Positions 1-64,000 of a DNA stretch of 64,000 nucleotides are shown piece by piece. The DNA is from Aquirufa beregesia (lineage in GTDB: Bacteria > Bacteroidota > Bacteroidia > Cytophagales > Spirosomataceae), in NCBI RefSeq assembly GCF_011090385.1, contig NZ_SEWW01000002.1, positions 175,825 to 239,824 on the forward strand, in the 5' to 3' direction. Every line of letters begins with the position of its first letter. Positions within the stretch are counted from its first letter, which is position 1. The notes beneath the pieces were generated by a model that saw only the letters and a list, made by a program, of their open reading frames with translations, had not been told where the DNA came from and did no database searches. A program made the position numbers and the translations under genes.

Positions 1-725
1 CTTTGGTCAACCGGGTTTGGGCACAATTGATGGGACGCGGTATTGTAGAACCTGTCGATGTGATGGACAATGAACCATGGAGTCAGGATTTATTGGATTA
101 TTTGGCCTATGATTTTGCCAATAATGGTTCAGATATGAAGCGTTTAATGTTTCAAATTCTCACCTCTAAAACTTATCAATTACCTACGGTAGGTTTCAAA
201 GAAGTGTCCATGTTGACAGCTTCCAATTATGTTTTTAAAGGAATGACAAAACGTCGATTAACTGCCGAGCAATTTGCTGATGCGGTGAGTCAATCTTTCT
301 TCCCATTGTATTCGGATTCTGCCTTGGCGGTCAAGATGTTGCCTGCTGATATCAAAAAGGATATTCCTTTTGCTCGGGCCGCTTTGGTTAAAAATGATCC
401 GTTTTTAACGGCATTAGGCAGGCCAAACCGAGAGACAGTATCCACGAGTAGAACCTCTCAAGCCAATTTATTACAAGCATTGGAATTGACGAATGGAGTT
501 AAATTCAATTATACCTTGAATACTGGAGCTAAGATTTGGGTAGCCAAATATAGCAGTAGTGATGCCTTGGTCAACGCTTTGTATCGTCAGGCTTTGGGAA
601 GGAACCCAAGTTCTCGTGAGATGGAATTGGCCATTCGATACTTGGGTAAAAAACCGAGTATAGAAGGAGTTCAGGATTTTGTATGGGCTATCACCTTACT
701 TCCTGAATTTCAATTAATTATCTAA
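1..725 (+). CDS. PSD1-family protein, DUF1553 C-terminal part (5' end outside window)
   Basis: The reading frame is open from the left edge, so this is the 3' part of a longer gene. The visible 240 residues begin with VNRVWAQLMGRGIVEP, which fits the start of the DUF1553 (PSD1) domain; the same domain occurs in the full-length paralogue at 2194-4527 (FVNQMWQEFFGKGIV). Family members usually carry an N-terminal c-type cytochrome and a DUF1549 domain, which would lie upstream of this window. The protein is followed after 32 bases by a DUF1501 gene, the usual partner. The biochemical role of PSD1 proteins is not established; they are exported and often linked to polysaccharide or sulfoglycan use in Planctomycetes. 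Domain assignment is firm, function is not. Confidence 0.85.
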   Translation, partial: LVNRVWAQLMGRGIVEPVDVMDNEPWSQDLLDYLAYDFANNGSDMKRLMFQILTSKTYQLPTVGFKEVSMLTASNYVFKGMTKRRLTAEQFADAVSQSFFPLYSDSALAVKMLPADIKKDIPFARAALVKNDPFLTALGRPNRETVSTSRTSQANLLQALELTNGVKFNYTLNTGAKIWVAKYSSSDALVNALYRQALGRNPSSREMELAIRYLGKKPSIEGVQDFVWAITLLPEFQLII

Positions 726-746
726 GTTTTGAAACAGAATATCGTG

Positions 747-754
747 TATTTTTG
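747..754 (+). promoter_or_regulatory. candidate Bacteroidota -7 promoter box (TATTTTTG)
   Basis: TATTTTTG matches the Bacteroidota sigma-A -7 consensus TAnnTTTG. A TTG lies about 15 bases upstream (729-731), which is short for the -33 element. The box ends three bases before the ATG at 758, so a transcript from here would be leaderless or nearly so. The gene could equally be read through from the preceding gene. Pattern match only. Confidence 0.3.
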
Positions 755-757
755 TAT

Positions 758-2194
758 ATGAAGACGAATTATAACAGAAGGGAATTTTTACAGAATACGA
801 GCATGGCCACCTTGGCGGCTATGGGGATGAACTCGCCTATGGCTAGTTTGCTCGCAGGCTCTAATAATCCGATTGCCCAAAGGGCTGCTTCGGCAGATAC
901 CGTGATCCTGTTATGGATGGCAGGTGGCATGGCACATACTGAGACATTTGACCCGAAACGATATACGCCATATGAAAAAGGAATGGAAGGGAATCGAGTG
1001 CTAAGTACGTTCAAATCCGTGCCTACTAAATTGGATGGAATTCATTTTTCAGAGGGATTGGAAGGCATAGGTGGTGTGATGGATAAAGGAACATTAATAC
1101 GTTCTTATGTGGCTGCTGACTTAGGGCATATCTTGCATACTCGGCATCAATACAATTGGCATACCTGTTATGAACCTCCACAAACGGTGGCTGCACCTCA
1201 CATGGGTGCCTGGATTGCCAAAGAATTAGGCCCCAAAAATCCAGTTATTCCTGCTTTCATTGACATTGGTCAACGCTTTACTGTGGGGGAAGGAGAAGAG
1301 TTAAAAGCCTTTCACTCAGCAGGTTTTTTAGGAAATGAATTTGGCCCGTTTTTTATTCCAGATCCTAGCCAAGGTTTGGATAGTGTTCGCCCACCAGTAG
1401 GGATGAACATGAAGCGATTTGAAGGGAGAAATAAACTTTACAATGATTTAATAAGTAAAAGTCCGTTTGGGGATTTTGGTAGTGATTATCAGAAAGAATC
1501 CCTACGTCGTTCCATGGAGCAGGCTTATATTTTATTGAACTCTCCTGAGTCTAAAGCCTTTAATCTGAGTTCTGAGCCAAAAGAAAGCTATGATATTTAT
1601 AATACGGGTCGCTTTGGACTAGGGTGTCTATTGGCTCGTCGATTGACCGAACAAGGAGCACGATTTATTTCAGTGACGACCGAATATGAACCATTCTTTG
1701 GTTTTGATACCCATGAAAATGGCCATACTCGTATGGTGGGTATGAAAAAGCAAATTGATGGTCCTGTGTCTCAATTGATTAAAGATTTGGATAAAACAGG
1801 TCATTTGGATAGAACTTTAGTGATCGTGGCCTCCGAGTTTAGTCGGGATATGATGGTCGAAGGCCGACCAGATCAAACGGTCAAGGAACAAGTCAACCAG
1901 CCAGAGATTCTAAACGACATGAAGTTTTATGGAATGCACCGCCACTTTACGGATGGATGCTCCATTCTCATGTTTGGAGGAGGCATCAAGCGTGGACATG
2001 TCTATGGCAAAACGGCAGATGAAAGACCTTGCAAAACCATTGAAAATCCAGTAAAAATTGCAGGGATACATCAAACCATGTATCATGCCTTAGGTATTAA
2101 GGCAGATACACAATATGAAATAGAGAAAAGACCTTTCTATACCACACCCGATGGGAAAGGTCAGGTGGTCAAAGATGTATTGATTGAAGCCTAA
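758..2194 (+). CDS. DUF1501 family protein, Tat-exported (sulfatase/phosphatase-like superfamily)
   Basis: This 478-residue protein starts at ATG 758; a TTG two codons upstream is possible but less likely. The N-terminus has a twin-arginine motif (NRREFLQ) followed by a small, hydrophobic stretch, so export by the Tat pathway is expected. DUF1501 proteins have an alkaline-phosphatase/sulfatase-like fold; conserved segments seen here include HTRHQYNWHTCYE, FDTHENGHTRM and VIVASEFSRD. The substrate is unknown. The gene overlaps the next one by a single base (TAATG), and a second DUF1501 gene follows at 4532, giving two alternating PSD1/DUF1501 pairs. Family assignment is strong, activity is inference. 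Confidence 0.9.
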   Translation: MKTNYNRREFLQNTSMATLAAMGMNSPMASLLAGSNNPIAQRAASADTVILLWMAGGMAHTETFDPKRYTPYEKGMEGNRVLSTFKSVPTKLDGIHFSEGLEGIGGVMDKGTLIRSYVAADLGHILHTRHQYNWHTCYEPPQTVAAPHMGAWIAKELGPKNPVIPAFIDIGQRFTVGEGEELKAFHSAGFLGNEFGPFFIPDPSQGLDSVRPPVGMNMKRFEGRNKLYNDLISKSPFGDFGSDYQKESLRRSMEQAYILLNSPESKAFNLSSEPKESYDIYNTGRFGLGCLLARRLTEQGARFISVTTEYEPFFGFDTHENGHTRMVGMKKQIDGPVSQLIKDLDKTGHLDRTLVIVASEFSRDMMVEGRPDQTVKEQVNQPEILNDMKFYGMHRHFTDGCSILMFGGGIKRGHVYGKTADERPCKTIENPVKIAGIHQTMYHALGIKADTQYEIEKRPFYTTPDGKGQVVKDVLIEA

Positions 2195-4527
2195 TGAAAG
2201 GAATCCACGTTCTTTTAATCTATAGTTTGGTGCTTGGCTTGGCCATGGGCTTGGATTCTTGTTCATCGAATACTACTTCTCAAGCGAAGGAAGAACCGAT
2301 CCCCGAATTGGTCAGTTATAATTTTGATATTCGTCCCATTTTATCGGATAAATGTTCCGCATGTCATGGACCAGATGCCAACAAACGAGAGGCTGGTTTA
2401 CGATTAGATGATTCTGTGAGTGTGTTCAAAGCATTAAAAGAACATTCCAATGCCTATGCTTTAGTACCTGGGAAACCAGAGTTGTCGGAAGTGTTTTTAC
2501 GTATCAGCACGGATGATACCACCAAAATGATGCCTCCCAAAGCCTCTCATTTGAAGTTATCTGCCCGAGAAATTGACCTCATTGAAAAGTGGATTAAGCA
2601 AGGGGCTAAGTATGAAAAGCACTGGGCTTTTGTAGCGCCCAAGAAACCGGCTCTTCCTGAAATAGACCAGCAAGATTGGGTAAAAAATGAGATCGATTAT
2701 TTTGTGCTTCATAAAATGGAGCAGAAAGATTTAAGTCCAAACGAGGAGGCTGATAAAGAAAGATTATTGAAACGCGTGGCTTTAGACTTGAACGGCTTAC
2801 CCCCAAGCTTGAGTCAAATGGATCGTTTTTTGGCAGACAAATCGCCCAAGGCCTACGAAAAAATGGTGGATGAGCTATTGAGGAATCCTAGTTATGGCGA
2901 GAAAATGGCCGTTTACTGGTTGGATTTGGCTCGTTATGCTGACTCACATGGTTATCAAGATGATGGTTACAGGACACAATGGCCTTGGCGTGATTGGGTC
3001 ATACATGCTCTCAACAAAAACATGCCCTATAGTCAGTTCGTCACCTGGCAGCTAGCGGGAGATTTAGTGCCTACATCCACCCCAGCCCAAGCTAAAGAAC
3101 AATTATTGGCCACGGGGTTTAACCGTAATCATAAAATTACGGAAGAAGGTGGGGTGATTCAGGAAGAATACCGGGTCAGTTATGTGGCTGATCGAAGTGA
3201 TTTATTTGGCAAAGCATTTTTAGGGGTCACCATGGAATGTGCCCGTTGTCATGACCATAAATATGATCCCATTACCCAAAAAGATTATTACCAAACCTTC
3301 GCCTTTTTCAATAATGTAAAAGAGGTGGGAATAGAATCTGTGATTGGAGGCCCAGAAACATATGCCAAAAAGCCCTTGATGGAAATCAGCAATGAAGATG
3401 TTAAGGGAATCTTGAAGTTTATCAATAAACAAGATACATCGCGCTTGATTGTTTCTGTCATGAGTGATTTAGATACGGCACGTGTTAGTACGATCTTGAA
3501 ACGAGGAAATTATGATGCACCCGGTGATGTGGTACAGCCAGCCATGCCCAGTGTCATTTTACCTTTTGCCAAAAACCTTCCCAAGAATAGATTAGGGCTT
3601 ACCAAATGGCTTTTTGATCAAAAAAATCCCCTGACTTCCCGCGTATTTGTCAATCAGATGTGGCAAGAGTTTTTCGGAAAAGGGATTGTGAAAACAGCGG
3701 GGGACTTTGGTATGCAGGGGGAATTACCCACGAACCCCGCTTTACTGGATTGGCTAGCGGTCGACTTCATGGAGCACGGTTGGAATATCAAACGTTTGGT
3801 GAAACAAATGGTGATGTCGGCTACCTACCGCCAATCGGCCAAAATGAGTCCGGAGAAATTAGCTAAAGACCCTGAAAACACCTATTTATCTCGTTCTTCC
3901 CGCTCCCGAATCAATGCTGAATTTGTTCGAGATGTGGTCTTGTCGAGCAGTGGATTATTAGTGCCTATGATTGGCGGCCCCAGCGTGAAACCTTATCAAC
4001 CTCCTGGATTATGGGAAGGGGCAACTTCAGGCCGTGGACTATTGTCGATGTATGTACAAGATCATGGAGCGAGTTTGTACCGGCGAGGAATGTATACTTT
4101 AATCAAAAGAACGGTTCCTCCTCCCACTATGAGCATTTTTGATGCGAGTAACCGCGATGTATGTGAGGTTAGAAGACTGAAAACGAATACACCTTTGCAG
4201 GCTTTGGTGATGATGAATGACCCTACAGTTCTGGAAGCTTCACGGGTATTGGCGGCTAAATTATTGCAAGAAAATAATCAGGTTTCGGATAAAATTAATA
4301 AAGCCTTTCGGATGATTGTTTGCAGGAAACCTACGGAGAAAGAGATGAGTATTTTGACTACGTACTATAGTAAAGAGTTGAAGAAAATCAATTTGAAACA
4401 AGCTAATAAATTGTTGGCTGTAGGGGAGTATCCTATTCCGAATCAGGTAGATAAACAGCTCTTAGCCGCATTAATGCGGGTGGTCAATACCATTTATAAT
4501 TTAGAGGAAACCATTACTAGAACCTAA
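2194..4527 (+). CDS. PSD1-family lipoprotein: c-type cytochrome + DUF1549 + DUF1553
   Basis: This 777-residue protein begins with a lipoprotein signal peptide whose lipobox is LDSC (Cys23), so it is probably membrane anchored outside the cytoplasm. A planctomycete-type cytochrome domain follows, with haem-binding motif CSACH at 54-58. A DUF1549 domain spans roughly 155-380 and contains a second CxxCH (CARCH, 349-353) in the conserved context CARCHDHKYDP. The C-terminal DUF1553 domain covers about 460-740. The start codon overlaps the stop of the DUF1501 gene before it, and another DUF1501 gene begins five bases after it, so co-expression is likely. The pairing suggests an extracytoplasmic redox/hydrolase complex; the substrate cannot be read from sequence. 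Confidence 0.9.
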   Translation: MKGIHVLLIYSLVLGLAMGLDSCSSNTTSQAKEEPIPELVSYNFDIRPILSDKCSACHGPDANKREAGLRLDDSVSVFKALKEHSNAYALVPGKPELSEVFLRISTDDTTKMMPPKASHLKLSAREIDLIEKWIKQGAKYEKHWAFVAPKKPALPEIDQQDWVKNEIDYFVLHKMEQKDLSPNEEADKERLLKRVALDLNGLPPSLSQMDRFLADKSPKAYEKMVDELLRNPSYGEKMAVYWLDLARYADSHGYQDDGYRTQWPWRDWVIHALNKNMPYSQFVTWQLAGDLVPTSTPAQAKEQLLATGFNRNHKITEEGGVIQEEYRVSYVADRSDLFGKAFLGVTMECARCHDHKYDPITQKDYYQTFAFFNNVKEVGIESVIGGPETYAKKPLMEISNEDVKGILKFINKQDTSRLIVSVMSDLDTARVSTILKRGNYDAPGDVVQPAMPSVILPFAKNLPKNRLGLTKWLFDQKNPLTSRVFVNQMWQEFFGKGIVKTAGDFGMQGELPTNPALLDWLAVDFMEHGWNIKRLVKQMVMSATYRQSAKMSPEKLAKDPENTYLSRSSRSRINAEFVRDVVLSSSGLLVPMIGGPSVKPYQPPGLWEGATSGRGLLSMYVQDHGASLYRRGMYTLIKRTVPPPTMSIFDASNRDVCEVRRLKTNTPLQALVMMNDPTVLEASRVLAAKLLQENNQVSDKINKAFRMIVCRKPTEKEMSILTTYYSKELKKINLKQANKLLAVGEYPIPNQVDKQLLAALMRVVNTIYNLEETITRT

Positions 4528-4531
4528 GCTG

Positions 4532-5989
4532 ATGTTAGAAAAAGAAATACTAGAGCACGGGCTAAGTTTTAATCGGAGAAGATTTTTGTCGACGATGAGT
4601 TTAGGGCTAGGTAGTGTGGCCTTAGGATCTTTATTAGTTCCTAGTTTATTGAATGGTGGGGACCAAGATGGGGCTGATTTTACTCCTGGGATTCCTCATT
4701 TTGCACCCAAGGCGAAACGCGTTATATACCTATTTCAAAATGGTGCGCCATCTCAACTAGAGACTTTTGATTATAAGCCCAAACTCTGTGACATGATGGG
4801 CTTGGATCTTCCTGCCTCTGTTCGTGGTACGCAGCGTTTAACGGGAATGACAGCCAATCAGGCTACCTTTCCGCTGGCACCTTCCTTTACCAATTTTAAG
4901 CAATATGGCCAATCAGGGGCTTGGATTAGTGATATCATGCCTTATACCTCTAAGATTGTGGATGATATTTGCATCATTCGATCCATGTATACGGAGGCCA
5001 TAAACCATGATCCTGCTTTAACATTTTTCCAGACGGGTTCCCAACAAGGGAATCGTCCTAGCATGGGTTCGTGGTTGAGCTATGGTTTAGGAAATGAGAA
5101 TAAAAACTTACCTGATTTTACCGTTTTGCTTTCTCGTGGAATAGGAAATGGCCAGGGGGTGTATTCTAAATTATGGTCAAATGGCTTTTTAGATTCCATT
5201 CATCAAGGTGTTCAGTTTAGTAAAGGAGAGGATCCTGTTCTATACTTGAGAGATCCTGAGGGCATGGACCGCAAGGAAAGAAGAGAGATGCTAGATCATT
5301 TAGCTGAGCTGAATGATTTATCCTATCAGGAGTTCGGAGATCCTGAAATTTCAGCGAAGGTGAAGCAGTATGAAATGGCCTATCGCATGCAAACTGCTGT
5401 GCCAGAGGTGATGGATTTATCGAAAGAATCGGATGATATTATCAAATTGTACGGACCTGATTGTTTAGTACCAGGGACTTTTGCTGCCAACTGTCTATTG
5501 GCCAGAAAACTTTCTGAAAATGGCGTTCGATTTGTACAATTGTACCATCAGGGGTGGGATCAACATGGAAATCTACCTTTTGAGATTCAGAGTCAAGCAA
5601 AAGACACGGATCAAGCTTCGGCAGCTTTGATTACAGACTTAAAACAACGTGGATTATTGGATGAAACCTTAGTGATTTGGGGAGGGGAGTTTGGTCGTAC
5701 TTGTTACAGTCAGGGGAAATTGACCATCGATAATTATGGTCGAGATCACCATCCACGCTGCTTTAGTATTTGGATGGCAGGAGGAGGAATCAAGCCTGGT
5801 ATGGTATATGGAGAAACGGATGAATTAGGATACAATGTTCAGAAAAATCCAGTTCATGTGCATGATTTCCAAGCTACAGTTTTAAATCAGTTGGGTCTTG
5901 ATCACGAAAAATTAGTGTATAAACATATGGGTAGAAGGTTCCGGTTGACTGACGTATCGGGGAAAGTGGTTCGAGATATCATTAGCTAA
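4532..5989 (+). CDS. DUF1501 family protein, Tat-exported
   Basis: This 485-residue protein carries a twin-arginine signal (NRRRFLSTMSLG) with a hydrophobic stretch to about residue 42. The body shows DUF1501 landmarks: FQNGAPSQLETFD near the N-terminus, IIRSMYTEAINHDPA, YHQGWDQHG and VIWGGEFGRT. It is a diverged paralogue of the protein at 758-2194. It lies in the same transcription unit, five bases after the PSD1 lipoprotein gene and 12 bases before a membrane cytochrome gene. Its role is presumably to act with the PSD1 partner in the periplasm; the reaction is unknown. Confidence 0.9.
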   Translation: MLEKEILEHGLSFNRRRFLSTMSLGLGSVALGSLLVPSLLNGGDQDGADFTPGIPHFAPKAKRVIYLFQNGAPSQLETFDYKPKLCDMMGLDLPASVRGTQRLTGMTANQATFPLAPSFTNFKQYGQSGAWISDIMPYTSKIVDDICIIRSMYTEAINHDPALTFFQTGSQQGNRPSMGSWLSYGLGNENKNLPDFTVLLSRGIGNGQGVYSKLWSNGFLDSIHQGVQFSKGEDPVLYLRDPEGMDRKERREMLDHLAELNDLSYQEFGDPEISAKVKQYEMAYRMQTAVPEVMDLSKESDDIIKLYGPDCLVPGTFAANCLLARKLSENGVRFVQLYHQGWDQHGNLPFEIQSQAKDTDQASAALITDLKQRGLLDETLVIWGGEFGRTCYSQGKLTIDNYGRDHHPRCFSIWMAGGGIKPGMVYGETDELGYNVQKNPVHVHDFQATVLNQLGLDHEKLVYKHMGRRFRLTDVSGKVVRDIIS

Positions 5990-6001
5990 GCAGTTTAATT
6001 T

Positions 6002-8173
6002 ATGAATAGTAAGCTTACGGGTATTTTAGAACAGATTTTATTAGCCTCTTTTTTCTTTGTGGGCTTTTTGTTGGTATTTGAAGGAGATTTGCAGATTCCT
6101 TTGGTTTTGCAGCCCCTCGGCCGACTGCATACGCTTTTATTACACTTTCCCATCGTCTTGCTTTTGTTGGCCATGTTCATGGAATTTTTCCGTTTTCATG
6201 GTTCCTTCCAAAAGAACAACACCTATTTACAATTTACCCAATGGCTCATATTGGCAGGAGCATTGAGTTCTGCGTTAACGGTGATTATGGGTATTTTTTT
6301 AGCCAAAGAACCGGGCTATGGAGGGGGAGATTTATTTTGGCACCGTTGGTTGGGTGTGGCTACTTACCTCTTAGCTTCCCTGATGTATTGGATTCGAAGC
6401 AAAGACTGGTACCAATCATCTCTATCCAAAATCACCTCAATTTCCATGTCGCTTTTGTTGATCCTGGTGGGTCACTTTGGTGGAAATTTAACCCATGGAG
6501 GAAATTTTGTGTTGGAACCATTGCTTAAAAATAAAGCAGTGCCCTTAGAAGAGGCCCTTGTTTTTCAGGATTTGATACAACCCATCTTAGAAAAAAAATG
6601 CGTGACCTGCCATAATCCAGATAAAATTAAAGGCGAACTATTATTGACAGATGCTAAGTCCATTGCTAAGGGAGGTAAAACGGGACCTTTGTATGTGGCA
6701 GGAAAATCCGAATTAAGTTTGTTAATTCAGCGTGCGCATTTGTCCATTGATGACAAAAAACACATGCCCCCGATTGGGAAGCCTCAATTGAGTGATGATG
6801 AGTTGCAATTACTAACTTGGTGGGTGAAGGAGAAAGCTTCTTTCACTAAGAAGGTGGTGGATTTAGCCTCCAATGATTCCTTGCGGATCTTATCTACCAA
6901 ACTGCTGGCTTCCGCATCGGGTCCACAGGTGGAGGCCTATGACTTCCAAGAAGCAGATGAAAAAACAGTACAGAAGCTATCGAATGAGTATAGGACCATC
7001 ATGCTTTTTGCCAAAGACTCACCAGCTTTATCGGTTAACTTCTTTAATAAGGCCCAATACAAAGCCCCTAAGCTGGAGGAATTAAAGGAGATTAAGGGAC
7101 AAATAGTCTCTTTAAGTTTGGCTAAAATGCCGGTTCAAAATGCCGATTTGGCATTTGTGAAAGTCTTCGAACACCTGCATACCTTGAATTTGAATTTTAC
7201 TGACGTGACGGAAGTGGGTCTGAAGGAATTGGCTGGGATGAAAGAATTGATGGTCTTGTCCCTTTCTGGAACTAAACTGAAAGCAGCAGGATTAGCTTCT
7301 GCCATGAAAGCAATACCGAACCTAAAAAAGGTCTACGTTTGGGATGCAGGATTAAGTAGAGAAGACATTCAGGTACTTCAAAAGCAATTACGGGGGATTC
7401 AAGTTGTAGGTGGTTTTCAGGATGACGGTAGCAATCCTTTAAAACTGAATCCGCCACAAGTGAAAAACCCATCGACTATTTTTGATGAGTATATTGTAGC
7501 TCAATTGGGACACCCCATTAAAGGAGTAGAAATAAGATATACCTTAGACGGGAGTGTTCCAGACAGTGCTAAATCGGCCATCTTTGCGGGAAATTTACGC
7601 TTGAATCAAAATACCTCCATTCGAACCAGAGCTTTTAAATCAGGCTGGATAGGTAGTGAGGAGGCAAGCTTTGATTTTTATCGGGGACATTTTAGGCCAG
7701 ATAGTGCGGTATTACTAACACCCCTCAATCGGGTACACCAAGCCGCCGGAGCCAAAACATTTTTTGATGGTAGGTTAGGATCCTTTAACGCCAATAGCCC
7801 TGCTTGGGCCAATAACTGGGCAGGTGTTAGAAACAATGATTTGGTCTTAGTGACCATGTTTAAGCAAGCCATTTTGTTGTCATCTGTGGAGCTAAGAATC
7901 ATGGTGGAAACTCAAACAGGTATTTTCCCTCCCGAATTAGTGGAAGTTTGGGGAGCTACAGTAGAAAACCAATGGAAACTCCTATCTAAGTTTAAGCCAG
8001 CCATTCCCAAGGAAAATTTCCCACATACGCTTCCATTGATTGGGGCAAAATTTAAAGCCTCTACCGTTAAATACATTAAAATCGTGGCTAAGCCGCTAGA
8101 GAAGATTCCAGGATGGCACCCAGCTAAAGATAAGCGTGCCTTATTTTTGGTCGACGAGATGTTTTTTAATTAG
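6002..8173 (+). CDS. Membrane-anchored c-type cytochrome with DUF2231-like, LRR-like and chitobiase-C-like regions
   Basis: This 723-residue protein is a mosaic. About five membrane helices occupy residues 10-165, with conserved histidines (RLHTLLLHFPIV, FWHRWLG) as in DUF2231-type membrane proteins. A planctomycete-type cytochrome domain follows, with haem motif CVTCH at 200-204 and the usual HMPP segment near 258. Residues about 365-440 contain leucine-rich-repeat-like units. Residues about 490-560 resemble the chitobiase/hexosaminidase C-terminal domain (IRYTLDGSVPD). The last 150 residues look like a beta-rich, discoidin-like module. It ends the PSD1/DUF1501 operon and may link that system to the membrane electron chain. 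The domain reading beyond the cytochrome is by eye. Confidence 0.8.
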   Translation: MNSKLTGILEQILLASFFFVGFLLVFEGDLQIPLVLQPLGRLHTLLLHFPIVLLLLAMFMEFFRFHGSFQKNNTYLQFTQWLILAGALSSALTVIMGIFLAKEPGYGGGDLFWHRWLGVATYLLASLMYWIRSKDWYQSSLSKITSISMSLLLILVGHFGGNLTHGGNFVLEPLLKNKAVPLEEALVFQDLIQPILEKKCVTCHNPDKIKGELLLTDAKSIAKGGKTGPLYVAGKSELSLLIQRAHLSIDDKKHMPPIGKPQLSDDELQLLTWWVKEKASFTKKVVDLASNDSLRILSTKLLASASGPQVEAYDFQEADEKTVQKLSNEYRTIMLFAKDSPALSVNFFNKAQYKAPKLEELKEIKGQIVSLSLAKMPVQNADLAFVKVFEHLHTLNLNFTDVTEVGLKELAGMKELMVLSLSGTKLKAAGLASAMKAIPNLKKVYVWDAGLSREDIQVLQKQLRGIQVVGGFQDDGSNPLKLNPPQVKNPSTIFDEYIVAQLGHPIKGVEIRYTLDGSVPDSAKSAIFAGNLRLNQNTSIRTRAFKSGWIGSEEASFDFYRGHFRPDSAVLLTPLNRVHQAAGAKTFFDGRLGSFNANSPAWANNWAGVRNNDLVLVTMFKQAILLSSVELRIMVETQTGIFPPELVEVWGATVENQWKLLSKFKPAIPKENFPHTLPLIGAKFKASTVKYIKIVAKPLEKIPGWHPAKDKRALFLVDEMFFN

Positions 8174-8263
8174 TAGCTACTATTTCATCCTGAGGAATTA
8201 GGGATTTTGTCGCTTTATGCTTGATTCTGAGTTGAATATAGTTTGTGGTTAAATTTCCCCTTT

Positions 8264-8271
8264 TATCTTTG
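8264..8271 (+). promoter_or_regulatory. candidate Bacteroidota -7 promoter box (TATCTTTG)
   Basis: TATCTTTG fits TAnnTTTG exactly, and a TTG at 8243-8245 lies 18 bases upstream, which suits the -33 element. The ATG of the secreted protein gene begins at 8277, only five bases after the box, so the message would have almost no leader. The 103-base gap before the gene holds nothing else recognisable. Confidence 0.5.
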
Positions 8272-8276
8272 TCGCC

Positions 8277-8930
8277 ATGAAAAATGGCTTTTTAATTTTG
8301 GTATGTACCCTATTACTTAGTGTTACATCTTTTGCTCAGCAGTCAAGCCCTCCACCTGCACCTATTCCTGTAGAAGTGATGTTTGGAAATAATCGAATGA
8401 ACTTCCAATTAATTCTTAATAAACCCATTGATGCCAAAGGGAAATTCTCTTTTTTTAATGTGACCAATGGGGCGGTAGATTACCATAATAAAAACGAAGA
8501 AACAGAAATTGTGGTAGTGAATTCCATTAATTACGACTTGGGGAATAATTTCAAAGCTAGTGCGGGAGCACAGTGGCATTTTAAACTTGGGTTAGTGCCC
8601 TTATTGGGAGTCCAGTATTTTAAAGCAAACCCTACCTGGTTGCTTTTGGTATCTCCTAATATCTGTTTTTTACCAACAACCAATATGGAAGTAGTGAGTT
8701 TGGTGGAATTTAAACCTTCCTTGAGCCCTAAAACAAGGCTTTACACCAGAGCACAAGTATTGTATAATCAAGTAGTGGATGGAGGAATTCATGCCCGAAG
8801 TGGATATACTTTCCGTGCAGGGATAAGCCGCCAGAAGTTTACGTATGGTATTGGTATGAACTTCGACTATTATGGACCGTTCAAAGCTGAAAAGTTGAAT
8901 ACTGGAGCCTTTGTTCGACTAAGCTTATAG
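8277..8930 (+). CDS. secreted hypothetical protein, probable outer-membrane beta-barrel
   Basis: This 217-residue protein has a clear signal peptide (hydrophobic residues 5-18, cleavage probably after SFA, residues 18-20). The mature part has alternating short hydrophobic and polar strands with aromatic girdles (for example QWHFKLGLVPLLGVQYF) and ends with a short strand GAFVRLSL. That pattern suits a small outer-membrane barrel or a porin-like protein, but no family is recognised. It has its own likely promoter and sits between the cytochrome operon and a phosphoesterase gene. It could also be a periplasmic beta-sandwich. Confidence 0.7.
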   Translation: MKNGFLILVCTLLLSVTSFAQQSSPPPAPIPVEVMFGNNRMNFQLILNKPIDAKGKFSFFNVTNGAVDYHNKNEETEIVVVNSINYDLGNNFKASAGAQWHFKLGLVPLLGVQYFKANPTWLLLVSPNICFLPTTNMEVVSLVEFKPSLSPKTRLYTRAQVLYNQVVDGGIHARSGYTFRAGISRQKFTYGIGMNFDYYGPFKAEKLNTGAFVRLSL

Positions 8931-9034
8931 CTTGATTTTGAGGAGTATAAGTGTATTTAACAAACAGTTTATGTACGCTAATTGGTATTGCTAAGGACTT
9001 CCCTTAACTTGCTAGTCTAAACCTCCTTTGAACC

Positions 9035-11458
9035 ATGAAAAAGCTCTGTTTACTACTAAGCATTTGCTGCTTTTCCTTTCTTTCTTATTCCCAGCATATA
9101 GGCCCTACCGTTTCTTTACCTAACGGATGGAAATTAAGTCCAGCCGGGAAATCTTTTCCCTTGGGCGACTTACCACTTAATATGGTCATTAGTCATTCCA
9201 AAAAATGGGCGGCAGTGACCAATAACGGGCAAAGTAAGCACAGTGTTTACCTCATTGATTTGGCTAAACAACAAGTAGTGGATTCCATGACTGTGGCCAA
9301 AGCCTGGTATGGATTAGCCTTTAATTCAGATGATTCCCAATTGTTTGTTTCAGGAGGTCATGACAATAAAATACTTCGTTTGGGAGTATCTGGAGGGAAA
9401 CTAAGTTTACTAGGGGATATCAAATTAGGAGATGCTTGGCCCAACCGCATTGCGCCATCGGGTTTAGCTTTTGATGATGTACGTCAAAGATTATATGTGG
9501 TGACGCGTGATAACCGAAGCTTATACATCATAGATGCTAAAAGCAATCAAGTGCTTAAGCAATTTGGCATGGATGGAGAAGCTTATATGTGTTTGTTGAG
9601 TCCTTCCAATAATGAACTGTATATTTCTTGTTGGGGATGCAATCAGGTTTTGGTATTTGATTTAAAGACCAATCTTTGGAAAAAATCTATTGAAGTAGGA
9701 GATAATCCTAATGAAATGGTGCTACATCCCAATGGTAGAACTTTGATGGTATGTAATGCCAATGACAATAGTGTTTCGGTGATTGATTTAAAAACTCAAA
9801 AAGTTGCAGAGACTTTGGATGTGGCCTTGTACCCTAATTCTCCAGCGGGATCTACCACCAATGGACTGGCCATTGATCCTAAAAGTAACTACTTGTACAT
9901 CGCCAATGCGGATAATAATTGTTTGGCCGTTTTTGATGTCAATATACCTGGGAAAAGTCAGGCCAAAGGATTTATTCCAGTGGGTTGGTATCCTAGCAAT
10001 GTCAAAGTAATCAACAATCAAATCTGGGTTATTAATGGCAAAGGAAATACTTCTATGGCCAACCCTTATGGCCCCAGACCTGTTCGAAAAGGAGAGGAGG
10101 TAAATTTACATGCAGGAGATTCCAATGCTCCAAAGGAAGTACAATACATTGGCTCTATGTTTAAAGGAACTATGAGTGTCATTCCTAGTCCTAAGCCTCA
10201 AGAATTGCCAGTTTATACTAAGGCGGCCTATCAAAACTCAGCCTATCAACCTGAAAAATCAGGGATGGCAGACAAGCAGGCTCCCGGTTTTCCTATTCCC
10301 ATGAAGGCAGGGCAAGTTTCCCCAATCAAATACGTGTTTTATGTCATTAAAGAAAATAGAACCTATGATCAGGTTTTAGCGGATGTCAAAGGAGGAAATG
10401 TGGATACGACTTTATTGCTTTTTGGCAGAAAATATACTCCCAATCAACATGCCATTGCTGAGTCATTTGTGTTATTGGATAATTTTTACGTGGATGCCGA
10501 AGTGAGTGCAGATGGACACCATTGGACTATGGGTGCTTATGCCACGGATTACATGGAGAAAAGTTGGCCTACTAGCTATGGTGGTCGAGGAGGAGGAATT
10601 TATGGAGAGGCTGAGCGGAGTGTATCTCAAAATAAGAATGGATATATTTGGGATCAATGTAACCGTTATGGAGTGTCCTTTAGAACTTATGGGGAGTTTG
10701 TTTCCAATGGGAAAGCCAATATTCCCGTATTGAATAATCATTTTAATCCGACCTTTCCAAGTTATAATTTGTCCATTCAGGATACTACTCGCTTAGCCAT
10801 TTGGAAGAAGGAATTTGAACAAATGGTCAAAGAGAACCGAGTTCCCAGATTTAATTCTTTACGTATGGGGAATGACCACACGGAAGGTTTACGAATTGGG
10901 AAACCGACACCCTATGCACACGTGGCCGACAATGATTTAGCCGTGGGCCAATTGATTGAAACATTAGCTAAAAGCCCAATTTGGAATGAAACGGCTGTGT
11001 TTATCTTAGAAGATGATGCCCAAAACGGAGCAGATCATGTGGATGCGCATAGGAGTACGGCTTATGTGGCAGGGGGATTTGTTAAACGGAATTTTGTGGA
11101 TCATACCATGTACACCACCAGTTCTATGTTACGTACTATGGAACTGATTTTAGGTTTACCTCCTATGACACAGTATGATGCTGCAGCTATGCCTATGTGG
11201 AGAAGTTTTGATTCCGTGGCTAAGCCATTTGAGTTTAAAGCGATTATTCCACAAATCAATTTATTGGAGAAAAATGTAGCCCGCAATGAATGGCAAAGGC
11301 AATCCGAGCATTTTAATTTTGAAAAAGAAGATGCTAATAATGATGTAGCTTTTAATCGGGTATTGTGGCATGGATTAAAAGGAAATGTTCCATTCCCCGG
11401 GCCCAAGAGAGCAGCCTTTATCTTCCCTGTCAAGAAAAAGGATAAAGGGGATGATTGA
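9035..11458 (+). CDS. YncE-like beta-propeller / phosphoesterase fusion, secreted
   Basis: This 807-residue protein starts with a signal peptide (cleavage near residue 20, after SYS). Residues about 40-370 form a seven-bladed-type beta-propeller with YVTN/YncE-like repeats such as YIANADNNCLAVFD and LMVCNANDNSVSVID. Residues about 430-780 belong to the phosphoesterase family that includes phospholipase C-type enzymes: the start motif is IKENRTYDQVL near 436, followed by SADGHHW near 490 and LEDDAQNGADHVDAHR near 656. Such fusions are common in Bacteroidota and probably hydrolyse phosphate esters in the periplasm. The gene stands alone and is followed by a hairpin and a convergent gene. Substrate unknown. 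Confidence 0.85.
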   Translation: MKKLCLLLSICCFSFLSYSQHIGPTVSLPNGWKLSPAGKSFPLGDLPLNMVISHSKKWAAVTNNGQSKHSVYLIDLAKQQVVDSMTVAKAWYGLAFNSDDSQLFVSGGHDNKILRLGVSGGKLSLLGDIKLGDAWPNRIAPSGLAFDDVRQRLYVVTRDNRSLYIIDAKSNQVLKQFGMDGEAYMCLLSPSNNELYISCWGCNQVLVFDLKTNLWKKSIEVGDNPNEMVLHPNGRTLMVCNANDNSVSVIDLKTQKVAETLDVALYPNSPAGSTTNGLAIDPKSNYLYIANADNNCLAVFDVNIPGKSQAKGFIPVGWYPSNVKVINNQIWVINGKGNTSMANPYGPRPVRKGEEVNLHAGDSNAPKEVQYIGSMFKGTMSVIPSPKPQELPVYTKAAYQNSAYQPEKSGMADKQAPGFPIPMKAGQVSPIKYVFYVIKENRTYDQVLADVKGGNVDTTLLLFGRKYTPNQHAIAESFVLLDNFYVDAEVSADGHHWTMGAYATDYMEKSWPTSYGGRGGGIYGEAERSVSQNKNGYIWDQCNRYGVSFRTYGEFVSNGKANIPVLNNHFNPTFPSYNLSIQDTTRLAIWKKEFEQMVKENRVPRFNSLRMGNDHTEGLRIGKPTPYAHVADNDLAVGQLIETLAKSPIWNETAVFILEDDAQNGADHVDAHRSTAYVAGGFVKRNFVDHTMYTTSSMLRTMELILGLPPMTQYDAAAMPMWRSFDSVAKPFEFKAIIPQINLLEKNVARNEWQRQSEHFNFEKEDANNDVAFNRVLWHGLKGNVPFPGPKRAAFIFPVKKKDKGDD

Positions 11459-11466
11459 TTTTTGCC

Positions 11467-11495
11467 ATACCGGAGGCTCTCGAAGCCACCGGTAT
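11467..11495. repeat. intergenic hairpin repeat, copy A (GAGGCTCTCGAAGCCACC core)
   Basis: ATACCGG (11467-11473) pairs with CCGGTAT (11489-11495), and after one A/A mismatch GGCT pairs with AGCC around a five-base CTCGA loop. The 18-base core GAGGCTCTCGAAGCCACC (11473-11490) recurs exactly, inverted, at 12004-12021 and imperfectly at 12192-12215. The hairpin lies between two convergent genes and could end transcription, but neither side has a T-tract. Confidence 0.7.
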
Positions 11496-11512
11496 ACAGC
11501 TACCCTATGTCC

Positions 11513-11935
11513 CTAAGGTTCATGTTGTATTTTCAATTCCACTGAATGCGCTTCGCGTATAAACCAAGCTGTAGATAAAAGTGCTAGATTTTTAATGATG
11601 TATTGCCCTATCAAAGTAGGGGTAAAAATGAATTGCCAAGTATCATTGGGAAGAAAAACCGTAGGAAGGAAGGTGGTGATCAAGTGCAATATCAATGCGT
11701 AAAATGCCCAAGAAGTGAGGGCTGGAAATAACCAAACCAGACCTAAGGCACATTCTATAAATCCAAAATAGAAGGAGAAAGTATCTAAGCCGAGTGCTTG
11801 ATGTAAGGTGGCTTCATACAGATGTTCTACCAACTTTTCCGCGGGAGAAATACCAGCTACTTTCAATGCCCCAAACCAGAAATAAATAATAAATAAGGAG
11901 ATTCTACTGAACCAAATGATTGTCTTTCTTTCCAT
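11513..11935 (-). CDS. DoxX-like small integral membrane protein
   Basis: This 140-residue membrane protein begins at ATG 11935 (MERKTIIWFSR); the frame is open seven codons further from a TTG, which is less likely. Four hydrophobic helices are visible, with the signature IYFWFGALKVAGISPAE in helix 1 and GFIECALGLVWL in helix 2, as in DoxX/DUF417-type proteins. Members sit in the inner membrane and are linked to redox or quinone-related processes, but no reaction can be assigned. It is monocistronic, with the palindromic repeat region upstream and a convergent phosphoesterase gene downstream. Confidence 0.75.
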   Translation of the reverse strand: MERKTIIWFSRISLFIIYFWFGALKVAGISPAEKLVEHLYEATLHQALGLDTFSFYFGFIECALGLVWLFPALTSWAFYALILHLITTFLPTVFLPNDTWQFIFTPTLIGQYIIKNLALLSTAWFIREAHSVELKIQHEP

Positions 11936-12001
11936 AACCTGAAGCCTTTGCTTCAAAACTAAGTGAAGGTGAAAGAATTAAAAATGATAATCATCAGCTA
12001 T

Positions 12002-12215
12002 ATGGTGGCTTCGAGAGCCTCAGCCACCATTACCGAATTTTGACACTCCGCTATTCGACATCTGTGATGTCGAATGGAAAATAAGAAGTTGAAATTTTGC
12101 AATCCAGGTAGTATATGTAGAATTAACTAGTTGTTCGACATCACAGATGTCGAACAGCAGAGTATTGCGGAGCGATAATAAAATTAATAAGGAGGCTGAG
12201 ATTCTCGAAGCCACC
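12002..12215. repeat. nested palindromic intergenic element (copies B and C plus two inner hairpins)
   Basis: This stretch fills the gap between the DoxX-like gene and recJ. Its left edge is a 9-bp perfect stem, ATGGTGGCT (12002-12010) with AGCCACCAT (12022-12030). Its right edge, 12191-12215, is the related GGAGGCT...AGCCACC hairpin placed just after the recJ stop. Inside are two more perfect hairpins: ATTCGACATC-TGT-GATGTCGAAT (12053-12075) and TGTTCGACATC-ACA-GATGTCGAACA (12132-12156). The inner pair are inverted relative to each other, and the sequence around them (CTCCGC / GCGGAG) also mirrors, so the whole is an imperfect long palindrome about 214 bases across. No coding capacity is convincing. 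It may be a small mobile repeat or a bidirectional terminator complex. Confidence 0.7.
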
Positions 12216-12219
12216 AATA

Positions 12220-13950
12220 TTAGGCCATATCCAAGGCTCTCAGTTGAAGTTTTCGGTTACCTCTAAACTCATTCACTTCCAGGTGATAGACTAACGAAAT
12301 GGGTTTTTGTTGTAAATAAGCCTCCATCAAGCCTTCGTAAAAGTCAGCTCTTAGGTTAAAAGCAATGACCTCCATAGGTGGATTTTCAGGTTTATCTTGG
12401 ACAAATAATTTCAGGTGAGCTTCCTTCATAATGGTGGGTGGAGCACTTTGAAAAAGTTGATTACTTTGAAAAAGCGGAATCATATTTCCTGGTCCAAAAG
12501 GAGAAAGACGAATCAATAATTTGTCGTGAAATGTTAGATTAAGCGCAGAAAGTGGAACTTCCATATCAATCAATAATTCTGCTTGAGGTGGATTTTCACT
12601 TAATCCTTTTTTGACTAGATCATCAAATCGCTGAATAAAAGCAGGTAAATCTTCAGGTTTTAAATGTAAACCTGCTGCATGGGTATGGCCGCCAAACTGA
12701 ACCAACAAATCGGCACAAGATTCTAGAGCCGCATGGATATCAAAACCTTTGACAGAGCGTGCCGAACCAACTAAATGACCATTCGATTCAGTGAGAATGA
12801 TGGTTGGACGATAATAGTGTTCTTGCATTTTACTTGCTACAATACCGACTACCCCTTTGTGCCAAGAAGGATGAAATAGTACCGTAGAAAAGGCAGTTGG
12901 TAAAAATGCATCTTCTTGGAATATTTCTAAGGCTTGTTGAACAATTTCTTTTTCTACTTCTTTCCGACTTTGATTTTGTTTCAAAACGGCTTCTGCTAAT
13001 TGGCTGGCTTCTAGGGTGTCGGATGCTAGTAATAATTTAACGGCACCATGTGCATGGTCCATTCTACCTGCGGCATTGATGACAGGAGAAATGGAAAAAA
13101 CGATATCTGTCACTTGAATAGGAGCCGTTCTTCCTGCATTTTGAAGTAGGTAGGCTAATCCAGGAGAAGGATTGTTACTTAGCTTCTCTAAACCAAAATA
13201 GGTAAATATTCGATTTTCTCCAGTGATTGGAACCATATCAGCGGCTATACTGCAAGCCAGTAAATCGATTCGTTCCCAAAGCGGCTCGGGCTCTAAAAAA
13301 TTGGCTTCAATAAAGGCTTGTAAGAGTTTGAAACCTACTCCACAACCCGTCAATTCCTTGAAGGGATAGGAACAGTCTTTTCGTTTGGGATCTAAAACTG
13401 CCAAAGCATCGGGTAATTCATCTTCGGGTAAGTGATGGTCGCAGACAATAAAATCAATGCCCTGTTCATTACACCAAGCAACTCTTTCATGAGCTTTGAT
13501 GCCACAGTCTAGCGAAATGATTAAGCTGTAATGATTGTCTTTGGCATATTGAACTCCAGCTTGAGAAACACCATAGCCCTCAGAGTATCGGTCGGGGATG
13601 TAATAGTCGCAATCGGCCCCAAGAATTTCACTTAAATAGCCATAAACCAGAGCCACGGAAGTGGTGCCATCCACATCATAATCACCATAAATCAATATTT
13701 TCTCACCAGTCTCCAAGGCTAGGCCAAGCCGTTCCACGGCTTTGTCCATATCTTTCATCAAAAAAGGATCATGGATGGAAGCTATTTCAGGGAGCATGAA
13801 AGCTTTGGCTTGTTCAAAGTTTTGTATTCCTCTTGATAAAAGTAATTGTAAGAAATATGGGTTTTTAACGGTACTTAATTCTTGAGAAAGCTGTTGTAAT
13901 GCTTCTTTTTCAGGAGGAGGCAACAGCGTCCATTTCTTTTTAGGCAACAT
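12220..13950 (-). CDS. recJ: single-stranded-DNA-specific exonuclease RecJ
   Basis: This 576-residue protein matches the full length of RecJ. It degrades single-stranded DNA 5' to 3' in recombination and mismatch repair. The DHH-phosphoesterase motifs are present: YGDYDVDG at 88-95, SLDCG at 146-150, DHH at 171-173 and NAAGRM further on. The DHHA1 signature FGGHTHAAGLHL follows near 430, and a C-terminal OB-like RecJ domain closes the protein. It starts at ATG 13950 (MLPKKKW). The roughly 200 bases upstream hold no recognisable promoter box and end at the IS element. This is a housekeeping gene and not part of the polysaccharide locus. Confidence 0.97.
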   Translation of the reverse strand: MLPKKKWTLLPPPEKEALQQLSQELSTVKNPYFLQLLLSRGIQNFEQAKAFMLPEIASIHDPFLMKDMDKAVERLGLALETGEKILIYGDYDVDGTTSVALVYGYLSEILGADCDYYIPDRYSEGYGVSQAGVQYAKDNHYSLIISLDCGIKAHERVAWCNEQGIDFIVCDHHLPEDELPDALAVLDPKRKDCSYPFKELTGCGVGFKLLQAFIEANFLEPEPLWERIDLLACSIAADMVPITGENRIFTYFGLEKLSNNPSPGLAYLLQNAGRTAPIQVTDIVFSISPVINAAGRMDHAHGAVKLLLASDTLEASQLAEAVLKQNQSRKEVEKEIVQQALEIFQEDAFLPTAFSTVLFHPSWHKGVVGIVASKMQEHYYRPTIILTESNGHLVGSARSVKGFDIHAALESCADLLVQFGGHTHAAGLHLKPEDLPAFIQRFDDLVKKGLSENPPQAELLIDMEVPLSALNLTFHDKLLIRLSPFGPGNMIPLFQSNQLFQSAPPTIMKEAHLKLFVQDKPENPPMEVIAFNLRADFYEGLMEAYLQQKPISLVYHLEVNEFRGNRKLQLRALDMA

Positions 13951-14150
13951 AGAGTGTCGGCGTATAGAGGTATAAAACAGGTATTAGTGTTTTTTATTAT
14001 GGTTTAGAATGAAAGAATTGGAGGTATTTTATGGGTCATTCATTCAATGCATATTCAATCAATAAATCTCTATAAATATCCCCAGAATAAATAATTAAAT
14101 AATTGATTATCAATTGTTTGATTTTAAAATGTAAAACTCTACCTTTTACA

Positions 14151-14175
14151 TGCACTTCCCTGATTAGAGTTGACC
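14151..14175 (+). repeat. IS terminal inverted repeat (orfB end)
   Basis: This repeat matches the other end at about 19 of 25 positions. Both share the blocks TCCCTGAT and GTTGACC. It contains the orfB stop codon. The preceding ACA is the target-site duplication. Confidence 0.88.
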
Positions 14176-15090
14176 GGTTTCTAATAATTTTTCATTGTTA
14201 AAAATAGTAAATCTTGGTCTTGAAAAAAACTTATTATTATTCCAACTTTCTTCAAAACTTACAGGACTTAATTTCCCATTATTATTATGTGGTCTTTTGT
14301 TATTATAATGATAAACTGCTTTATCAACACACTTTTTTAATTGTTCATAATTTTTAGGTTTCCAGTGGTCTAAGTATTCCTCTTTAATGGTTCTATTTAT
14401 TCGTTCAGCATATGCATTATCTTGAGCAGAAATAGCCATAGAGATTTTACATTTATTAGCTTTTAATAACTCTATATAGGGCTTATAAATATATTGAGAT
14501 CCTCTGTCAGAATGATGTATTTTGGGTGCTTTATTGTTTTTTAAAGCCATTTCCATTGCTTTAACATTTGCATCAGCTCTCATACTATTTGAAAGTTGAT
14601 GTCCCACTATTTTTTTGGTATAAACATCAATGATAAAGACAGCGTAATAGAACTTCTCTTCCTGCTTCACATAAATATATGTGATATCAGATTGCCAAAT
14701 AATTGACGGCGCCATTACTTCCATTCCTTTTATCAAATTCGAATAATGAACAGATGCAGGATAAGTTGTCCGCTGGTAATTCTTTTTTGTTTTCAATCTA
14801 AAACCTAAATCCATAAAGACATCGATAAATCGATCTCTGCCAATGAAATCAGGTTTTAGGGTATGATACATCTTTTCAACCCCACAACCAGGATGGTCCC
14901 TTCTTAACTCCTCAGCTTCAAGTAAAAGCAATTGAATAGATTGATCAAATGCTAATTGTCTCTTAGCATATTGATTTACAGCTTGCTTACTAATCCCAAT
15001 TTCTTGATAAAGCTGATTTAAAGAAAATTTTATTTTTCCTTGATTGTTTCGAAACCAGTCGATTGTGAGGTGTTGAAGTTTTTTTTGATA
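14164..15090 (-). CDS. IS3-family transposase OrfB (DDE integrase), made by -1 frameshift
   Basis: The orfB frame is open from 15090 down to the stop at 14164-14166 and overlaps the end of orfA by about 60 bases. No good ATG exists at its head (the first NTG-type start is near 14931, already inside the domain), so expression as an OrfAB fusion is expected. An HTH_21-like region (HPGCGVEKMYHTLK) precedes the rve integrase core. The catalytic triad is visible: WQSDITY, HHSDRGSQY and NAYAERINRTIKEE, with about 33 residues between the second D and the E. The C-terminal YHYNNKRPH motif is intact. The protein cuts and joins IS ends during transposition and looks functional. Confidence 0.9.
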   Translation of the reverse strand, partial: YQKKLQHLTIDWFRNNQGKIKFSLNQLYQEIGISKQAVNQYAKRQLAFDQSIQLLLLEAEELRRDHPGCGVEKMYHTLKPDFIGRDRFIDVFMDLGFRLKTKKNYQRTTYPASVHYSNLIKGMEVMAPSIIWQSDITYIYVKQEEKFYYAVFIIDVYTKKIVGHQLSNSMRADANVKAMEMALKNNKAPKIHHSDRGSQYIYKPYIELLKANKCKISMAISAQDNAYAERINRTIKEEYLDHWKPKNYEQLKKCVDKAVYHYNNKRPHNNNGKLSPVSFEESWNNNKFFSRPRFTIFNNEKLLETGQL

Positions 15091-15428
15091 TCAACTTTTA
15101 ATTCAAGCTTGGCAATATCAATCATCTTTTCAAGATAATCAATCTTAATTTGCTTCTGACCGACGGTCTGCTCTAATTGCTTAATTTTTAATTCTAGTTC
15201 TTTTAGTTTTGACATAGTGCTAACATGATGTTCTACAACTCTGTAGCCCTTTTGGTTAAAGGTAGAAAATTTATAAATCCAATTATAGATGGTTGGATTA
15301 GAAATCCTATATAATTTCTCTAACTGGCAAACACTAAATTTCCCAGACTCAAACATACTCACAATTTCTCGTTTAAATGCTTCCGAGTAACAACGAGTTT
15401 TCCTGATTTGATGTAAATTCGCTTTCAT
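15030..15428 (-). CDS. IS3-family transposase OrfA (HTH protein)
   Basis: This 132-residue protein begins at ATG 15428 with MKANLHQIRKTRCYSEAFK. Residues 12-60 form a helix-turn-helix of the transposase-8/IS3 type (FKREIVSMFESGKFSV... NPTIYNWIYKF). A leucine-zipper-like coiled coil spans roughly 70-112 (LKELELKIKQLEQTV), which in this family drives multimerisation. The product binds the terminal repeats and, alone, tends to repress transposition. The frame overlaps orfB through the slippery site. Confidence 0.9.
   Translation of the reverse strand: MKANLHQIRKTRCYSEAFKREIVSMFESGKFSVCQLEKLYRISNPTIYNWIYKFSTFNQKGYRVVEHHVSTMSKLKELELKIKQLEQTVGQKQIKIDYLEKMIDIAKLELKVDIKKNFNTSQSTGFETIKEK
15078..15086 (-). 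other. programmed -1 frameshift slippery site (A8C)
   Basis: On the coding strand the orfA codons read ATC AAA AAA AAC. The run of eight A followed by C contains A_AAA_AAC, a classic IS3-type slippery heptamer. Slipping back one base joins orfA directly to the orfB frame, which becomes open only three codons earlier after a TGA at 15093-15091. The geometry fits translation of an OrfAB transposase. Confidence 0.8.
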
Positions 15429-15444
15429 ATATTTTGACTTTTGT

Positions 15445-15469
15445 GGTCAACATATATCAGGGACGTACA
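15445..15469 (-). repeat. IS terminal inverted repeat (orfA end)
   Basis: Read on the minus strand this end starts TGTACGTCCCTGAT and ends GTTGACC, mirroring 14151-14175. It lies 17 bases upstream of orfA. The next three bases, ACA (15470-15472), repeat the bases flanking the other end. Confidence 0.88.
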
Positions 15470-15497
15470 ACATTCTACATTCTTAATTCTTCATTAC

Positions 15498-16058
15498 TTA
15501 ATGCGCCACCCCATCCCGCTTCACCACTTTCCAAGCAGTAAGGCACATGATTTTTAGGTCAAAGAAAAAGGATTGTTTTTGAAGGTATTCGGCATCGAAT
15601 GCCACTTTTTGTTCATTGGGAATTTCATCTCGACCATTCACTTGGGCCCAACCGGTAAGGCCAGGAATCAAGGTATGAACAGATGCTTCGGTTCTGGCAG
15701 TATTTAGATCGGTCTGACTAGGTAGCGAGGGACGAGGACCTACAAAAGACATGTCGCCGTTCAGGATGCACCACAACTGGGGGATTTCATCTAAACTCGA
15801 TTTTCTTAGGAAAGAACCAATGGGTGTAAGAAATTGATCAGGGTTGTTTAGTAAGTGAGTGGCCACCACGGGGGTATTGGTCAACATGGTTCTGAACTTG
15901 GGCATAGGGAAAGTGCCATTGTTTTTACCCATGCGGGTAGACCAATAAATAATAGGTCCAGGGGAGGTGAATTTTACCAAAAAAGCAATAAAAATGGCAG
16001 GGATTACAAGAATTAGGCCCAAAATAAGGGCTAAAAGTAAATCAAATAATCGCTTCAT
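15498..16058 (-). CDS. bacterial sugar transferase (initiating phosphoglycosyltransferase)
   Basis: This 186-residue protein fits the short (PglC-like) form of the bacterial sugar transferase family. A single membrane-associated helix (residues 5-30, FDLLLALILGLILVIPAIFIA) is followed by the catalytic core with FRTM, SLDEIPQLW, MSFVGPRP and PGLTGWAQVNGR. Such enzymes attach the first sugar phosphate from a UDP-sugar to undecaprenyl phosphate at the inner membrane. It is transcribed away from the main polysaccharide operon, which it most likely primes. The IS element ends 28 bases beyond its stop. The sugar specificity cannot be read. Confidence 0.93.
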   Translation of the reverse strand: MKRLFDLLLALILGLILVIPAIFIAFLVKFTSPGPIIYWSTRMGKNNGTFPMPKFRTMLTNTPVVATHLLNNPDQFLTPIGSFLRKSSLDEIPQLWCILNGDMSFVGPRPSLPSQTDLNTARTEASVHTLIPGLTGWAQVNGRDEIPNEQKVAFDAEYLQKQSFFFDLKIMCLTAWKVVKRDGVAH

Positions 16059-16074
16059 GGTTCAATTTTTGCTA

Positions 16075-16082
16075 CAAATATA
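16075..16082 (-). promoter_or_regulatory. candidate -7 promoter box (TATATTTG) for the sugar transferase
   Basis: On the minus strand TATATTTG fits TAnnTTTG and lies 16 bases before the ATG at 16058. A good -33 TTG is not evident. An inverted repeat overlaps its upstream edge. Confidence 0.45.
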
Positions 16083-16099
16083 GGCAATTTGAAGCCTAT
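16080..16099. repeat. small inverted repeat at the divergent promoter region
   Basis: ATAGGC (16080-16085) pairs with GCCTAT (16094-16099) across an eight-base spacer. It overlaps the upstream side of the minus-strand promoter box, so it could be a binding site for a dimeric regulator such as the winged-helix protein encoded next door. This is inference from position. Confidence 0.35.
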
Positions 16100-16164
16100 G
16101 AGGGATTCCTTCTAAATAAAGTGCCACATAATAAATAATATTTTCCTGTTTACATGAAAAAGTT

Positions 16165-16172
16165 TATTTTTG
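16165..16172 (+). promoter_or_regulatory. candidate -7 promoter box (TATTTTTG) at the head of the polysaccharide operon
   Basis: TATTTTTG fits TAnnTTTG and lies 35 bases before the GTG at 16208, a reasonable leader length. No convincing -33 TTG is seen. It is the best candidate for starting transcription of the long plus-strand locus. Confidence 0.4.
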
Positions 16173-16207
16173 TTACTCAATTTTGTATCAGTCTGCTTAC
16201 CTAATAT

Positions 16208-16789
16208 GTGAGTCAGGTAGGCGAAGCCGTAGTAATCCATCTCTTTTTTTTGCAATTAGATTCCATTTTTTCTGGTAAAATACGTGTCAAGCTATTGACC
16301 AAACTCCTGCTTAATCCAGCCAGTAAGGTTTACTTACGTGGTTTAGAGAGGGAGTTGGGTGTGAGTAGCAATACGGTACGTTTGGAATTAAATAAGCTGA
16401 ATGAGATGCACCTGATCAAAGTTCAGGTAGATCCGGATAATACCAAGGTGAAGCATTATGCAGTAAATACGGCTCACCCAATGTTCAGTTCCTTAAGGGG
16501 AATTATCATGCAATTTGTGGGTTTGGATCAAATCATCGAACAGGTAATCGATAAATTGGGGAATGTAGAAAAGGTTTATTTGACAGGAGATTTGGCAGAA
16601 GGTAAAGATTCTCCATTTGTTGATTTGGTGTTGATAGGTGATGTGGACAAAGACTATTTATATCAATTAATACAGAAGGCCGAGGGGCTTATTCCTCAGA
16701 AAAAAATACGCGTAGCGGTTTATGCTAGCCAAGAACAACATAACTTCTTGGATAATTTTAATGGACCGTATTTTCATTTATTAAATTAG
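16208..16789 (+). CDS. winged-helix regulator with nucleotidyltransferase-like domain
   Basis: This 193-residue protein has no ATG near its start. GTG 16208 or TTG 16250 (giving QLDSIFSGKIR) are the options, and the conserved part begins at the latter. Residues about 20-95 are a winged helix-turn-helix (VYLRGLERELGVSSNTVRLE). Residues about 110-185 resemble a minimal nucleotidyltransferase fold: VYLTGDLAEGKDSPFVDLVLIG aligns with the GSxARGxxxxxSDxDL pattern but lacks the first catalytic Asp. It lies seven bases before the sugar dehydrogenase gene, so it probably controls the polysaccharide locus. The nucleotidyltransferase region may be only a sensing or dimerising fold. Confidence 0.75.
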   Translation: MSQVGEAVVIHLFFLQLDSIFSGKIRVKLLTKLLLNPASKVYLRGLERELGVSSNTVRLELNKLNEMHLIKVQVDPDNTKVKHYAVNTAHPMFSSLRGIIMQFVGLDQIIEQVIDKLGNVEKVYLTGDLAEGKDSPFVDLVLIGDVDKDYLYQLIQKAEGLIPQKKIRVAVYASQEQHNFLDNFNGPYFHLLN

Positions 16790-16795
16790 ATTCAA

Positions 16796-18058
16796 ATGCA
16801 TTTAACAGATAAGAAAATAGCAGTTATTGGTTTGGGTTATGTGGGATTGCCATTAGCTGTCGAATTTGGAAAAATTTATTCCGTATTAGGCTTTGATATC
16901 AATGCGCAAAGAGTACAAGAACTTAGTAATGGGATTGACCGAACATTGGAATCTAATGAAGAGGAAATCAAATCGTCTGTTCATTTGAAATTTTCAAATA
17001 AGAAAGAAGATTTACGCCAATACAATGTATTTATCGTAACGGTTCCCACGCCCATCGATCAATTCAATGCACCCGATTTAAAGCCATTATTATTGGCTTC
17101 CGAAATGTTGGGAAGTATTTTAAAAAAGGGAGATATTGTGATTTATGAAAGTACGGTGTATCCAGGTTGTACCGAGGAAGATTGTGTCCCCGTATTAGAA
17201 AAATTTTCTGGATTGAAGTTTAACCAAGATTTTTATTGTGGTTATTCTCCAGAACGTATAAACCCAGGAGATAAAGTCAATACGCTGACAAAAATTATGA
17301 AAGTAACCTCTGGTTCAACTCCTGAGATTGCTGAAGTAGTAGATCAATTGTATAAAAGTGTTATCGTGGCGGGCACGCACAAGGCGCCTAGTTTAAAGGT
17401 GGCAGAAGCCAGTAAAGCCATAGAAAATGCCCAAAGGGATGTGAATATTTCATTCGTCAATGAATTGGCTTTGATATTTGATCGAATGGGAATAGACACG
17501 CAAGATGTGTTAGAGGCAGCTGGGACTAAATGGAATTTTCTTAAATATAAACCAGGTTTGGTGGGTGGACATTGCATCGGAGTAGATCCTTATTATTTGG
17601 CTCATAAAGCCGAATCATTGGGATATCATCCTCAAGTGATTCTTTCAGGACGGAGGGTGAATGATAACATGGGGATGTTTGTGGCCAATAAAGTGGTCAA
17701 ACTCATGATACAAAAAGGAAGTGTCATCAAAGGAGCGAAGGCGCTGGTTTTGGGAATAACTTTTAAGGAAAACTGTCCAGATATTAGAAATTCAAAAGTG
17801 ATTGACATCTATAAAGAACTAAAGCAATTCGGATTGGAAGTAGATGTATATGATCCACATGCGGATGCGCAGGAAGTAGAGAAGGAATATGGACTGAGAA
17901 TTACTTCGGAATTAGGAAGTTATAATGCCATTGTGTTGGCCGTATCACATAATGAATTTTTAAATCTAGATTATCAAATGCTTAAAACGGATGCCAAAAG
18001 TGTCATTTTTGACATAAAATCCTTTTTAAACAGAGGATTAGTGGATTCGAGGTTGTAG
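16796..18058 (+). CDS. nucleotide sugar dehydrogenase (UDP-HexNAc 6-dehydrogenase, TviB/WbpO type)
   Basis: This 420-residue enzyme oxidises C6 of a UDP-sugar to a uronate with two NAD+. The N-terminal Rossmann motif is VIGLGYVGLPLA near residue 9. The three-domain UDPG/MGDP dehydrogenase layout is complete, with VPTPID, ESTVYPG, YSPERINPGD and the catalytic Cys260 in GGHCIGVDPYYL. The sequence is closer to the Vi-antigen TviB / WbpO group (UDP-GlcNAc or UDP-GalNAc) than to UDP-glucose dehydrogenases, which is a judgement by eye. It supplies an acidic HexNAcA-type precursor for the glycan and is the first biosynthetic gene of the locus. Confidence 0.92.
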   Translation: MHLTDKKIAVIGLGYVGLPLAVEFGKIYSVLGFDINAQRVQELSNGIDRTLESNEEEIKSSVHLKFSNKKEDLRQYNVFIVTVPTPIDQFNAPDLKPLLLASEMLGSILKKGDIVIYESTVYPGCTEEDCVPVLEKFSGLKFNQDFYCGYSPERINPGDKVNTLTKIMKVTSGSTPEIAEVVDQLYKSVIVAGTHKAPSLKVAEASKAIENAQRDVNISFVNELALIFDRMGIDTQDVLEAAGTKWNFLKYKPGLVGGHCIGVDPYYLAHKAESLGYHPQVILSGRRVNDNMGMFVANKVVKLMIQKGSVIKGAKALVLGITFKENCPDIRNSKVIDIYKELKQFGLEVDVYDPHADAQEVEKEYGLRITSELGSYNAIVLAVSHNEFLNLDYQMLKTDAKSVIFDIKSFLNRGLVDSRL

Positions 18059-18113
18059 TAAATAAATCCATAAGCAAGGGAATTCAAACTTGTGTTTTAT
18101 AAAAAATTAAGCT

Positions 18114-19649
18114 TTGAAGGATAATTTTTCCAAAAACTACTTTAAAATCTACCTTTGGCAGTTTATTTCAATTGGGCTTAACTTCATTTCGATGTTTATT
18201 GTAATCCCCTATTTAACGTCCAATCCTACTATTTACGGAATTTATACAGTCTGTATATCCATTTCTTCTTTTCTTGTTTATGCTGACCTTGGATTTGTCA
18301 GTGCAGGTCAAAAGTATGCCTCGGAATATTTTGCTAAAGGAAATAGGGATGAAGAAATTCAAGTTATTGGGTTTACCAATTTCATTTTAGTATCTTTTTT
18401 GATCTTGTTGGCATTGGCTTTCTTTTATCTGAGCTTCAATCCCAACTTATTGATTAAAAAACTTGCGACGGGGAATGAATTAATAATAGCGTCTCAGTTA
18501 TTATTCATTTTGGCCATTTTTACGCCAGTGACCATGTTGCAGAGATTATCACAGATGATTTTTGCTGTGAGATTGGAAGACTACATTGTTCAAAGAACTA
18601 ATATCCTGGCAAATTTAGGGAAGATAATATCCGTGTTATATTTTTTTAGAGCGGATCATTATGACATTGTAGGATATTTTTTATTTACTCAAGTTTTAAA
18701 TTTCCTAGCCATTTTGTCAGTATTAATTATAGCTAAAAAAAGATTTAAATATGATATCCTAAGGCTATTTTCCTCTATCAAGTATAATCCTGCTGTTTTT
18801 AATAAAACCAAAGGTTTGGCCCTCACAAGTTTGTTTTCTTTGGCCTCATGGATTTTGTATTATGAATTAGATCCAGCAGCTATTGGCAAATGGATAGGGG
18901 CAAAGGAGGTCGCTTTATTCGCCATTGGATTAACTATCATGTCCTTTTTTAGAAGTATACTCGGAACTATTTTTGGTCCATTTAGTGTCAGGTTTAACCA
19001 TTTTATAGGAACAAAAGATCATGATGGATTAAAAGAACTTTGTTTCACCATCACTAAGGTTACAGCGCCGCTAATCATTTTGCCTATTGTTACTTTGATT
19101 TTGATGTCGCCTTCTTTGATCGTAAGCTGGGTAGGAATACAGTATACGGAATCCATCATTCCTGCCAAATTTTTAATCGCTTGCAATATATTTGCGTTTA
19201 TCTCATATCCGGGTTCACTACTTTTAATGGCGCAAGAAAGGGTAAAATTAATGTACTTTGTCAATGCCCTACTTCCCATTATTTACTGGGGTGGAATTAG
19301 TTTAACTTATTCAACCTTTGGATTGAATTCATTTGCCTTCTTTAAATTCTTTGCTTTTAGTATGAATGCTTTAGTTTATGCTCTTGTACTCGTTAAATTT
19401 TTTAATTTGTCCTTGATTCAGTTCCTGGAAAATTATATTAAGCCCATCATTTTACCCATATTATTTTTGTTTTCTTCCTATTATTTATTTTCGGATTTTC
19501 TTCCCATGGAAAAGTCGAAACTGAATTTATTAGTAGTTGGGGCCTATTCTTCGTCCATGTTGATGATTTCATTTTTAGTATTATATTTTTCATCATCCAA
19601 TTTCAAGGGTCAAATTTTAAATATGATATCCTTGGTAAAAAATACGTAA
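18114..19649 (+). CDS. polysaccharide flippase Wzx-like (MATE/MVF superfamily)
   Basis: This 511-residue protein has about 12-14 membrane helices throughout. It starts at TTG 18114; the next ATG would remove the first helix (IYLWQFISIGLNFISMF), so TTG is preferred. The N-terminal pattern, including VIPYLTSNPTIYGIYTV and YADLGFVSAGQKYASEYF, is typical of oligosaccharide flippases of the PST family. It should move undecaprenyl-linked repeat units from the cytoplasmic to the periplasmic side of the inner membrane for polymerisation by the Wzy-like protein at 48715. A 101-base AT-rich gap with no recognised signal follows it. Confidence 0.88.
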   Translation: MKDNFSKNYFKIYLWQFISIGLNFISMFIVIPYLTSNPTIYGIYTVCISISSFLVYADLGFVSAGQKYASEYFAKGNRDEEIQVIGFTNFILVSFLILLALAFFYLSFNPNLLIKKLATGNELIIASQLLFILAIFTPVTMLQRLSQMIFAVRLEDYIVQRTNILANLGKIISVLYFFRADHYDIVGYFLFTQVLNFLAILSVLIIAKKRFKYDILRLFSSIKYNPAVFNKTKGLALTSLFSLASWILYYELDPAAIGKWIGAKEVALFAIGLTIMSFFRSILGTIFGPFSVRFNHFIGTKDHDGLKELCFTITKVTAPLIILPIVTLILMSPSLIVSWVGIQYTESIIPAKFLIACNIFAFISYPGSLLLMAQERVKLMYFVNALLPIIYWGGISLTYSTFGLNSFAFFKFFAFSMNALVYALVLVKFFNLSLIQFLENYIKPIILPILFLFSSYYLFSDFLPMEKSKLNLLVVGAYSSSMLMISFLVLYFSSSNFKGQILNMISLVKNT

Positions 19650-19750
19650 CTAAAATAAGTAGTAGATTTTCAGTGTGTTATTGATCAATTTTAATAAAAT
19701 TAATTACTATTATTAAATAAATACTTTTTATAATTAATCCTTGAAAAATT

Positions 19751-20761
19751 ATGTTAAACAATAAGTCAATTTTAATTACTGGAGGTACAGGTTCATTCGG
19801 GAAAATGTTTACTAAAGTAATTCTCGAAAGATATCCACAAGTTAAAAGATTGGTAATCTATTCAAGGGACGAATTGAAACAATTTGAAATGGCCCAAGTG
19901 TTCTCTGGTAGTAAGTACCCTCAAATCAGGTATTTTATTGGCGATGTAAGAGATGGAGCTAGATTTAAACGCGCATGTGAAGGTATAGATATTATCATTC
20001 ATGCAGCCGCCTTAAAGCAAGTACCTGCGGCTGAGTACAATCCTGATGAGTGCATTAAAACCAATATTGGTGGTGCGCAGAATGTTATTGATGCTGCTTT
20101 GTCTACGAATGTTCGTATTGTGGTAGCACTTTCTACAGATAAAGCCGCCGCCCCAATTAATTTATATGGAGCAACTAAATTAGTATCCGATAAATTGTTT
20201 ATCGCTGCTAATAATATTCGAGGTCATCATGATATCCGATTTTCAGTGGTTCGTTATGGTAATGTAATGGGTTCTAGAGGCTCAGTTATTCCATTCTTTT
20301 TTGAAAGAGCGAAAGAGGGAGTATTGCCAATTACCCATAAGGAAATGACCCGATTTAACATTTCCCTAGAAGATGGTGTAGATATGGTCTTATGGGCTAT
20401 TGAAAATGCCATAGGTGGAGAAATTTTTGTACCCAAAATCCCTTCCTATACCATAGAAACAGTGGCAAGAGCAATTGCTCCAAATGCAAAAATGGATGAG
20501 ATTGGAATTAGACCTGGAGAAAAGTTACATGAAGAGATGATTACGGAAAGTGATTCGTATAATACCATTGAATTTGACAAGTATTATGCTATTCTCACTT
20601 CCAATGCCGACAAGAATATATACCTCAATCATTTCAAGGGTTGGGAGGTGGAAAAAGGATTTAAGTATAATTCAGAAACAAATACCGAGTGGGAAACAGT
20701 AGATTCCATGCGTTTAAAAATTAAAGAATTTGTTGATCCTAACTTTAAACCAGTAGAATGA
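19751..20761 (+). CDS. pseB: UDP-N-acetylglucosamine 4,6-dehydratase (inverting), PseB
   Basis: This 336-residue SDR enzyme carries out the first step of pseudaminic acid synthesis: UDP-GlcNAc to the 4-keto-6-deoxy-L-arabino product. The nucleotide-binding motif GGTGSFG lies near residue 11, followed by YSRDELKQFEM, HAAALKQVPAAEYNP and the active-site segment NLYGATK near 140. Length and motifs fit PseB/FlaA1. It overlaps pseC by four bases (ATGA), as in many pseudaminic loci. The gene begins after a 101-base gap and may have its own promoter, though none is clear. Confidence 0.95.
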   Translation: MLNNKSILITGGTGSFGKMFTKVILERYPQVKRLVIYSRDELKQFEMAQVFSGSKYPQIRYFIGDVRDGARFKRACEGIDIIIHAAALKQVPAAEYNPDECIKTNIGGAQNVIDAALSTNVRIVVALSTDKAAAPINLYGATKLVSDKLFIAANNIRGHHDIRFSVVRYGNVMGSRGSVIPFFFERAKEGVLPITHKEMTRFNISLEDGVDMVLWAIENAIGGEIFVPKIPSYTIETVARAIAPNAKMDEIGIRPGEKLHEEMITESDSYNTIEFDKYYAILTSNADKNIYLNHFKGWEVEKGFKYNSETNTEWETVDSMRLKIKEFVDPNFKPVE

Positions 20762-21948
20762 TACCAATACCCTATGGAAAACAGCAGATTACTGAAGAAG
20801 ATATTCAATTAGTAGTTGATGTTTTAAAATCAGATTATTTAACTCAAGGCCCTAAAATTGTAGAATTTGAAAAGGCCATGGCATCTTATTTAGGCTGTCA
20901 ATTTGCCGTAGCAGTGTCTAACGGAACCGCTGCATTACATCTTTCGGCTATGGCCTTGGGAGTAAAAAAGGGTCAAAAAGTAATTACCACTCCGATCACT
21001 TTTGCTGCCTCAGCCAATTGTATCCGCTATTGTGATGGAGAAGTTGTATTTGCCGATATTGATCCAGAAACCTATTTATTAGACATAAAGAGCGTCAGGA
21101 GCTTATTAGAGGCTTCACCCAAAGGGACATATCATGGAATTATACCCGTTGATTTTTCAGGTAGGGCTGTAGATTTAGAAGCTTTTAGAAAGTTAGCAGA
21201 TGAATTTGATTGCTGGATCATTGAAGATGCATGCCATTCACCCGGTGGATATTTTATAGATTCAAAAGGAATTCAACAAAATTGTGGGAATGGAAATTTG
21301 GCAGAACTGTCTATTTTTTCTTTTCACCCGGTGAAACATATTGCTTGTGGAGAGGGGGGCATGATTACTACCAATGATGAAGCATTGTATCAAAAACTGT
21401 TACAATTAAGGACTCATGGTATTGTAAAAAATGAAGCTTTGTTTACCAATTCTATTGAATTAGCTGGGGGAGAATCATCTTATCCTAATTGGTATATGGA
21501 AATGCAAGAATTAGGGTATAATTATCGGCTTACCGATTTTCAAGCTGCTCTAGGTTTAGGACAATTATCTAGAGCTGAAAAAGGTCTAGAAATTAGGAGA
21601 AACATAGCCCAAAAATATACTCAGGCTTTTGAAAATATTCCTGAAATAAAGAGAAAATCAGGCAGTGTCATTGGTCATGCCTATCATCTCTATGTCATTG
21701 AAGTAGAGGAGAGACTGCATCTGTATAACTATTTAAAAGCAAATAATATATTCACGCAGATTCATTATTTCCCCACACATTTAATGCCGTATTATCAAAA
21801 TTTGGGATGGGAAGTAGGAGATTGTCCCCATGCCGAAAATTATTATAAAAATTGTATTAGTCTTCCCATGTATCCATCATTGACAGATCAACAATTTGAT
21901 TATGTAGTGGATACCGTTTTGCTGGGTTTAAAGACGAGTAAAAGGTAG
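20758..21948 (+). CDS. pseC: UDP-4-keto-6-deoxy-HexNAc aminotransferase, PseC
   Basis: This 396-residue PLP enzyme belongs to the DegT/DnrJ/EryC1 family and adds an amino group at C4 of the PseB product. Visible marks include SNGTAALHLSAMALG, IEDACHSPGG and the PLP-binding Lys193 in FHPVKHIACGEGG. The C-terminal QIHYFPTHLMPYY is typical of PseC. Translation is coupled to pseB through the ATGA overlap. The product is UDP-4-amino-4,6-dideoxy-beta-L-AltNAc, the substrate for an acetyltransferase such as the one at 27511. Confidence 0.95.
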   Translation: MIPIPYGKQQITEEDIQLVVDVLKSDYLTQGPKIVEFEKAMASYLGCQFAVAVSNGTAALHLSAMALGVKKGQKVITTPITFAASANCIRYCDGEVVFADIDPETYLLDIKSVRSLLEASPKGTYHGIIPVDFSGRAVDLEAFRKLADEFDCWIIEDACHSPGGYFIDSKGIQQNCGNGNLAELSIFSFHPVKHIACGEGGMITTNDEALYQKLLQLRTHGIVKNEALFTNSIELAGGESSYPNWYMEMQELGYNYRLTDFQAALGLGQLSRAEKGLEIRRNIAQKYTQAFENIPEIKRKSGSVIGHAYHLYVIEVEERLHLYNYLKANNIFTQIHYFPTHLMPYYQNLGWEVGDCPHAENYYKNCISLPMYPSLTDQQFDYVVDTVLLGLKTSKR

Positions 21949-21953
21949 CTGTG

Positions 21954-22811
21954 ATGTCAAAATTGATTTTGGGAACAGTACAGTTTGGCCTAAATTATGG
22001 TATTAATAATGTAAATGGCCAAACAGCGGAAGAAGAAGCTTTCCAAATTTTGGATTTTGCCTATCAAAACGGAATTAAGCGATTAGATACAGCGGCGAAC
22101 TATGGAAATGCTGAAGAAGTATTAGGTAAATATTTCACAAAGCACCCATCCAAAAAATTTGAAATCATTACCAAATTTAATTTGATAAATAGGACTTGTG
22201 AGGAATCATTAAAATCAAGTATTGATAAACTTCAAGTAGAGTCGGTCAATTCCATGATGTTTCATTCTTTTTCGGATTACCAAAAAAGTAAAAGCCAAAT
22301 TCAAGAATTAAATAGAAACTGTAAAGGTAAATTGTTTAAAAATCTAGGCGTTTCTGTCTATACCAATGATCAATTGAAATCAGTCATTGAAGATCCAGAA
22401 ATAGATTTAATTCAAGCCCCATTTAATCTATTAGATAATGAAAATTTACGTGGAGAGTTATTTTTGAAAATTAAAGAAGCGGGTAAAGAACTTCATACGA
22501 GATCCGTTTTTCTACAAGGTCTTTTCTTTAAGGACATCAACTTGTTTCCAGAAAAACTGAAATCCTTACTACCATCTATTCAATTACTTAAAGACCTTGC
22601 TAATAAGAATCATATTTCGTTAAATGATATGGCCATAGCCTATGTTTTCTCGAAAAAATATATCGATGGAGTATTGTTTGGGGTAGATAGTTTAGAGCAA
22701 ATGAAACAAAATGTTATTAGCTCATCAACGGTACTTTCTGAAGAAACAATTCATCAAATAGATGCCATCAAAATTTCCAATGTTGATTTATTAAATCCTT
22801 CCTTGTGGTAA
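21954..22811 (+). CDS. aldo/keto reductase of nonulosonate-type loci
   Basis: This 285-residue protein starts at ATG 21954 (the GTG just before is also in frame). It has the aldo/keto reductase TIM-barrel pattern: LGTVQFGLNYGINN at the N-terminus, RLDTAANYGNAEEVLG with the catalytic Asp and Tyr, KFN for the Lys region, and MFHSFSDY for the His strand. Homologues commonly sit beside nonulosonic acid genes, but the reduction they perform is not settled. It lies five bases after pseC and overlaps the cytidylyltransferase gene that follows, so it is probably part of the same sugar pathway. Confidence 0.85.
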   Translation: MSKLILGTVQFGLNYGINNVNGQTAEEEAFQILDFAYQNGIKRLDTAANYGNAEEVLGKYFTKHPSKKFEIITKFNLINRTCEESLKSSIDKLQVESVNSMMFHSFSDYQKSKSQIQELNRNCKGKLFKNLGVSVYTNDQLKSVIEDPEIDLIQAPFNLLDNENLRGELFLKIKEAGKELHTRSVFLQGLFFKDINLFPEKLKSLLPSIQLLKDLANKNHISLNDMAIAYVFSKKYIDGVLFGVDSLEQMKQNVISSSTVLSEETIHQIDAIKISNVDLLNPSLW

Positions 22812-23572
22812 AAGAAAAAGTCATCATATTAACTCAAGCGAGAATAGGGAGTACAAGATTCCCAAGTAAAGTGTTAAAGAAAATTGGAGAGGAGAGCTTG
22901 CTTTCCATTCATCTGAAAAGACTAAAAAGGTCAGAGAACGCAGCAAAAATAATTGTTGCTACTACGTTTGAAGATGATTCGGACAAAATCGTAGATATTG
23001 CAATGCATGAAAATGTGGAATCAATTAAAGGCTCCACCGATGATGTCCTTGATCGCTTTTACCAAGCAGCCAAAAAAGAGAATCCAGACTTTGTTGTTCG
23101 CGTTACATCAGACTGCCCGTTGATTGATCATCAATTAATTGATCAGGTTATAGAAATGACCATTCAAAATGACCTTGATTATGGTTCCAATATTTTGGTG
23201 GAAGAATTTCCAGATGGACAGGATATTGAAGTAATCAAATGGTCTGCTCTCGAAAAAGCTTGGCAAGAAGCTAAACTTCCATCAGAACGAGAACACGTTA
23301 CTCCTTACATCAGAAAAAACACCGATTTCAACGGCGGAACCTTATTCAAAGCAAAGAATTTTTCGGCAAATGCCAATTATAATCAGGTTAGAATGACAGT
23401 AGATGAGCCGTCAGATTTGGAGACCATCGCTATGTTGATTTCTAAATTAGGTATGGATCAAAGCTGGAAAACGTATGCAGATTATATAGTAGAAAACCCT
23501 GAAGTATTTGAAAACCAAAAAATTGTTCGAAATGAAGGATATAGTAAATCCTTACAAAAAGATGATAAATAA
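22805..23572 (+). CDS. cytidylyltransferase family protein (SpsF/PseF-like)
   Basis: This 255-residue protein starts at GTG 22805, overlapping the previous stop. The N-terminal nucleotide-binding motif is ILTQARIGSTRFPSKVLKKI, and VRVTSDCPLID near residue 100 is the metal-binding segment, as in CMP-nonulosonate cytidylyltransferases and SpsF. It would activate the finished nonulosonic acid with CTP. It is the only such enzyme in the window, so it is the candidate for CMP-pseudaminate formation; other SpsF-like proteins act on different sugars. It overlaps the aminotransferase gene by one base. Confidence 0.82.
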   Translation: MVKEKVIILTQARIGSTRFPSKVLKKIGEESLLSIHLKRLKRSENAAKIIVATTFEDDSDKIVDIAMHENVESIKGSTDDVLDRFYQAAKKENPDFVVRVTSDCPLIDHQLIDQVIEMTIQNDLDYGSNILVEEFPDGQDIEVIKWSALEKAWQEAKLPSEREHVTPYIRKNTDFNGGTLFKAKNFSANANYNQVRMTVDEPSDLETIAMLISKLGMDQSWKTYADYIVENPEVFENQKIVRNEGYSKSLQKDDK

Positions 23573-24879
23573 TGGGGAAAGGACAAGAATTATATAAAAA
23601 AGCAAAAACACTCATTCCTGGTGGAACCATGTTGTTGTCTAAAAGACCTGAGATGTTCCTACCTGACAACTGGCCATCTTATTACAGTAAGGCAAAAGGT
23701 TGTAAGGTATGGGATCTTGATGGGAAGGAATACATCGACATGTGTATCATGGGTATTGGGACCAATACTTTAGGTTATGGTAATGATGAAGTGGATGCCG
23801 CGGTCATTCAAACGGTGACGAATGGGAACATGAGTACACTCAATTGTCCCGAAGAAGTTTGGTTAGCAGAAGAGTTAATACAAATGAACCCTTGGGCTCA
23901 AATGGTCAGATTTGCCAGAAGTGGTGGGGAAGCCAACGCCATAGCCATTCGTATTGCTCGTGCAGCTTCTGGAAAAGATAAGGTGGCAATTTGTGGATAT
24001 CATGGTTGGCATGATTGGTATTTATCAACCAATCATAACCAAGGCGATGGCCTATCAGGCCATCTTTTGCCAGGTTTAGATCCTTCAGGAGTTCCTAAAA
24101 ACCTGAAAGACACGGTTTTCCCTTTTCATTATAATAATATAGAGGAATTGGAAAACTTGATTAAAAATCAGGATATAGGTGTAATTAAAATGGAAGTTGT
24201 CAGAAATTTTGGGCCAGAGGATAATTTTCTTCAAAAAGTTCGTGACTTGGCCACAAAACATCATATCGTTTTGATTTTCGACGAATGTACTTCCGGATTT
24301 AGAGAGACCTATGGAGGGATATATAAAAAATATGGCGTTGAACCAGATGTAGCCATGTTTGGAAAAACGATAGGCAACGGCTACGCCTTAACAGCAGTGG
24401 TAGGTAAGAGAGAGGTGATGGAAGCTGCTCAAAAAACGTTTATTAGCAGTACATTTTGGACAGAAAGAATTGGACCAACGGCTGCCTTGAAAACCTTAGA
24501 AGTAATGAAGCGAATAAAATCGTGGGAAATCATTACAGAAAATGGGTTAATCATGCGGAGAGGTTGGAAAAAATTAGCTGAGAGCCATCAATTGAATATT
24601 TCAATCTCTGGAATTCCCTCACTTTCTACCTATTCATTTGCGGGAGAGGATGCATTAAAATATAAAACCTACCTCACTCAGGAAATGTTAAAAATGGGTT
24701 TTTTAGCTAGTACTAACTTTTATGCTTCTGTCGTACATGAAGAGGAGCATTTTGCATCCTATTTCCAAGCTTTGGATCAAGTATACCAAGTGATTTCTGA
24801 ATGCGATAAAGGTCAAAAAAGGATCGATGATTTATTAGAAGGACCAGTTTGCCATTCGGGCTTTAAACGACTTAATTAA
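23572..24879 (+). CDS. class III aminotransferase (glutamate-1-semialdehyde aminomutase-like)
   Basis: This 435-residue PLP enzyme shows the class III fold: GGTMLLSKRPEMFLP at the start, FARSGGEANAIAIR, the aromatic GYHGWHDWY segment, IFDECTSGFR with the PLP Asp, and Lys265 in FGKTIGNGYALTAVVG. It resembles glutamate-1-semialdehyde aminomutase, but the surroundings point to a sugar or nonulosonate transamination, not haem synthesis. It overlaps the cytidylyltransferase gene by one base and precedes the amidotransferase gene by 24 bases. The true substrate is unknown. Confidence 0.87.
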   Translation: MGKGQELYKKAKTLIPGGTMLLSKRPEMFLPDNWPSYYSKAKGCKVWDLDGKEYIDMCIMGIGTNTLGYGNDEVDAAVIQTVTNGNMSTLNCPEEVWLAEELIQMNPWAQMVRFARSGGEANAIAIRIARAASGKDKVAICGYHGWHDWYLSTNHNQGDGLSGHLLPGLDPSGVPKNLKDTVFPFHYNNIEELENLIKNQDIGVIKMEVVRNFGPEDNFLQKVRDLATKHHIVLIFDECTSGFRETYGGIYKKYGVEPDVAMFGKTIGNGYALTAVVGKREVMEAAQKTFISSTFWTERIGPTAALKTLEVMKRIKSWEIITENGLIMRRGWKKLAESHQLNISISGIPSLSTYSFAGEDALKYKTYLTQEMLKMGFLASTNFYASVVHEEEHFASYFQALDQVYQVISECDKGQKRIDDLLEGPVCHSGFKRLN

Positions 24880-24903
24880 TTTACATAGTTAAATAATTTT
24901 CAA

Positions 24904-26091
24904 ATGAAAAGGTGTACCAAATGTTTACTCCCAGAAACACACGAATCAATTTCTTTTGATGAAATGGGTGTTTGTAGTATTTGCAGACAAGTAGAATTTA
25001 AAGAAGGAAAAATTGATTGGGAATCAAGGAAAAAAGACTTGTCTGAACTTATTGAAATGCACAGAGGCAAGTACGATTACGATTGTATAGTTCCTTTTAG
25101 TGGTGGAAAAGATAGTGTGTGGACATTATATTATTTAATGAAGGAGTTTAAAATCAAGCCTCTTGTAGTTCGTTTTGATCATGGTTTTCTAAGGCCAAAC
25201 CTAAATGAAAATACCATCAATGTCTTGAGAAACCTAGGAGCTGATTTTATTTCATTTACTCCCAATTGGAAAGTTGTGCAAAAATTAATGTTGCAAAGCT
25301 TTTTAGAAAAAGGAGATTTCTGTTGGCATTGTCATACCGGAATTTTTTCCTACCCTATGCACATTGCTATTAAATTTAAAGTACCACTTATTTTTTGGGG
25401 TGAACCCTCCGCTGAATACACCTCGTATTACAGCTATGATCAACCTGAAGAAGTGGATGAAAAAAGATTTAATCGCTTTGTGAACCTTGGGATTACAGCT
25501 TTAGATATGGCGGTGAGGTTAGGTGGGGATCTGGATGAAAGAGACTTTAAACCATATACTTACCCTCCTTTGAAAGAATTAAGAGCACTAAATTATAAAA
25601 GTGTATGCCTTGGATCATATATTCCTTGGGATGTAAAGACTCAATCGAAAATCATTATGGATGAATTGGGTTGGAAAGGTGATTTGGTTGAAAATGTACC
25701 TCCTCAATACAATTACGAGAAGATAGAATGTCATATGCAGGGGGTAAGAGATTACATTAAATACATTAAGCGAGGATATACCCGACCTACAGCTTTAGCT
25801 TCCATCGACATTCGTCATGGAAGATTAGATAGAGAAGATGGGGTGAAAATGATAGATGAATTCGAAGGCAAGAAACCTGCTAGCTTAGAAATTTTTCTAG
25901 AAATGGTGGGACTTACCGAAGCAGAATTTTTTGAAATTGCCCAGAGCCATACCGTTTCGCCATGGAAATTGAATGTTTTTGAACAAGAAGCAGGTGCTAA
26001 ATTGCCAGACTTCAACCAATGGACAAGAAATGGCAAAATGGATAGAGCAGAAGCAGATGTTCAAATTGAAAATTGGAGAAAGTCTCAATAG
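24904..26091 (+). CDS. N-acetyl sugar amidotransferase (PseA/WbpG-type), copy 1
   Basis: This 395-residue protein has an N-terminal zinc-type pair CTKC...CSIC and a PP-loop ATPase motif FSGGKDS near residue 66, followed by HCH in FCWHCHTG. The family uses ammonia to turn an N-acetyl group on a sugar into an acetamidino group, as PseA does with pseudaminic acid and WbpG in the Pseudomonas O-antigen. The ammonia source is expected to be the HisH/HisF-like pair directly downstream, which follows with no gap. The substrate here is probably the nonulosonate made by the neighbouring genes. A second, diverged copy is at 56470. Confidence 0.9.
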   Translation: MKRCTKCLLPETHESISFDEMGVCSICRQVEFKEGKIDWESRKKDLSELIEMHRGKYDYDCIVPFSGGKDSVWTLYYLMKEFKIKPLVVRFDHGFLRPNLNENTINVLRNLGADFISFTPNWKVVQKLMLQSFLEKGDFCWHCHTGIFSYPMHIAIKFKVPLIFWGEPSAEYTSYYSYDQPEEVDEKRFNRFVNLGITALDMAVRLGGDLDERDFKPYTYPPLKELRALNYKSVCLGSYIPWDVKTQSKIIMDELGWKGDLVENVPPQYNYEKIECHMQGVRDYIKYIKRGYTRPTALASIDIRHGRLDREDGVKMIDEFEGKKPASLEIFLEMVGLTEAEFFEIAQSHTVSPWKLNVFEQEAGAKLPDFNQWTRNGKMDRAEADVQIENWRKSQ

Positions 26092-26709
26092 ATGATTGGA
26101 ATAGTTGATTATGGAATGGGCAACTTATTATCAGTATTCAATGCTTTTGAATACCTGGGAATAAGTGTCAAAATTTGCAGTGAACCAGAAGACTTAAGTC
26201 AGGTGGACCGAATTGTCTTACCAGGAGTAGGCGCCATCAATCAGTGCATTTTGAAATTAAATGAGAGTGGATTTACGGAAGCTCTCAATGAACAAGTCAT
26301 TCAATTAGCAAAGCCTACACTAGGTATTTGTTTGGGAATGCAAGTGATGGCTAAGCAAAGTTTTGAAGGCGGAACCCATTCATGTCTCGGGTGGTTTGAT
26401 GCTGACGTCATTCGTTTAAATCCTGGACAACCTAACCTTAAAGTACCCAATATAGGCTGGAATACCATTCAGTTTGACAAGCAGATACCCTTGTTTAAAG
26501 GATTACCAGAATTTTCTGATTTCTATTTTGTGCACTCCTACCAAGTGAAGGTTCATCATGAATCAGAAAGAGTGGCCACCTATCAACATGGGGAAACAGT
26601 CACTGCGGCCATCATGAAGGACAATATATTTGCTACTCAGTTTCACCCAGAAAAGAGTCAGGATTTAGGATTAACCATGTTAGAAAATTTTATAAACTGG
26701 AAACCCTGA
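26092..26709 (+). CDS. hisH: HisH-like glutamine amidotransferase subunit, copy 1
   Basis: This 205-residue class I glutaminase releases ammonia from glutamine. The catalytic Cys80 lies in GICLGMQ, and His185 and Glu187 in FHPEKS, so the triad is complete. No other histidine genes are nearby. It is wedged between an N-acetyl sugar amidotransferase and a HisF-like gene with zero or one base of spacing, so its ammonia most likely goes to acetamidino formation and not to histidine synthesis. Confidence 0.92.
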   Translation: MIGIVDYGMGNLLSVFNAFEYLGISVKICSEPEDLSQVDRIVLPGVGAINQCILKLNESGFTEALNEQVIQLAKPTLGICLGMQVMAKQSFEGGTHSCLGWFDADVIRLNPGQPNLKVPNIGWNTIQFDKQIPLFKGLPEFSDFYFVHSYQVKVHHESERVATYQHGETVTAAIMKDNIFATQFHPEKSQDLGLTMLENFINWKP

Positions 26710-27494
26710 TGTCGAAGAAAAGATTGATACCCAAGTTGCAACTAGCTACCAGTAGGAATAATCCCAATAAATTAGTCGTAGTCATTACCAAACAATTTGG
26801 CGATAAAATCGAAATAGGGGACCCCGTGTCTCAATCAAAAATATTTCAAGATCAATCAGCCGATGAATTGATTTTTTTGAATATTGAAAGTAGAAAAAAC
26901 AATGTCAAAACGCTGAGTGAAGTCATAGCTAAGGTCTCAGAAGAGATTTTTATGCCTATGACAGTGGGAGGAGGGGTAAGCTGTGATGAAGATTTTAGAT
27001 TGTTATTATCCCATGGGGCAGATAAAATTTCCATCAATACCAAAGCCGTTGAAAGCCCAGAATTTATTACAGAAATGTCAAATAAATACGGCGCTCAATG
27101 TGTGGTGGTCAGTATAGATTACAAAAAAGAGGAGGATGGGACCTTTCAAGTATATACACAAGGCGGAACTCATGCTACAGGACTAGATCCCATTCAATGG
27201 GCCATCCAAGCAGAAATGCTGGGTGCTGGAGAATTACTCTTGACCTGCATTGACCATGATGGAATGAGAAATGGCCTTGAACTTCAAGTACCTAGTAGCC
27301 TGGTGCAACAAGTGAATATACCTATTATCTGTGGAGGGGGATGTGGTTTGGCTAAGCATTTTTCTGATGCATTCCTCCAAGCAAATGTAGAAGCGGTATG
27401 TGCAGGGTCATTTTTTGCACACCGTGATCAGAATCTTATTCAAACACGTTCTCAAATTTCAAATGCAGGAGTTGAGATTCGAATGCAAAATTGA
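26709..27494 (+). CDS. hisF: HisF-like subunit of sugar amidino-transfer complex, copy 1
   Basis: This 261-residue TIM-barrel protein resembles HisF, the synthase subunit that receives ammonia from HisH. The conserved VGGGV and CGGGCG phosphate-binding loops are present. However, position 11, an essential Asp in true HisF (IPCLDV), is Gln here (IPKLQL), while the second catalytic Asp (Asp137 in SIDYK) is kept. Imidazole-glycerol phosphate synthesis is therefore unlikely; the barrel probably serves as an ammonia conduit for the amidotransferase at 24904. It overlaps the HisH-like gene by one base. Confidence 0.88.
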   Translation: MSKKRLIPKLQLATSRNNPNKLVVVITKQFGDKIEIGDPVSQSKIFQDQSADELIFLNIESRKNNVKTLSEVIAKVSEEIFMPMTVGGGVSCDEDFRLLLSHGADKISINTKAVESPEFITEMSNKYGAQCVVVSIDYKKEEDGTFQVYTQGGTHATGLDPIQWAIQAEMLGAGELLLTCIDHDGMRNGLELQVPSSLVQQVNIPIICGGGCGLAKHFSDAFLQANVEAVCAGSFFAHRDQNLIQTRSQISNAGVEIRMQN

Positions 27495-27510
27495 AAAATA
27501 TTGATTGTTG

Positions 27511-28071
27511 ATGGACCGAGAGTATAGAGTGCTAAATAAACAAGTCTTTACTAAAGATCATTTCCAAATAGTCCCTATTCGAAATATGGATCAATTGGAT
27601 ATTATGAAGTGGAGGAATGAGCAAATTTATCATTTGCGACAAAATAAACCCCTCACGGAACTAGATCAGAGTCATTATTTTACTCGCACAATAGCCAATC
27701 TATTTAATCAAGAAAAGCCTAATCAAATTTTGTTTTCCTATGTAGAAAATGGAAAATGCCTAGGCTATGGCGGCTTAGTTCATATTAATTGGGTTGATAG
27801 AAACGCAGAAATTTCTTTCATCATGGATACCCAACTTGAAAAGGAGTATTTTTCACATCACTGGTTTACCTATTTGAGTTTGATTGAAGAAGTGGCATTT
27901 AAAGAATTACAATTGCATAAAATATATGTCTATGCATTTGACTTGAGACCGCATCTATATACTGTTTTAGAACATAATGGATTTATCAAAGAAGCGGAAC
28001 TAAAGGAACACTGTTATTTCAATGATGCATATAAAAGTGTTATCATTCATTCAAAATGGAATAAGCTATGA
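27511..28071 (+). CDS. GNAT N-acetyltransferase (PseH-like)
   Basis: This 186-residue protein starts at ATG 27511; a TTG two codons earlier is also in frame. The segment MKWRNEQIYHLRQ followed by HYFTRTI resembles the WRN...H pattern of PseH, the acetyl-CoA enzyme that acetylates the C4 amine of the PseC product. The acetyl-CoA region around FSHHWFTYLSLIEE is present but the usual Q/RxxGxG loop is weak. The four-base overlap with the formyltransferase gene suggests both act on the same aminosugar. A second GNAT at 33546 could instead be the PseH. Confidence 0.75.
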   Translation: MDREYRVLNKQVFTKDHFQIVPIRNMDQLDIMKWRNEQIYHLRQNKPLTELDQSHYFTRTIANLFNQEKPNQILFSYVENGKCLGYGGLVHINWVDRNAEISFIMDTQLEKEYFSHHWFTYLSLIEEVAFKELQLHKIYVYAFDLRPHLYTVLEHNGFIKEAELKEHCYFNDAYKSVIIHSKWNKL

Positions 28072-28928
28072 GGTTGGGCTTATTAGTAAGTGGCGGTCTA
28101 GGAGAAGACATTCTTAAAAAAATCAGTGAAATCCATGAAATTGTGTTTGTCTTTACAGACAAACATTCCCTAGAAATCAGGGAATATGTAAACCAACATT
28201 CAATTCCGAATTTTATTGGAAATCCCAGAAATTCAAGAACAGCAGAATTTGTCAAAGACAAAAGTATTGATGTCTTAGTTTCGGTAAACTATTTGTATAT
28301 TATTGATAGTCAGCTAATTGGCTTGCCAATTAAGTTGGCATTTAATATTCACGGATCTTTGTTACCTAAATATAGAGGCAGAACCCCCCATGTTTGGGCT
28401 ATTATAAATAACGAATCTGAAACAGGAATCACAGCTCATGTGATCAATGAAGGTTGTGATACAGGACCTATTTTAGATCAAATGCTTGTTCGTATTGAAC
28501 CTAATGACACAGGTAATATGGTCTTGGGAAAATATAAAAACTGTTATTTCCCCTTAGTGAAGGATGTTCTAGCCAAAATAGAATCTGGTTCATATGAATT
28601 GACCCAACAAGATGATTCATTGGCAACTTATTTTGGAAAAAGAACTCCAGAGGATGGACAGATCAATTGGAATTGGCAAAAGGAACGTATTCGAAATTGG
28701 GTAAGAGCACAAGCTTTTCCATATCCAGGGGCATTTTCATATATTCAAGGGCAGAAAATAATTATTGATGAGCTAGTTTTTGTTGAAAGAGGATTTCATA
28801 GTGAACAACCCAATGGACAAATTTTATCTGTTGATCCAATACTGGTAAAAACGCCGAATGGAGTTGTACAATTGAAACAAGTAAGATCTTTTGACCGAAC
28901 TATCCACTTAGGGGACATTTTAAACTAA
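28068..28928 (+). CDS. sugar N-formyltransferase (methionyl-tRNA formyltransferase-like), intact active site
   Basis: This 286-residue protein has the formyltransferase fold that uses N10-formyltetrahydrofolate. The catalytic triad is present: Asn93 and His95 in FNIHGSLLPKYRG and Asp131 in GCDTGPI. A C-terminal domain (IRNWVRAQAFPYPGAFSY) matches the fmt-C region. Flanked by a GNAT and PseI, it most likely formylates an amino group of the nonulosonate or its precursor; N-formyl pseudaminic acids are known elsewhere. Compare the degenerate relative at 32537. Confidence 0.88.
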   Translation: MRLGLLVSGGLGEDILKKISEIHEIVFVFTDKHSLEIREYVNQHSIPNFIGNPRNSRTAEFVKDKSIDVLVSVNYLYIIDSQLIGLPIKLAFNIHGSLLPKYRGRTPHVWAIINNESETGITAHVINEGCDTGPILDQMLVRIEPNDTGNMVLGKYKNCYFPLVKDVLAKIESGSYELTQQDDSLATYFGKRTPEDGQINWNWQKERIRNWVRAQAFPYPGAFSYIQGQKIIIDELVFVERGFHSEQPNGQILSVDPILVKTPNGVVQLKQVRSFDRTIHLGDILN

Positions 28929-28935
28929 TTAGTAC

Positions 28936-29979
28936 ATGAAAATAGGTTCTTTTGAAATTAATGCAGCATCGGGTGTTTTTATCATAGCAGAACTTTCAGC
29001 AAACCATAATGGTAGCCTTGAGGTCGCGATTGAAACCATTAGGGCAGCAAAACGTTCAGGTGCGGATGCAATTAAACTACAAACTTACACGGCAGATACA
29101 TTGACCATTGATTGTGATCATGAGGATTTTGTGTTGCGTTCTAATTCCATTTGGGATGGTAGAACATATTATGATTTGTATCAAGAAGCTTATACCCCAT
29201 GGGAATGGCATGAGGCTTTATTTAAAGCAGCTGATGAGGAAGGATTAATTTGTTTTTCTTCTCCATTTGATAAAACAGCGGTGGATTTTTTGGAAAATTT
29301 ACAAACCCCAGCCTATAAAATAGCTTCCTTTGAAATAACCGATATTCCCTTGATTGAATATGTGGCGTCCAAACAAAAACCCGTCATTATTTCAACGGGT
29401 ATTGCCACTGAAGAAGATATTTCATTGGCACTGGATGCTTGTTATCGTATGGGAAATAGAGATATTGCTTTACTTAAATGTACCTCTAGCTATCCCGCTC
29501 CCATTGAAGAAGCTAATTTAATCATGGTACAAGATTTAGCTAGTCGATTTAACGTTATTTCGGGATTATCAGATCATACTTTAGGTAGTACTGCACCAGT
29601 GGTAGCCACGGTATTTGGAGGTAAAATTATTGAAAAACACTTTATCTTGGACCGTTCTATTGGAGGGCCCGATGCTTCATTTTCTATGAACGAAGCAGAA
29701 TTTGCGCAGATGGTTAAAGCTGTGCGGGAAGCCGAGAAAGCCATTGGTCAGGTGGATTATCATTTAACGGAAAAGCAAGCCAAAGGAAGAGATTTTAGTC
29801 GCTCCTTGTATGTGGTTGAAAATGTAAAAGAAGGCGAAGTATTTACTGAGAAAAACGTAAGAAGTATTAGACCTGGTTTTGGACTTCATCCAAAATATTA
29901 TGTCAGTGTCTTAGGGCAAAAAGCCAATATGGATATTACTAGGGGTAGCAGGTTATTATTAAATATGTTAAAAAAATAG
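28936..29979 (+). CDS. pseI: pseudaminic acid synthase PseI
   Basis: This 347-residue enzyme condenses phosphoenolpyruvate with a 6-deoxy-diaminohexose to give the nine-carbon acid. The NeuB domain starts with FIIAELSANHNG and contains IKLQTYTADTLT, CTSSYPAP and GLSDHTLG. A C-terminal SAF (antifreeze-like) domain covers about residues 285-347 (RSLYVVENVKEGEVFTEKN). Sequence and length fit PseI better than NeuB or LegI, mainly through the N-terminal TADTLTID context. It shows that the pathway upstream leads to a nonulosonic acid. The hydrolase PseG, normally needed before this step, is not recognisable in the window. Confidence 0.94.
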   Translation: MKIGSFEINAASGVFIIAELSANHNGSLEVAIETIRAAKRSGADAIKLQTYTADTLTIDCDHEDFVLRSNSIWDGRTYYDLYQEAYTPWEWHEALFKAADEEGLICFSSPFDKTAVDFLENLQTPAYKIASFEITDIPLIEYVASKQKPVIISTGIATEEDISLALDACYRMGNRDIALLKCTSSYPAPIEEANLIMVQDLASRFNVISGLSDHTLGSTAPVVATVFGGKIIEKHFILDRSIGGPDASFSMNEAEFAQMVKAVREAEKAIGQVDYHLTEKQAKGRDFSRSLYVVENVKEGEVFTEKNVRSIRPGFGLHPKYYVSVLGQKANMDITRGSRLLLNMLKK

Positions 29980-29989
29980 GCTAATAGGA

Positions 29990-31276
29990 ATGGAAATTGC
30001 TGCTGAAATTGAAGAATATTTTGACAAATTATGGCCATTAAATAGGAGCATAACGGGTTTAGATTTTCGAAAGTCTCTCGAAATATTAGACAATATTATT
30101 CCAACCAATAAAATTTCTTTTAAAACAGGAGAGAAAGTACTTGATTGGACAATTCCATCAGAATGGAATGTTAAAGAGGCATATATTCTAACTCCAAGTG
30201 GAGAAAAGATTGCAGATTTTAAAACAAACAATCTTCATTTAATGGGGTACTCAATTCCAGTAAATGAACGAATAACTTTAGAGGAACTAAGGAATCATAT
30301 TTTCACCTTACCCGCTCAGCCCGAAGCTATTCCATATGTAACATCTTATTACAAAAGGCAATGGGGATTTTGCCTTCCTCATTTACTTTACGAGAAACTA
30401 GAAGAAGGGGAATACACTGTAGTGATAGATTCAGAATTAATCGATGGTATACTTATTGATGGTGATGCGTTAATTCAGGGTAAGTCAGAAAAAGAGATAT
30501 TTTTTTCAACATATTTATGCCATCCATCCATGGCAAATAATGAATTATCGGGCCCATTAGTTTTATCATTTTTATATAGAGAGTTAAAAAAACAAGAGGG
30601 TAATTTGAAATACTCTTATAGGTTTGCGATTCTACCTGAAACTATTGGAGCTGTTGCTTACTTATCTAAGTTTGGTAACTTAATGAAACAAAGGACAATT
30701 GCGGGATATCAAATTACTTGCATTGGCGATAAAGGAGAATTTACTTACAAACGCTCTCGTCAACATAATTCCATGGCAGACAGAGCTGCGGAACAATTTA
30801 TGAAGGAAAATAATCAAAAAAAGATTATTGATTTTAATCCTGCTATTGGAAGTGATGAACGTCAATGGTGTTCACCCGGTTTCAACCTTCCAGTAGGGTC
30901 ATTGATGAGAACTATGTATGCTGTTTATCCAGAATATCATACAAGTTTGGACAATAAATCACTCATGGATTTCCCAGGAATGCAAAAAGCTGTGGAAGCT
31001 TATTTAGATATCATTAATAATATTGAGCAAAATTATTTTTATAAAAGTAATGCTCCATATGGAGAACCTCAACTTGGACCACGTGGACTATTTCGGGCAA
31101 TTTCTGATAAGGATAGACAAGAAGATGAGCTTGCGATGTGGTGGTTATTGAATTATGCAGATGGAGAACATGATTTATTAACTATTGCTAATTTATCAGG
31201 GTTCAAAATGTCAACTTTAATTCGTGTGGGAAGTAAAATAGAGGAATCTGGATTGTTTTCAAAATTAGATATATGA
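29990..31276 (+). CDS. DUF4910/DUF2172 M28-like metallohydrolase-type protein, intact site
   Basis: This 428-residue protein belongs to the aminopeptidase-like DUF4910 group with a DUF2172 segment and a C-terminal winged-helix region (ANLSGFKMSTLIRVGSKIEES). Candidate zinc ligands and catalytic residues are in place: His178 and Glu185 in CHPSMANNELSG, Glu217 in LPETIG, Asp289 in GSDERQW and His317 in YHTSLD. These proteins occur in surface-glycan loci, yet no substrate is proven. An amide-cleaving role on an N-acylated sugar is one possibility and is inference only. It starts 10 bases after pseI and overlaps the next gene by four bases. Confidence 0.85.
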   Translation: MEIAAEIEEYFDKLWPLNRSITGLDFRKSLEILDNIIPTNKISFKTGEKVLDWTIPSEWNVKEAYILTPSGEKIADFKTNNLHLMGYSIPVNERITLEELRNHIFTLPAQPEAIPYVTSYYKRQWGFCLPHLLYEKLEEGEYTVVIDSELIDGILIDGDALIQGKSEKEIFFSTYLCHPSMANNELSGPLVLSFLYRELKKQEGNLKYSYRFAILPETIGAVAYLSKFGNLMKQRTIAGYQITCIGDKGEFTYKRSRQHNSMADRAAEQFMKENNQKKIIDFNPAIGSDERQWCSPGFNLPVGSLMRTMYAVYPEYHTSLDNKSLMDFPGMQKAVEAYLDIINNIEQNYFYKSNAPYGEPQLGPRGLFRAISDKDRQEDELAMWWLLNYADGEHDLLTIANLSGFKMSTLIRVGSKIEESGLFSKLDI

Positions 31277-32535
31277 TTAACAAGGAGGAGATTTGGGACT
31301 TATTCAAATCAATTTTTCCAATTTATCGGACATTATTAGGTAAAGGGTTTAATGATTCATTAGATGAAATATCCAAAACTATTCCCTTGACTAATATTTA
31401 TGAAGTGGAAAGTGGTCAATCAAGCGGAAGTTGGAAAATACCTGATGAATGGATAATTCATACTGCTTGGATTGCTGATTTAGATGGAAATAAAATAATT
31501 GATTTTAAAGAAAATCAATTTCATATTTGGCAATACAGTATTTCCACAGACGAAATTATTTCTCACGAGGAATTAATTAAAAAAATTGCAATTGGAGATG
31601 ATGACTGTATTCCACTGGTGGTTACTTATTATTCGAAAAGATGGGGTTTTTCTGTTAGTGCCAATCAATTTGAAAAATTAAATAGAGACCAATATAGGGT
31701 ATATGTAGACTCCGAGTTTAGAGTAGGTAAATTACAGATTGGAGAAATATTTTTAAAAGGGAGATCTTCTAAAGAGGTTTTAATTGATGCGGTATTGAGT
31801 TGTAATAGTTTAGCTAATAATTTGTCTGGAGTTCTTGGAGCAGTTTTTATAGCTAAATTAATTTCTCAAACATCTAATCATTATTATTCCTATCGAATAT
31901 TATTCTCGCCTGAAACGATTGGTCCTATATCTTTATTTCACCACTTCCCCTCATTATTTAAAAACGTTCAAGGAGGATTTAATCTCATCAATCTGGCAGA
32001 TAAAAATGCTCTAAATTATAAAACAAGTAGGTATCCCACATTGATAGATGATACAGTTGAATATACATTAAAGCAATTCGATAAAGACACTACCATTTCT
32101 AAATATGATGTATTGACAGGCACTTGTGGAAATGAAAAAGCGTATAATTCTTTGGGAATTGAAGTGCCAGTAGGGGCATTAAGAAGAAGTATATTATGTT
32201 CTTATCCAGAATACGATACCTCTAAAGATGACTTTGGATTTATTGATAAAAATAAGTTTTTTGAATCATTAGACATTTTAACTCAGTTGATTCAAAATAT
32301 CGAATTAAATCTATATTATAAACACACTTTTATTGGAGAACCTTTTTTGACGGGTTATGGTCTTTTCCCTAAAATTGAGAAAGACAGTGATCGTATACCT
32401 TATGATTATTTGATGGGTTTTACCAATGGAAAGCTCTCTTTATTGGATATCGTCAACCTAAGCAATCAACCACTTCAAAGTTTCTTTGAGCCTCTTAGAT
32501 TAATGGTAGAGAAAGAACTATTAAAAGAAATTTAA
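31273..32535 (+). CDS. DUF4910/DUF2172 paralogue with lost metal site (predicted pseudoenzyme)
   Basis: This 420-residue protein aligns along its length with its neighbour at 29990, including the IPDEW and YSKRWGFS segments and the C-terminal winged-helix region. The metal site has decayed: CHPSMANNELSG is now CNSLANNLSG (His178 to Asn, Glu deleted), GSDERQW has become CGNEKAY (Asp lost), and YHTSLD is YDTSKD (His lost). PETIG is still present. The frame is open and evenly conserved elsewhere, so this is not a random pseudogene. It could be a regulatory or structural partner of the intact copy, or bind the same ligand. Confidence 0.83.
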   Translation: MINKEEIWDLFKSIFPIYRTLLGKGFNDSLDEISKTIPLTNIYEVESGQSSGSWKIPDEWIIHTAWIADLDGNKIIDFKENQFHIWQYSISTDEIISHEELIKKIAIGDDDCIPLVVTYYSKRWGFSVSANQFEKLNRDQYRVYVDSEFRVGKLQIGEIFLKGRSSKEVLIDAVLSCNSLANNLSGVLGAVFIAKLISQTSNHYYSYRILFSPETIGPISLFHHFPSLFKNVQGGFNLINLADKNALNYKTSRYPTLIDDTVEYTLKQFDKDTTISKYDVLTGTCGNEKAYNSLGIEVPVGALRRSILCSYPEYDTSKDDFGFIDKNKFFESLDILTQLIQNIELNLYYKHTFIGEPFLTGYGLFPKIEKDSDRIPYDYLMGFTNGKLSLLDIVNLSNQPLQSFFEPLRLMVEKELLKEI

Positions 32536-32536
32536 C

Positions 32537-33541
32537 ATGATTTTTGGAAACATATCACATATAATTTTACTTGGAGGATCAAGATGTACGGCTGAATTAG
32601 CACTATACTTGAAGGATGCCACAAATTTTAAATATAATTTATTCACTAGTTCAAGGCAATTGGGGGATATCATATTTGCCAATGGCCAAACTTTTGAGGA
32701 ATATTTAATTGAGAATGAGATTACTTATTTTGTTACCGATGATATTAATCAAAATGATGAATTCCTAAATTCCATTTCGAGAGAAAGCCTCGCTATTGGA
32801 ATTGGAGAAGCCTGGAGTTTTAATCAAGAGGTAATAGCTCTTTTTGATGGCAGATTGATTGATTTAATGGGAATCCGATTGCCACAATACCGAGGAGGAG
32901 CGCATTATACCTGGCAAATTTTAAAAGGAAATAAGATAGGGGCTTGTAATCTTCAAGTAATCAATGAAGAAATGATTCAAGGGGTTTTTGACTCTGGAGA
33001 AATTATAAAATTCAAGGAATATCTTTTCCCGAATGAGGCAAGAATTCCCGATGATTATTTTTCATTTGCCACTTCCCAAGAAATACTTTTCATCAAGGAA
33101 TTCATTGATGAAATTTCCGCTGGGCATCATTTCCAAACGTTCAAGTTACAAGAGAATTTCAGTATGTATTTCCCCAGATTACATACGTTGAAAAATGCGT
33201 TCATTCATTGGCAGTGGGATTCCTTGGATATTGAAAAATTTGTATGTGCTTTTGATGATCCCTACGCCGGAGTTAGTACCCAAATTCACGGAAAATTAGT
33301 GCGGGTGAAAAAAGCTAGATTGGAAAATAATGATGGACCATTTCATCCATTTCAATGTGGATTGATTTATAAAATTTACCAAGGGAATCTTTATATAGCT
33401 ACCCGTCAAGGAACCATAATCATTTCTGAAGTCAATGATGAATTTGGCAATTCTGTCTTATCTGAATTAAGAACTGGTGACCGATTTTTTACTCCTCAAG
33501 ACTGGATTGAAAATGGATTGAAAACTAAAATCGAATATTGA
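32537..33541 (+). CDS. formyltransferase-fold protein with altered active site
   Basis: This 334-residue protein keeps the formyltransferase fold, with LPQYRGGAHYTWQIL and the GVFDSGEI segment, plus a C-terminal region resembling fmt-C (VSTQIHGKLVRVKKA). The catalytic Asn-x-His of the family is replaced: the intact copy at 28068 has NIHGSLLP, whereas this one has DLMGIRLP (Asp109, Met111). The third residue, Asp152, is kept. Normal formyl transfer is doubtful. It begins one base after the degenerate DUF4910 gene and is followed by a GNAT gene four bases on, so it is part of the same sugar-modifying block. It may act on a different acyl donor or be a non-catalytic partner. Confidence 0.8.
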   Translation: MIFGNISHIILLGGSRCTAELALYLKDATNFKYNLFTSSRQLGDIIFANGQTFEEYLIENEITYFVTDDINQNDEFLNSISRESLAIGIGEAWSFNQEVIALFDGRLIDLMGIRLPQYRGGAHYTWQILKGNKIGACNLQVINEEMIQGVFDSGEIIKFKEYLFPNEARIPDDYFSFATSQEILFIKEFIDEISAGHHFQTFKLQENFSMYFPRLHTLKNAFIHWQWDSLDIEKFVCAFDDPYAGVSTQIHGKLVRVKKARLENNDGPFHPFQCGLIYKIYQGNLYIATRQGTIIISEVNDEFGNSVLSELRTGDRFFTPQDWIENGLKTKIEY

Positions 33542-33545
33542 TAAT

Positions 33546-34100
33546 ATGGAATCTTATCATCATTTTTTAGAAGGGTCTGGAATTTTTTTACGTGAAGTAA
33601 GACTTTCAGATGTCAATGAGAATTATTACCAATGGTTAAATGATCCAGAAATTAACCAATTTCTAGAAACCCGTTTTTTGCCACAATCCATTCATACTAT
33701 TGAAGAGTTTGTTAGAAGCAAAGAAGGGAATTCCAATGAGCTACTTTTTGCGATTTGTGATAAAACATCTTCCAAGCATATAGGGAATATTAAAGTAGGC
33801 CCTATTAACTGGATTCATCGATATGCAGATATCAGTCTTTTAATTGGAGATAAAGCATTTTGGGGCAAAGGTGTAGCTACTGAAGCTATTCAATTGGTTT
33901 CCCATTTTAGTTTTAATGTTTTAAACTTACACAAATTGAAAGCCGGTTGCTACGAAAAGAATATAGGCTCCATGAAGGCTTTTGAAAAAGTCGGTTTTGA
34001 AAAAGAAGGATTATTGAAAAAATTATGGATGCTAAACGGAACCTTTCAAGACCAAGTTTTATTGGGGCTTTGTGCAGAAGATTTCCATCCATCAAAGTGA
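33546..34100 (+). CDS. GNAT N-acetyltransferase (second in locus)
   Basis: This 184-residue protein is a RimJ/RimL-type GNAT: IFLREVRLSDVNENYYQWLNDPE at the start, ISLLIGDKAFWGKGVATEAI as the acetyl-CoA loop, and NLHKLKAGCYEKNIGSMKAFEKVGF at the end. The acetyl-CoA binding loop is better preserved than in the GNAT at 27511. It probably acetylates an amino sugar made in this locus, and is the alternative candidate for the PseH step. It lies between the altered formyltransferase and a FemAB-like gene. Confidence 0.85.
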   Translation: MESYHHFLEGSGIFLREVRLSDVNENYYQWLNDPEINQFLETRFLPQSIHTIEEFVRSKEGNSNELLFAICDKTSSKHIGNIKVGPINWIHRYADISLLIGDKAFWGKGVATEAIQLVSHFSFNVLNLHKLKAGCYEKNIGSMKAFEKVGFEKEGLLKKLWMLNGTFQDQVLLGLCAEDFHPSK

Positions 34101-34122
34101 TTAAAAAATTATTAAATAAGTA

Positions 34123-35217
34123 ATGCAAAGTCAGGTTATATTTAGAGAAAACCCATCATTTGAAAAGCACTGGAATAATTTTCTCTCTAAGAATTCCCAT
34201 GTGAGTGTTTTTTATTCTTTGAGATGGATGAAGTATCAGCAACTTTATTCCGAAGATAGATTTGTCAAGGACCTGAGTTTTATTTTACTAGCATCTGGCG
34301 AAAACCCCATAGCTATTTGTCCACTTTATCTAGAAACGTATCACGGTGTCAATCGATTTTCTTATAGGGGAGAATTTTTGGAAAGCCTTCGAACTCCTTT
34401 GATAGATCAGTCGGTCATAGAAATGCAAGGAAAAGCCGTAGAAAAGGAAGTCTTCGAAATCATTGATGGTTTGGCTAAGGAACATCAAGTGAAAAAAATC
34501 AATTTTATCATTGATCCGCTCTGTGCCATTTATCTAGAGGAAAATTTCAATTACCTTACTAGAAATGGTTACTTAGATGTCTCCATCTCTACCCAAATTA
34601 TTGATTTGAAGAAAAGTAGAGAGTTATTGTGGATGGAACTAAGGAAGTCATACAAAGCACTAATCAATAAAGGGGAAAGGACCTATGAAGTGGTCATCAT
34701 GGATGTAAACAATCCAGATTTCAATCTCCATGAAAATTACAGAAACCTTCATTTCAAGGCGGCTGGCAGGGTAACTCGTCCATTGGCTACATTCAATCAA
34801 CAATTTGAAATGCTTCAAAATGACGAAGCGATGTTGCTTGGAATTAAGTATCAAGGGCAATTTGTCAGTTTCTCTTATTTTGTTCACTTGAATAAAACAG
34901 CTTATTATGCATCAGAAGCGGATGATCCAGAGGTGGCTGTTCCTTTAACTTATGGTCCACTAAGTCAATGGAAGGCCATGGAGTATTATAAAGCCAGAGG
35001 TTGGGATTATATGGAGCTGGATAACCAGCAGTTTGGTCCCCAGTTTTTTGATTCGCCCACAGATAAGGATTTATCTATATCCATGTTTAAAAGAGGCTTT
35101 GGGGGGGGAACATTTCCTCTATTTAGAGGGGTTCGATATCTTGATCAAGAGCTAATGAAAAGTGAAATTATGGATCAAGCTCAAGTTTTAATGAATGAAT
35201 TAAGTCAACATGAATAA
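34123..35217 (+). CDS. FemAB/BioF2-like acyltransferase (GNAT superfamily)
   Basis: This 364-residue protein shows the two-lobed GNAT architecture of the BioF2-like/FemAB group: VFYSLRWMKYQQLY near the start, a central region LRKSYKALINKGERTYEV, HFKAAGRVTRP, and DYMELDNQQFG near the end. Such proteins move acyl or aminoacyl groups onto polysaccharides, peptidoglycan or lipids. The gene starts 22 bases after the GNAT gene, and its end overlaps the sulfotransferase gene by eight bases. Donor and acceptor are unknown. Confidence 0.75.
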   Translation: MQSQVIFRENPSFEKHWNNFLSKNSHVSVFYSLRWMKYQQLYSEDRFVKDLSFILLASGENPIAICPLYLETYHGVNRFSYRGEFLESLRTPLIDQSVIEMQGKAVEKEVFEIIDGLAKEHQVKKINFIIDPLCAIYLEENFNYLTRNGYLDVSISTQIIDLKKSRELLWMELRKSYKALINKGERTYEVVIMDVNNPDFNLHENYRNLHFKAAGRVTRPLATFNQQFEMLQNDEAMLLGIKYQGQFVSFSYFVHLNKTAYYASEADDPEVAVPLTYGPLSQWKAMEYYKARGWDYMELDNQQFGPQFFDSPTDKDLSISMFKRGFGGGTFPLFRGVRYLDQELMKSEIMDQAQVLMNELSQHE

Positions 35218-36403
35218 AGACAGTAATATGGTCCTGGTCACAGGATTGGCCAGAAGCGGAACTACCTTACTCTCCGAATGTTTAGATCATCATCCTAGCA
35301 TTATGTGTATTGCAGATCCCATGAATGAGTTTTTCAAAGGATTCATGCGTTATGCTTATTTTCACGTGGAAAATGAGAAAAAAGACGTGGGATACCCAAT
35401 CGATCATTTTTTCTTTTCAGGAAGTAAAGAGGTTAGTCGATTCATTGATGAAACCGATTTCAACCATCCCATTCCTCCTTATTTAAAAGAGGAAATATTA
35501 GCGCGTATAGCAATTCGAGATGGAGAGTATTGTCCTGAAATTATTGAGCCGCTTCAGTACTGTAAGGCTACGACATTTGATGGATTATTTCTCGAAATTT
35601 TGCAATTGTTATTTGATGCCTATGGACAAGAAGGGACAACTTGCTTTGGGGTTAAAACTGCTTGGTGCGAGCAACTGCTAAAACCCTTAGCTAGGACATT
35701 CCCCAATATGAAATTTGTTAATATTATACGTGATCCACGTGCCGTGATTGCGTCCAACTATCAAGCAGATGGTTCGCGCTTCCCCTTGTTTTTTAACATA
35801 CGAGATTGGAGAAAATCGGTATATTATCATTGGAAGTTTGAAAATGAAGATGCCTTGATGAAGGATAGATTTGTGGGGGTGAAGTATGAAGACATTATTG
35901 CTGAACCAGAAAAAACACTTCGTAAAATTACGGACCTGCTAGGTGTTAGCTACAGCGCTGATATGATAAATAAAGGGTTTAAAAAACCCAATTCAAGCTA
36001 TCAGGTAAGTGAAGAGTCGAATGGAATTATTTCTGGGTCAAAAGATAAATGGAAAAAAGTTTTACCTCCCGATACCATACTTCAAGCAGAAATATATTGT
36101 GGGGAAGAGATGAAAAAATTGGGATATAGCTTTACTCAGGTGAATCCACCGATAGACTATAATTCACTAGTGAATCTAAAGGATAATTTATTTGAGTCAT
36201 TATCAGGATGGTGTCAAGATATAGTTTCCGATAAAGAAAATTATGAAGGCCTTTGGCATCAATATAATATCCATTTAGAGTCAATCCGTTTACTCTTATT
36301 GCGTGGGAATAATACCCAATATGATAAGAGTTTAGTGGCTGATTTTTTTTACCAGTATGAATATTTTATTTGGCTGCGACAGCAAGGCAAAGACTCAATT
36401 TAA
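35210..36403 (+). CDS. sulfotransferase (PAPS-dependent)
   Basis: This 397-residue protein has the PAPS 5'-phosphosulfate loop TGLARSGTTLL near residues 10-20 and the 3'-phosphate motif IIRDPRAVIASNY near 173-185, so it belongs to the sulfotransferase family. It likely transfers sulfate to a sugar hydroxyl of the glycan. The donor-recycling genes cysQ (38215) and cysC (39425) lie just downstream. The C-terminal 100 residues (after about 300) form an extra helical region of unknown role. The gene overlaps the one before it by eight bases. Confidence 0.87.
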   Translation: MNKDSNMVLVTGLARSGTTLLSECLDHHPSIMCIADPMNEFFKGFMRYAYFHVENEKKDVGYPIDHFFFSGSKEVSRFIDETDFNHPIPPYLKEEILARIAIRDGEYCPEIIEPLQYCKATTFDGLFLEILQLLFDAYGQEGTTCFGVKTAWCEQLLKPLARTFPNMKFVNIIRDPRAVIASNYQADGSRFPLFFNIRDWRKSVYYHWKFENEDALMKDRFVGVKYEDIIAEPEKTLRKITDLLGVSYSADMINKGFKKPNSSYQVSEESNGIISGSKDKWKKVLPPDTILQAEIYCGEEMKKLGYSFTQVNPPIDYNSLVNLKDNLFESLSGWCQDIVSDKENYEGLWHQYNIHLESIRLLLLRGNNTQYDKSLVADFFYQYEYFIWLRQQGKDSI

Positions 36404-36426
36404 TAGGAAAGAATTAGCAAAATTAA

Positions 36427-38181
36427 ATGTCAAATAAACGAGTATTAGTAACGACAGCGGATGAGGGAACATGGCCAAAAGATGAACCCATATTGTTTTT
36501 GGGAGAATGGTGTAGGCAATATCATCGAAAGGAAAGCTGGTCAATACTCGATGCCGAAGTGGTTTCTCCATATGGCCTAGAACCCAATCAAAAGTCCAAA
36601 GATCATCAGCTACTAATTAGGGTATACGCAGAATTACTGGATGAACTAAGCCATGAACTTAATAAGTTACACCAATGTAGTCATAGTCAACGATATTGGG
36701 ATATTGTACTAGGGTATTGGCTTCAACGATTTGTAAGCGTATGTATTAACAGGTATCATGGTTTAATGCATGCTTTGGACCATGATGATATTAGTGAGGT
36801 TATTGTTTATGGGAATGATGAATATAAGTTGGCTACTTTAAATTCTTATGGATTTCAGCTAGCCTTGTACAATGATTTATGGAATCAGAATTTTTATAAA
36901 AGAATATTAGATTTTAAAGGGATCTCTCAACGAAGAAGGATGCCTGTGGAAGATGAGTCAATCAGCTTTCAAAAATCATCACCATTAGTTCAGGAAAAAG
37001 GGTTAAAAGTTTGGCTGAAAGGAGTTTGGAAGTCAGTTTTTCGTTTCTTCATACGAAATGATGATGCTTTTATTATCAATAGTTATTTGCCATTCGGAAT
37101 GGCGGTCAAACTACAATTAAGTTTGGGTCAATTTCCAAGCTTTTGGGAGCAGCAAACAGTAGAGTCAAGCGAATTTGAAAATGATATAAGGAGTAAAATT
37201 TCCTTTAATCATTCGGATCATTCTGGTTTTGACTTATTCATTAGGCAAATTTTACCCGAGAGTATACCCACTTGTTATATTGAAGGTTTCAGCAAATTAG
37301 TTGATTTTACGGCCCAATTACCTTGGCCAAGCACTCCTAAATTTATTTTTACTTCAAACAATTTTGATACTGACGAGGTATTTAAAGTGTGGACAGCGCA
37401 GAAAGTAGAGCAGGGGATTAAGTACTACGTGGGTCAGCATGGGAATCTGTATGGAACGTGGATTTATCATACCCATCAAATCCCCGAATATTCTACCTCA
37501 GATAAATTTATATCCTGGGGTTGGGGAAATAGGACTTCTCACATTGTACCTGCTTTTGTGTTTAAAACGGCCAATCATCCAGTTAGAAAAAACTGTTCTG
37601 GTAAAGGAATATTGTTGATAGAAAGAACGATTTATAATCGATTGGCAACCTATGATAGACACCAAAATCAGGAGATTTACCAGCAAGAACAATTTAGATT
37701 CGTTAATGCACTTCTTCCTGATTTGAAAAATGATCTAAACATTCGACTGTCCTATTATACGCTAGGTTCCTGGAGTGATAAGCAAAGGTGGCTTGATTAT
37801 GATCCTACTCTTCCTTATGATGCAGGGACGGCGCTCATTTGGGATTTAATTGATAAAAGTCGATTGGTGGTTCATTCTTATGATTCTACCGGTATTCTGG
37901 AAACACTTTCATTGAATATTCCTACCATTGCATTTTTTGATCAATTTTATTTTGATGAAATAAATGAAGAAGCTTTGCCTTATTATGAGCTCTTAGAATC
38001 TGTAGGAATATTATTTAGAACTGCCGATGCTGCAGCGAATCATATCAACCAGATTTGGGACAATTTGGAAGCGTGGTGGATGAGCACGGAATTACAAGAA
38101 GCAAAAAATAAATTTTGTCATCAATACGCCCGTAGGGTTGACAACCCCGTCGAATATTTGAAAAATATTCTGGAAAACTAA
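36427..38181 (+). CDS. LIC12162 family putative transferase
   Basis: This 584-residue protein fits the LIC12162 family: it opens with VTTADEGTWPKDEPILFLGEWC, has an early conserved region up to about residue 110, and a C-terminal half with ERTIYNR, VHSYDSTGILETLSLNIPTIAF and DQFYF. The second half looks like a GT-B fold nucleotide-binding region, so a glycosyl or related transfer onto the glycan is plausible. The family was named from Leptospira and is mostly found in surface polysaccharide loci. No reaction is established. It follows the sulfotransferase by 23 bases. Confidence 0.8.
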   Translation: MSNKRVLVTTADEGTWPKDEPILFLGEWCRQYHRKESWSILDAEVVSPYGLEPNQKSKDHQLLIRVYAELLDELSHELNKLHQCSHSQRYWDIVLGYWLQRFVSVCINRYHGLMHALDHDDISEVIVYGNDEYKLATLNSYGFQLALYNDLWNQNFYKRILDFKGISQRRRMPVEDESISFQKSSPLVQEKGLKVWLKGVWKSVFRFFIRNDDAFIINSYLPFGMAVKLQLSLGQFPSFWEQQTVESSEFENDIRSKISFNHSDHSGFDLFIRQILPESIPTCYIEGFSKLVDFTAQLPWPSTPKFIFTSNNFDTDEVFKVWTAQKVEQGIKYYVGQHGNLYGTWIYHTHQIPEYSTSDKFISWGWGNRTSHIVPAFVFKTANHPVRKNCSGKGILLIERTIYNRLATYDRHQNQEIYQQEQFRFVNALLPDLKNDLNIRLSYYTLGSWSDKQRWLDYDPTLPYDAGTALIWDLIDKSRLVVHSYDSTGILETLSLNIPTIAFFDQFYFDEINEEALPYYELLESVGILFRTADAAANHINQIWDNLEAWWMSTELQEAKNKFCHQYARRVDNPVEYLKNILEN

Positions 38182-38214
38182 AAATATACTTTCAGTCACT
38201 TTCTCCTTATTCCT

Positions 38215-39012
38215 TTGAATAAAAATTTCCTATTAAAAATTTCTATTAAGGCGGCTATTGAAGCCGGGATTGAAATATTGAAAGTGTATCAAGGTGATTT
38301 CGTATTTGATACTAAAGCGGATTTGTCTCCTTTAACTCAGGCAGATTTAGTTTCTAATAAGGTGATAAACCAGTATTTGTTAGAAACAGGAATACCCATT
38401 ATTAGTGAGGAAAACAAATTGGATTCTTTTGAGATCCGACAAAAGTGGTCAACTTGTTGGCTGGTGGACCCTTTGGATGGAACCAAGGAATTCATCAAGA
38501 GGAACGGTGAATTCACGGTCAACATAGCGCTGGTAGAAGATGGAATGCCCACTCTTGGAGTGGTTTTTGTGCCTTGTACTAGAGAGCTGTATTATGCGGA
38601 TGTCCAAGCTGGATTGGCTATTAAACAAGTAATTGAAGAAGATTTTTCGATGCCCCAAGAGTTGTATCCAGAATCCTATTTGCTAAGCCTCAAGCCCTCT
38701 AACTTAGACTTAATTCGGGTGGTGGGAAGCAGGTCTCACATGAATGATGAAACAACTAGTTTTATTCATGAGCTGAAGAAATCATACGCTCAAGTGGAAG
38801 TGGTATCTAAAGGAAGTTCTTTGAAATTTTGTTTGGTCGCAGAGGGATTAGCTGATATATATCCGAGGTTTGGACCTACCATGGAATGGGATACTGCGGC
38901 GGGTCACGCTATTTGCAAGGCAATAGGATATCAGGTTATTGACAATAGCACAAAAGAGGAGCTTAGATATAATAAAGAGAACTTATTAAACAATTATTTC
39001 ATCGTAGAGTAA
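38215..39012 (+). CDS. cysQ: 3'(2'),5'-bisphosphate nucleotidase CysQ
   Basis: This 265-residue inositol-monophosphatase-superfamily enzyme removes phosphate from PAP, the by-product of sulfotransfer. Metal-binding motifs are complete: SEEN near 62, DPLDGTKEFIKR near 85, and WDTAAGHAI near 223. The start is TTG 38215 (LNKNFLLKISIK); no ATG is nearby. It sits 33 bases after the LIC12162 gene and four bases before a DUF2061 gene, then cysC, making a small sulfate-donor unit next to the sulfotransferase. Confidence 0.93.
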   Translation: MNKNFLLKISIKAAIEAGIEILKVYQGDFVFDTKADLSPLTQADLVSNKVINQYLLETGIPIISEENKLDSFEIRQKWSTCWLVDPLDGTKEFIKRNGEFTVNIALVEDGMPTLGVVFVPCTRELYYADVQAGLAIKQVIEEDFSMPQELYPESYLLSLKPSNLDLIRVVGSRSHMNDETTSFIHELKKSYAQVEVVSKGSSLKFCLVAEGLADIYPRFGPTMEWDTAAGHAICKAIGYQVIDNSTKEELRYNKENLLNNYFIVE

Positions 39013-39015
39013 ATT

Positions 39016-39438
39016 ATGAAGGATATTACACATTTACGCCATTTAAGTAAGTCCATTTCTTGGCGAGTAGTAGGTACAATAGATACCATTGTAGTCTCAT
39101 TTATAATTACTGGGGAGCCTCTATTGGGATTGAAAATAGGGATATCGGAGCTGATTACCAAATTGTTATTATACTATGTGCATGAAAGGATATGGTTCAG
39201 AATCACCTTCAGAAATAGTAAGCTTAGGCATATGGTAAAATCCATTTCTTATCGATTTTTCGGATCTGTGGATACCTTTCTACTAGCTTGGCTTATTTCA
39301 GGTAATTCAGTTAGTGGTCTTAAAATTGGTTTGACAGAAGTAATTACGAAGATTATACTTTATTATATCCATGAAGAGGTTTGGCATAAATTTAAATTTG
39401 GATTACCCCAAAAACAAGAGACAAATGAAAAACAATAA
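39016..39438 (+). CDS. DUF2061 membrane protein, two tandem repeats
   Basis: This 140-residue protein consists of two DUF2061 units, residues about 6-62 and 72-128. Each has the order SKSISWR / VKSISYR, then a GTIDT / GSVDT turn, a hydrophobic helix, LKIGISELITK / LKIGLTEVITK, and YYVHERIW / YYIHEEVW. Four short membrane helices are likely. DUF2061 proteins are often encoded beside cysC and cysQ or fused to sulfate-assimilation proteins, but the role is unknown. Its last 14 bases overlap the cysC start, implying coupled translation. Confidence 0.88.
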   Translation: MKDITHLRHLSKSISWRVVGTIDTIVVSFIITGEPLLGLKIGISELITKLLLYYVHERIWFRITFRNSKLRHMVKSISYRFFGSVDTFLLAWLISGNSVSGLKIGLTEVITKIILYYIHEEVWHKFKFGLPQKQETNEKQ

Positions 39439-40009
39439 CCTAGAACACTTTTACAAAATCAATAGACAGGATAAGCATGTTTTAAACGGGCATTTATCTA
39501 AAGTAATTTGGTTTACAGGCTTATCTGGTTCAGGAAAATCAACCGTATCAGACCGGGTTCAACAGATTCTGCATGAATCAGGAGTACATACTTATATCTT
39601 AGATGGCGACAAAATCCGCACGGGGATAAACAAAGGACTTGGATTTAGTGAAGCAGACCGAGCAGAAAATTTAAGGAGAGTAGCCGAGATTGCGAAATTA
39701 ATGGTTGATGCGGGTATGGTCGTTTTAGCAGCCTTTATTTCTCCTATGAAAAAAGACCGATTAATGATTCGTGATATTATTGGAGAGGAAGATTTTATTG
39801 AAGTTTTTGTCAATACGAGTCTTGAAATTTGTGAAGAAAGAGATATTAAAGGCTTATATAGAAAGGCAAGGAATGGGGAAATTTCAGAATTTACAGGAAT
39901 CACAAGTCCATACGAAAATCCTGAAAACCCAGATGTAGAACTGAAAGATGGCAATAGTATTGAAGAATCAGTTTCTTTAGTTGTGGAGTATTTGAAAGGT
40001 AAAATTTAA
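39425..40009 (+). CDS. cysC: adenylylsulfate kinase CysC
   Basis: This 194-residue enzyme phosphorylates adenosine 5'-phosphosulfate to make PAPS, the donor for the sulfotransferase at 35210. The P-loop GLSGSGKST is at residues 32-40, and the family motifs LDGDKIRTGINKGLGFSE, RAENLRRVAEIAKL and FISPMKKDR follow. The start is taken as ATG 39425, overlapping the DUF2061 stop; the frame is also open from 39371, but the extra residues do not fit the family. ATP sulfurylase genes (cysD/cysN) are not in the window and must be elsewhere. Confidence 0.95.
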   Translation: MKNNNLEHFYKINRQDKHVLNGHLSKVIWFTGLSGSGKSTVSDRVQQILHESGVHTYILDGDKIRTGINKGLGFSEADRAENLRRVAEIAKLMVDAGMVVLAAFISPMKKDRLMIRDIIGEEDFIEVFVNTSLEICEERDIKGLYRKARNGEISEFTGITSPYENPENPDVELKDGNSIEESVSLVVEYLKGKI

Positions 40010-40061
40010 TTATTGTAAGCCATAATGAACATGGAAACAAAGAGACTATTTGAACTATAAG

Positions 40062-41513
40062 ATGCAATTTAACTCATTCAGTTTTGCTTTATTTTTACCA
40101 ATAGTTTTTCTATTGTATTGGTTCGGAACTAGAGGTAATTTGAAACTTCAAAATATCTTACTTTTAGTTTCAAGCTATTTTTTTTATGCTTGTTGGGATT
40201 GGAAATTCCTGTTTTTACTGATTTTCTCTACTTTGCTCGATTATTATACTGGAATAATGATACATCGGTCAGAAGAGCATAAAAAGAAGCTTTTTTGGCT
40301 TTGGTTGAGTATCATCGTTAATTTAGGTTTTCTTGGCGTTTTCAAGTATTATAATTTCTTCGCTTCTTCATTTGTCACTGCATTAGCCCAGATAGGCTTG
40401 AATGTCCATGTAGAAACTTTGAATATCATATTACCTGTTGGAATTTCATTTTATACATTTCACGGTTTATCCTATGTGATTGATATTTATAAAAATAAGA
40501 TTAAGCCGGAGCGTAATTTTATTGACTATTCTTTATTTGTGAGCTTTTTCCCATTATTGGTAGCAGGTCCTATTGAAAGAGCAACTCACTTATTACCACA
40601 AATCATCAAAAAGCGAGAGTTTAACTATTTAAAAGCTGTTGATGGGTTGAAACAAATAGTGTGGGGCTTATTTAAAAAGATAGTCATTGCAGATAATTGT
40701 GCTGAATTTGCCAATGTTATTTTTAATAATTCTCAAGACTATTCAGGAAGTACTTTAGTATTAGGGGCTTTATTTTTTACATTTCAGATTTATTGTGACT
40801 TTTCAGGTTACTCAGATATTGCACTTGGAACTGCCCGTTTATTTGGAATAGAGCTTTTAAGAAACTTTGCTTTCCCTTATTTTTCAAGGGATATTGCAGA
40901 ATTTTGGAGGCGGTGGCATATTTCATTATCCTCTTGGTTTAAGGATTACCTCTACTTTCCATTAGGAGGAAGTAAATCAGGGATGCTTATCAAAATTCGA
41001 AATACATTTATCATTTTTCTAGTTAGTGGATTCTGGCATGGAGCTAATTGGACATTTATAATTTGGGGATTTCTCAATGCTTTATATATCATGCCTTCTA
41101 TCATTTTTAATACCCATAGGAATAACCTTGATATGGTGGCAAGTGGGAGAAGCTTGCCAAGCTTAAGAGAATCATTATCCATTGGAATTACTTTTAGTTT
41201 GACTGTTTTTGCATGGATTTTCTTTAGAGCTAATGATGTTAGTCATGCATTTAACTTTATTTCTGAAATATTTTCTAGTTCACTTGTAAGCATTCCTTAT
41301 TTCCGAGGAATTGGTAAAGCGGCAATAATTGTCCCTATTATTTTCCTTTTTCTATTAGTAGAATGGATAGGAAGAGAAGGGCAATACGCCATTTCACATG
41401 TAGGTATTACCTGGAAAAGGCCATTTCGCTACTTTTTTTATTATGTACTATTATTTATGATTCTTTACTTTGGGAATTTTAATGAAAGTCAATTCATTTA
41501 TTTCCAATTTTAA
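40062..41513 (+). CDS. MBOAT family O-acyltransferase (AlgI-like)
   Basis: This 483-residue membrane protein starts at ATG 40062 (MQFNSFSFALFLPIVF), not at the in-frame TTG 12 bases earlier. About ten or more helices are present. The MBOAT signature includes the conserved His326 in SGFWHGANWTFIIWG and the DYYTG, AGPIERA and DFSGYSDIA segments of AlgI. The enzyme moves acetyl groups across the inner membrane for O-acetylation of a polysaccharide. The SGNH-like protein encoded two bases downstream is its probable periplasmic partner, as in AlgI/AlgJ systems. Confidence 0.92.
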   Translation: MQFNSFSFALFLPIVFLLYWFGTRGNLKLQNILLLVSSYFFYACWDWKFLFLLIFSTLLDYYTGIMIHRSEEHKKKLFWLWLSIIVNLGFLGVFKYYNFFASSFVTALAQIGLNVHVETLNIILPVGISFYTFHGLSYVIDIYKNKIKPERNFIDYSLFVSFFPLLVAGPIERATHLLPQIIKKREFNYLKAVDGLKQIVWGLFKKIVIADNCAEFANVIFNNSQDYSGSTLVLGALFFTFQIYCDFSGYSDIALGTARLFGIELLRNFAFPYFSRDIAEFWRRWHISLSSWFKDYLYFPLGGSKSGMLIKIRNTFIIFLVSGFWHGANWTFIIWGFLNALYIMPSIIFNTHRNNLDMVASGRSLPSLRESLSIGITFSLTVFAWIFFRANDVSHAFNFISEIFSSSLVSIPYFRGIGKAAIIVPIIFLFLLVEWIGREGQYAISHVGITWKRPFRYFFYYVLLFMILYFGNFNESQFIYFQF

Positions 41514-41515
41514 TA

Positions 41516-42559
41516 ATGAAGAACTTTATATTAAAGATCGTTTTATTTGCTACTCCATTTCTGGGGATTTTAGTCTTTGTCAATTACTTCGGAGATGCTG
41601 CCAGGTTATTTGCCAATGATTATGAGGAAAAAATGGCAAAGATCATTGGGACAGGGAAATATGTAACCAATTTTGGTAATTATGATGAAAGGTTATGCCA
41701 ATTGGAATTGATTAGATTGAAATCAGTTCGTCCCCACACGGTTATCATTGGCTCTAGTAGAACCATGCTCTTCAATTCAAGGGATTTCCCAGAAAATACT
41801 TTATTTAATAATTCTGTGAGCGGGGCAAGTATGGAGGATATTGTTAGTATATATCAAATTTATAAAGAGTATAAAAAGCTTCCTGAAAAAATAATTATTG
41901 GTATCGATCCATGGACATTTAATGATTTAAGTGATCAAAATCGATGGATGTCCATTGCTTCTTATTATGATAGATTTAATCACGTAGAATCTCATGAGAG
42001 CAATGAATTAATGAAATACAAGGAGCTCTTTTCGTTCTCTTATTTTCAGAGTTCGCTTAAACTCATGCCCAAATTTTTAAAAGGCAATTTAGATCCTATT
42101 CCTACCACCAACTCGCATAATATTTCAGCCACTAAATTAACAGATGGAGGTTTGGTTTATGATCAATTGTTTAGAGAGTCTAGTGCTAAGGAAATTGATA
42201 ATAGAATAGATGAATATATGGCAGGAGATATATTTAGTATTGAAAATTTTAAATCAATTTCTTCAAAAAATTGGTCAAATTTCAATAAACTAATTAGCGA
42301 ATTGGAGCAAAAACGCATAGAAGTAGAATTTATTTTTATTCCTTATGCACCTAAGGTTTTTGAGCGGGTGAAAAATTACCCGATGGTCCTAAAAACAGAA
42401 GTTATGGTAAATGAATTTGCCCAATTGCATAAAATCAAAGTTCTAGGATCTTTTAATCCCAATAAATTAGGAATGGATAAATCATATTTTTATGATGGAA
42501 TGCACTGTAAAGAAGAGGGTTTAAAAAAGATTATAGAAAGTAAAAATACGAATAAGTAA
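41516..42559 (+). CDS. SGNH-like protein, partner of MBOAT (AlgJ/AlgX-like role)
   Basis: This 347-residue protein has one N-terminal membrane anchor (residues 4-24) and a periplasmic domain. The SGNH-type nucleophile region is IIGSSRTMLF (Ser80/Ser81), and the Asp-x-x-His pair is Asp327 and His330 in FYDGMHC. The gene lies two bases after the MBOAT gene, a common arrangement for polysaccharide O-acetylation in which the SGNH protein completes acetyl transfer. The exact family is uncertain because the sequence between these motifs is diverged. A 70-base gap follows. Confidence 0.78.
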   Translation: MKNFILKIVLFATPFLGILVFVNYFGDAARLFANDYEEKMAKIIGTGKYVTNFGNYDERLCQLELIRLKSVRPHTVIIGSSRTMLFNSRDFPENTLFNNSVSGASMEDIVSIYQIYKEYKKLPEKIIIGIDPWTFNDLSDQNRWMSIASYYDRFNHVESHESNELMKYKELFSFSYFQSSLKLMPKFLKGNLDPIPTTNSHNISATKLTDGGLVYDQLFRESSAKEIDNRIDEYMAGDIFSIENFKSISSKNWSNFNKLISELEQKRIEVEFIFIPYAPKVFERVKNYPMVLKTEVMVNEFAQLHKIKVLGSFNPNKLGMDKSYFYDGMHCKEEGLKKIIESKNTNK

Positions 42560-42629
42560 AACGGTTATATCCAAATTTGATAGCATCAAAAGAATCTAAT
42601 AATCATAAGTCCCATTTTAATAAAAAATC

Positions 42630-43364
42630 ATGAAAAATATAATTTCTGAATTATTCAGTAAAATCATCTATCATATCAAGCGAGGGATTCATGAAAGGTT
42701 TTTATTTAAAATCTCTTCCAGAGAATCGGTATTTACGGGTATTTATAAGTCCAATTATTGGGAAAATGAAGAGAGTGTTTCTGGGCTTGGTTCAACCATT
42801 CAACAAACAGAATTATTGCGATCAAAATTTCCTGAACTCATTAAAACCTATGATATAAAATCTGTTTTTGATGCCCCATGTGGAGATTTGAATTGGATGC
42901 AATTATTACTAGAATCAAATGATTTTGATTATATAGGAGGGGACATCGTTAAAGATATTGTAACCAATAATGCTGAAAAATTTGGACATCTTACTGCTCA
43001 ATTTGTTCATTTTGATATCACTAAAGATCAATTTCCAAATTCAGATGTTTGGTTATGTAGGCATGTATTATTTCACCTTTCTAATAAAGATATTTACTTG
43101 GCATTAGAGAACTATTGTAAATCAAATGTCCGCTATATATTAACTACGAATTGCATTACAGGACCCGATCACATCAATCAAGATATCTTAACAGGTAATT
43201 ACAGAGACTTAAACCTGAAATTAGCACCATTTAATTTTCCAGATTCTCCATTATGGGAGATTAATGATTATGTGGCACCAGCACCTCCTATGACGATTGC
43301 CCTTTGGAAATTGGAGGATATTCAAAAGATATTACCAGAGATTAAGAAAAATCTTAATTTATAG
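42630..43364 (+). CDS. class I SAM-dependent methyltransferase
   Basis: This 244-residue protein has a Rossmann methyltransferase core with the SAM motif VFDAPCGDLNWMQLLLE near residue 76 and GGDIV as the acidic-residue strand. The post-core WLCRHVLFHLSNKDIYLAL segment is typical. It probably methylates a sugar hydroxyl or a small precursor. The N-terminal 60 residues are helical and basic and might bind the membrane or a partner. Position between the O-acetylation genes and a glycosyltransferase supports a glycan role; the acceptor is unknown. Confidence 0.82.
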   Translation: MKNIISELFSKIIYHIKRGIHERFLFKISSRESVFTGIYKSNYWENEESVSGLGSTIQQTELLRSKFPELIKTYDIKSVFDAPCGDLNWMQLLLESNDFDYIGGDIVKDIVTNNAEKFGHLTAQFVHFDITKDQFPNSDVWLCRHVLFHLSNKDIYLALENYCKSNVRYILTTNCITGPDHINQDILTGNYRDLNLKLAPFNFPDSPLWEINDYVAPAPPMTIALWKLEDIQKILPEIKKNLNL

Positions 43365-43384
43365 GTAAAAGGTAAGACCCTTAT

Positions 43385-44605
43385 ATGAAAATCGCTTTTT
43401 TTACTGAAAATTCATACAAAGGAGGATTGGACACGTTTTTAATCAATCTGTTTAATGCCTGGCCAGATGAACATGATGAATTAACGCTCCTGTGTAATCA
43501 GTCACATCCTGGTCTTAAAACCATTAAAAACCAAACTAAGAGGAATATATCCATTGAAGAATATACCTATTTTTATACTACTTCATTAGCCCTTGGTCAA
43601 AGTAAGCTACCGTTTAGCAAATGGAAAATCGTTAGAGCTTTTTTCGTAATGAGTTATCGATTATTGGCCTACATCATTTTATTACCTTGGTATATTTTGA
43701 CTTTAGCTATTAAATTTAGGTATAGTAATTACGATCGACTGATGGTTGTGAATGGTGGATATCCCGCCAGTTTATTATGTCGATGTGCGGCCATAGCCTG
43801 GAGATTTTCGGGAAAAAAATCCAAAGTAATATTCAACTTTCATAATTATACTGTTCCGATAAAATGGTATCAAGCATTTTTTGAAAATGTCATAGACCGA
43901 GAAGTAGATAAGGCTTCTTCCTATTTCATTAGTGTTACGCAACATTGTCTTCAAAGTTTAAAGCTGAGGCCTACTTTCAACAAGGAACAAAAACTAAGGC
44001 ATATTTACAATGGAATAGAGAACCCTAATCCACATCAATTTAAACCCAATTACCATCCAGAACATCCCTATTGTTTGATGTTGGCCACTTATGAACCAAG
44101 GAAGGGGCATTCGTTTTTGCTTCAAGCTTTTAAAAAAGTGTTAGAAAAACATCCAGATATCAAGTTAAAGGTTTTTGGGTATTCAGGAAAAAAACATGAA
44201 AAAGATCGAGTTATTACTGAAGTGAGACGTTTGGGATTGGAAAAAAACGTGGAACTTCATGAGTTTCATGAAGATAAAGTATCGTTACTTGCTCATGCGT
44301 CTTTGTTAGTGGTCCCTTCCCAATCGGAAGAATCATTTGGACTGACTATTATTGAAGCGATGGCGTTGGGAATACCGGTTGTCACTACCGATGTAGGAGG
44401 TATGCCAGAGGTTATGGAAGGAAGTGGAGCAGGAAAGGTATGTTTTGCTGGAAATTCTGATGAATTTGCAGACGCCATGATACTTATTTTACAGAATGCT
44501 AATATAGCAGCAGAAATGGGAGAAAAGGGGATGATTACTTTTGCTAATAAATATGATGCCAGTCTTATGGCTAAGGAGTATAATACTATCATTAAAGAAG
44601 AATAA
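43385..44605 (+). CDS. glycosyltransferase family 4
   Basis: This 406-residue protein has a GT-B fold. The N-terminal half begins IAFFTENSYKGGLDTFLINLF, and a hydrophobic segment (LLAYIILLPWYILTLAIKF, about 97-115) suggests membrane contact. The C-terminal donor-binding half shows LMLATYEPRKGHSFLLQAF, then VPSQSEESFGLTIIEAMA and GIPVVTTDVGGMPEV. It should add one sugar to the lipid-linked repeat unit on the cytoplasmic face. The next gene follows after three bases. Donor and linkage cannot be inferred. Confidence 0.9.
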   Translation: MKIAFFTENSYKGGLDTFLINLFNAWPDEHDELTLLCNQSHPGLKTIKNQTKRNISIEEYTYFYTTSLALGQSKLPFSKWKIVRAFFVMSYRLLAYIILLPWYILTLAIKFRYSNYDRLMVVNGGYPASLLCRCAAIAWRFSGKKSKVIFNFHNYTVPIKWYQAFFENVIDREVDKASSYFISVTQHCLQSLKLRPTFNKEQKLRHIYNGIENPNPHQFKPNYHPEHPYCLMLATYEPRKGHSFLLQAFKKVLEKHPDIKLKVFGYSGKKHEKDRVITEVRRLGLEKNVELHEFHEDKVSLLAHASLLVVPSQSEESFGLTIIEAMALGIPVVTTDVGGMPEVMEGSGAGKVCFAGNSDEFADAMILILQNANIAAEMGEKGMITFANKYDASLMAKEYNTIIKEE

Positions 44606-44608
44606 ATT

Positions 44609-45361
44609 ATGGATCAGAGTCCAGGTGTTGAAAGCGAAAAGAATGTACACTTTGCAGGCAAATACTTTGAAGAAATCGAAGAAATTTCAGAGTCAGATAA
44701 TTATTTTGTTCCTGTATTAAAAGATCTTGCCAAATGGGTTGATTTGAAGAATTCAACGGTCCTAGATGTAGGATGTGGAACAGGATTATTCATGAAACAT
44801 CTATTGAATGAAGGTTGTACACAGTGTTATGGAGTAGATGGTCATACTGATTTTGCAGACCTTGCCATTAAAAGGGGATACAAAGAAGTAAAACAAATTG
44901 AAGATTTGAATGTCAACAAAATCCCTTTTAATGATGACACATTTGATGTAGTTGTATGTAAGGATGTTTTTGAACATTTATTGAATCCAACGCATACCGT
45001 CTCAGAAATAAAAAGAGTACTTAAGCCAGGAGGAGTTTTCTTACTACATGTACCTAACCATTTTCCATTAAGTGCGAGAATCAAATTCTTATTTACCAAT
45101 GATATAGACACCTTTTCATTTTTTAAAAATGAAAGCAGGTGGACTTTCCCTCATATTCGATTTTATGAATTTAATGATACCTTGAACGTATTGGAGAAGT
45201 TGAATTTTTCTCTTGTCAAAGATTTAAGTTATCATTTTGGTTCTATCCCATTCTTATCGAGATTTGGATTTATGAAAGGTTTGGTGAAACGCTTAACCAA
45301 CAAGTACCCAAATCAATTCGCTTGTGGATTTACATTACTTGTTCGTAAAGGGGGGGTATAA
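44609..45361 (+). CDS. class I SAM-dependent methyltransferase (UbiE-like)
   Basis: This 250-residue protein has the motif I VLDVGCGTGLFMKHLL near residue 50, a GVDGH strand, and the Methyltransf_11-type segment VVCKDVFEHLLNP followed by EIKRVLKPGGVFLLHVPN. It is complete, starts at ATG 44609 and lies three bases after the glycosyltransferase gene. It likely methylates a sugar of the repeat unit. It is unrelated in detail to the methyltransferase at 42630. Confidence 0.88.
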   Translation: MDQSPGVESEKNVHFAGKYFEEIEEISESDNYFVPVLKDLAKWVDLKNSTVLDVGCGTGLFMKHLLNEGCTQCYGVDGHTDFADLAIKRGYKEVKQIEDLNVNKIPFNDDTFDVVVCKDVFEHLLNPTHTVSEIKRVLKPGGVFLLHVPNHFPLSARIKFLFTNDIDTFSFFKNESRWTFPHIRFYEFNDTLNVLEKLNFSLVKDLSYHFGSIPFLSRFGFMKGLVKRLTNKYPNQFACGFTLLVRKGGV

Positions 45362-45395
45362 TTTATGCTGTATTATTTAATTAAATGTTTATAAA

Positions 45396-46178
45396 ATGAA
45401 AGTAGTTATTCTTTGTGGCGGTCAAGGAACTCGAATTCGAGATGTCGCCGATAATATTCCGAAGCCTATGATCCCCATTGGCAATTATCCCATATTGTGG
45501 CATATTATGAAATATTATTCCTTATTTGGACACAAAGAATTCATCATTTGTTTGGGTCACCAAGGGAAGGTCATTAAAGAGTATTTTTTAAATTATCAGA
45601 TTAATACCTCAGACTTTACCCTTCAATTAGGAAACAAAGAGTCCATTCAATTTAAGAATAAGAGTCAAGAGAGTGATTGGGTAATAACTTTCGCAGAAAC
45701 GGGAGATAAAGCCATGACAGGTTCTCGCATCCGGAAAATCAAGAAATACATTGGAGATGATTCTCAGTTTTTATTAACCTATGGAGATGGTTTAAGTGAT
45801 GTGGATATAGATAAACTAATAGCCTATCATCAGTCCCATCATCGGATTTTAACCTTAACAGGAGTTCGACCAGCAGGGCGTTTCGGTGAAATTATGTGTA
45901 CAGATGAAGGGGTTGTCTCTGAATTCAATGAAAAACCACAAGCTGCTGAGGGAAGAATCAATGGTGGTTTTTTTGTGTGTAATAAAGAATTGTTTGATTA
46001 TTTGCCCGATAACGATGATCTAGTTTTTGAAAAAGAACCCATGATGCATTTGGTTAAGGATCAGCAACTGATGCAATTTAATCACAATGGTTTTTGGCAA
46101 CCCATGGACACCTATCGGGAATTTGTCTTATTAAATGGTTTGTATGAAAATGACAATGCTCCATGGAAAAAATGGTAA
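45396..46178 (+). CDS. rfbF: glucose-1-phosphate cytidylyltransferase
   Basis: This 260-residue enzyme makes CDP-glucose from glucose-1-phosphate and CTP. The nucleotidyltransferase start is VVILCGGQGTRIRDVADNIPKP with the GGxGTRI loop, followed by GNYPILWHIMKYYSLFG, YGDGLSDVD for metal binding, and GFWQPMDTYRE at the end, all typical of RfbF. It opens the CDP-deoxyhexose block, 34 bases after the methyltransferase gene, and its stop overlaps the start of rfbG by one base (TAATG). Confidence 0.95.
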   Translation: MKVVILCGGQGTRIRDVADNIPKPMIPIGNYPILWHIMKYYSLFGHKEFIICLGHQGKVIKEYFLNYQINTSDFTLQLGNKESIQFKNKSQESDWVITFAETGDKAMTGSRIRKIKKYIGDDSQFLLTYGDGLSDVDIDKLIAYHQSHHRILTLTGVRPAGRFGEIMCTDEGVVSEFNEKPQAAEGRINGGFFVCNKELFDYLPDNDDLVFEKEPMMHLVKDQQLMQFNHNGFWQPMDTYREFVLLNGLYENDNAPWKKW

Positions 46179-47236
46179 TGAAGGAATTTTATCAAGGTAA
46201 ACGAGTTCTCCTAACAGGAGATACGGGATTTAAAGGCTCCTGGTTAGCCTTATGGTTACATTCCATGGGGGCTAATGTGTTGGGATATGCCTTGGCACCC
46301 ACGTCAAAAGATGATCATTTTAATCTGTTGAACTTGTCAAAAGATATTGAACATATTGATGGCAATTTGTTAGATAACCAATTATTGAATGAGGTTTTTG
46401 AGCGGTTTCAACCCGAAATCGTATTTCATTTAGCCGCTCAAGCGCTGGTTCGCCTGTCTTATGATGACCCCAAAACGACTTTTGATACGAATGTATCTGG
46501 TTCCGTGAATGTTTTGGAAGCTGTTCGAAAGACAAAATCAGTTAAATCATTGATTTATGTAACCAGCGATAAATGTTATAAAAACAATGAATGGATTTGG
46601 GGATATCGAGAAAATGATGCTTTAGGGGGGCATGATCCCTATAGTGCTTCCAAAGCTGCTGCTGAGCTTGTTTTTTCATCCTATATTGATTCTTTTTTTA
46701 GTAAAAATGAAGCCATTGGGGTGGCTAGCGTACGAGCTGGTAACGTGATAGGAGGAGGCGATTGGGCTTTGGACAGAATAATTCCAGATTGTATCCGCTC
46801 TATTTCAAATAATGTCCCAATTGAAATAAGAAGTCCGAATTCAACTCGACCTTGGCAACATGTACTGGAACCACTTTCAGGGTATTTATTATTAGGCCAA
46901 AGGTTGTTTGAATCACCTAAGAAATTTAGCGGAGCGTGGAACTTTGGTCCCGAGTTTGGTTCAGTCAAAACAGTATTGCAATTAGTGGAATCATGTATTC
47001 AAGTATATGGTAGTGGAGAAGTAATGGTAGGAAAAACAGATGGTACTAAACATGAAGCAGGATTATTACATTTGAATTGTGAAAAAGCCAAACATGCATT
47101 AGAATGGCATCCTGTTTGGGGATTTGAGCAAACCGTTTTTCAGACCATCTCTTGGTATAAAGACTTTAAAAATGGGGCTAATCCAAGAGAAATATCAATG
47201 AATCATATACATAACTATTTAGCAGATAAAAAATGA
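46178..47236 (+). CDS. rfbG: CDP-glucose 4,6-dehydratase
   Basis: This 352-residue SDR enzyme converts CDP-glucose to CDP-4-keto-6-deoxyglucose. ATG 46178 (MKEFYQGKRVLLTG) is preferred; ATGs at 46163 and 46172 are also in frame but lie inside rfbF. Motifs: TGDTGFKGSWLALWL, HLAAQALVRLSYDDP, YVTSDKCYKN and DPYSASKAAAEL with the catalytic Tyr and Lys. The C-terminal PWQHVLEPLSGYL is characteristic. It is followed by an epimerase-like gene and an SDR gene instead of the RfbH dehydrase of 3,6-dideoxyhexose pathways. Confidence 0.95.
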   Translation: MKEFYQGKRVLLTGDTGFKGSWLALWLHSMGANVLGYALAPTSKDDHFNLLNLSKDIEHIDGNLLDNQLLNEVFERFQPEIVFHLAAQALVRLSYDDPKTTFDTNVSGSVNVLEAVRKTKSVKSLIYVTSDKCYKNNEWIWGYRENDALGGHDPYSASKAAAELVFSSYIDSFFSKNEAIGVASVRAGNVIGGGDWALDRIIPDCIRSISNNVPIEIRSPNSTRPWQHVLEPLSGYLLLGQRLFESPKKFSGAWNFGPEFGSVKTVLQLVESCIQVYGSGEVMVGKTDGTKHEAGLLHLNCEKAKHALEWHPVWGFEQTVFQTISWYKDFKNGANPREISMNHIHNYLADKK

Positions 47237-47685
47237 TTGAAGGCGTTAAAATTACTTCCAAAAGAGTTATTCCTGATGATCGAGGAAAGATCATGCATAT
47301 CATGAAATCTTCCGATGAGCAGTTTTCGGCCTTTGGAGAAGTTTATTGTTCTACGGTTTACCCGGGAGTAGTAAAAGGATGGCATATGCACAAAAAAATG
47401 ACATTAAATTATGTTGTTTTAAAAGGGAATATCAAGTTTGTCTTATACGATGATCGACCTGATTCTCCTACCTACCGAGAAATTCAGGAGTTTGTGATGG
47501 GAGAAAATCAATATGTGATGGTGACCGTTCCTCCTTTTGTTTGGAATGGATTTAAAGGTGTAGGATTAGAAGAAGCATTCGTCATCAATTTTACGGATAT
47601 CCCACATGATGCAGAAGAGATTGTTAGAATGGATCCGCATGATAATGATTTAATCAATTACAATTGGTCATTAAAAGACAGATAA
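47233..47685 (+). CDS. dTDP-4-dehydrorhamnose 3,5-epimerase-like cupin
   Basis: This 150-residue cupin belongs to the RmlC superfamily: a small jelly-roll with VYPGVVKGWHMHKKMTLNY and VPPFVWNGFKGVG. The context, directly after rfbF and rfbG and overlapping rfbG by four bases, suggests C3 and/or C5 epimerisation of CDP-4-keto-6-deoxyglucose. It is shorter than classic RmlC (about 180 residues) and closer to RmlC-related sugar isomerases. Its exact product is uncertain. Confidence 0.82.
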   Translation: MIEGVKITSKRVIPDDRGKIMHIMKSSDEQFSAFGEVYCSTVYPGVVKGWHMHKKMTLNYVVLKGNIKFVLYDDRPDSPTYREIQEFVMGENQYVMVTVPPFVWNGFKGVGLEEAFVINFTDIPHDAEEIVRMDPHDNDLINYNWSLKDR

Positions 47686-47691
47686 ATACAC

Positions 47692-48648
47692 ATGAAAATT
47701 CTAATTACGGGGGCTAATGGTTATGTAGGCGCTAGGCTAGCTGCTTATTTTGCCAAGCAAGGGCATCAAGTAATTCCGCTTGTCCGAAAATTAGATAGGA
47801 ATCATCTTGCTTGGGCATCTCACATGTTGGATGTCTTAAAAGGGGATATCAAGGAAGAGGAAACCATTCAACGCATTGCTAGTATAGAAGCGGATGTAAT
47901 AATACATTTAGTATCATTGGATCATCGTCAATCAGAAGCAGACCCGAGTGTGGTGAATGAAGTAAATGTTTTGCCTACTTGGCGTTTATTGCATGCATGT
48001 ATCCCCCATGGACTAAAGAAATTTATCTATTTTTCTACCGCACAAGTTTATGGAGGAAAAATGACAGGTGAAGTAAATGAAACCTATCCTATCAATACTG
48101 GAAATATTTATGGCTTGACGCATTTTCTAGGAGAAAATATTTGTCAACATTTTAATACTAATTCAAGCTGTAATGTCATCTCTGTTCGACTTTCTAACAG
48201 CTACGGAAGTCCAGTTTTCGAAGAAAATAATTGCTGGTGGCTCGCCATCAACGATTTATGTAGGTCCGCCTATTATCAGAAAGAAATTAGATTATTGTCT
48301 GATGGTTCACCCCAAAGAGATTTTATTCATGGCAACGATGTTTGTCAAGCACTGGATTTGTTGATTGGATCAGCTGACAAAATAAAGGATAACGTATACC
48401 ATATTTCTTCAGGTAATACCATTTCTTTATTAGGCCTAGCTTGTAAAATACAAGCGGTGTATGAAAGTCGTTTTGGGATTAATTTGCCGATTTATACTAT
48501 CCATGGATTAGTTGATTCGAAACAAGTACTTGATAATCATCCTCAATTCATGATAAGTAACCAAAAGCTTCAAGAACTAGGGTTTTTGCCTCAAATGACA
48601 TTAGAGGAAGGTATTATGGAATTGTTTGACTATTTCGAGCAGCAATAA
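47692..48648 (+). CDS. NAD-dependent epimerase/dehydratase (SDR) with YxxxH active site
   Basis: This 318-residue extended SDR has the cofactor motif TGANGYVGARL near residue 6 and FSTAQVYGG for the Ser/Thr segment. The catalytic pair, normally Tyr-x-x-x-Lys, reads Tyr140-Gly-Leu-Thr-His144, so the Lys is replaced by His. All other full SDRs in this window keep Lys. By position after rfbF, rfbG and an epimerase it would be the 4-ketoreductase completing a CDP-6-deoxyhexose. Whether the His variant still reduces or has another role is open. Confidence 0.85.
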   Translation: MKILITGANGYVGARLAAYFAKQGHQVIPLVRKLDRNHLAWASHMLDVLKGDIKEEETIQRIASIEADVIIHLVSLDHRQSEADPSVVNEVNVLPTWRLLHACIPHGLKKFIYFSTAQVYGGKMTGEVNETYPINTGNIYGLTHFLGENICQHFNTNSSCNVISVRLSNSYGSPVFEENNCWWLAINDLCRSAYYQKEIRLLSDGSPQRDFIHGNDVCQALDLLIGSADKIKDNVYHISSGNTISLLGLACKIQAVYESRFGINLPIYTIHGLVDSKQVLDNHPQFMISNQKLQELGFLPQMTLEEGIMELFDYFEQQ

Positions 48649-48714
48649 TATGTTCTTTCGAATAGATTCGAGAAATGAATTTTATCTTAAACAGTTCGGC
48701 TCTGAAATAAGTAT

Positions 48715-49983
48715 ATGAATTTTTTCAAAAGAAATAACCCGACTCTTCAGGTTCGGAATTCCTATTTCGTCTTGTTTTTATTTATTTCTACTCTTTTATT
48801 TCAAACAACGGGGTTGAAATATATTTGGTCTTTACTAACCATTTCTACAGTTGTCAATTTTTCGATATTAATCAGTCTTCTTTTGATTTCATTTTATGTA
48901 ATCCAAGGCACTTCATTTTCAGTAACAACTTGGAAACAGTATTTAATACCTGCTATCATGATTTTTGGGGGAATGGCGGCAAATATTATTTATTATTCTT
49001 TCCAAAATATTAAAATAATAACCCAACTAGGGAATACGCTGCCCTGGTTGTATTGCTTGTCTATTCCCTATTTTATCAAGAAGAAGGCCATCAATATCCA
49101 GCAACTATGGAAATGGTATTATTATTTTTTTGTAATGATTAACCTATTGAGCTTATTAGAATATTATTCCATTTATTTGGGAAATTTGAATTTCCAATTT
49201 TTAGAAACACCGTATGGGCCTTTTTTAGTCAATAAGTTTTCCTGGCTTTATATGATGCCGGATGGATTGCCCCATTTCCGATATTATGCTTGTTTTTATG
49301 AACCGGGGACCTTGGCTATGTATTTATTACCAGCTATTTCTTATGCCTTTTTTTATAAAAAATATGTTGGTCTTTTAATTTTATTGGGAGCAATGTATTT
49401 TACTTTTTCCTTAGGAGGAATGATTAGTTTATTTTTATTGGCACTTATCATTATTTTTATCAGTTTTGCCAGAAATAGCAAATTCTTAATAGTTTCGATA
49501 TTCATTACGATTTTGATGGCTATTGTTGGCTGGTGGAATTTGAGGGACCAGTTCATCAGTGAGTATGAAGAAAAGGGTAATTCAAGTGAAGTGAGAGAAC
49601 AAAGTTTTGTAAGGACTATTGAGAATATTCCTGTGATGTTATTGAAATATCCTTTCGGTATAGAACAGGCAGAAAATACCGTAGAACTTGAAAAAAAAGA
49701 AAACTTTATTCCTACTAATTTCATTGTTGGTTATTATGTTAATACAGGAGGTTTTTTAGCATTATTGGGTTATTTAATAGTTACATTTATGACGCTAATG
49801 ATCTCAATTGGAGCAGTGCTGAAGGGTAATTTATTAAAGGAAGAAAAGGTCATTTACTCATCTTTGATTGTATTATTTCCATTTATTTTCCAAAGAACCA
49901 CAATTTGGGAGAGTGGACTATTTGCCTTGATGTTCGTACCTTCTTTATTACATTACATGAATAAGTATAAGAGGATATTTTAA
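48715..49983 (+). CDS. O-antigen polymerase-like membrane protein (Wzy candidate)
   Basis: This 422-residue protein has about 10-12 membrane helices and a long loop near residues 150-200 (YLGNLNFQFLETPYGPFLV...FRYYACFYEPGTLAMYLLP). The ExG-type motif CFYEPGTLA resembles the RxxGxxxEP region of O-antigen ligase/polymerase proteins. It is the only Wzy candidate in the window and would join repeat units in the periplasm after Wzx export. Sequence similarity among Wzy proteins is low, so the call rests on topology, motif and context. It is strikingly AT-rich and is flanked by 66- and 102-base gaps without clear signals. Confidence 0.75.
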   Translation: MNFFKRNNPTLQVRNSYFVLFLFISTLLFQTTGLKYIWSLLTISTVVNFSILISLLLISFYVIQGTSFSVTTWKQYLIPAIMIFGGMAANIIYYSFQNIKIITQLGNTLPWLYCLSIPYFIKKKAINIQQLWKWYYYFFVMINLLSLLEYYSIYLGNLNFQFLETPYGPFLVNKFSWLYMMPDGLPHFRYYACFYEPGTLAMYLLPAISYAFFYKKYVGLLILLGAMYFTFSLGGMISLFLLALIIIFISFARNSKFLIVSIFITILMAIVGWWNLRDQFISEYEEKGNSSEVREQSFVRTIENIPVMLLKYPFGIEQAENTVELEKKENFIPTNFIVGYYVNTGGFLALLGYLIVTFMTLMISIGAVLKGNLLKEEKVIYSSLIVLFPFIFQRTTIWESGLFALMFVPSLLHYMNKYKRIF

Positions 49984-50085
49984 CTGTTGGGATTCACTAT
50001 TAATCATCAGTTCCCCTACACTAAATTTCATTTTATTATTAGGGAATAATTAGGTAAAATTCCAATCAAATTTCAACATAGTTTT

Positions 50086-50850
50086 ATGCCCTTAATTAGT
50101 ATCATCGTCACGACATACAATCGGGAATTATTAGTAAAAGAGACCATACTTTCCATCTTGGCTCAAAGTATAGTGGATTTTGAATTAATCATAGTAGACA
50201 ACTTTTCTAATTATGATTTTTTTAAATTGATAGATTCGTTCAATGATACAAGAATCAAATCAATTCAAAATAATAATCATGGTATAATAGCGGCAAATAG
50301 AAATGTAGGAATACAAGCTGCCCAAGGAAAATACCTTGCTTTTTGTGATGATGATGATTTATGGGAGCCTAATAAATTAGAGTTGCAACTCCCGTTTTTG
50401 GAATCAAATTCAGCGGATTTAGTGTATTCTGGAACACTGTTGTTCAATGAGTCTGGCATGAATAAAATTCATTGTTATCAACCCGTGAAATCATTGGCTC
50501 AATTTTTTGGATATAATCCAGTTACTTTATCTAGTGTGATATTGAGAAATTCCAACGACATACTATTTGATGAAAACAAAGATTTTGCAGGGATAGAAGA
50601 CTATACTTTGTGGGTAAATTTATGGATGCGAGGGTTTAAGTTTCATATGATTGAAAAACCTTTAGTAAAATTTAGAGTATCCGTTACCTCATTTAGCAGT
50701 GTATCTAGATCAAATAATGAATATAAAATTGTCAAGTTTAAAATGTCATTATTTGCAAGATTATTAAGTTGGAAAGAAAAACTAGCTTTACTGTTTTTTA
50801 CGGGTTTCAGTATAGCTCGTTTCATCCTTTTGAAATTGTTAAACAGGTAA
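50086..50850 (+). CDS. glycosyltransferase family 2
   Basis: This 254-residue GT-A enzyme starts with LISIIVTTYNRELLVKETILS and has the metal/nucleotide motif FCDDDDLWEPNKLELQ near residue 86. A later LFNESG...PVTLSSVILRN region and EDYTLWVNLWMRGF (acceptor/catalytic Asp region) are typical. A C-terminal hydrophobic stretch (ALLFFTGFSIARFILLKLL) may touch the membrane. It should add one residue of the repeat unit. Confidence 0.9.
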   Translation: MPLISIIVTTYNRELLVKETILSILAQSIVDFELIIVDNFSNYDFFKLIDSFNDTRIKSIQNNNHGIIAANRNVGIQAAQGKYLAFCDDDDLWEPNKLELQLPFLESNSADLVYSGTLLFNESGMNKIHCYQPVKSLAQFFGYNPVTLSSVILRNSNDILFDENKDFAGIEDYTLWVNLWMRGFKFHMIEKPLVKFRVSVTSFSSVSRSNNEYKIVKFKMSLFARLLSWKEKLALLFFTGFSIARFILLKLLNR

Positions 50851-50888
50851 TTCAATAAGAATCGAATTTTAATTAGAAATAACATTTT

Positions 50889-51884
50889 ATGAAAATAAAA
50901 AGTAAAGTTTTGGTCACGGGGGCAGATGGTTTTATAGGAAGTCATTTAGTGGAATTATTGTTAAGTGAGGGATATCAAGTAAAAGCATTCGTGTATTATA
51001 ATTCATTTAATAGCTGGGGATGGTTAGATACCTTACCTAAAGAAAAACTAGCTCAAATTGAAGTAATCGCAGGTGACATACGTGACCCGAATGGTGTCAG
51101 AGTGGCCATGCAAGGATGTGATGTAGTTTTTCATTTGGCAGCTTTGATTGCTATACCATTTAGCTATCATTCTCCGGATTCTTACATTGATACGAATATC
51201 AAAGGGACATTAAATGTAATTCAGGCAGCTAGAGATTTACAGGTTGAACGGATATTAGTCACTTCAACTTCAGAAGTATATGGAACGGCAAAATACATTC
51301 CGATTGATGAAAATCACCCGAGACAGCCTCAGTCTCCCTACTCAGCTTCTAAAATTGGAGCTGACTGCATTGCAGAGTCATTTTATAGAAGCTTTGATCT
51401 TCCTATAACGATTGTCAGACCATTTAATACCTATGGCCCAAGACAATCTGCTAGAGCTGTCATCCCAACCATAATAACCCAGTTATTAAACGGTGTAGAA
51501 GAAATACAATTAGGCGATCTAACACCCACTAGAGATTTATTATACGTTAAGGATACCGTTTCTGGGTTTCTAAAAATAAGTTTGTCAGAAAAGCTAATTG
51601 GTCATGATTGTAATATAGCTACACAATCTGAAATTTCTGTAGAGGAAATTGCGAATGAATTGATTTCACAAATTAACCCCAAAGCTAAAATTAAAGTTGA
51701 CGAACAAAGATTACGACCAGAGAAATCAGAGGTCTTTAGGCTATATGGGTCAAATCAGAAAATCAAGGAAAATACAGATTGGACTTTAACCTATGACTTT
51801 AAAGAGGGAATAAAAGAGACGATTGACTGGTTCAAAAAACCTGAAAATTTGAGTAAGTACAAACACGATTTATATAATATTTAA
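50889..51884 (+). CDS. legB: NAD-dependent 4,6-dehydratase LegB
   Basis: This 331-residue extended SDR matches LegB closely, including VTGADGFIGSHL and the hallmark AFVYYNSFNSWGWLD; the catalytic pair is in SPYSASKIGAD (Tyr, Lys). LegB makes the 4-keto-6-deoxy-GlcNAc intermediate (GDP- or UDP-linked) for legionaminic acid and bacillosamine-type sugars. The usual LegC aminotransferase and LegI synthase are not near, so the product may feed another sugar, or the missing steps are elsewhere. A nucleotidyltransferase gene follows after two bases. Confidence 0.92.
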   Translation: MKIKSKVLVTGADGFIGSHLVELLLSEGYQVKAFVYYNSFNSWGWLDTLPKEKLAQIEVIAGDIRDPNGVRVAMQGCDVVFHLAALIAIPFSYHSPDSYIDTNIKGTLNVIQAARDLQVERILVTSTSEVYGTAKYIPIDENHPRQPQSPYSASKIGADCIAESFYRSFDLPITIVRPFNTYGPRQSARAVIPTIITQLLNGVEEIQLGDLTPTRDLLYVKDTVSGFLKISLSEKLIGHDCNIATQSEISVEEIANELISQINPKAKIKVDEQRLRPEKSEVFRLYGSNQKIKENTDWTLTYDFKEGIKETIDWFKKPENLSKYKHDLYNI

Positions 51885-51886
51885 AT

Positions 51887-52588
51887 ATGGGTAAAAGAGC
51901 TATCATACTTGCTGGAGGGAAAGGTACTAGGTTAAAACCATACACCATTTCTTTGCCAAAACCTCTTGTTCCTATTGGGGATGTTCCTATCCTTGAAATC
52001 ATCATTAGGCAGTTAAAAAAGGCAGGATTTAATCATGTGACCTTGACTGTTAATCACATGGCTGATATAATCCAAGCTTATTTTGGTGATGGAAGTAAAT
52101 GGGGAATCAAAATAGATTATTCATTGGAATTAAAACCCTTGAGTACTATGGGTCCTTTGACACTAATTCCAGATTTGCCAGAAGATTTTTTAGTGATGAA
52201 TGGTGATATTTTGACGGATCTTAATTTTGAAGAATTCTATCATTCACATATTTCAAATAAATCCAATTTTACGATAGCGTCCTTCTTGAGGAAGGATAAG
52301 GTTGAATATGGTGTATTAATTCGAAATGAAAACTCTGAACTCATTCAATTTCAAGAGAAACCAGAAAATGATTATTTGGTCAGTATGGGGGTATACATGA
52401 TGAGTAAAAAAAATGTAGATCTAATTCCAGTAGATACTTTTTTTGGGTTTGATCATTTAATGAATGTATTAATTGAAAAAAAACAGTATCCGAAAATTCA
52501 TGAATTTAATGGGTATTGGTTAGATATAGGTAGACCTGCTGATTATGAAAAAGCAATTGAAGAACATTCAAAAATGGCTTTTTTATGA
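51887..52588 (+). CDS. sugar-phosphate nucleotidyltransferase
   Basis: This 233-residue protein has the GT-A nucleotidyltransferase loop IILAGGKGTRLKPYT and a later LVMNGDILTDLNF metal-binding segment. It lacks the left-handed helix and CBS domains found in some relatives (for example PtmE). With legB just upstream and an SDR just downstream (four-base overlap), it probably makes the GDP- or dTDP-sugar used by them. The sugar and nucleotide are uncertain; GlcN/GlcNAc-1-phosphate guanylyl transfer is one option. Confidence 0.85.
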   Translation: MGKRAIILAGGKGTRLKPYTISLPKPLVPIGDVPILEIIIRQLKKAGFNHVTLTVNHMADIIQAYFGDGSKWGIKIDYSLELKPLSTMGPLTLIPDLPEDFLVMNGDILTDLNFEEFYHSHISNKSNFTIASFLRKDKVEYGVLIRNENSELIQFQEKPENDYLVSMGVYMMSKKNVDLIPVDTFFGFDHLMNVLIEKKQYPKIHEFNGYWLDIGRPADYEKAIEEHSKMAFL

Positions 52589-53442
52589 TGAAGCGGATTT
52601 TGGTATCTGGTAGCTTAGGATTTATAGGAAAAAATTTATGTCAAGCATTGAGTAAAGGGAATAACCAAGTTTTTGAAATTCCTTCAAGTAATGAATTTGA
52701 TTTATGTGATAATACAAAAGTTGAAGAGCTTCCTGAAGTAGATGTAATCATACATTTAGCAGCGAAAAGCTACATACCAGAATCGTTTAGTAATCCGCGT
52801 TTTTTTTATCAGAATAATGTAGTTTCTACATTAAATTTATTGGAGAAATCAAGGAAGGATAAAGCTAAGTTTATCTTACTGAGCACTTATGTTTATGGAA
52901 ATCCACAATACTTGCCAATTGATGAAAATCATCAAAGAAATCCTTTAAATCCTTATACTCAATCGAAAGTAATATGTGAGGATCTTTGTCAAGCATATTC
53001 TAGGGATTTTGGATTGAATTCGATCATATTAAGGCCATATAATGTGTATGGACCAGGGCAGTTAAGCTCTTTTTTGATACCTTCTATTATAAACCAGTTA
53101 GAAAATGAAGAAATTTTTCTACAGGATTCTCGTCCAAAGCGGGATTATGTTTTTATTGATGATTTGGTGGAAGCCATATTATTATCAATAGAAGTAGAAA
53201 AAGAAGGCTGTAATGTGTATAATGTGGGTTCAGGTTCATCTTATTCTGTAAGTGAAATTGTCGATATGTTAGTACAAATTTCCAAATCAACAGCTAAAAT
53301 ACGTTTTGCCAATATTGAGCGAAAGGGGGAGGTTTTAAATACGGTTGCGGATATTAAAAAAGCAAGAATTGAATTGGGATGGAAACCCTTGGTGGATATT
53401 CAAGAAGGTTTAATGAGAACGTTTAATTCAGCCAAAAAATAA
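52585..53442 (+). CDS. NAD-dependent epimerase/dehydratase (SDR)
   Basis: This 285-residue extended SDR has cofactor motif VSGSLGFIGKNL, the segment IIHLAAKSYIPESF, the active-site LLSTYVYG, and Tyr/Lys in NPYTQSK. It ends with WKPLVDIQEGL, typical of sugar-nucleotide SDRs. The start overlaps the preceding stop (ATGATG; either ATG is possible). It likely reduces or epimerises the LegB-type 4-keto sugar. It overlaps the next gene by one base. Confidence 0.87.
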   Translation: MMKRILVSGSLGFIGKNLCQALSKGNNQVFEIPSSNEFDLCDNTKVEELPEVDVIIHLAAKSYIPESFSNPRFFYQNNVVSTLNLLEKSRKDKAKFILLSTYVYGNPQYLPIDENHQRNPLNPYTQSKVICEDLCQAYSRDFGLNSIILRPYNVYGPGQLSSFLIPSIINQLENEEIFLQDSRPKRDYVFIDDLVEAILLSIEVEKEGCNVYNVGSGSSYSVSEIVDMLVQISKSTAKIRFANIERKGEVLNTVADIKKARIELGWKPLVDIQEGLMRTFNSAKK

Positions 53443-54572
53443 TGAATGATATTGATAGGTCACAGAAACGTGAAAATGTGATTATTTTTTTAGGGAATGC
53501 GAGAGATTTTCACGCCATTGATTGGTATAGGATGATCAAGAAAATTTGTCTTAATAGGCAAGTTCTATTTGCAACTGATTTAATAGAATCTGAGGGGCAT
53601 ACAAAATTAGTGAATGAAGAGGACCATATACTTCACTTAGTTAATATTGATAAACTCTTATTAAATAGTCAAACGTCATTTGGTAATATTTGGAGAAATG
53701 TAATTAAGCTATTGTTTTTTCCACTCCAAGTATTGAAACTTAAAAGATTAGCTAAACAATACCCTAATGCCATCTTTCATGCTCATACGATGTATTATCT
53801 TTTTATTGGTTGGCTAGCCAATATTAACTATATAGGATCACCTCAGGGAGATGAAATTTTAATCCGACCTTTTCAATCTAAATTGTATCATTTTTTTTCT
53901 ATTAAAGCACTTTTAGCCGCAGAGCATATCATTGTAGATTCAATGAATTTAAAAAATGGAATTAAGAAACTTTGCGGAAAAGAAGCTGATGTAATCCAAT
54001 ATGGGATAGATGTGGCAAGTATACAGCAAATCGTATCAAATAAATTTGATAGAGAGTTGATTGTTTCAATCAGGGCCTTATATCCATTATATAGAATTGA
54101 GGAAATTCTAGATGGCCGAGATCATAGTAAATTAAAATCACCCATGGTCATGTTTTATCCCTTTTGGGAACAACATTATAAAGAAATAATACTGGCTAAA
54201 TTAAAACCAACAGATACTCATTTAGGGAGATTACCATCAAAGAATGACATATACCAGGTATTGTCTAAAAGCAAAATGGCAATTTCTATCCCTATGAGTG
54301 ATTCATCCCCTAGAAGTGTATATGAATCCATCTTTTGTGGATGCTGTGTCGTAGTCACATATAACCCTTGGATAGAAAGTGTTGCATCATGTATGCGTGA
54401 AAGAATTTTTGTAGTTGATTTACATGATCAAGATTGGTTTGATAAGGCACTTGATTATTCGAATGAAATTGTAAAAAAACCGTACGAGCCTTCAAAAGAA
54501 GCCTTGGAATTATTTGACCAGGAATGTTCCATGAGATTAGTTGCCAAAAAATATTATAATTTTCAGGAATAG
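53442..54572 (+). CDS. glycosyltransferase family 4-like, diverged
   Basis: This 376-residue protein appears to have a GT-B fold. The N-terminal part contains VIIFLGNARDFHAIDWYRMI and AIFHAHTMYYLFIGWLA, with IGSPQGDEILIRP in the middle. The C-terminal part has IQYGIDVASI, ISIPMSDSSPRSVYESIFCG and a final VVTYNPWIESV, which matches the donor-binding Glu region. It is a distant GT4 member and should transfer one sugar. It lies between an SDR gene and asnB, with no gaps. Confidence 0.78.
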   Translation: MNDIDRSQKRENVIIFLGNARDFHAIDWYRMIKKICLNRQVLFATDLIESEGHTKLVNEEDHILHLVNIDKLLLNSQTSFGNIWRNVIKLLFFPLQVLKLKRLAKQYPNAIFHAHTMYYLFIGWLANINYIGSPQGDEILIRPFQSKLYHFFSIKALLAAEHIIVDSMNLKNGIKKLCGKEADVIQYGIDVASIQQIVSNKFDRELIVSIRALYPLYRIEEILDGRDHSKLKSPMVMFYPFWEQHYKEIILAKLKPTDTHLGRLPSKNDIYQVLSKSKMAISIPMSDSSPRSVYESIFCGCCVVVTYNPWIESVASCMRERIFVVDLHDQDWFDKALDYSNEIVKKPYEPSKEALELFDQECSMRLVAKKYYNFQE

Positions 54573-56459
54573 ATGTGTGGTATATTAGCAATTAGCTCTT
54601 CTAAAAATGGACAGTTTGATCTGAATCCTGCCATCCAGGCCATTCATCATCGTGGACCTGATGACGATGGAATATTTATATCCCAAGATGGAGATGCTCA
54701 TTTAGGTCAAGTTCGACTTTCCATTATCGATTTAAGTGCGGCAGGACATCAACCGATGCAAGATTCATCGGCAAGGTTTGTGATGACCTACAATGGCGAA
54801 GTGTATAATTTTTTAGAACTTAAAGCTTATTTAGAATCAACCTATGGATTGATAGCTTGGAAATCAAGTTCTGATACCGAAGTGATTTTAGAGGGATTTG
54901 TTAGAGAGGGCTATTCCTTTTTATCTAAATTGAATGGGATTTTCGCTTTAGCCATTTATGATCAAGAAGCAAGAGAATTACACGTATTGCGTGATCCCAT
55001 AGGGATTAAACCCTTGTATTTTTCTGTCCAAGGAGATGCTGTATTTTTTTCCTCTGAAGTGAAAGGCCTGCTCGCCTTTCAACATCTAAAAAGGACTGTC
55101 AGAAAGCAATCTTTGGTAGAACAACTGGCCTTTATGTATGTTCCTGAACCCTATACCATGTATGAGGAGTTTAAGAAAGTACCACCTGGAATATATCAAC
55201 GGTATCAAGAGGGCAAATTAGTAGATTCTAAGTCACTTTTTGAGCATTTACATACCCCTATCAGTACAAAATCCGAAGAAGTTCTAACGGAGCAATTACA
55301 TGCAACTTTAGAAAAAGCTGTAAGAAGACAGTTGATAGCTGATGTCCCGATTTCGCTATTTTTAAGTGGTGGGTTGGATTCTTCATCAATAGCTGTTGAA
55401 TCCGTGAAGGCAAAAGCCAATATACATTCCGCTTATACGATTTCATTTTCCAAGGAAGACAATTCTTTAGACGGTCAAAGCTCAGATTTACATTATGCGT
55501 CCTTAATGGCCAAGAAATTGGGTTTAAATTTACATATCATTCAAGCAGAATCAGAGTTTTTAAGCTTGCTGCCAACCCTACTGGATTTTATGGAAGATGG
55601 TATTTCTGACCCTGCAGCCATCAACACATTTTTGATTTGCCAGAGTGCTAGAAAAGATGGAGTGAAAGTCATGCTAAGCGGACAAGGGGCAGATGAATAT
55701 CTAGCAGGCTATCGTCGCTATCAGGCTGAAAAAATGATTTTAGGAATGTCAACTCTGACCAAGAGTACATTAGCTTCTTTGGGTCGTGTTTTGCCTTCAA
55801 CAATTTCAGGGAGATTTAGTACTACTTACAGAAGGTTTAAAAAAATAGCCAAAGCAGCAGGTCAACATTCAAATGAGCGGATAGCCAGTTATTTCATGTG
55901 GGGAGAAGGCGAGCAGATTAAGTCCTTGTTTGTGGATCAGCAAATGAATCAACCAGGATTGGATTTAGTGGATTTTTTAGATCAACATACCCATTTGGAT
56001 ACCTTCTCATCCATGTTGCTGGCAGATCAACAATTTGATTTACGCTCATTAAATTTATCTTATACCGATAAAATGAGTATGGCGGTGGGGCTGGAGGTTC
56101 GCGTACCATTTTTAGATTTTGAAATGGTGCAATTGATGAACTCGGTTCCACGGGAACTCATGTTGAAAAATGGGCAGCAGAAGTATATTTTGAAGAAAGC
56201 GATGGAGCCCTATTTACCTAAAGAGGTAATTTATCGCGAAAAAGCTGGATTTGCATTGCCCATTCGATCATGGTTTTCCAAGAGAAGTGCTATCATCGAT
56301 CATTATTTTGATCAACCTAGATTGGAGAGTCAAGGAATTTTTCGTCCACAGCTTATTCAACAACTGTTAGACGAACAATTTTCTGGGAAGGAAGATCATT
56401 CGTATTTATTATTTTCAATGCTTTGTCAGCAAATTTGGCTGGACAAGCAAGCCATTTAA
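54573..56459 (+). CDS. asnB: asparagine synthase (glutamine-hydrolysing) family protein
   Basis: This 628-residue protein has a class II glutaminase domain (residues 1-205) with the nucleophile Cys2 exposed after Met removal (MCGILAIS) and HHRGPDDDG, and a PP-loop synthase domain with FLSGGLDSSSIA near 266. Homologues are frequent in polysaccharide loci, where they probably amidate a carboxyl group, for instance of a uronic acid made by the dehydrogenase at 16796, rather than make asparagine for protein synthesis. It directly precedes the second amidino-transfer module. Both domains look complete. Confidence 0.93.
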   Translation: MCGILAISSSKNGQFDLNPAIQAIHHRGPDDDGIFISQDGDAHLGQVRLSIIDLSAAGHQPMQDSSARFVMTYNGEVYNFLELKAYLESTYGLIAWKSSSDTEVILEGFVREGYSFLSKLNGIFALAIYDQEARELHVLRDPIGIKPLYFSVQGDAVFFSSEVKGLLAFQHLKRTVRKQSLVEQLAFMYVPEPYTMYEEFKKVPPGIYQRYQEGKLVDSKSLFEHLHTPISTKSEEVLTEQLHATLEKAVRRQLIADVPISLFLSGGLDSSSIAVESVKAKANIHSAYTISFSKEDNSLDGQSSDLHYASLMAKKLGLNLHIIQAESEFLSLLPTLLDFMEDGISDPAAINTFLICQSARKDGVKVMLSGQGADEYLAGYRRYQAEKMILGMSTLTKSTLASLGRVLPSTISGRFSTTYRRFKKIAKAAGQHSNERIASYFMWGEGEQIKSLFVDQQMNQPGLDLVDFLDQHTHLDTFSSMLLADQQFDLRSLNLSYTDKMSMAVGLEVRVPFLDFEMVQLMNSVPRELMLKNGQQKYILKKAMEPYLPKEVIYREKAGFALPIRSWFSKRSAIIDHYFDQPRLESQGIFRPQLIQQLLDEQFSGKEDHSYLLFSMLCQQIWLDKQAI

Positions 56460-56469
56460 ACTTCATTTT

Positions 56470-57609
56470 ATGAGTAATATGCATTATCAGATTTGTACGA
56501 ATTGTGTCATGGATACCACTGACTCTCAAATCGTCTTTGATGAAAAAGGAGTTTGCGATCATTGTAACACCTATTATTCGCATACCTTGCCCCATTGGGA
56601 TACAGGAGAAAAGGGAATGAAGGAACTACAAAAAGTAGTAGAAAAAATCAAAAAAGAAGGGGAGGGGAAAGACTTTGATTGTATCATTGGAATGAGTGGA
56701 GGGATAGATAGTTCTTATTTGGTCTATGTTGCCAAAGAGGTGTTGGGATTAAGACCACTGGTATTTCATGTGGATGCAGGTTGGAATTCACAAATTGCAG
56801 TTAATAATATTGAACGCATTGTGGATCATCTAAAGCTGGATTTATACACAGAAGTGATTGATTGGGAAGAAATGAAGGATCTGCAATTATCGTACTTTAA
56901 GGCAGGTGTTCCTCATATTGATACTCCCCAAGACCATGCTTTTTTTGCTACCATGTATAATTTTGCTTCCAAGTATAAGGTGAAATATATATTGACAGGA
57001 GCTAATTTTTCTACGGAGTGCATTCGTAATCCTATTGAATGGATGTATTATCAATCAGATGTTATCCAGTTAAATGATATTCATCAAAAATTTGGTAGAA
57101 AGCCTTTAAAAAAGTATCCATTGACAAGCATTCTATGGCATAAATTGTATTTACCTTATTTACGGGGAATTAAAGTGATTAAGCCTTTGAATTTTGTTCC
57201 TTATATTAAAACGGAAGCCATGCAATTATTGCAGGACAAGTTTGGTTGGCAACCTTATCCTCAAAAGCATTTTGAATCTAGGTTTACGAAATTTTATGAG
57301 AGCTATTGGTTACCGAAGAAGTTTGGATATGATGTTAGAAGGGTCCAATATTCTAGTTTGATCGTTACCGGGCAAATGAAAAGAGAAGATGCCCTTGAAA
57401 AATTGAAAGAAAGTCCATTTGATCCAGCTGTGATACAACATGATTTTGAATATATCGCGAATAAGCTAGGGGTAACTACGGAGGAACTACAAGGATACTT
57501 TGATGCACCGAATAAGACCTATAAAGATTATAAATCACAGGAAAGTATTTATAAAATAGGTGCCAAATTGTTTAAAATGATAGGGATAGAAAAAGCAGGG
57601 AAAAGATAA
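56470..57609 (+). CDS. N-acetyl sugar amidotransferase (WbpG-type), copy 2
   Basis: This 379-residue protein has the paired zinc-type Cys motifs CTNC and CDHC and a PP-loop GMSGGIDSSYL near residue 75. The WbpG/PseA family swaps an N-acetyl oxygen for nitrogen to give an acetamidino sugar. Compared with copy 1 at 24904 (SGGKDS) the PP-loop and much of the body differ, so the two are old paralogues, probably with different sugar substrates. HisH- and HisF-like genes follow immediately, completing the ammonia supply. Confidence 0.9.
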   Translation: MSNMHYQICTNCVMDTTDSQIVFDEKGVCDHCNTYYSHTLPHWDTGEKGMKELQKVVEKIKKEGEGKDFDCIIGMSGGIDSSYLVYVAKEVLGLRPLVFHVDAGWNSQIAVNNIERIVDHLKLDLYTEVIDWEEMKDLQLSYFKAGVPHIDTPQDHAFFATMYNFASKYKVKYILTGANFSTECIRNPIEWMYYQSDVIQLNDIHQKFGRKPLKKYPLTSILWHKLYLPYLRGIKVIKPLNFVPYIKTEAMQLLQDKFGWQPYPQKHFESRFTKFYESYWLPKKFGYDVRRVQYSSLIVTGQMKREDALEKLKESPFDPAVIQHDFEYIANKLGVTTEELQGYFDAPNKTYKDYKSQESIYKIGAKLFKMIGIEKAGKR

Positions 57610-57610
57610 G

Positions 57611-58246
57611 ATGGAGGGTATTAAAAAAGCGAGGATCGGTATTGTGAATTATGGATCTGGAAATATTTTTTCCATTTCTAATATTTATAAAAAGGGCAAT
57701 ATTGACTTTTTTATTTCTTCCGAACCCAAGGAATTGGCGAAAGCTAGTCATTTAATATTACCTGGTGTAGGGGCTTTTGATGAAACAATGAAGACATTGA
57801 ATGATTCAGGCTTAAAGACATTTTTGGATGAAATGGTTTTAGGGGAGAAAAAACCAATCCTGGGGATATGTGTAGGGATGCAATTGTTAGCGGAAAATAG
57901 TGAGGAAGGGAATCTTCAAGGATTTGGTTGGATTAAAGGGAAAGTGAGGAAATTTGACGAAAGGGTATTTAAGCAAAAGCCCTATTTACCTCATTTAGGA
58001 TGGAATACCGTCAATATTCAACAGGAGCATCCGATATTTAATCTGGTGGACCCTGAGGAGGGATTTTATTTTTTACATAGCTACTATTTTGATTGTCAGG
58101 ACTCCCAAGATATCTTAAGCACGACCGATTACGGAATTTCATTTGCGTCTGCTGTGCACCATGAAAATGTGTATGGGATGCAATTTCATCCCGAAAAGAG
58201 TCACCAAAACGGCATCAATATTTTTTATAATTTTTCTCAAGTATAA
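57611..58246 (+). CDS. hisH: HisH-like glutamine amidotransferase subunit, copy 2
   Basis: This 211-residue class I glutaminase has Cys87 in GICVGMQ and His193/Glu195 in FHPEKS, so the triad is intact. It starts one base after the amidotransferase gene. No histidine operon is present here, so its ammonia most likely feeds the amidotransferase at 56470 through the HisF-like barrel. Confidence 0.92.
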   Translation: MEGIKKARIGIVNYGSGNIFSISNIYKKGNIDFFISSEPKELAKASHLILPGVGAFDETMKTLNDSGLKTFLDEMVLGEKKPILGICVGMQLLAENSEEGNLQGFGWIKGKVRKFDERVFKQKPYLPHLGWNTVNIQQEHPIFNLVDPEEGFYFLHSYYFDCQDSQDILSTTDYGISFASAVHHENVYGMQFHPEKSHQNGINIFYNFSQV

Positions 58247-58248
58247 AT

Positions 58249-59025
58249 ATGCTAAGACCTCGGATCATACCTTGTCTTTTAATTCGGAATAAAGGCTTAG
58301 TAAAAACGGAAAAGTTCAAAGATGGAAAATATGTAGGTGACCCATTAAATGCGGTTAAAATATTCAATGAGAAGGAGGTAGACGAACTCATGGTATTGGA
58401 TATCGATGCCTCTGCTGAGCAAAGAGAGCCAGATTTTGAGTTGATTCGTATGTTGGCCATTGAGAGCAGGATGCCATTATGTTATGGAGGAGGCGTGAGG
58501 ACCATCGAACAAGTAAAAAAGATCATTTCTTTAGGGATAGAAAAAGTAGCCATAAGTTCGGCTGCGGTTGAAAATCCTGAGATTATTCGATCAATGGCCG
58601 ATGCGGTTGGTTCGCAGAGTATCGTTGTTGTTATTGATGTAAAGGCAAAGGGTCTGTTTGGCAAACAAGAGGTGGTAACATTAAATGGGAAAAAATCACA
58701 TGGTCTTTCCCCGGTCGAATTTGCCAAAAAATGTCAAGATTTTGGAGCTGGTGAAATTGTGATCAATTCGGTGGATCGTGATGGGATGATGTCGGGGTAT
58801 GATATCAAACTAATTAGAGAAATGCGGAAGCAATTGACCTTGCCTATGACGGTCATAGGGGGAGCTGCTACTTTAGAGGATTTATCTAATTTAATGAAAG
58901 AGTTTGGCGTAATAGGGGCAGCTGCTGGGAGTTTGTTTGTTTTTAAAGGAAAATACAAGGCGGTATTAATCAATTATCCGAATAAGTTAGAGAAGAGAGA
59001 AGTTTTAAAAACTGGGTTATTTTAA
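58249..59025 (+). CDS. hisF: HisF-like subunit of sugar amidino-transfer complex, copy 2
   Basis: This 258-residue TIM-barrel protein carries the pattern RIIPCLLIRNKGLVKT, familiar from HisF homologues of surface-sugar loci. Position 11, Asp in true HisF, is Leu here, whereas Asp130 (VIDVK) is kept. Phosphate-binding glycine loops (YGGGV, VIGGAA) are present. Cyclase chemistry is therefore unlikely, and an ammonia-channel or sugar-docking role is inferred. It begins two bases after the HisH-like gene. Confidence 0.9.
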   Translation: MLRPRIIPCLLIRNKGLVKTEKFKDGKYVGDPLNAVKIFNEKEVDELMVLDIDASAEQREPDFELIRMLAIESRMPLCYGGGVRTIEQVKKIISLGIEKVAISSAAVENPEIIRSMADAVGSQSIVVVIDVKAKGLFGKQEVVTLNGKKSHGLSPVEFAKKCQDFGAGEIVINSVDRDGMMSGYDIKLIREMRKQLTLPMTVIGGAATLEDLSNLMKEFGVIGAAAGSLFVFKGKYKAVLINYPNKLEKREVLKTGLF

Positions 59026-59033
59026 AAATTAAC

Positions 59034-60113
59034 ATGATAGATCAGAAAGAGACGACTTTCAGTTTAACAAATAACTTTAATTTGATCAGAATTTTTGCTG
59101 CATTCCAAGTAGCGTTGGCTCATTCAGGGTCACATTTAGGCATTAAATTTCCAGCAGGCTTTGAGATTATGTCATTATTCCCTGGTGTACCTATTTTTTT
59201 CACGGTATCGGGTTTCTTAATAGCTAATTCATTTTATCGTAACCCTCATTGGAAGGAATATTTCATAAACAGGATCGTTCGAATTTTTCCAGGACTTTGG
59301 TTTTGTTTCATTGTATTGCTCTTGGGTTTATTTGCTACCAGGGTTTTAACTGTTGAAACATTATTTTCAAGTTACTTTTGGCGTTGGGTGATTTGCCAAG
59401 TCAGTTTTTTTCAATTTTATACGCCAGATTTTTTAAGAACCTGGGGCGTTGGGACACCAAATGGTAGTTTGTGGACAATTCCTGTGGAAATTCAATTCTA
59501 TGCCTTTTTACCAGGTATTTACTTTGTCCATAAAAGTTTATCTAAATGGAATTGGCAGATATTTTGTACATTTTTGATCGTAGCAGTTATTGGGCTGAAT
59601 TATTTTTATCAGACATTAGATCCCAACCTGATTTTTGCCAAATTATATCATATTACACTTGCTCCATTTTTAGCCTACTTTTTATTTGGATATTTTAGCT
59701 TTATTTTTTGGGAGCATATTCGTTTATGGGTTGAAGGAAAATTTTTGATTTGGGCTGTCATTTATGGCGTTTATATAGGGATCGTTTATTTTAAATTGGA
59801 CTTATATGACGGGTCTTATTATCCGAATGTTTTTGGTTGGATTTCCAGTATAATTTTATCCATGTTGGTTTTGTCAGCAGCCTTTTCAAATAGGGCTTTA
59901 TCAGATAAAATTCTTAAAGGGAATGATCTCTCCTATGGGATTTATTTATATCACATGGTGGTAGTAAATTTTATTATTGACCTAAAAGTGACAAGCAATA
60001 GGTTATTTTTAGCCTTATCCATTACCTTTATTCTTGCCTTTATTTCATGGAAATTGGTGGAGAAGCCTTGCTTACGTTTAAAGTCAACATGGAAAAAAGT
60101 TTATCTCACTTAG
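59034..60113 (+). CDS. acyltransferase family 3 membrane protein
   Basis: This 359-residue protein has about ten membrane helices and the acyltransferase-3 pattern: NNFNLIRIFAAFQVALAHSG with the conserved His near residue 28, FFTVSGFLIANSFYRN, and the FLGIYLYH-like segment LSYGIYLYHM near 305. It probably O-acylates (often acetylates) a sugar in the glycan at the inner membrane. It is separate from the MBOAT system at 40062. It lies eight bases after the HisF-like gene. Confidence 0.92.
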   Translation: MIDQKETTFSLTNNFNLIRIFAAFQVALAHSGSHLGIKFPAGFEIMSLFPGVPIFFTVSGFLIANSFYRNPHWKEYFINRIVRIFPGLWFCFIVLLLGLFATRVLTVETLFSSYFWRWVICQVSFFQFYTPDFLRTWGVGTPNGSLWTIPVEIQFYAFLPGIYFVHKSLSKWNWQIFCTFLIVAVIGLNYFYQTLDPNLIFAKLYHITLAPFLAYFLFGYFSFIFWEHIRLWVEGKFLIWAVIYGVYIGIVYFKLDLYDGSYYPNVFGWISSIILSMLVLSAAFSNRALSDKILKGNDLSYGIYLYHMVVVNFIIDLKVTSNRLFLALSITFILAFISWKLVEKPCLRLKSTWKKVYLT

Positions 60114-60129
60114 TCGGGTAAAATACACT

Positions 60130-62250
60130 ATGCTTCAAATAATTCAAGATTTAAAAAAGGGAGATACCCTATTAGAAGAGGTGCCTGCGCCGTTGGTCAG
60201 GAAAGGAACAGTTTTGATAAAAACGAGACGTTCATTAGTTTCCTTAGGAACGGAAAAGATGCTTGTGGAGTTTGGAAAAGGAAATCTCATTTCAAAAGCG
60301 AGACAACAGCCCGAGAAAGTCAAACAAGTGTTGGATAAGATTAAAACAGAAGGTTTAATCCCCACCATGGAAGCTGTTTTTAATAAGTTAGATGAACCTC
60401 TACCATTGGGTTATTGCCATGTTGGGGAAGTCGTAGCTGTTGGGGAAGGTGTACATGATTTTGCCATTGGAGATCGAGTAGCTAGTAATGGACATCATGC
60501 AGAGGTGGTTTGTATTCCACAAAATTTAGTGGCCAAAATCCCGGATAATGTCAGTGACGAAGAAGCTACGTTTACGGTAATAGGGTCAATTGGTTTACAA
60601 GGAATTCGATTAATCAATCCAGGCTTTGGAGAAACGGTAGTGGTTATTGGTCTGGGTTTAATAGGTCTTATTACTGCAGAATTACTGTTGGCTAATGGAT
60701 GCCAAGTCATTGGTTTTGATTTTGACGCACAGAAAGTAGAATTAGCCCAAAAGAAAGGGGTTCATGCCTTTCAATCCAATCATACGGATGTGGTGAAAAC
60801 GGTAGAATCTCTTACCAACCAAGTAGGAGCGGATGCGGTTATTATCACCGCTTCTACTAAAAGTGATGAAGTCATCAGCCAAGCAGCTCAAATGAGCCGA
60901 AAGCGAGGTAGAATAGTCCTAGTGGGCGTTATTGGATTGGATATACAACGTGCCGACTTTTTCAAGAAAGAACTAAGCTTTCAAGTTTCTTGCTCTTACG
61001 GACCAGGAAGATATGATGAAGATTATGAACAAAAGGGTGTAGACTATCCTATTGGCTATGTTAGATGGACAGAAAAAAGAAATTTTGAAGCCATATTGAC
61101 CGCTTTATCCACGAAAAGATTACAAGTAGCTGATTTAATTACGGAAAGAGTCCCTTTAGCGGATTACTTACAGATTTATAATAAAATGGGTGGAGGCTCC
61201 ATTGCTTCCATCTTAGAATATCCTGATACGACTGAATGGAATAAGACAGTTGTTGCAGGGAAAGCCTATTCTTCCCCAAAAACTTCAGGAACCATAGGTA
61301 TTATAGGGGCAGGTAACTTTACTAAAATGACCATGATGCCCGCGTTGAAAAATAGTGGAGCACAATATAAATACATTTCAAGTGCGGGTGGCCTGACGGC
61401 TAAATCATTGGCCAATAAATATGGATTTGAATATAGTACCACAGACTATCGACAAATTTTACAGGATGAAGAAGTAGACTTGGTTTTAATTACGACTCGA
61501 CATGATGCCCATGCCAACATGGTGATAGAATCACTGGAAGCTGGGAAACATGTTTTTGTTGAAAAGCCTTTGGCAATCAATGAAACGCAATTGGAGGAGA
61601 TTAAGCGAGTATATCAGTCCAGAGAGGAGTCTCAAACCTTAACGGTCGGTTTTAATCGAAGGTTTTCCCCATTTATTACTCAAGCAAAAACGTTATTAGG
61701 AGGAAGCACGGATTCGCTTAATATGATTGCCACCATGAATGCAGGATTTATTCCTGCGGATGTATGGGTACAAGATTTACAAGTTGGAGGAGGAAGGATT
61801 GTGGGGGAGGCCTGCCATTTCATCGATTTGATGGTGTATTTAACGGGAAGTAAGGTCGCAGAAGTGACCATGAGTGCTTTAGGAAAGAATCCTTCAGAAC
61901 AGACAGACAATGCAATTATTACCTTGAAATTTGAGAATGGCTCCCAAGGGGTCATCAATTATTTTGCCAATGGTAGTAAGGCATATTCAAAAGAAAGAAT
62001 CGAAATTTACTCCCAGGGTAGAACACTTATTTTGGATAACTTCAGAAAATTAAGTGCCTATGGTTTTAAAGGATTTAGTTCCATGGGTGGTACTTTAGAC
62101 AAAGGACATAAAGAACAATTCAAATTATTGATTGAGAGGGTAAAGCAGGGCAAAGGCCCCCTCATTCCGTTCGACGAAATTTATAACACCACCAAAGCTT
62201 CATTGGCAGCCTTACAGAGTTTGAGAGAAGGGACTTGGATCTCCATTTAA
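60130..62250 (+). CDS. bi-domain oxidoreductase: zinc-type MDR dehydrogenase + Gfo/Idh/MocA
   Basis: This 706-residue protein fuses a medium-chain dehydrogenase (residues 1-360; VGEVVAVGEGVHDFAIGDRV, Rossmann VVVIGLGLIGLI) to a Gfo/Idh/MocA oxidoreductase (residues about 385-706; IGIIGAGNFTKM, and FVEKPLAIN with the catalytic Lys-Pro). Similar fusions recur in bacterial exopolysaccharide loci next to heparinase II/III genes, as here. It likely oxidises or reduces a sugar intermediate in two linked steps. The substrate is unknown. It starts 16 bases after the acyltransferase gene. Confidence 0.88.
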   Translation: MLQIIQDLKKGDTLLEEVPAPLVRKGTVLIKTRRSLVSLGTEKMLVEFGKGNLISKARQQPEKVKQVLDKIKTEGLIPTMEAVFNKLDEPLPLGYCHVGEVVAVGEGVHDFAIGDRVASNGHHAEVVCIPQNLVAKIPDNVSDEEATFTVIGSIGLQGIRLINPGFGETVVVIGLGLIGLITAELLLANGCQVIGFDFDAQKVELAQKKGVHAFQSNHTDVVKTVESLTNQVGADAVIITASTKSDEVISQAAQMSRKRGRIVLVGVIGLDIQRADFFKKELSFQVSCSYGPGRYDEDYEQKGVDYPIGYVRWTEKRNFEAILTALSTKRLQVADLITERVPLADYLQIYNKMGGGSIASILEYPDTTEWNKTVVAGKAYSSPKTSGTIGIIGAGNFTKMTMMPALKNSGAQYKYISSAGGLTAKSLANKYGFEYSTTDYRQILQDEEVDLVLITTRHDAHANMVIESLEAGKHVFVEKPLAINETQLEEIKRVYQSREESQTLTVGFNRRFSPFITQAKTLLGGSTDSLNMIATMNAGFIPADVWVQDLQVGGGRIVGEACHFIDLMVYLTGSKVAEVTMSALGKNPSEQTDNAIITLKFENGSQGVINYFANGSKAYSKERIEIYSQGRTLILDNFRKLSAYGFKGFSSMGGTLDKGHKEQFKLLIERVKQGKGPLIPFDEIYNTTKASLAALQSLREGTWISI

Positions 62251-62251
62251 T

Positions 62252-63340
62252 ATGAAAATAGATTTAATAGCTGGGGCAAGGCCCAATTTCATTAAGATTG
62301 CGTCGATTATCAATGCCATCAAACAGGCGCAAGTCGATCAAAAGAATATTCAATTTCGATTGATTCATACCGGTCAGCATTTTGATCGGAATATGAGTGA
62401 TTCATTTTTTGAGCAATTAAATTTGCCCGAACCAGATATTAATTTAGGAGCAGGTGGTGGAACTCAAGCAGAGCAAACCGCCAAAATTATGATGGGCTAC
62501 GAAAAGCTTTTGCTGGAGGAAACCACGGATTTATGTTTGGTGGTAGGGGATGTGACTTCTTCCATGGCCTGTACTATAGTGGCCAAAAAACTTCAAATAA
62601 AGGTAGCTCATGTAGAAGCGGGAATTAGGTCCCATGATATGAGTATGCCCGAAGAGGTCAATCGTTTATTGACGGATAGTATCAGCGACTATTTTTTTAC
62701 CACTTCTGAGGTAGCGAATGAAAACCTTCGCAATTCTGGGATTTCCGATGATCGGATCTTTTTTGTAGGTAATACGATGATTGACACTTTGCTATTGAAC
62801 CAAGCTAGGTTTATAAAACCAGAAGTTTGGGATCAGTGCCAGTTAGAGAAAGGACAATACATGGTGATGACGTTACATCGCCCTGCTAATGTGGATGAAG
62901 AAGGTAAATTAAAAGAACTCATTCATGAAATAGTGCTTCATTCGCATCATTATCCTTTGATTTTTCCGGTTCATCCGCGGACTAAACAGATATTGAATAA
63001 GCTGGAAGTAAACTATGATACATTAATTCAGATAGATCCATTATCCTATTTAGAGTTTAATTTTTTAGTCAAACATGCCAAAGCGGTCATAACGGATTCT
63101 GGTGGTATCACCGAGGAGACGACCATGATGGGCATTCCTTGTATGACATTGAGGAATAATACAGAAAGACCAGAAACGATTAGCCTAGGAACGAATGAGC
63201 TGCTAGGTGTAAATCCAAAGGCGATTGCTCCTGCCTTAGAAAAGCTATTTAAGGGAGATTGGAAAAAGGGAGGAATACCTCCTCTATGGGATGGAAAAAC
63301 AGGAGAGAGAATCATAGATATTTTAATCCATTTGAAGTAG
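62252..63340 (+). CDS. wecB: UDP-N-acetylglucosamine 2-epimerase (non-hydrolysing)
   Basis: This 362-residue GT-B-like enzyme interconverts UDP-GlcNAc and UDP-ManNAc. Motifs include AGARPNFIKIASI at the start, HTGQHFDRNMSD, HVEAGIRSHDMSMPEE and TDSGGITEETTMMGIPC with the catalytic residues. It lies one base after the bi-domain oxidoreductase gene and four bases before the heparinase gene. With the dehydrogenase at 16796 it could lead to a ManNAc uronate. Confidence 0.95.
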   Translation: MKIDLIAGARPNFIKIASIINAIKQAQVDQKNIQFRLIHTGQHFDRNMSDSFFEQLNLPEPDINLGAGGGTQAEQTAKIMMGYEKLLLEETTDLCLVVGDVTSSMACTIVAKKLQIKVAHVEAGIRSHDMSMPEEVNRLLTDSISDYFFTTSEVANENLRNSGISDDRIFFVGNTMIDTLLLNQARFIKPEVWDQCQLEKGQYMVMTLHRPANVDEEGKLKELIHEIVLHSHHYPLIFPVHPRTKQILNKLEVNYDTLIQIDPLSYLEFNFLVKHAKAVITDSGGITEETTMMGIPCMTLRNNTERPETISLGTNELLGVNPKAIAPALEKLFKGDWKKGGIPPLWDGKTGERIIDILIHLK

Positions 63341-63344
63341 GACA

Positions 63345-64000
63345 ATGTGGCGTAAAATCGCGTTAATATTTCATACAATTAAATATTTAAAACCGACCCA
63401 ACTGATAGGTCGGTTTATTCATTTTTTGCCTCGTAGTATTCGAGAAATTTCTGCTTATCCCAATATCCATAATGAAACGTCCTATCAAGGATTTATTGAT
63501 AAAAAATCAAGTACAGAAGATTTAGATCGTTTTATCTTTTTATCGGAGACAAACTGTTTGTCTTCCATTGGCTGGGATCATCCTCAGGTGTCTAAATTAT
63601 GGCGTTATAACCTGCATTATTTTGATTTTATCAATAGTTCTCTTCCGGCAGGTGCAGCTAGGGAGTTACAAGAACTTGATTTGATTCACAGATGGATTGA
63701 TGAAAACCCTTTTGGGAAAGGTACAGCTTGGGAGCCCTATCCAACTTCCTTGAGAATCATCAATTGGATTAAATGGCATTGGCGAACAAAATCGTTGACA
63801 GATAAAGCGATTATCAGTCTTTGGAATCAAGTACGGTATTTAGGAGATAGACCCGAGTATCATCTTTTAGGAAATCACTTATTCATCAATGCCAAGGCAT
63901 TGATATTTTCTGGGGTATTTTTTGAAGGCTCTGAGGCGCAGCAATATTTGAAACAAGGTTTAGGAATTATTAAAGATGAATTGAATGAGCAGTTTTTAGA
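63345..64000 (+). CDS. heparinase II/III family protein, N-terminal part (3' end outside window)
   Basis: The frame starts at ATG 63345 (MWRKIALIFHTIKYLKPTQL) and stays open to the right edge, giving 218 codons. The visible part matches the N-terminal alpha-helical domain of heparinase II/III-like proteins of exopolysaccharide loci: LWRYNLHYFDFINS, WEPYPTSLRIINWIKW and EYHLLGNHLFINAKAL. No signal peptide is seen. Such proteins often sit beside bi-domain oxidoreductases; whether they act as lyases or in assembly is unsettled. The catalytic and beta-sheet domains lie beyond the window. Confidence 0.88.
   Translation, partial: MWRKIALIFHTIKYLKPTQLIGRFIHFLPRSIREISAYPNIHNETSYQGFIDKKSSTEDLDRFIFLSETNCLSSIGWDHPQVSKLWRYNLHYFDFINSSLPAGAARELQELDLIHRWIDENPFGKGTAWEPYPTSLRIINWIKWHWRTKSLTDKAIISLWNQVRYLGDRPEYHLLGNHLFINAKALIFSGVFFEGSEAQQYLKQGLGIIKDELNEQFL

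Follow-up and report, generated by a model that had tools for sequence, protein, structure and literature searches.

The sole solved relative found for the DUF4910 proteins considered here is CA_C2195 of Clostridium acetobutylicum (PDB 3k9t). In this protein and its homologues, the two-zinc site and the catalytic Asp and Glu of the M28 aminopeptidases are absent, Ser191 and Pro225 occupying the two catalytic positions in 3k9t (PMC4000134). A single zinc is held by H189, D195 and H324, and crystal packing and light scattering both describe the protein as a trimer (PMC4000134). From the genes that neighbour family members, Das et al. argue for a role in sugar modification, not in proteolysis (PMC4000134). 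In Campylobacter, Cj1295, listed as a DUF2172 protein and putative M28 peptidase (PMC6321876), is required for di-O-methylglyceroyl pseudaminic acid; its authors' working hypothesis is that the C5 acetamido group is removed and another acyl group is then added (PMC3068675). Literature searches on pseudaminic acid with aminopeptidases and formyltransferases, on legionaminic acid with deacetylases and on pseudoenzymes gave nothing on the DUF4910 family, and the accessible portions of the family literature found report no catalytic activity for a DUF4910 protein.

Here, we describe a tandem pair of DUF4910 genes in Aquirufa beregesia, one member of which has lost its putative metal site. The window analysed is a 64,000-nucleotide stretch of contig NZ_SEWW01000002.1 (positions 175,825 to 239,824), to which all coordinates refer. 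Copy 1 (29990-31276, 428 aa) and copy 2 (31273-32535, 420 aa) lie head to tail on the forward strand and share the four bases ATGA at 31273-31276. Both open reading frames are in frame, full length and placed as the initial annotation had them, and they are the sole two DUF4910 matches in the 3.2 Mb genome. Aligned over 402 columns, the two proteins show 34% identity. Pfam assigns DUF4910 with the DUF2172 insert to each, copy 2 scoring 182.6 bits for DUF4910 (PF16254, cut-off 26.6) and 87.5 bits for DUF2172 (cut-off 27). HTH_47 is present in copy 1; copy 2 has no Pfam match to it at E 0.001, though helices and strands are modelled in that region and copy 2 as a whole aligns with 3k9t over its full length. 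Structure prediction, proposed as a check when the pair was first noticed, gave a high-confidence AlphaFold2 (AF2) fold for each protein: mean pLDDT was 94.2 for copy 1 and 92.7 for copy 2, the latter model leaning on an alignment of intact relatives, and each had a TM score of 0.90 to 3k9t. Both copies have the three-domain fold of CA_C2195 in common over their whole length, and share their core fold with Peptidase M28 zinc aminopeptidases (e.g. 2ek8, 6hc6). The positions of the M28 catalytic Asp and Glu are S180 and P216 in copy 1, and S179 and P213 in copy 2.

The pair sits within a forward-strand run encoding PseB and PseC (19751-21948), the first steps of pseudaminic acid synthesis, together with an aldo/keto reductase, a cytidylyltransferase, an aminotransferase, a WbuX-type N-acetyl sugar amidotransferase (24904-26091, TIGR03573), two GNAT acetyltransferases (27505-28071 and 33546-34100), two formyltransferase homologues, FT1 (28068-28928, with its NIHG motif intact) and FT2 (32537-33541), and a PseI-type (pseudaminic acid) synthase (28936-29979; TIGR03586, 511.8 bits, cut-off 340). 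The run also contains what we take to be a HisH/HisF-like pair. It is a nonulosonic (pseudaminic-type) acid locus, and its product is a modified sugar of the pseudaminic acid type. The same run includes a LIC12162 family transferase (36427-38181, TIGR04331) with no Pfam match at E 0.01. Genes for a sulfotransferase, an inositol-monophosphatase-like protein (presumably CysQ-type) and an adenylyl-sulfate kinase are grouped at 35210-40009, which suggests a sulfated glycan. A second WbuX-type amidotransferase set lies at 56470-59025; this set, including a further presumed HisH/HisF-like pair, is 29-35% identical to the first set of a congener (genome G021).

The zinc ligands of 3k9t (H189, D195 and H324) map to H178, N184 and H317 in copy 1. 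In copy 2 they map to C177, N183 and D315, and the residue equivalent to Glu185 is deleted. Copy 1 therefore has both His residues of a zinc-binding member together with Glu185 beside N184, while copy 2 lacks the His/acid/His arrangement and, compared with the M28 aminopeptidases, is additionally without the ligands that remain in 3k9t. The initial annotation had listed H178, E185, E217, D289 and H317 as kept in copy 1, and all are present. It had also read copy 2 correctly in the deletion that removes the Glu, in the absence of Asp from the GSDERQW motif (D289 is Asn) and in the Asp that replaces His in YHTSLD (H317 to D315). Its Asn178 at the position of His178 was an alignment slip: the aligned residue is Cys177, and Asn178 pairs with Pro179.

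We placed both copies in an alignment with 120 other rows (122 in total; open reading frames above 350 aa only, the congener's gene being present twice, as G021 and L008). The rows are no census but a sample skewed towards copy 2, as the two patterns used in the scan contained motif letters of copies 1 and 2. The second His is kept in all 120 other rows and is absent from one row of the 122, that of copy 2. The first His is kept in 117 of 120, the three exceptions (two of them the same gene) being a type with HID in place of CHPS. At positions 184/185, 83 of the 120 rows have N-E and 37 have D-x. The acid thus shifts by one place among relatives and is missing in copy 2 alone, making Glu185 a fair guess for a ligand, and plausibly the one used in copy 1's subfamily. 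The same does not hold for Glu217, the other Glu among the ligands first predicted. It is kept in copy 2 (E214), but 24 of the 120 other rows have Gly in its place, so it is no essential ligand of the family. None of the 120 rows has Cys at the first His or Asp at the second. It had been allowed at the outset that the family might use other ligands that copy 2 retains, yet all three 3k9t ligand positions differ in copy 2, a loss unique among the 122 rows sampled.

A further part of the original reading, that the catalytic residues had been lost selectively, was not borne out. Of the 64 columns conserved at 95% or more, copy 2 retains 43, and losses affect 8 of 21 active-site columns as against 13 of 43 other conserved columns (Fisher p 0.58). 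Here, the active site was defined as five segments, and the conservation reference was built without the rows of L007, L008, L127:259, L113:5828 and G021, leaving 115 rows in one such reference. Changes are spread over all domains: they reach the N-terminal RSITG motif, D52 and Y116 in the lid, and some of the positions that make trimer contacts in 3k9t. Near-invariant D289, R291 and Q292, beside the metal site, are gone, and Glu214 (in PETIG), Glu288, Asp319, Arg19 and four of five conserved lid aromatics are kept. As far as sequence can tell, the metal site of copy 2 is broken as part of a general change. Within the trimer contact region, copy 2 has Ser at the position of D63, which 118 of the 120 other rows keep, and F389-W393, a stretch that varies across the family, reads IPYDY. 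These contact-region changes neither favour nor exclude a heteromer.

Despite this divergence, the gene is not visibly decaying. Copy 2 is full length with no stop or frameshift, as first described, and its codon-position G+C pattern is gene-like. Its codon preference (0.200) matches that of its neighbours (0.199 for copy 1, 0.04-0.20 for 20 other genes). When neutral drift was simulated from copy 1 down to 34% identity, none of 200 frames stayed open. From the present copy 2, 53 of 300 frames were open at 95% identity and 8 of 300 at 90%. The open frame, codon use and drift results together therefore indicate that copy 2 has probably been maintained as a protein over most of its past. In sequence and in model it combines lost catalytic residues with a kept fold, which is one mark of a pseudoenzyme.

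Among the genomes searched, copy 2 was seen in this one only. With copy 2 as the query, full-length relatives reached no more than 36% identity in 99 genomes of relatives, 390 of the order, 38 of the genus or 395 of the class, sets that overlap and that each count A. beregesia itself; two shorter matches in the class reached 39% over 262 and 183 residues. A first scan of 84,980 species genomes gave no match, and a second gave 579 relatives, the best 80 of which were examined, with none above 37% among these. Plasmids yielded 42 records with one place each, the best listed at 33.5%, and no pair. Viral contigs and phages held no copy 2 orthologue, nor did any other set searched. DUF4910 was matched at E 1e-15 in 16 of 395 phylum genomes (A. 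beregesia included), and the tandem pair was seen in A. beregesia only; one other genome of that set (G652) has two matches, far apart. No adjacent pair was seen in the 80 other genomes behind the best 80 loci. Seven of these have two DUF4910 matches at E 1e-8, on the same contig about 4 and 6 kb apart in two genomes and on different contigs in five, where contig ends limit any reading of adjacency. The check for a degenerate second copy alongside the intact one elsewhere thus found no other example in the genomes searched, and there is therefore no comparative support for an obligate pair. Two candidates were rejected along the way. A possible hidden second copy at L074:7892-9109 has only a weak profile match (E 0.019) and is Antibiotic_NAT in Pfam, and two pieces in L118 were taken for a single gene interrupted by a TGA rather than for a gene pair. 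Separately, two sugar clusters, in an Olavius Gamma 3 symbiont and a Helicobacteraceae MAG (L113:5828-7174 and L127:259-1644), each contain DUF4910 genes of two different types separated by a few kb, and the metal-site His and acid residues are present in both.

The nearest relatives of copy 1 are from Bacteroidota and Balneolota (tree of 61 of the 122 rows; the structure alignments also had 61 rows). Copy 2 has a branch of 5.61 against a median of 0.52 in that tree. Given this long branch, its tree placement was set aside and AU tests alone were used. Neither of two placements was rejected: copies 1 and 2 as a sister clade had p-AU 0.595, with a log-likelihood 4.1 above the free quick tree, and copy 2 inside the clade of copy 1 had p-AU 0.74, with a likelihood also above that tree. 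The simplest history is that copy 2 is probably a tandem duplicate from copy 1's own lineage that then changed faster.

What is new here is the contrast with the congener, whose operon is otherwise colinear and has one distant DUF4910 gene where A. beregesia has the pair. From PseB to the second GNAT gene, the congener's proteins are 81-98.5% identical to those of A. beregesia in the same order, except in the DUF4910 slot. Synteny extends upstream to 8277 (a transposase-like pair aside) and downstream to 40009, resuming at 43385. DNA similarity breaks off at about 29978, inside the PseI stop codon, and returns at about 32519, among the final codons of copy 2 and 18 bases before FT2, so that the forward-strand segment 29979-32518 is exchanged as a unit. 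In place of the 2.5 kb pair, the congener has a single DUF4910 protein of 431 aa. This protein shares 24% identity with copy 1 and has an M28-like HID..ND site, an EYHSSHD motif and a borderline match to Peptidase_M28 (21.1 bits, cut-off 21.3). The congener's genome gave no second DUF4910-like match to copy 2. As the exchange occurs within colinear operons, the single gene takes the place of the pair and vice versa, and this swap is the strongest argument for regarding the two genes as one unit. By the same token, the congener manages with one gene, and a silent partner is therefore not generally needed for the operon.

Two other differences fall outside the slot. Between conserved genes at 14164-15428 lies a transposase-like pair of open reading frames, which we take to be IS3-like, with no match in the 40 kb of the congener compared. 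At 40050-43364, three open reading frames, presumably MBOAT-, SGNH- and methyltransferase-like, likewise have no match in those 40 kb, and the congener has there a 182-aa open reading frame unmatched in the window.

A second apparently dead homologue adjoins the pair. FT2 starts one base after the stop codon of copy 2 and is 22% identical to FT1. Its catalytic motif is DLMG where NxHG is expected, the Asn having become Asp and the His Met, and the third, acidic, position is retained. The catalytic role given to these three positions follows ArnA and FMT. Relatives of FT2 were found in 28 places, and 19 loci besides the window's own were aligned. The His is kept in all 20 other homologues (FT1 and the 19 loci) and the Asn in 14 of 20, while FT2 and its congener orthologue (in L132) have Met and Asp. 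Beyond the congener, relatives are distant, the best at 32%. Between the two congeners, FT2 is 83.5% identical with dN/dS 0.098 (NG86). This value indicates purifying selection, so the seemingly dead FT2 is being maintained, apparently as a pseudo-formyltransferase.

We propose that a zinc amidohydrolase-like enzyme, copy 1, is accompanied in this operon by a paralogue, copy 2, that is maintained but catalytically silent. Copy 1 would deacylate the sugar and copy 2 would act as its non-catalytic partner, a proposal to which we give about an even chance. Formyl- and acetyltransferases flank the pair on both sides, from which a deacylate-then-reacylate role may be inferred for copy 1. It would strip an N-acyl group from the nonulosonate, and the neighbouring transferases would then attach another. 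The ATGA overlap would perhaps allow copy 2 to be made beside copy 1 by translational coupling. As 3k9t is trimeric, mixed oligomers are possible, and in these copy 2 might stabilise or tune the active subunit, or hold substrate. A PseI-like synthase occurs in at least 40 of 71 NNE-type loci, many of which are incomplete. The claim of a maintained pseudoenzyme partner stands in part: copy 2 is a full-length, undecayed family member with a broken site, and what favours its putative role as a partner is the tandem overlap together with the swap of the two-gene unit for one gene in the congener. Counted against that role are the one-gene congener, the lack of a copy 2 orthologue in the sets searched and the losses across all domains; Cys177 and Asp315 could, moreover, hold a metal.

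This last point opens an alternative that we consider unlikely, namely that copy 2 is a neofunctionalised enzyme whose altered site (Cys177, Glu214, Asp315) uses another metal or none and acts on a different amide or acyl group of this sugar. Cys and Asp are possible metal ligands sited at ligand positions, the retained acids, Arg19 and lid aromatics would suit a working site, and the clusters in L113 and L127 show that two different DUF4910 types can occur in one sugar cluster. However, neither substitution is seen in any of the 120 other rows, and the near-invariant residues beside the site are also gone. The position of FT2 raises the quite unlikely prospect that copy 2 is a non-catalytic subunit for FT2, not for copy 1, both forming a substrate-holding scaffold. 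The single base between the genes, and the conserved substitution of His in an FT2 under purifying selection, are consistent with this, but the congener retains FT2 although it lacks copy 2. Copy 2 might also be a redundant duplicate that was long useful and from which selection has only just been lifted, a reading that we consider about as unlikely. Its presence in one of 38 genus genomes, its very long branch and the absence of a counterpart in the congener fit such a release, while the lack of any stop or frameshift speaks against it; frames closed so quickly in the drifts from the present sequence that only a recent release is likely.

Returning to the partner reading, we speculate, with little confidence, that the slot downstream of PseI is an exchange site for sugar-editing modules. 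One module would be a single M28-like deacylase and the other an active DUF4910 protein with a required dead paralogue, which together with FT2 would make a complex having two non-catalytic subunits, each drawn from the enzyme family that it assists. The natural exchange of one gene for two provides a clean route to the function of the slot, in that one can compare the two glycans and swap the genes.

Compared with 3k9t, copy 2 differs in having C, N and D where the zinc ligands lie. Cj1295 has a DUF2172 domain and a pseudaminic acid locus in common with copy 1, a likeness drawn from its domain listing, and the available text of its reports mentions no degenerate partner, unlike the pair described here (PMC6321876, PMC3068675). 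The original suggestion that such a partner is undescribed for sugar loci needs narrowing. A degenerate tandem DUF4910 gene goes unnamed in the titles and abstract openings of the family literature found, but catalytically dead partners are known in sugar pathways. EryCII and DesVIII are P450 homologues that lack the heme cysteine; the glycosyltransferases of erythromycin and pikromycin synthesis need them, and the same source mentions at least 12 further glycosyltransferases of this kind (PMC3391682). If copy 2 is indeed a partner, it would show how dead paralogues turn into subunits in nonulosonic acid pathways. Like the role proposed for copy 2, EryCII and DesVIII are dead homologues of an enzyme family that act as partners in a sugar-transfer pathway; unlike it, their effect has been shown by experiment, and they serve a glycosyltransferase of another fold rather than their own paralogue (PMC3391682).
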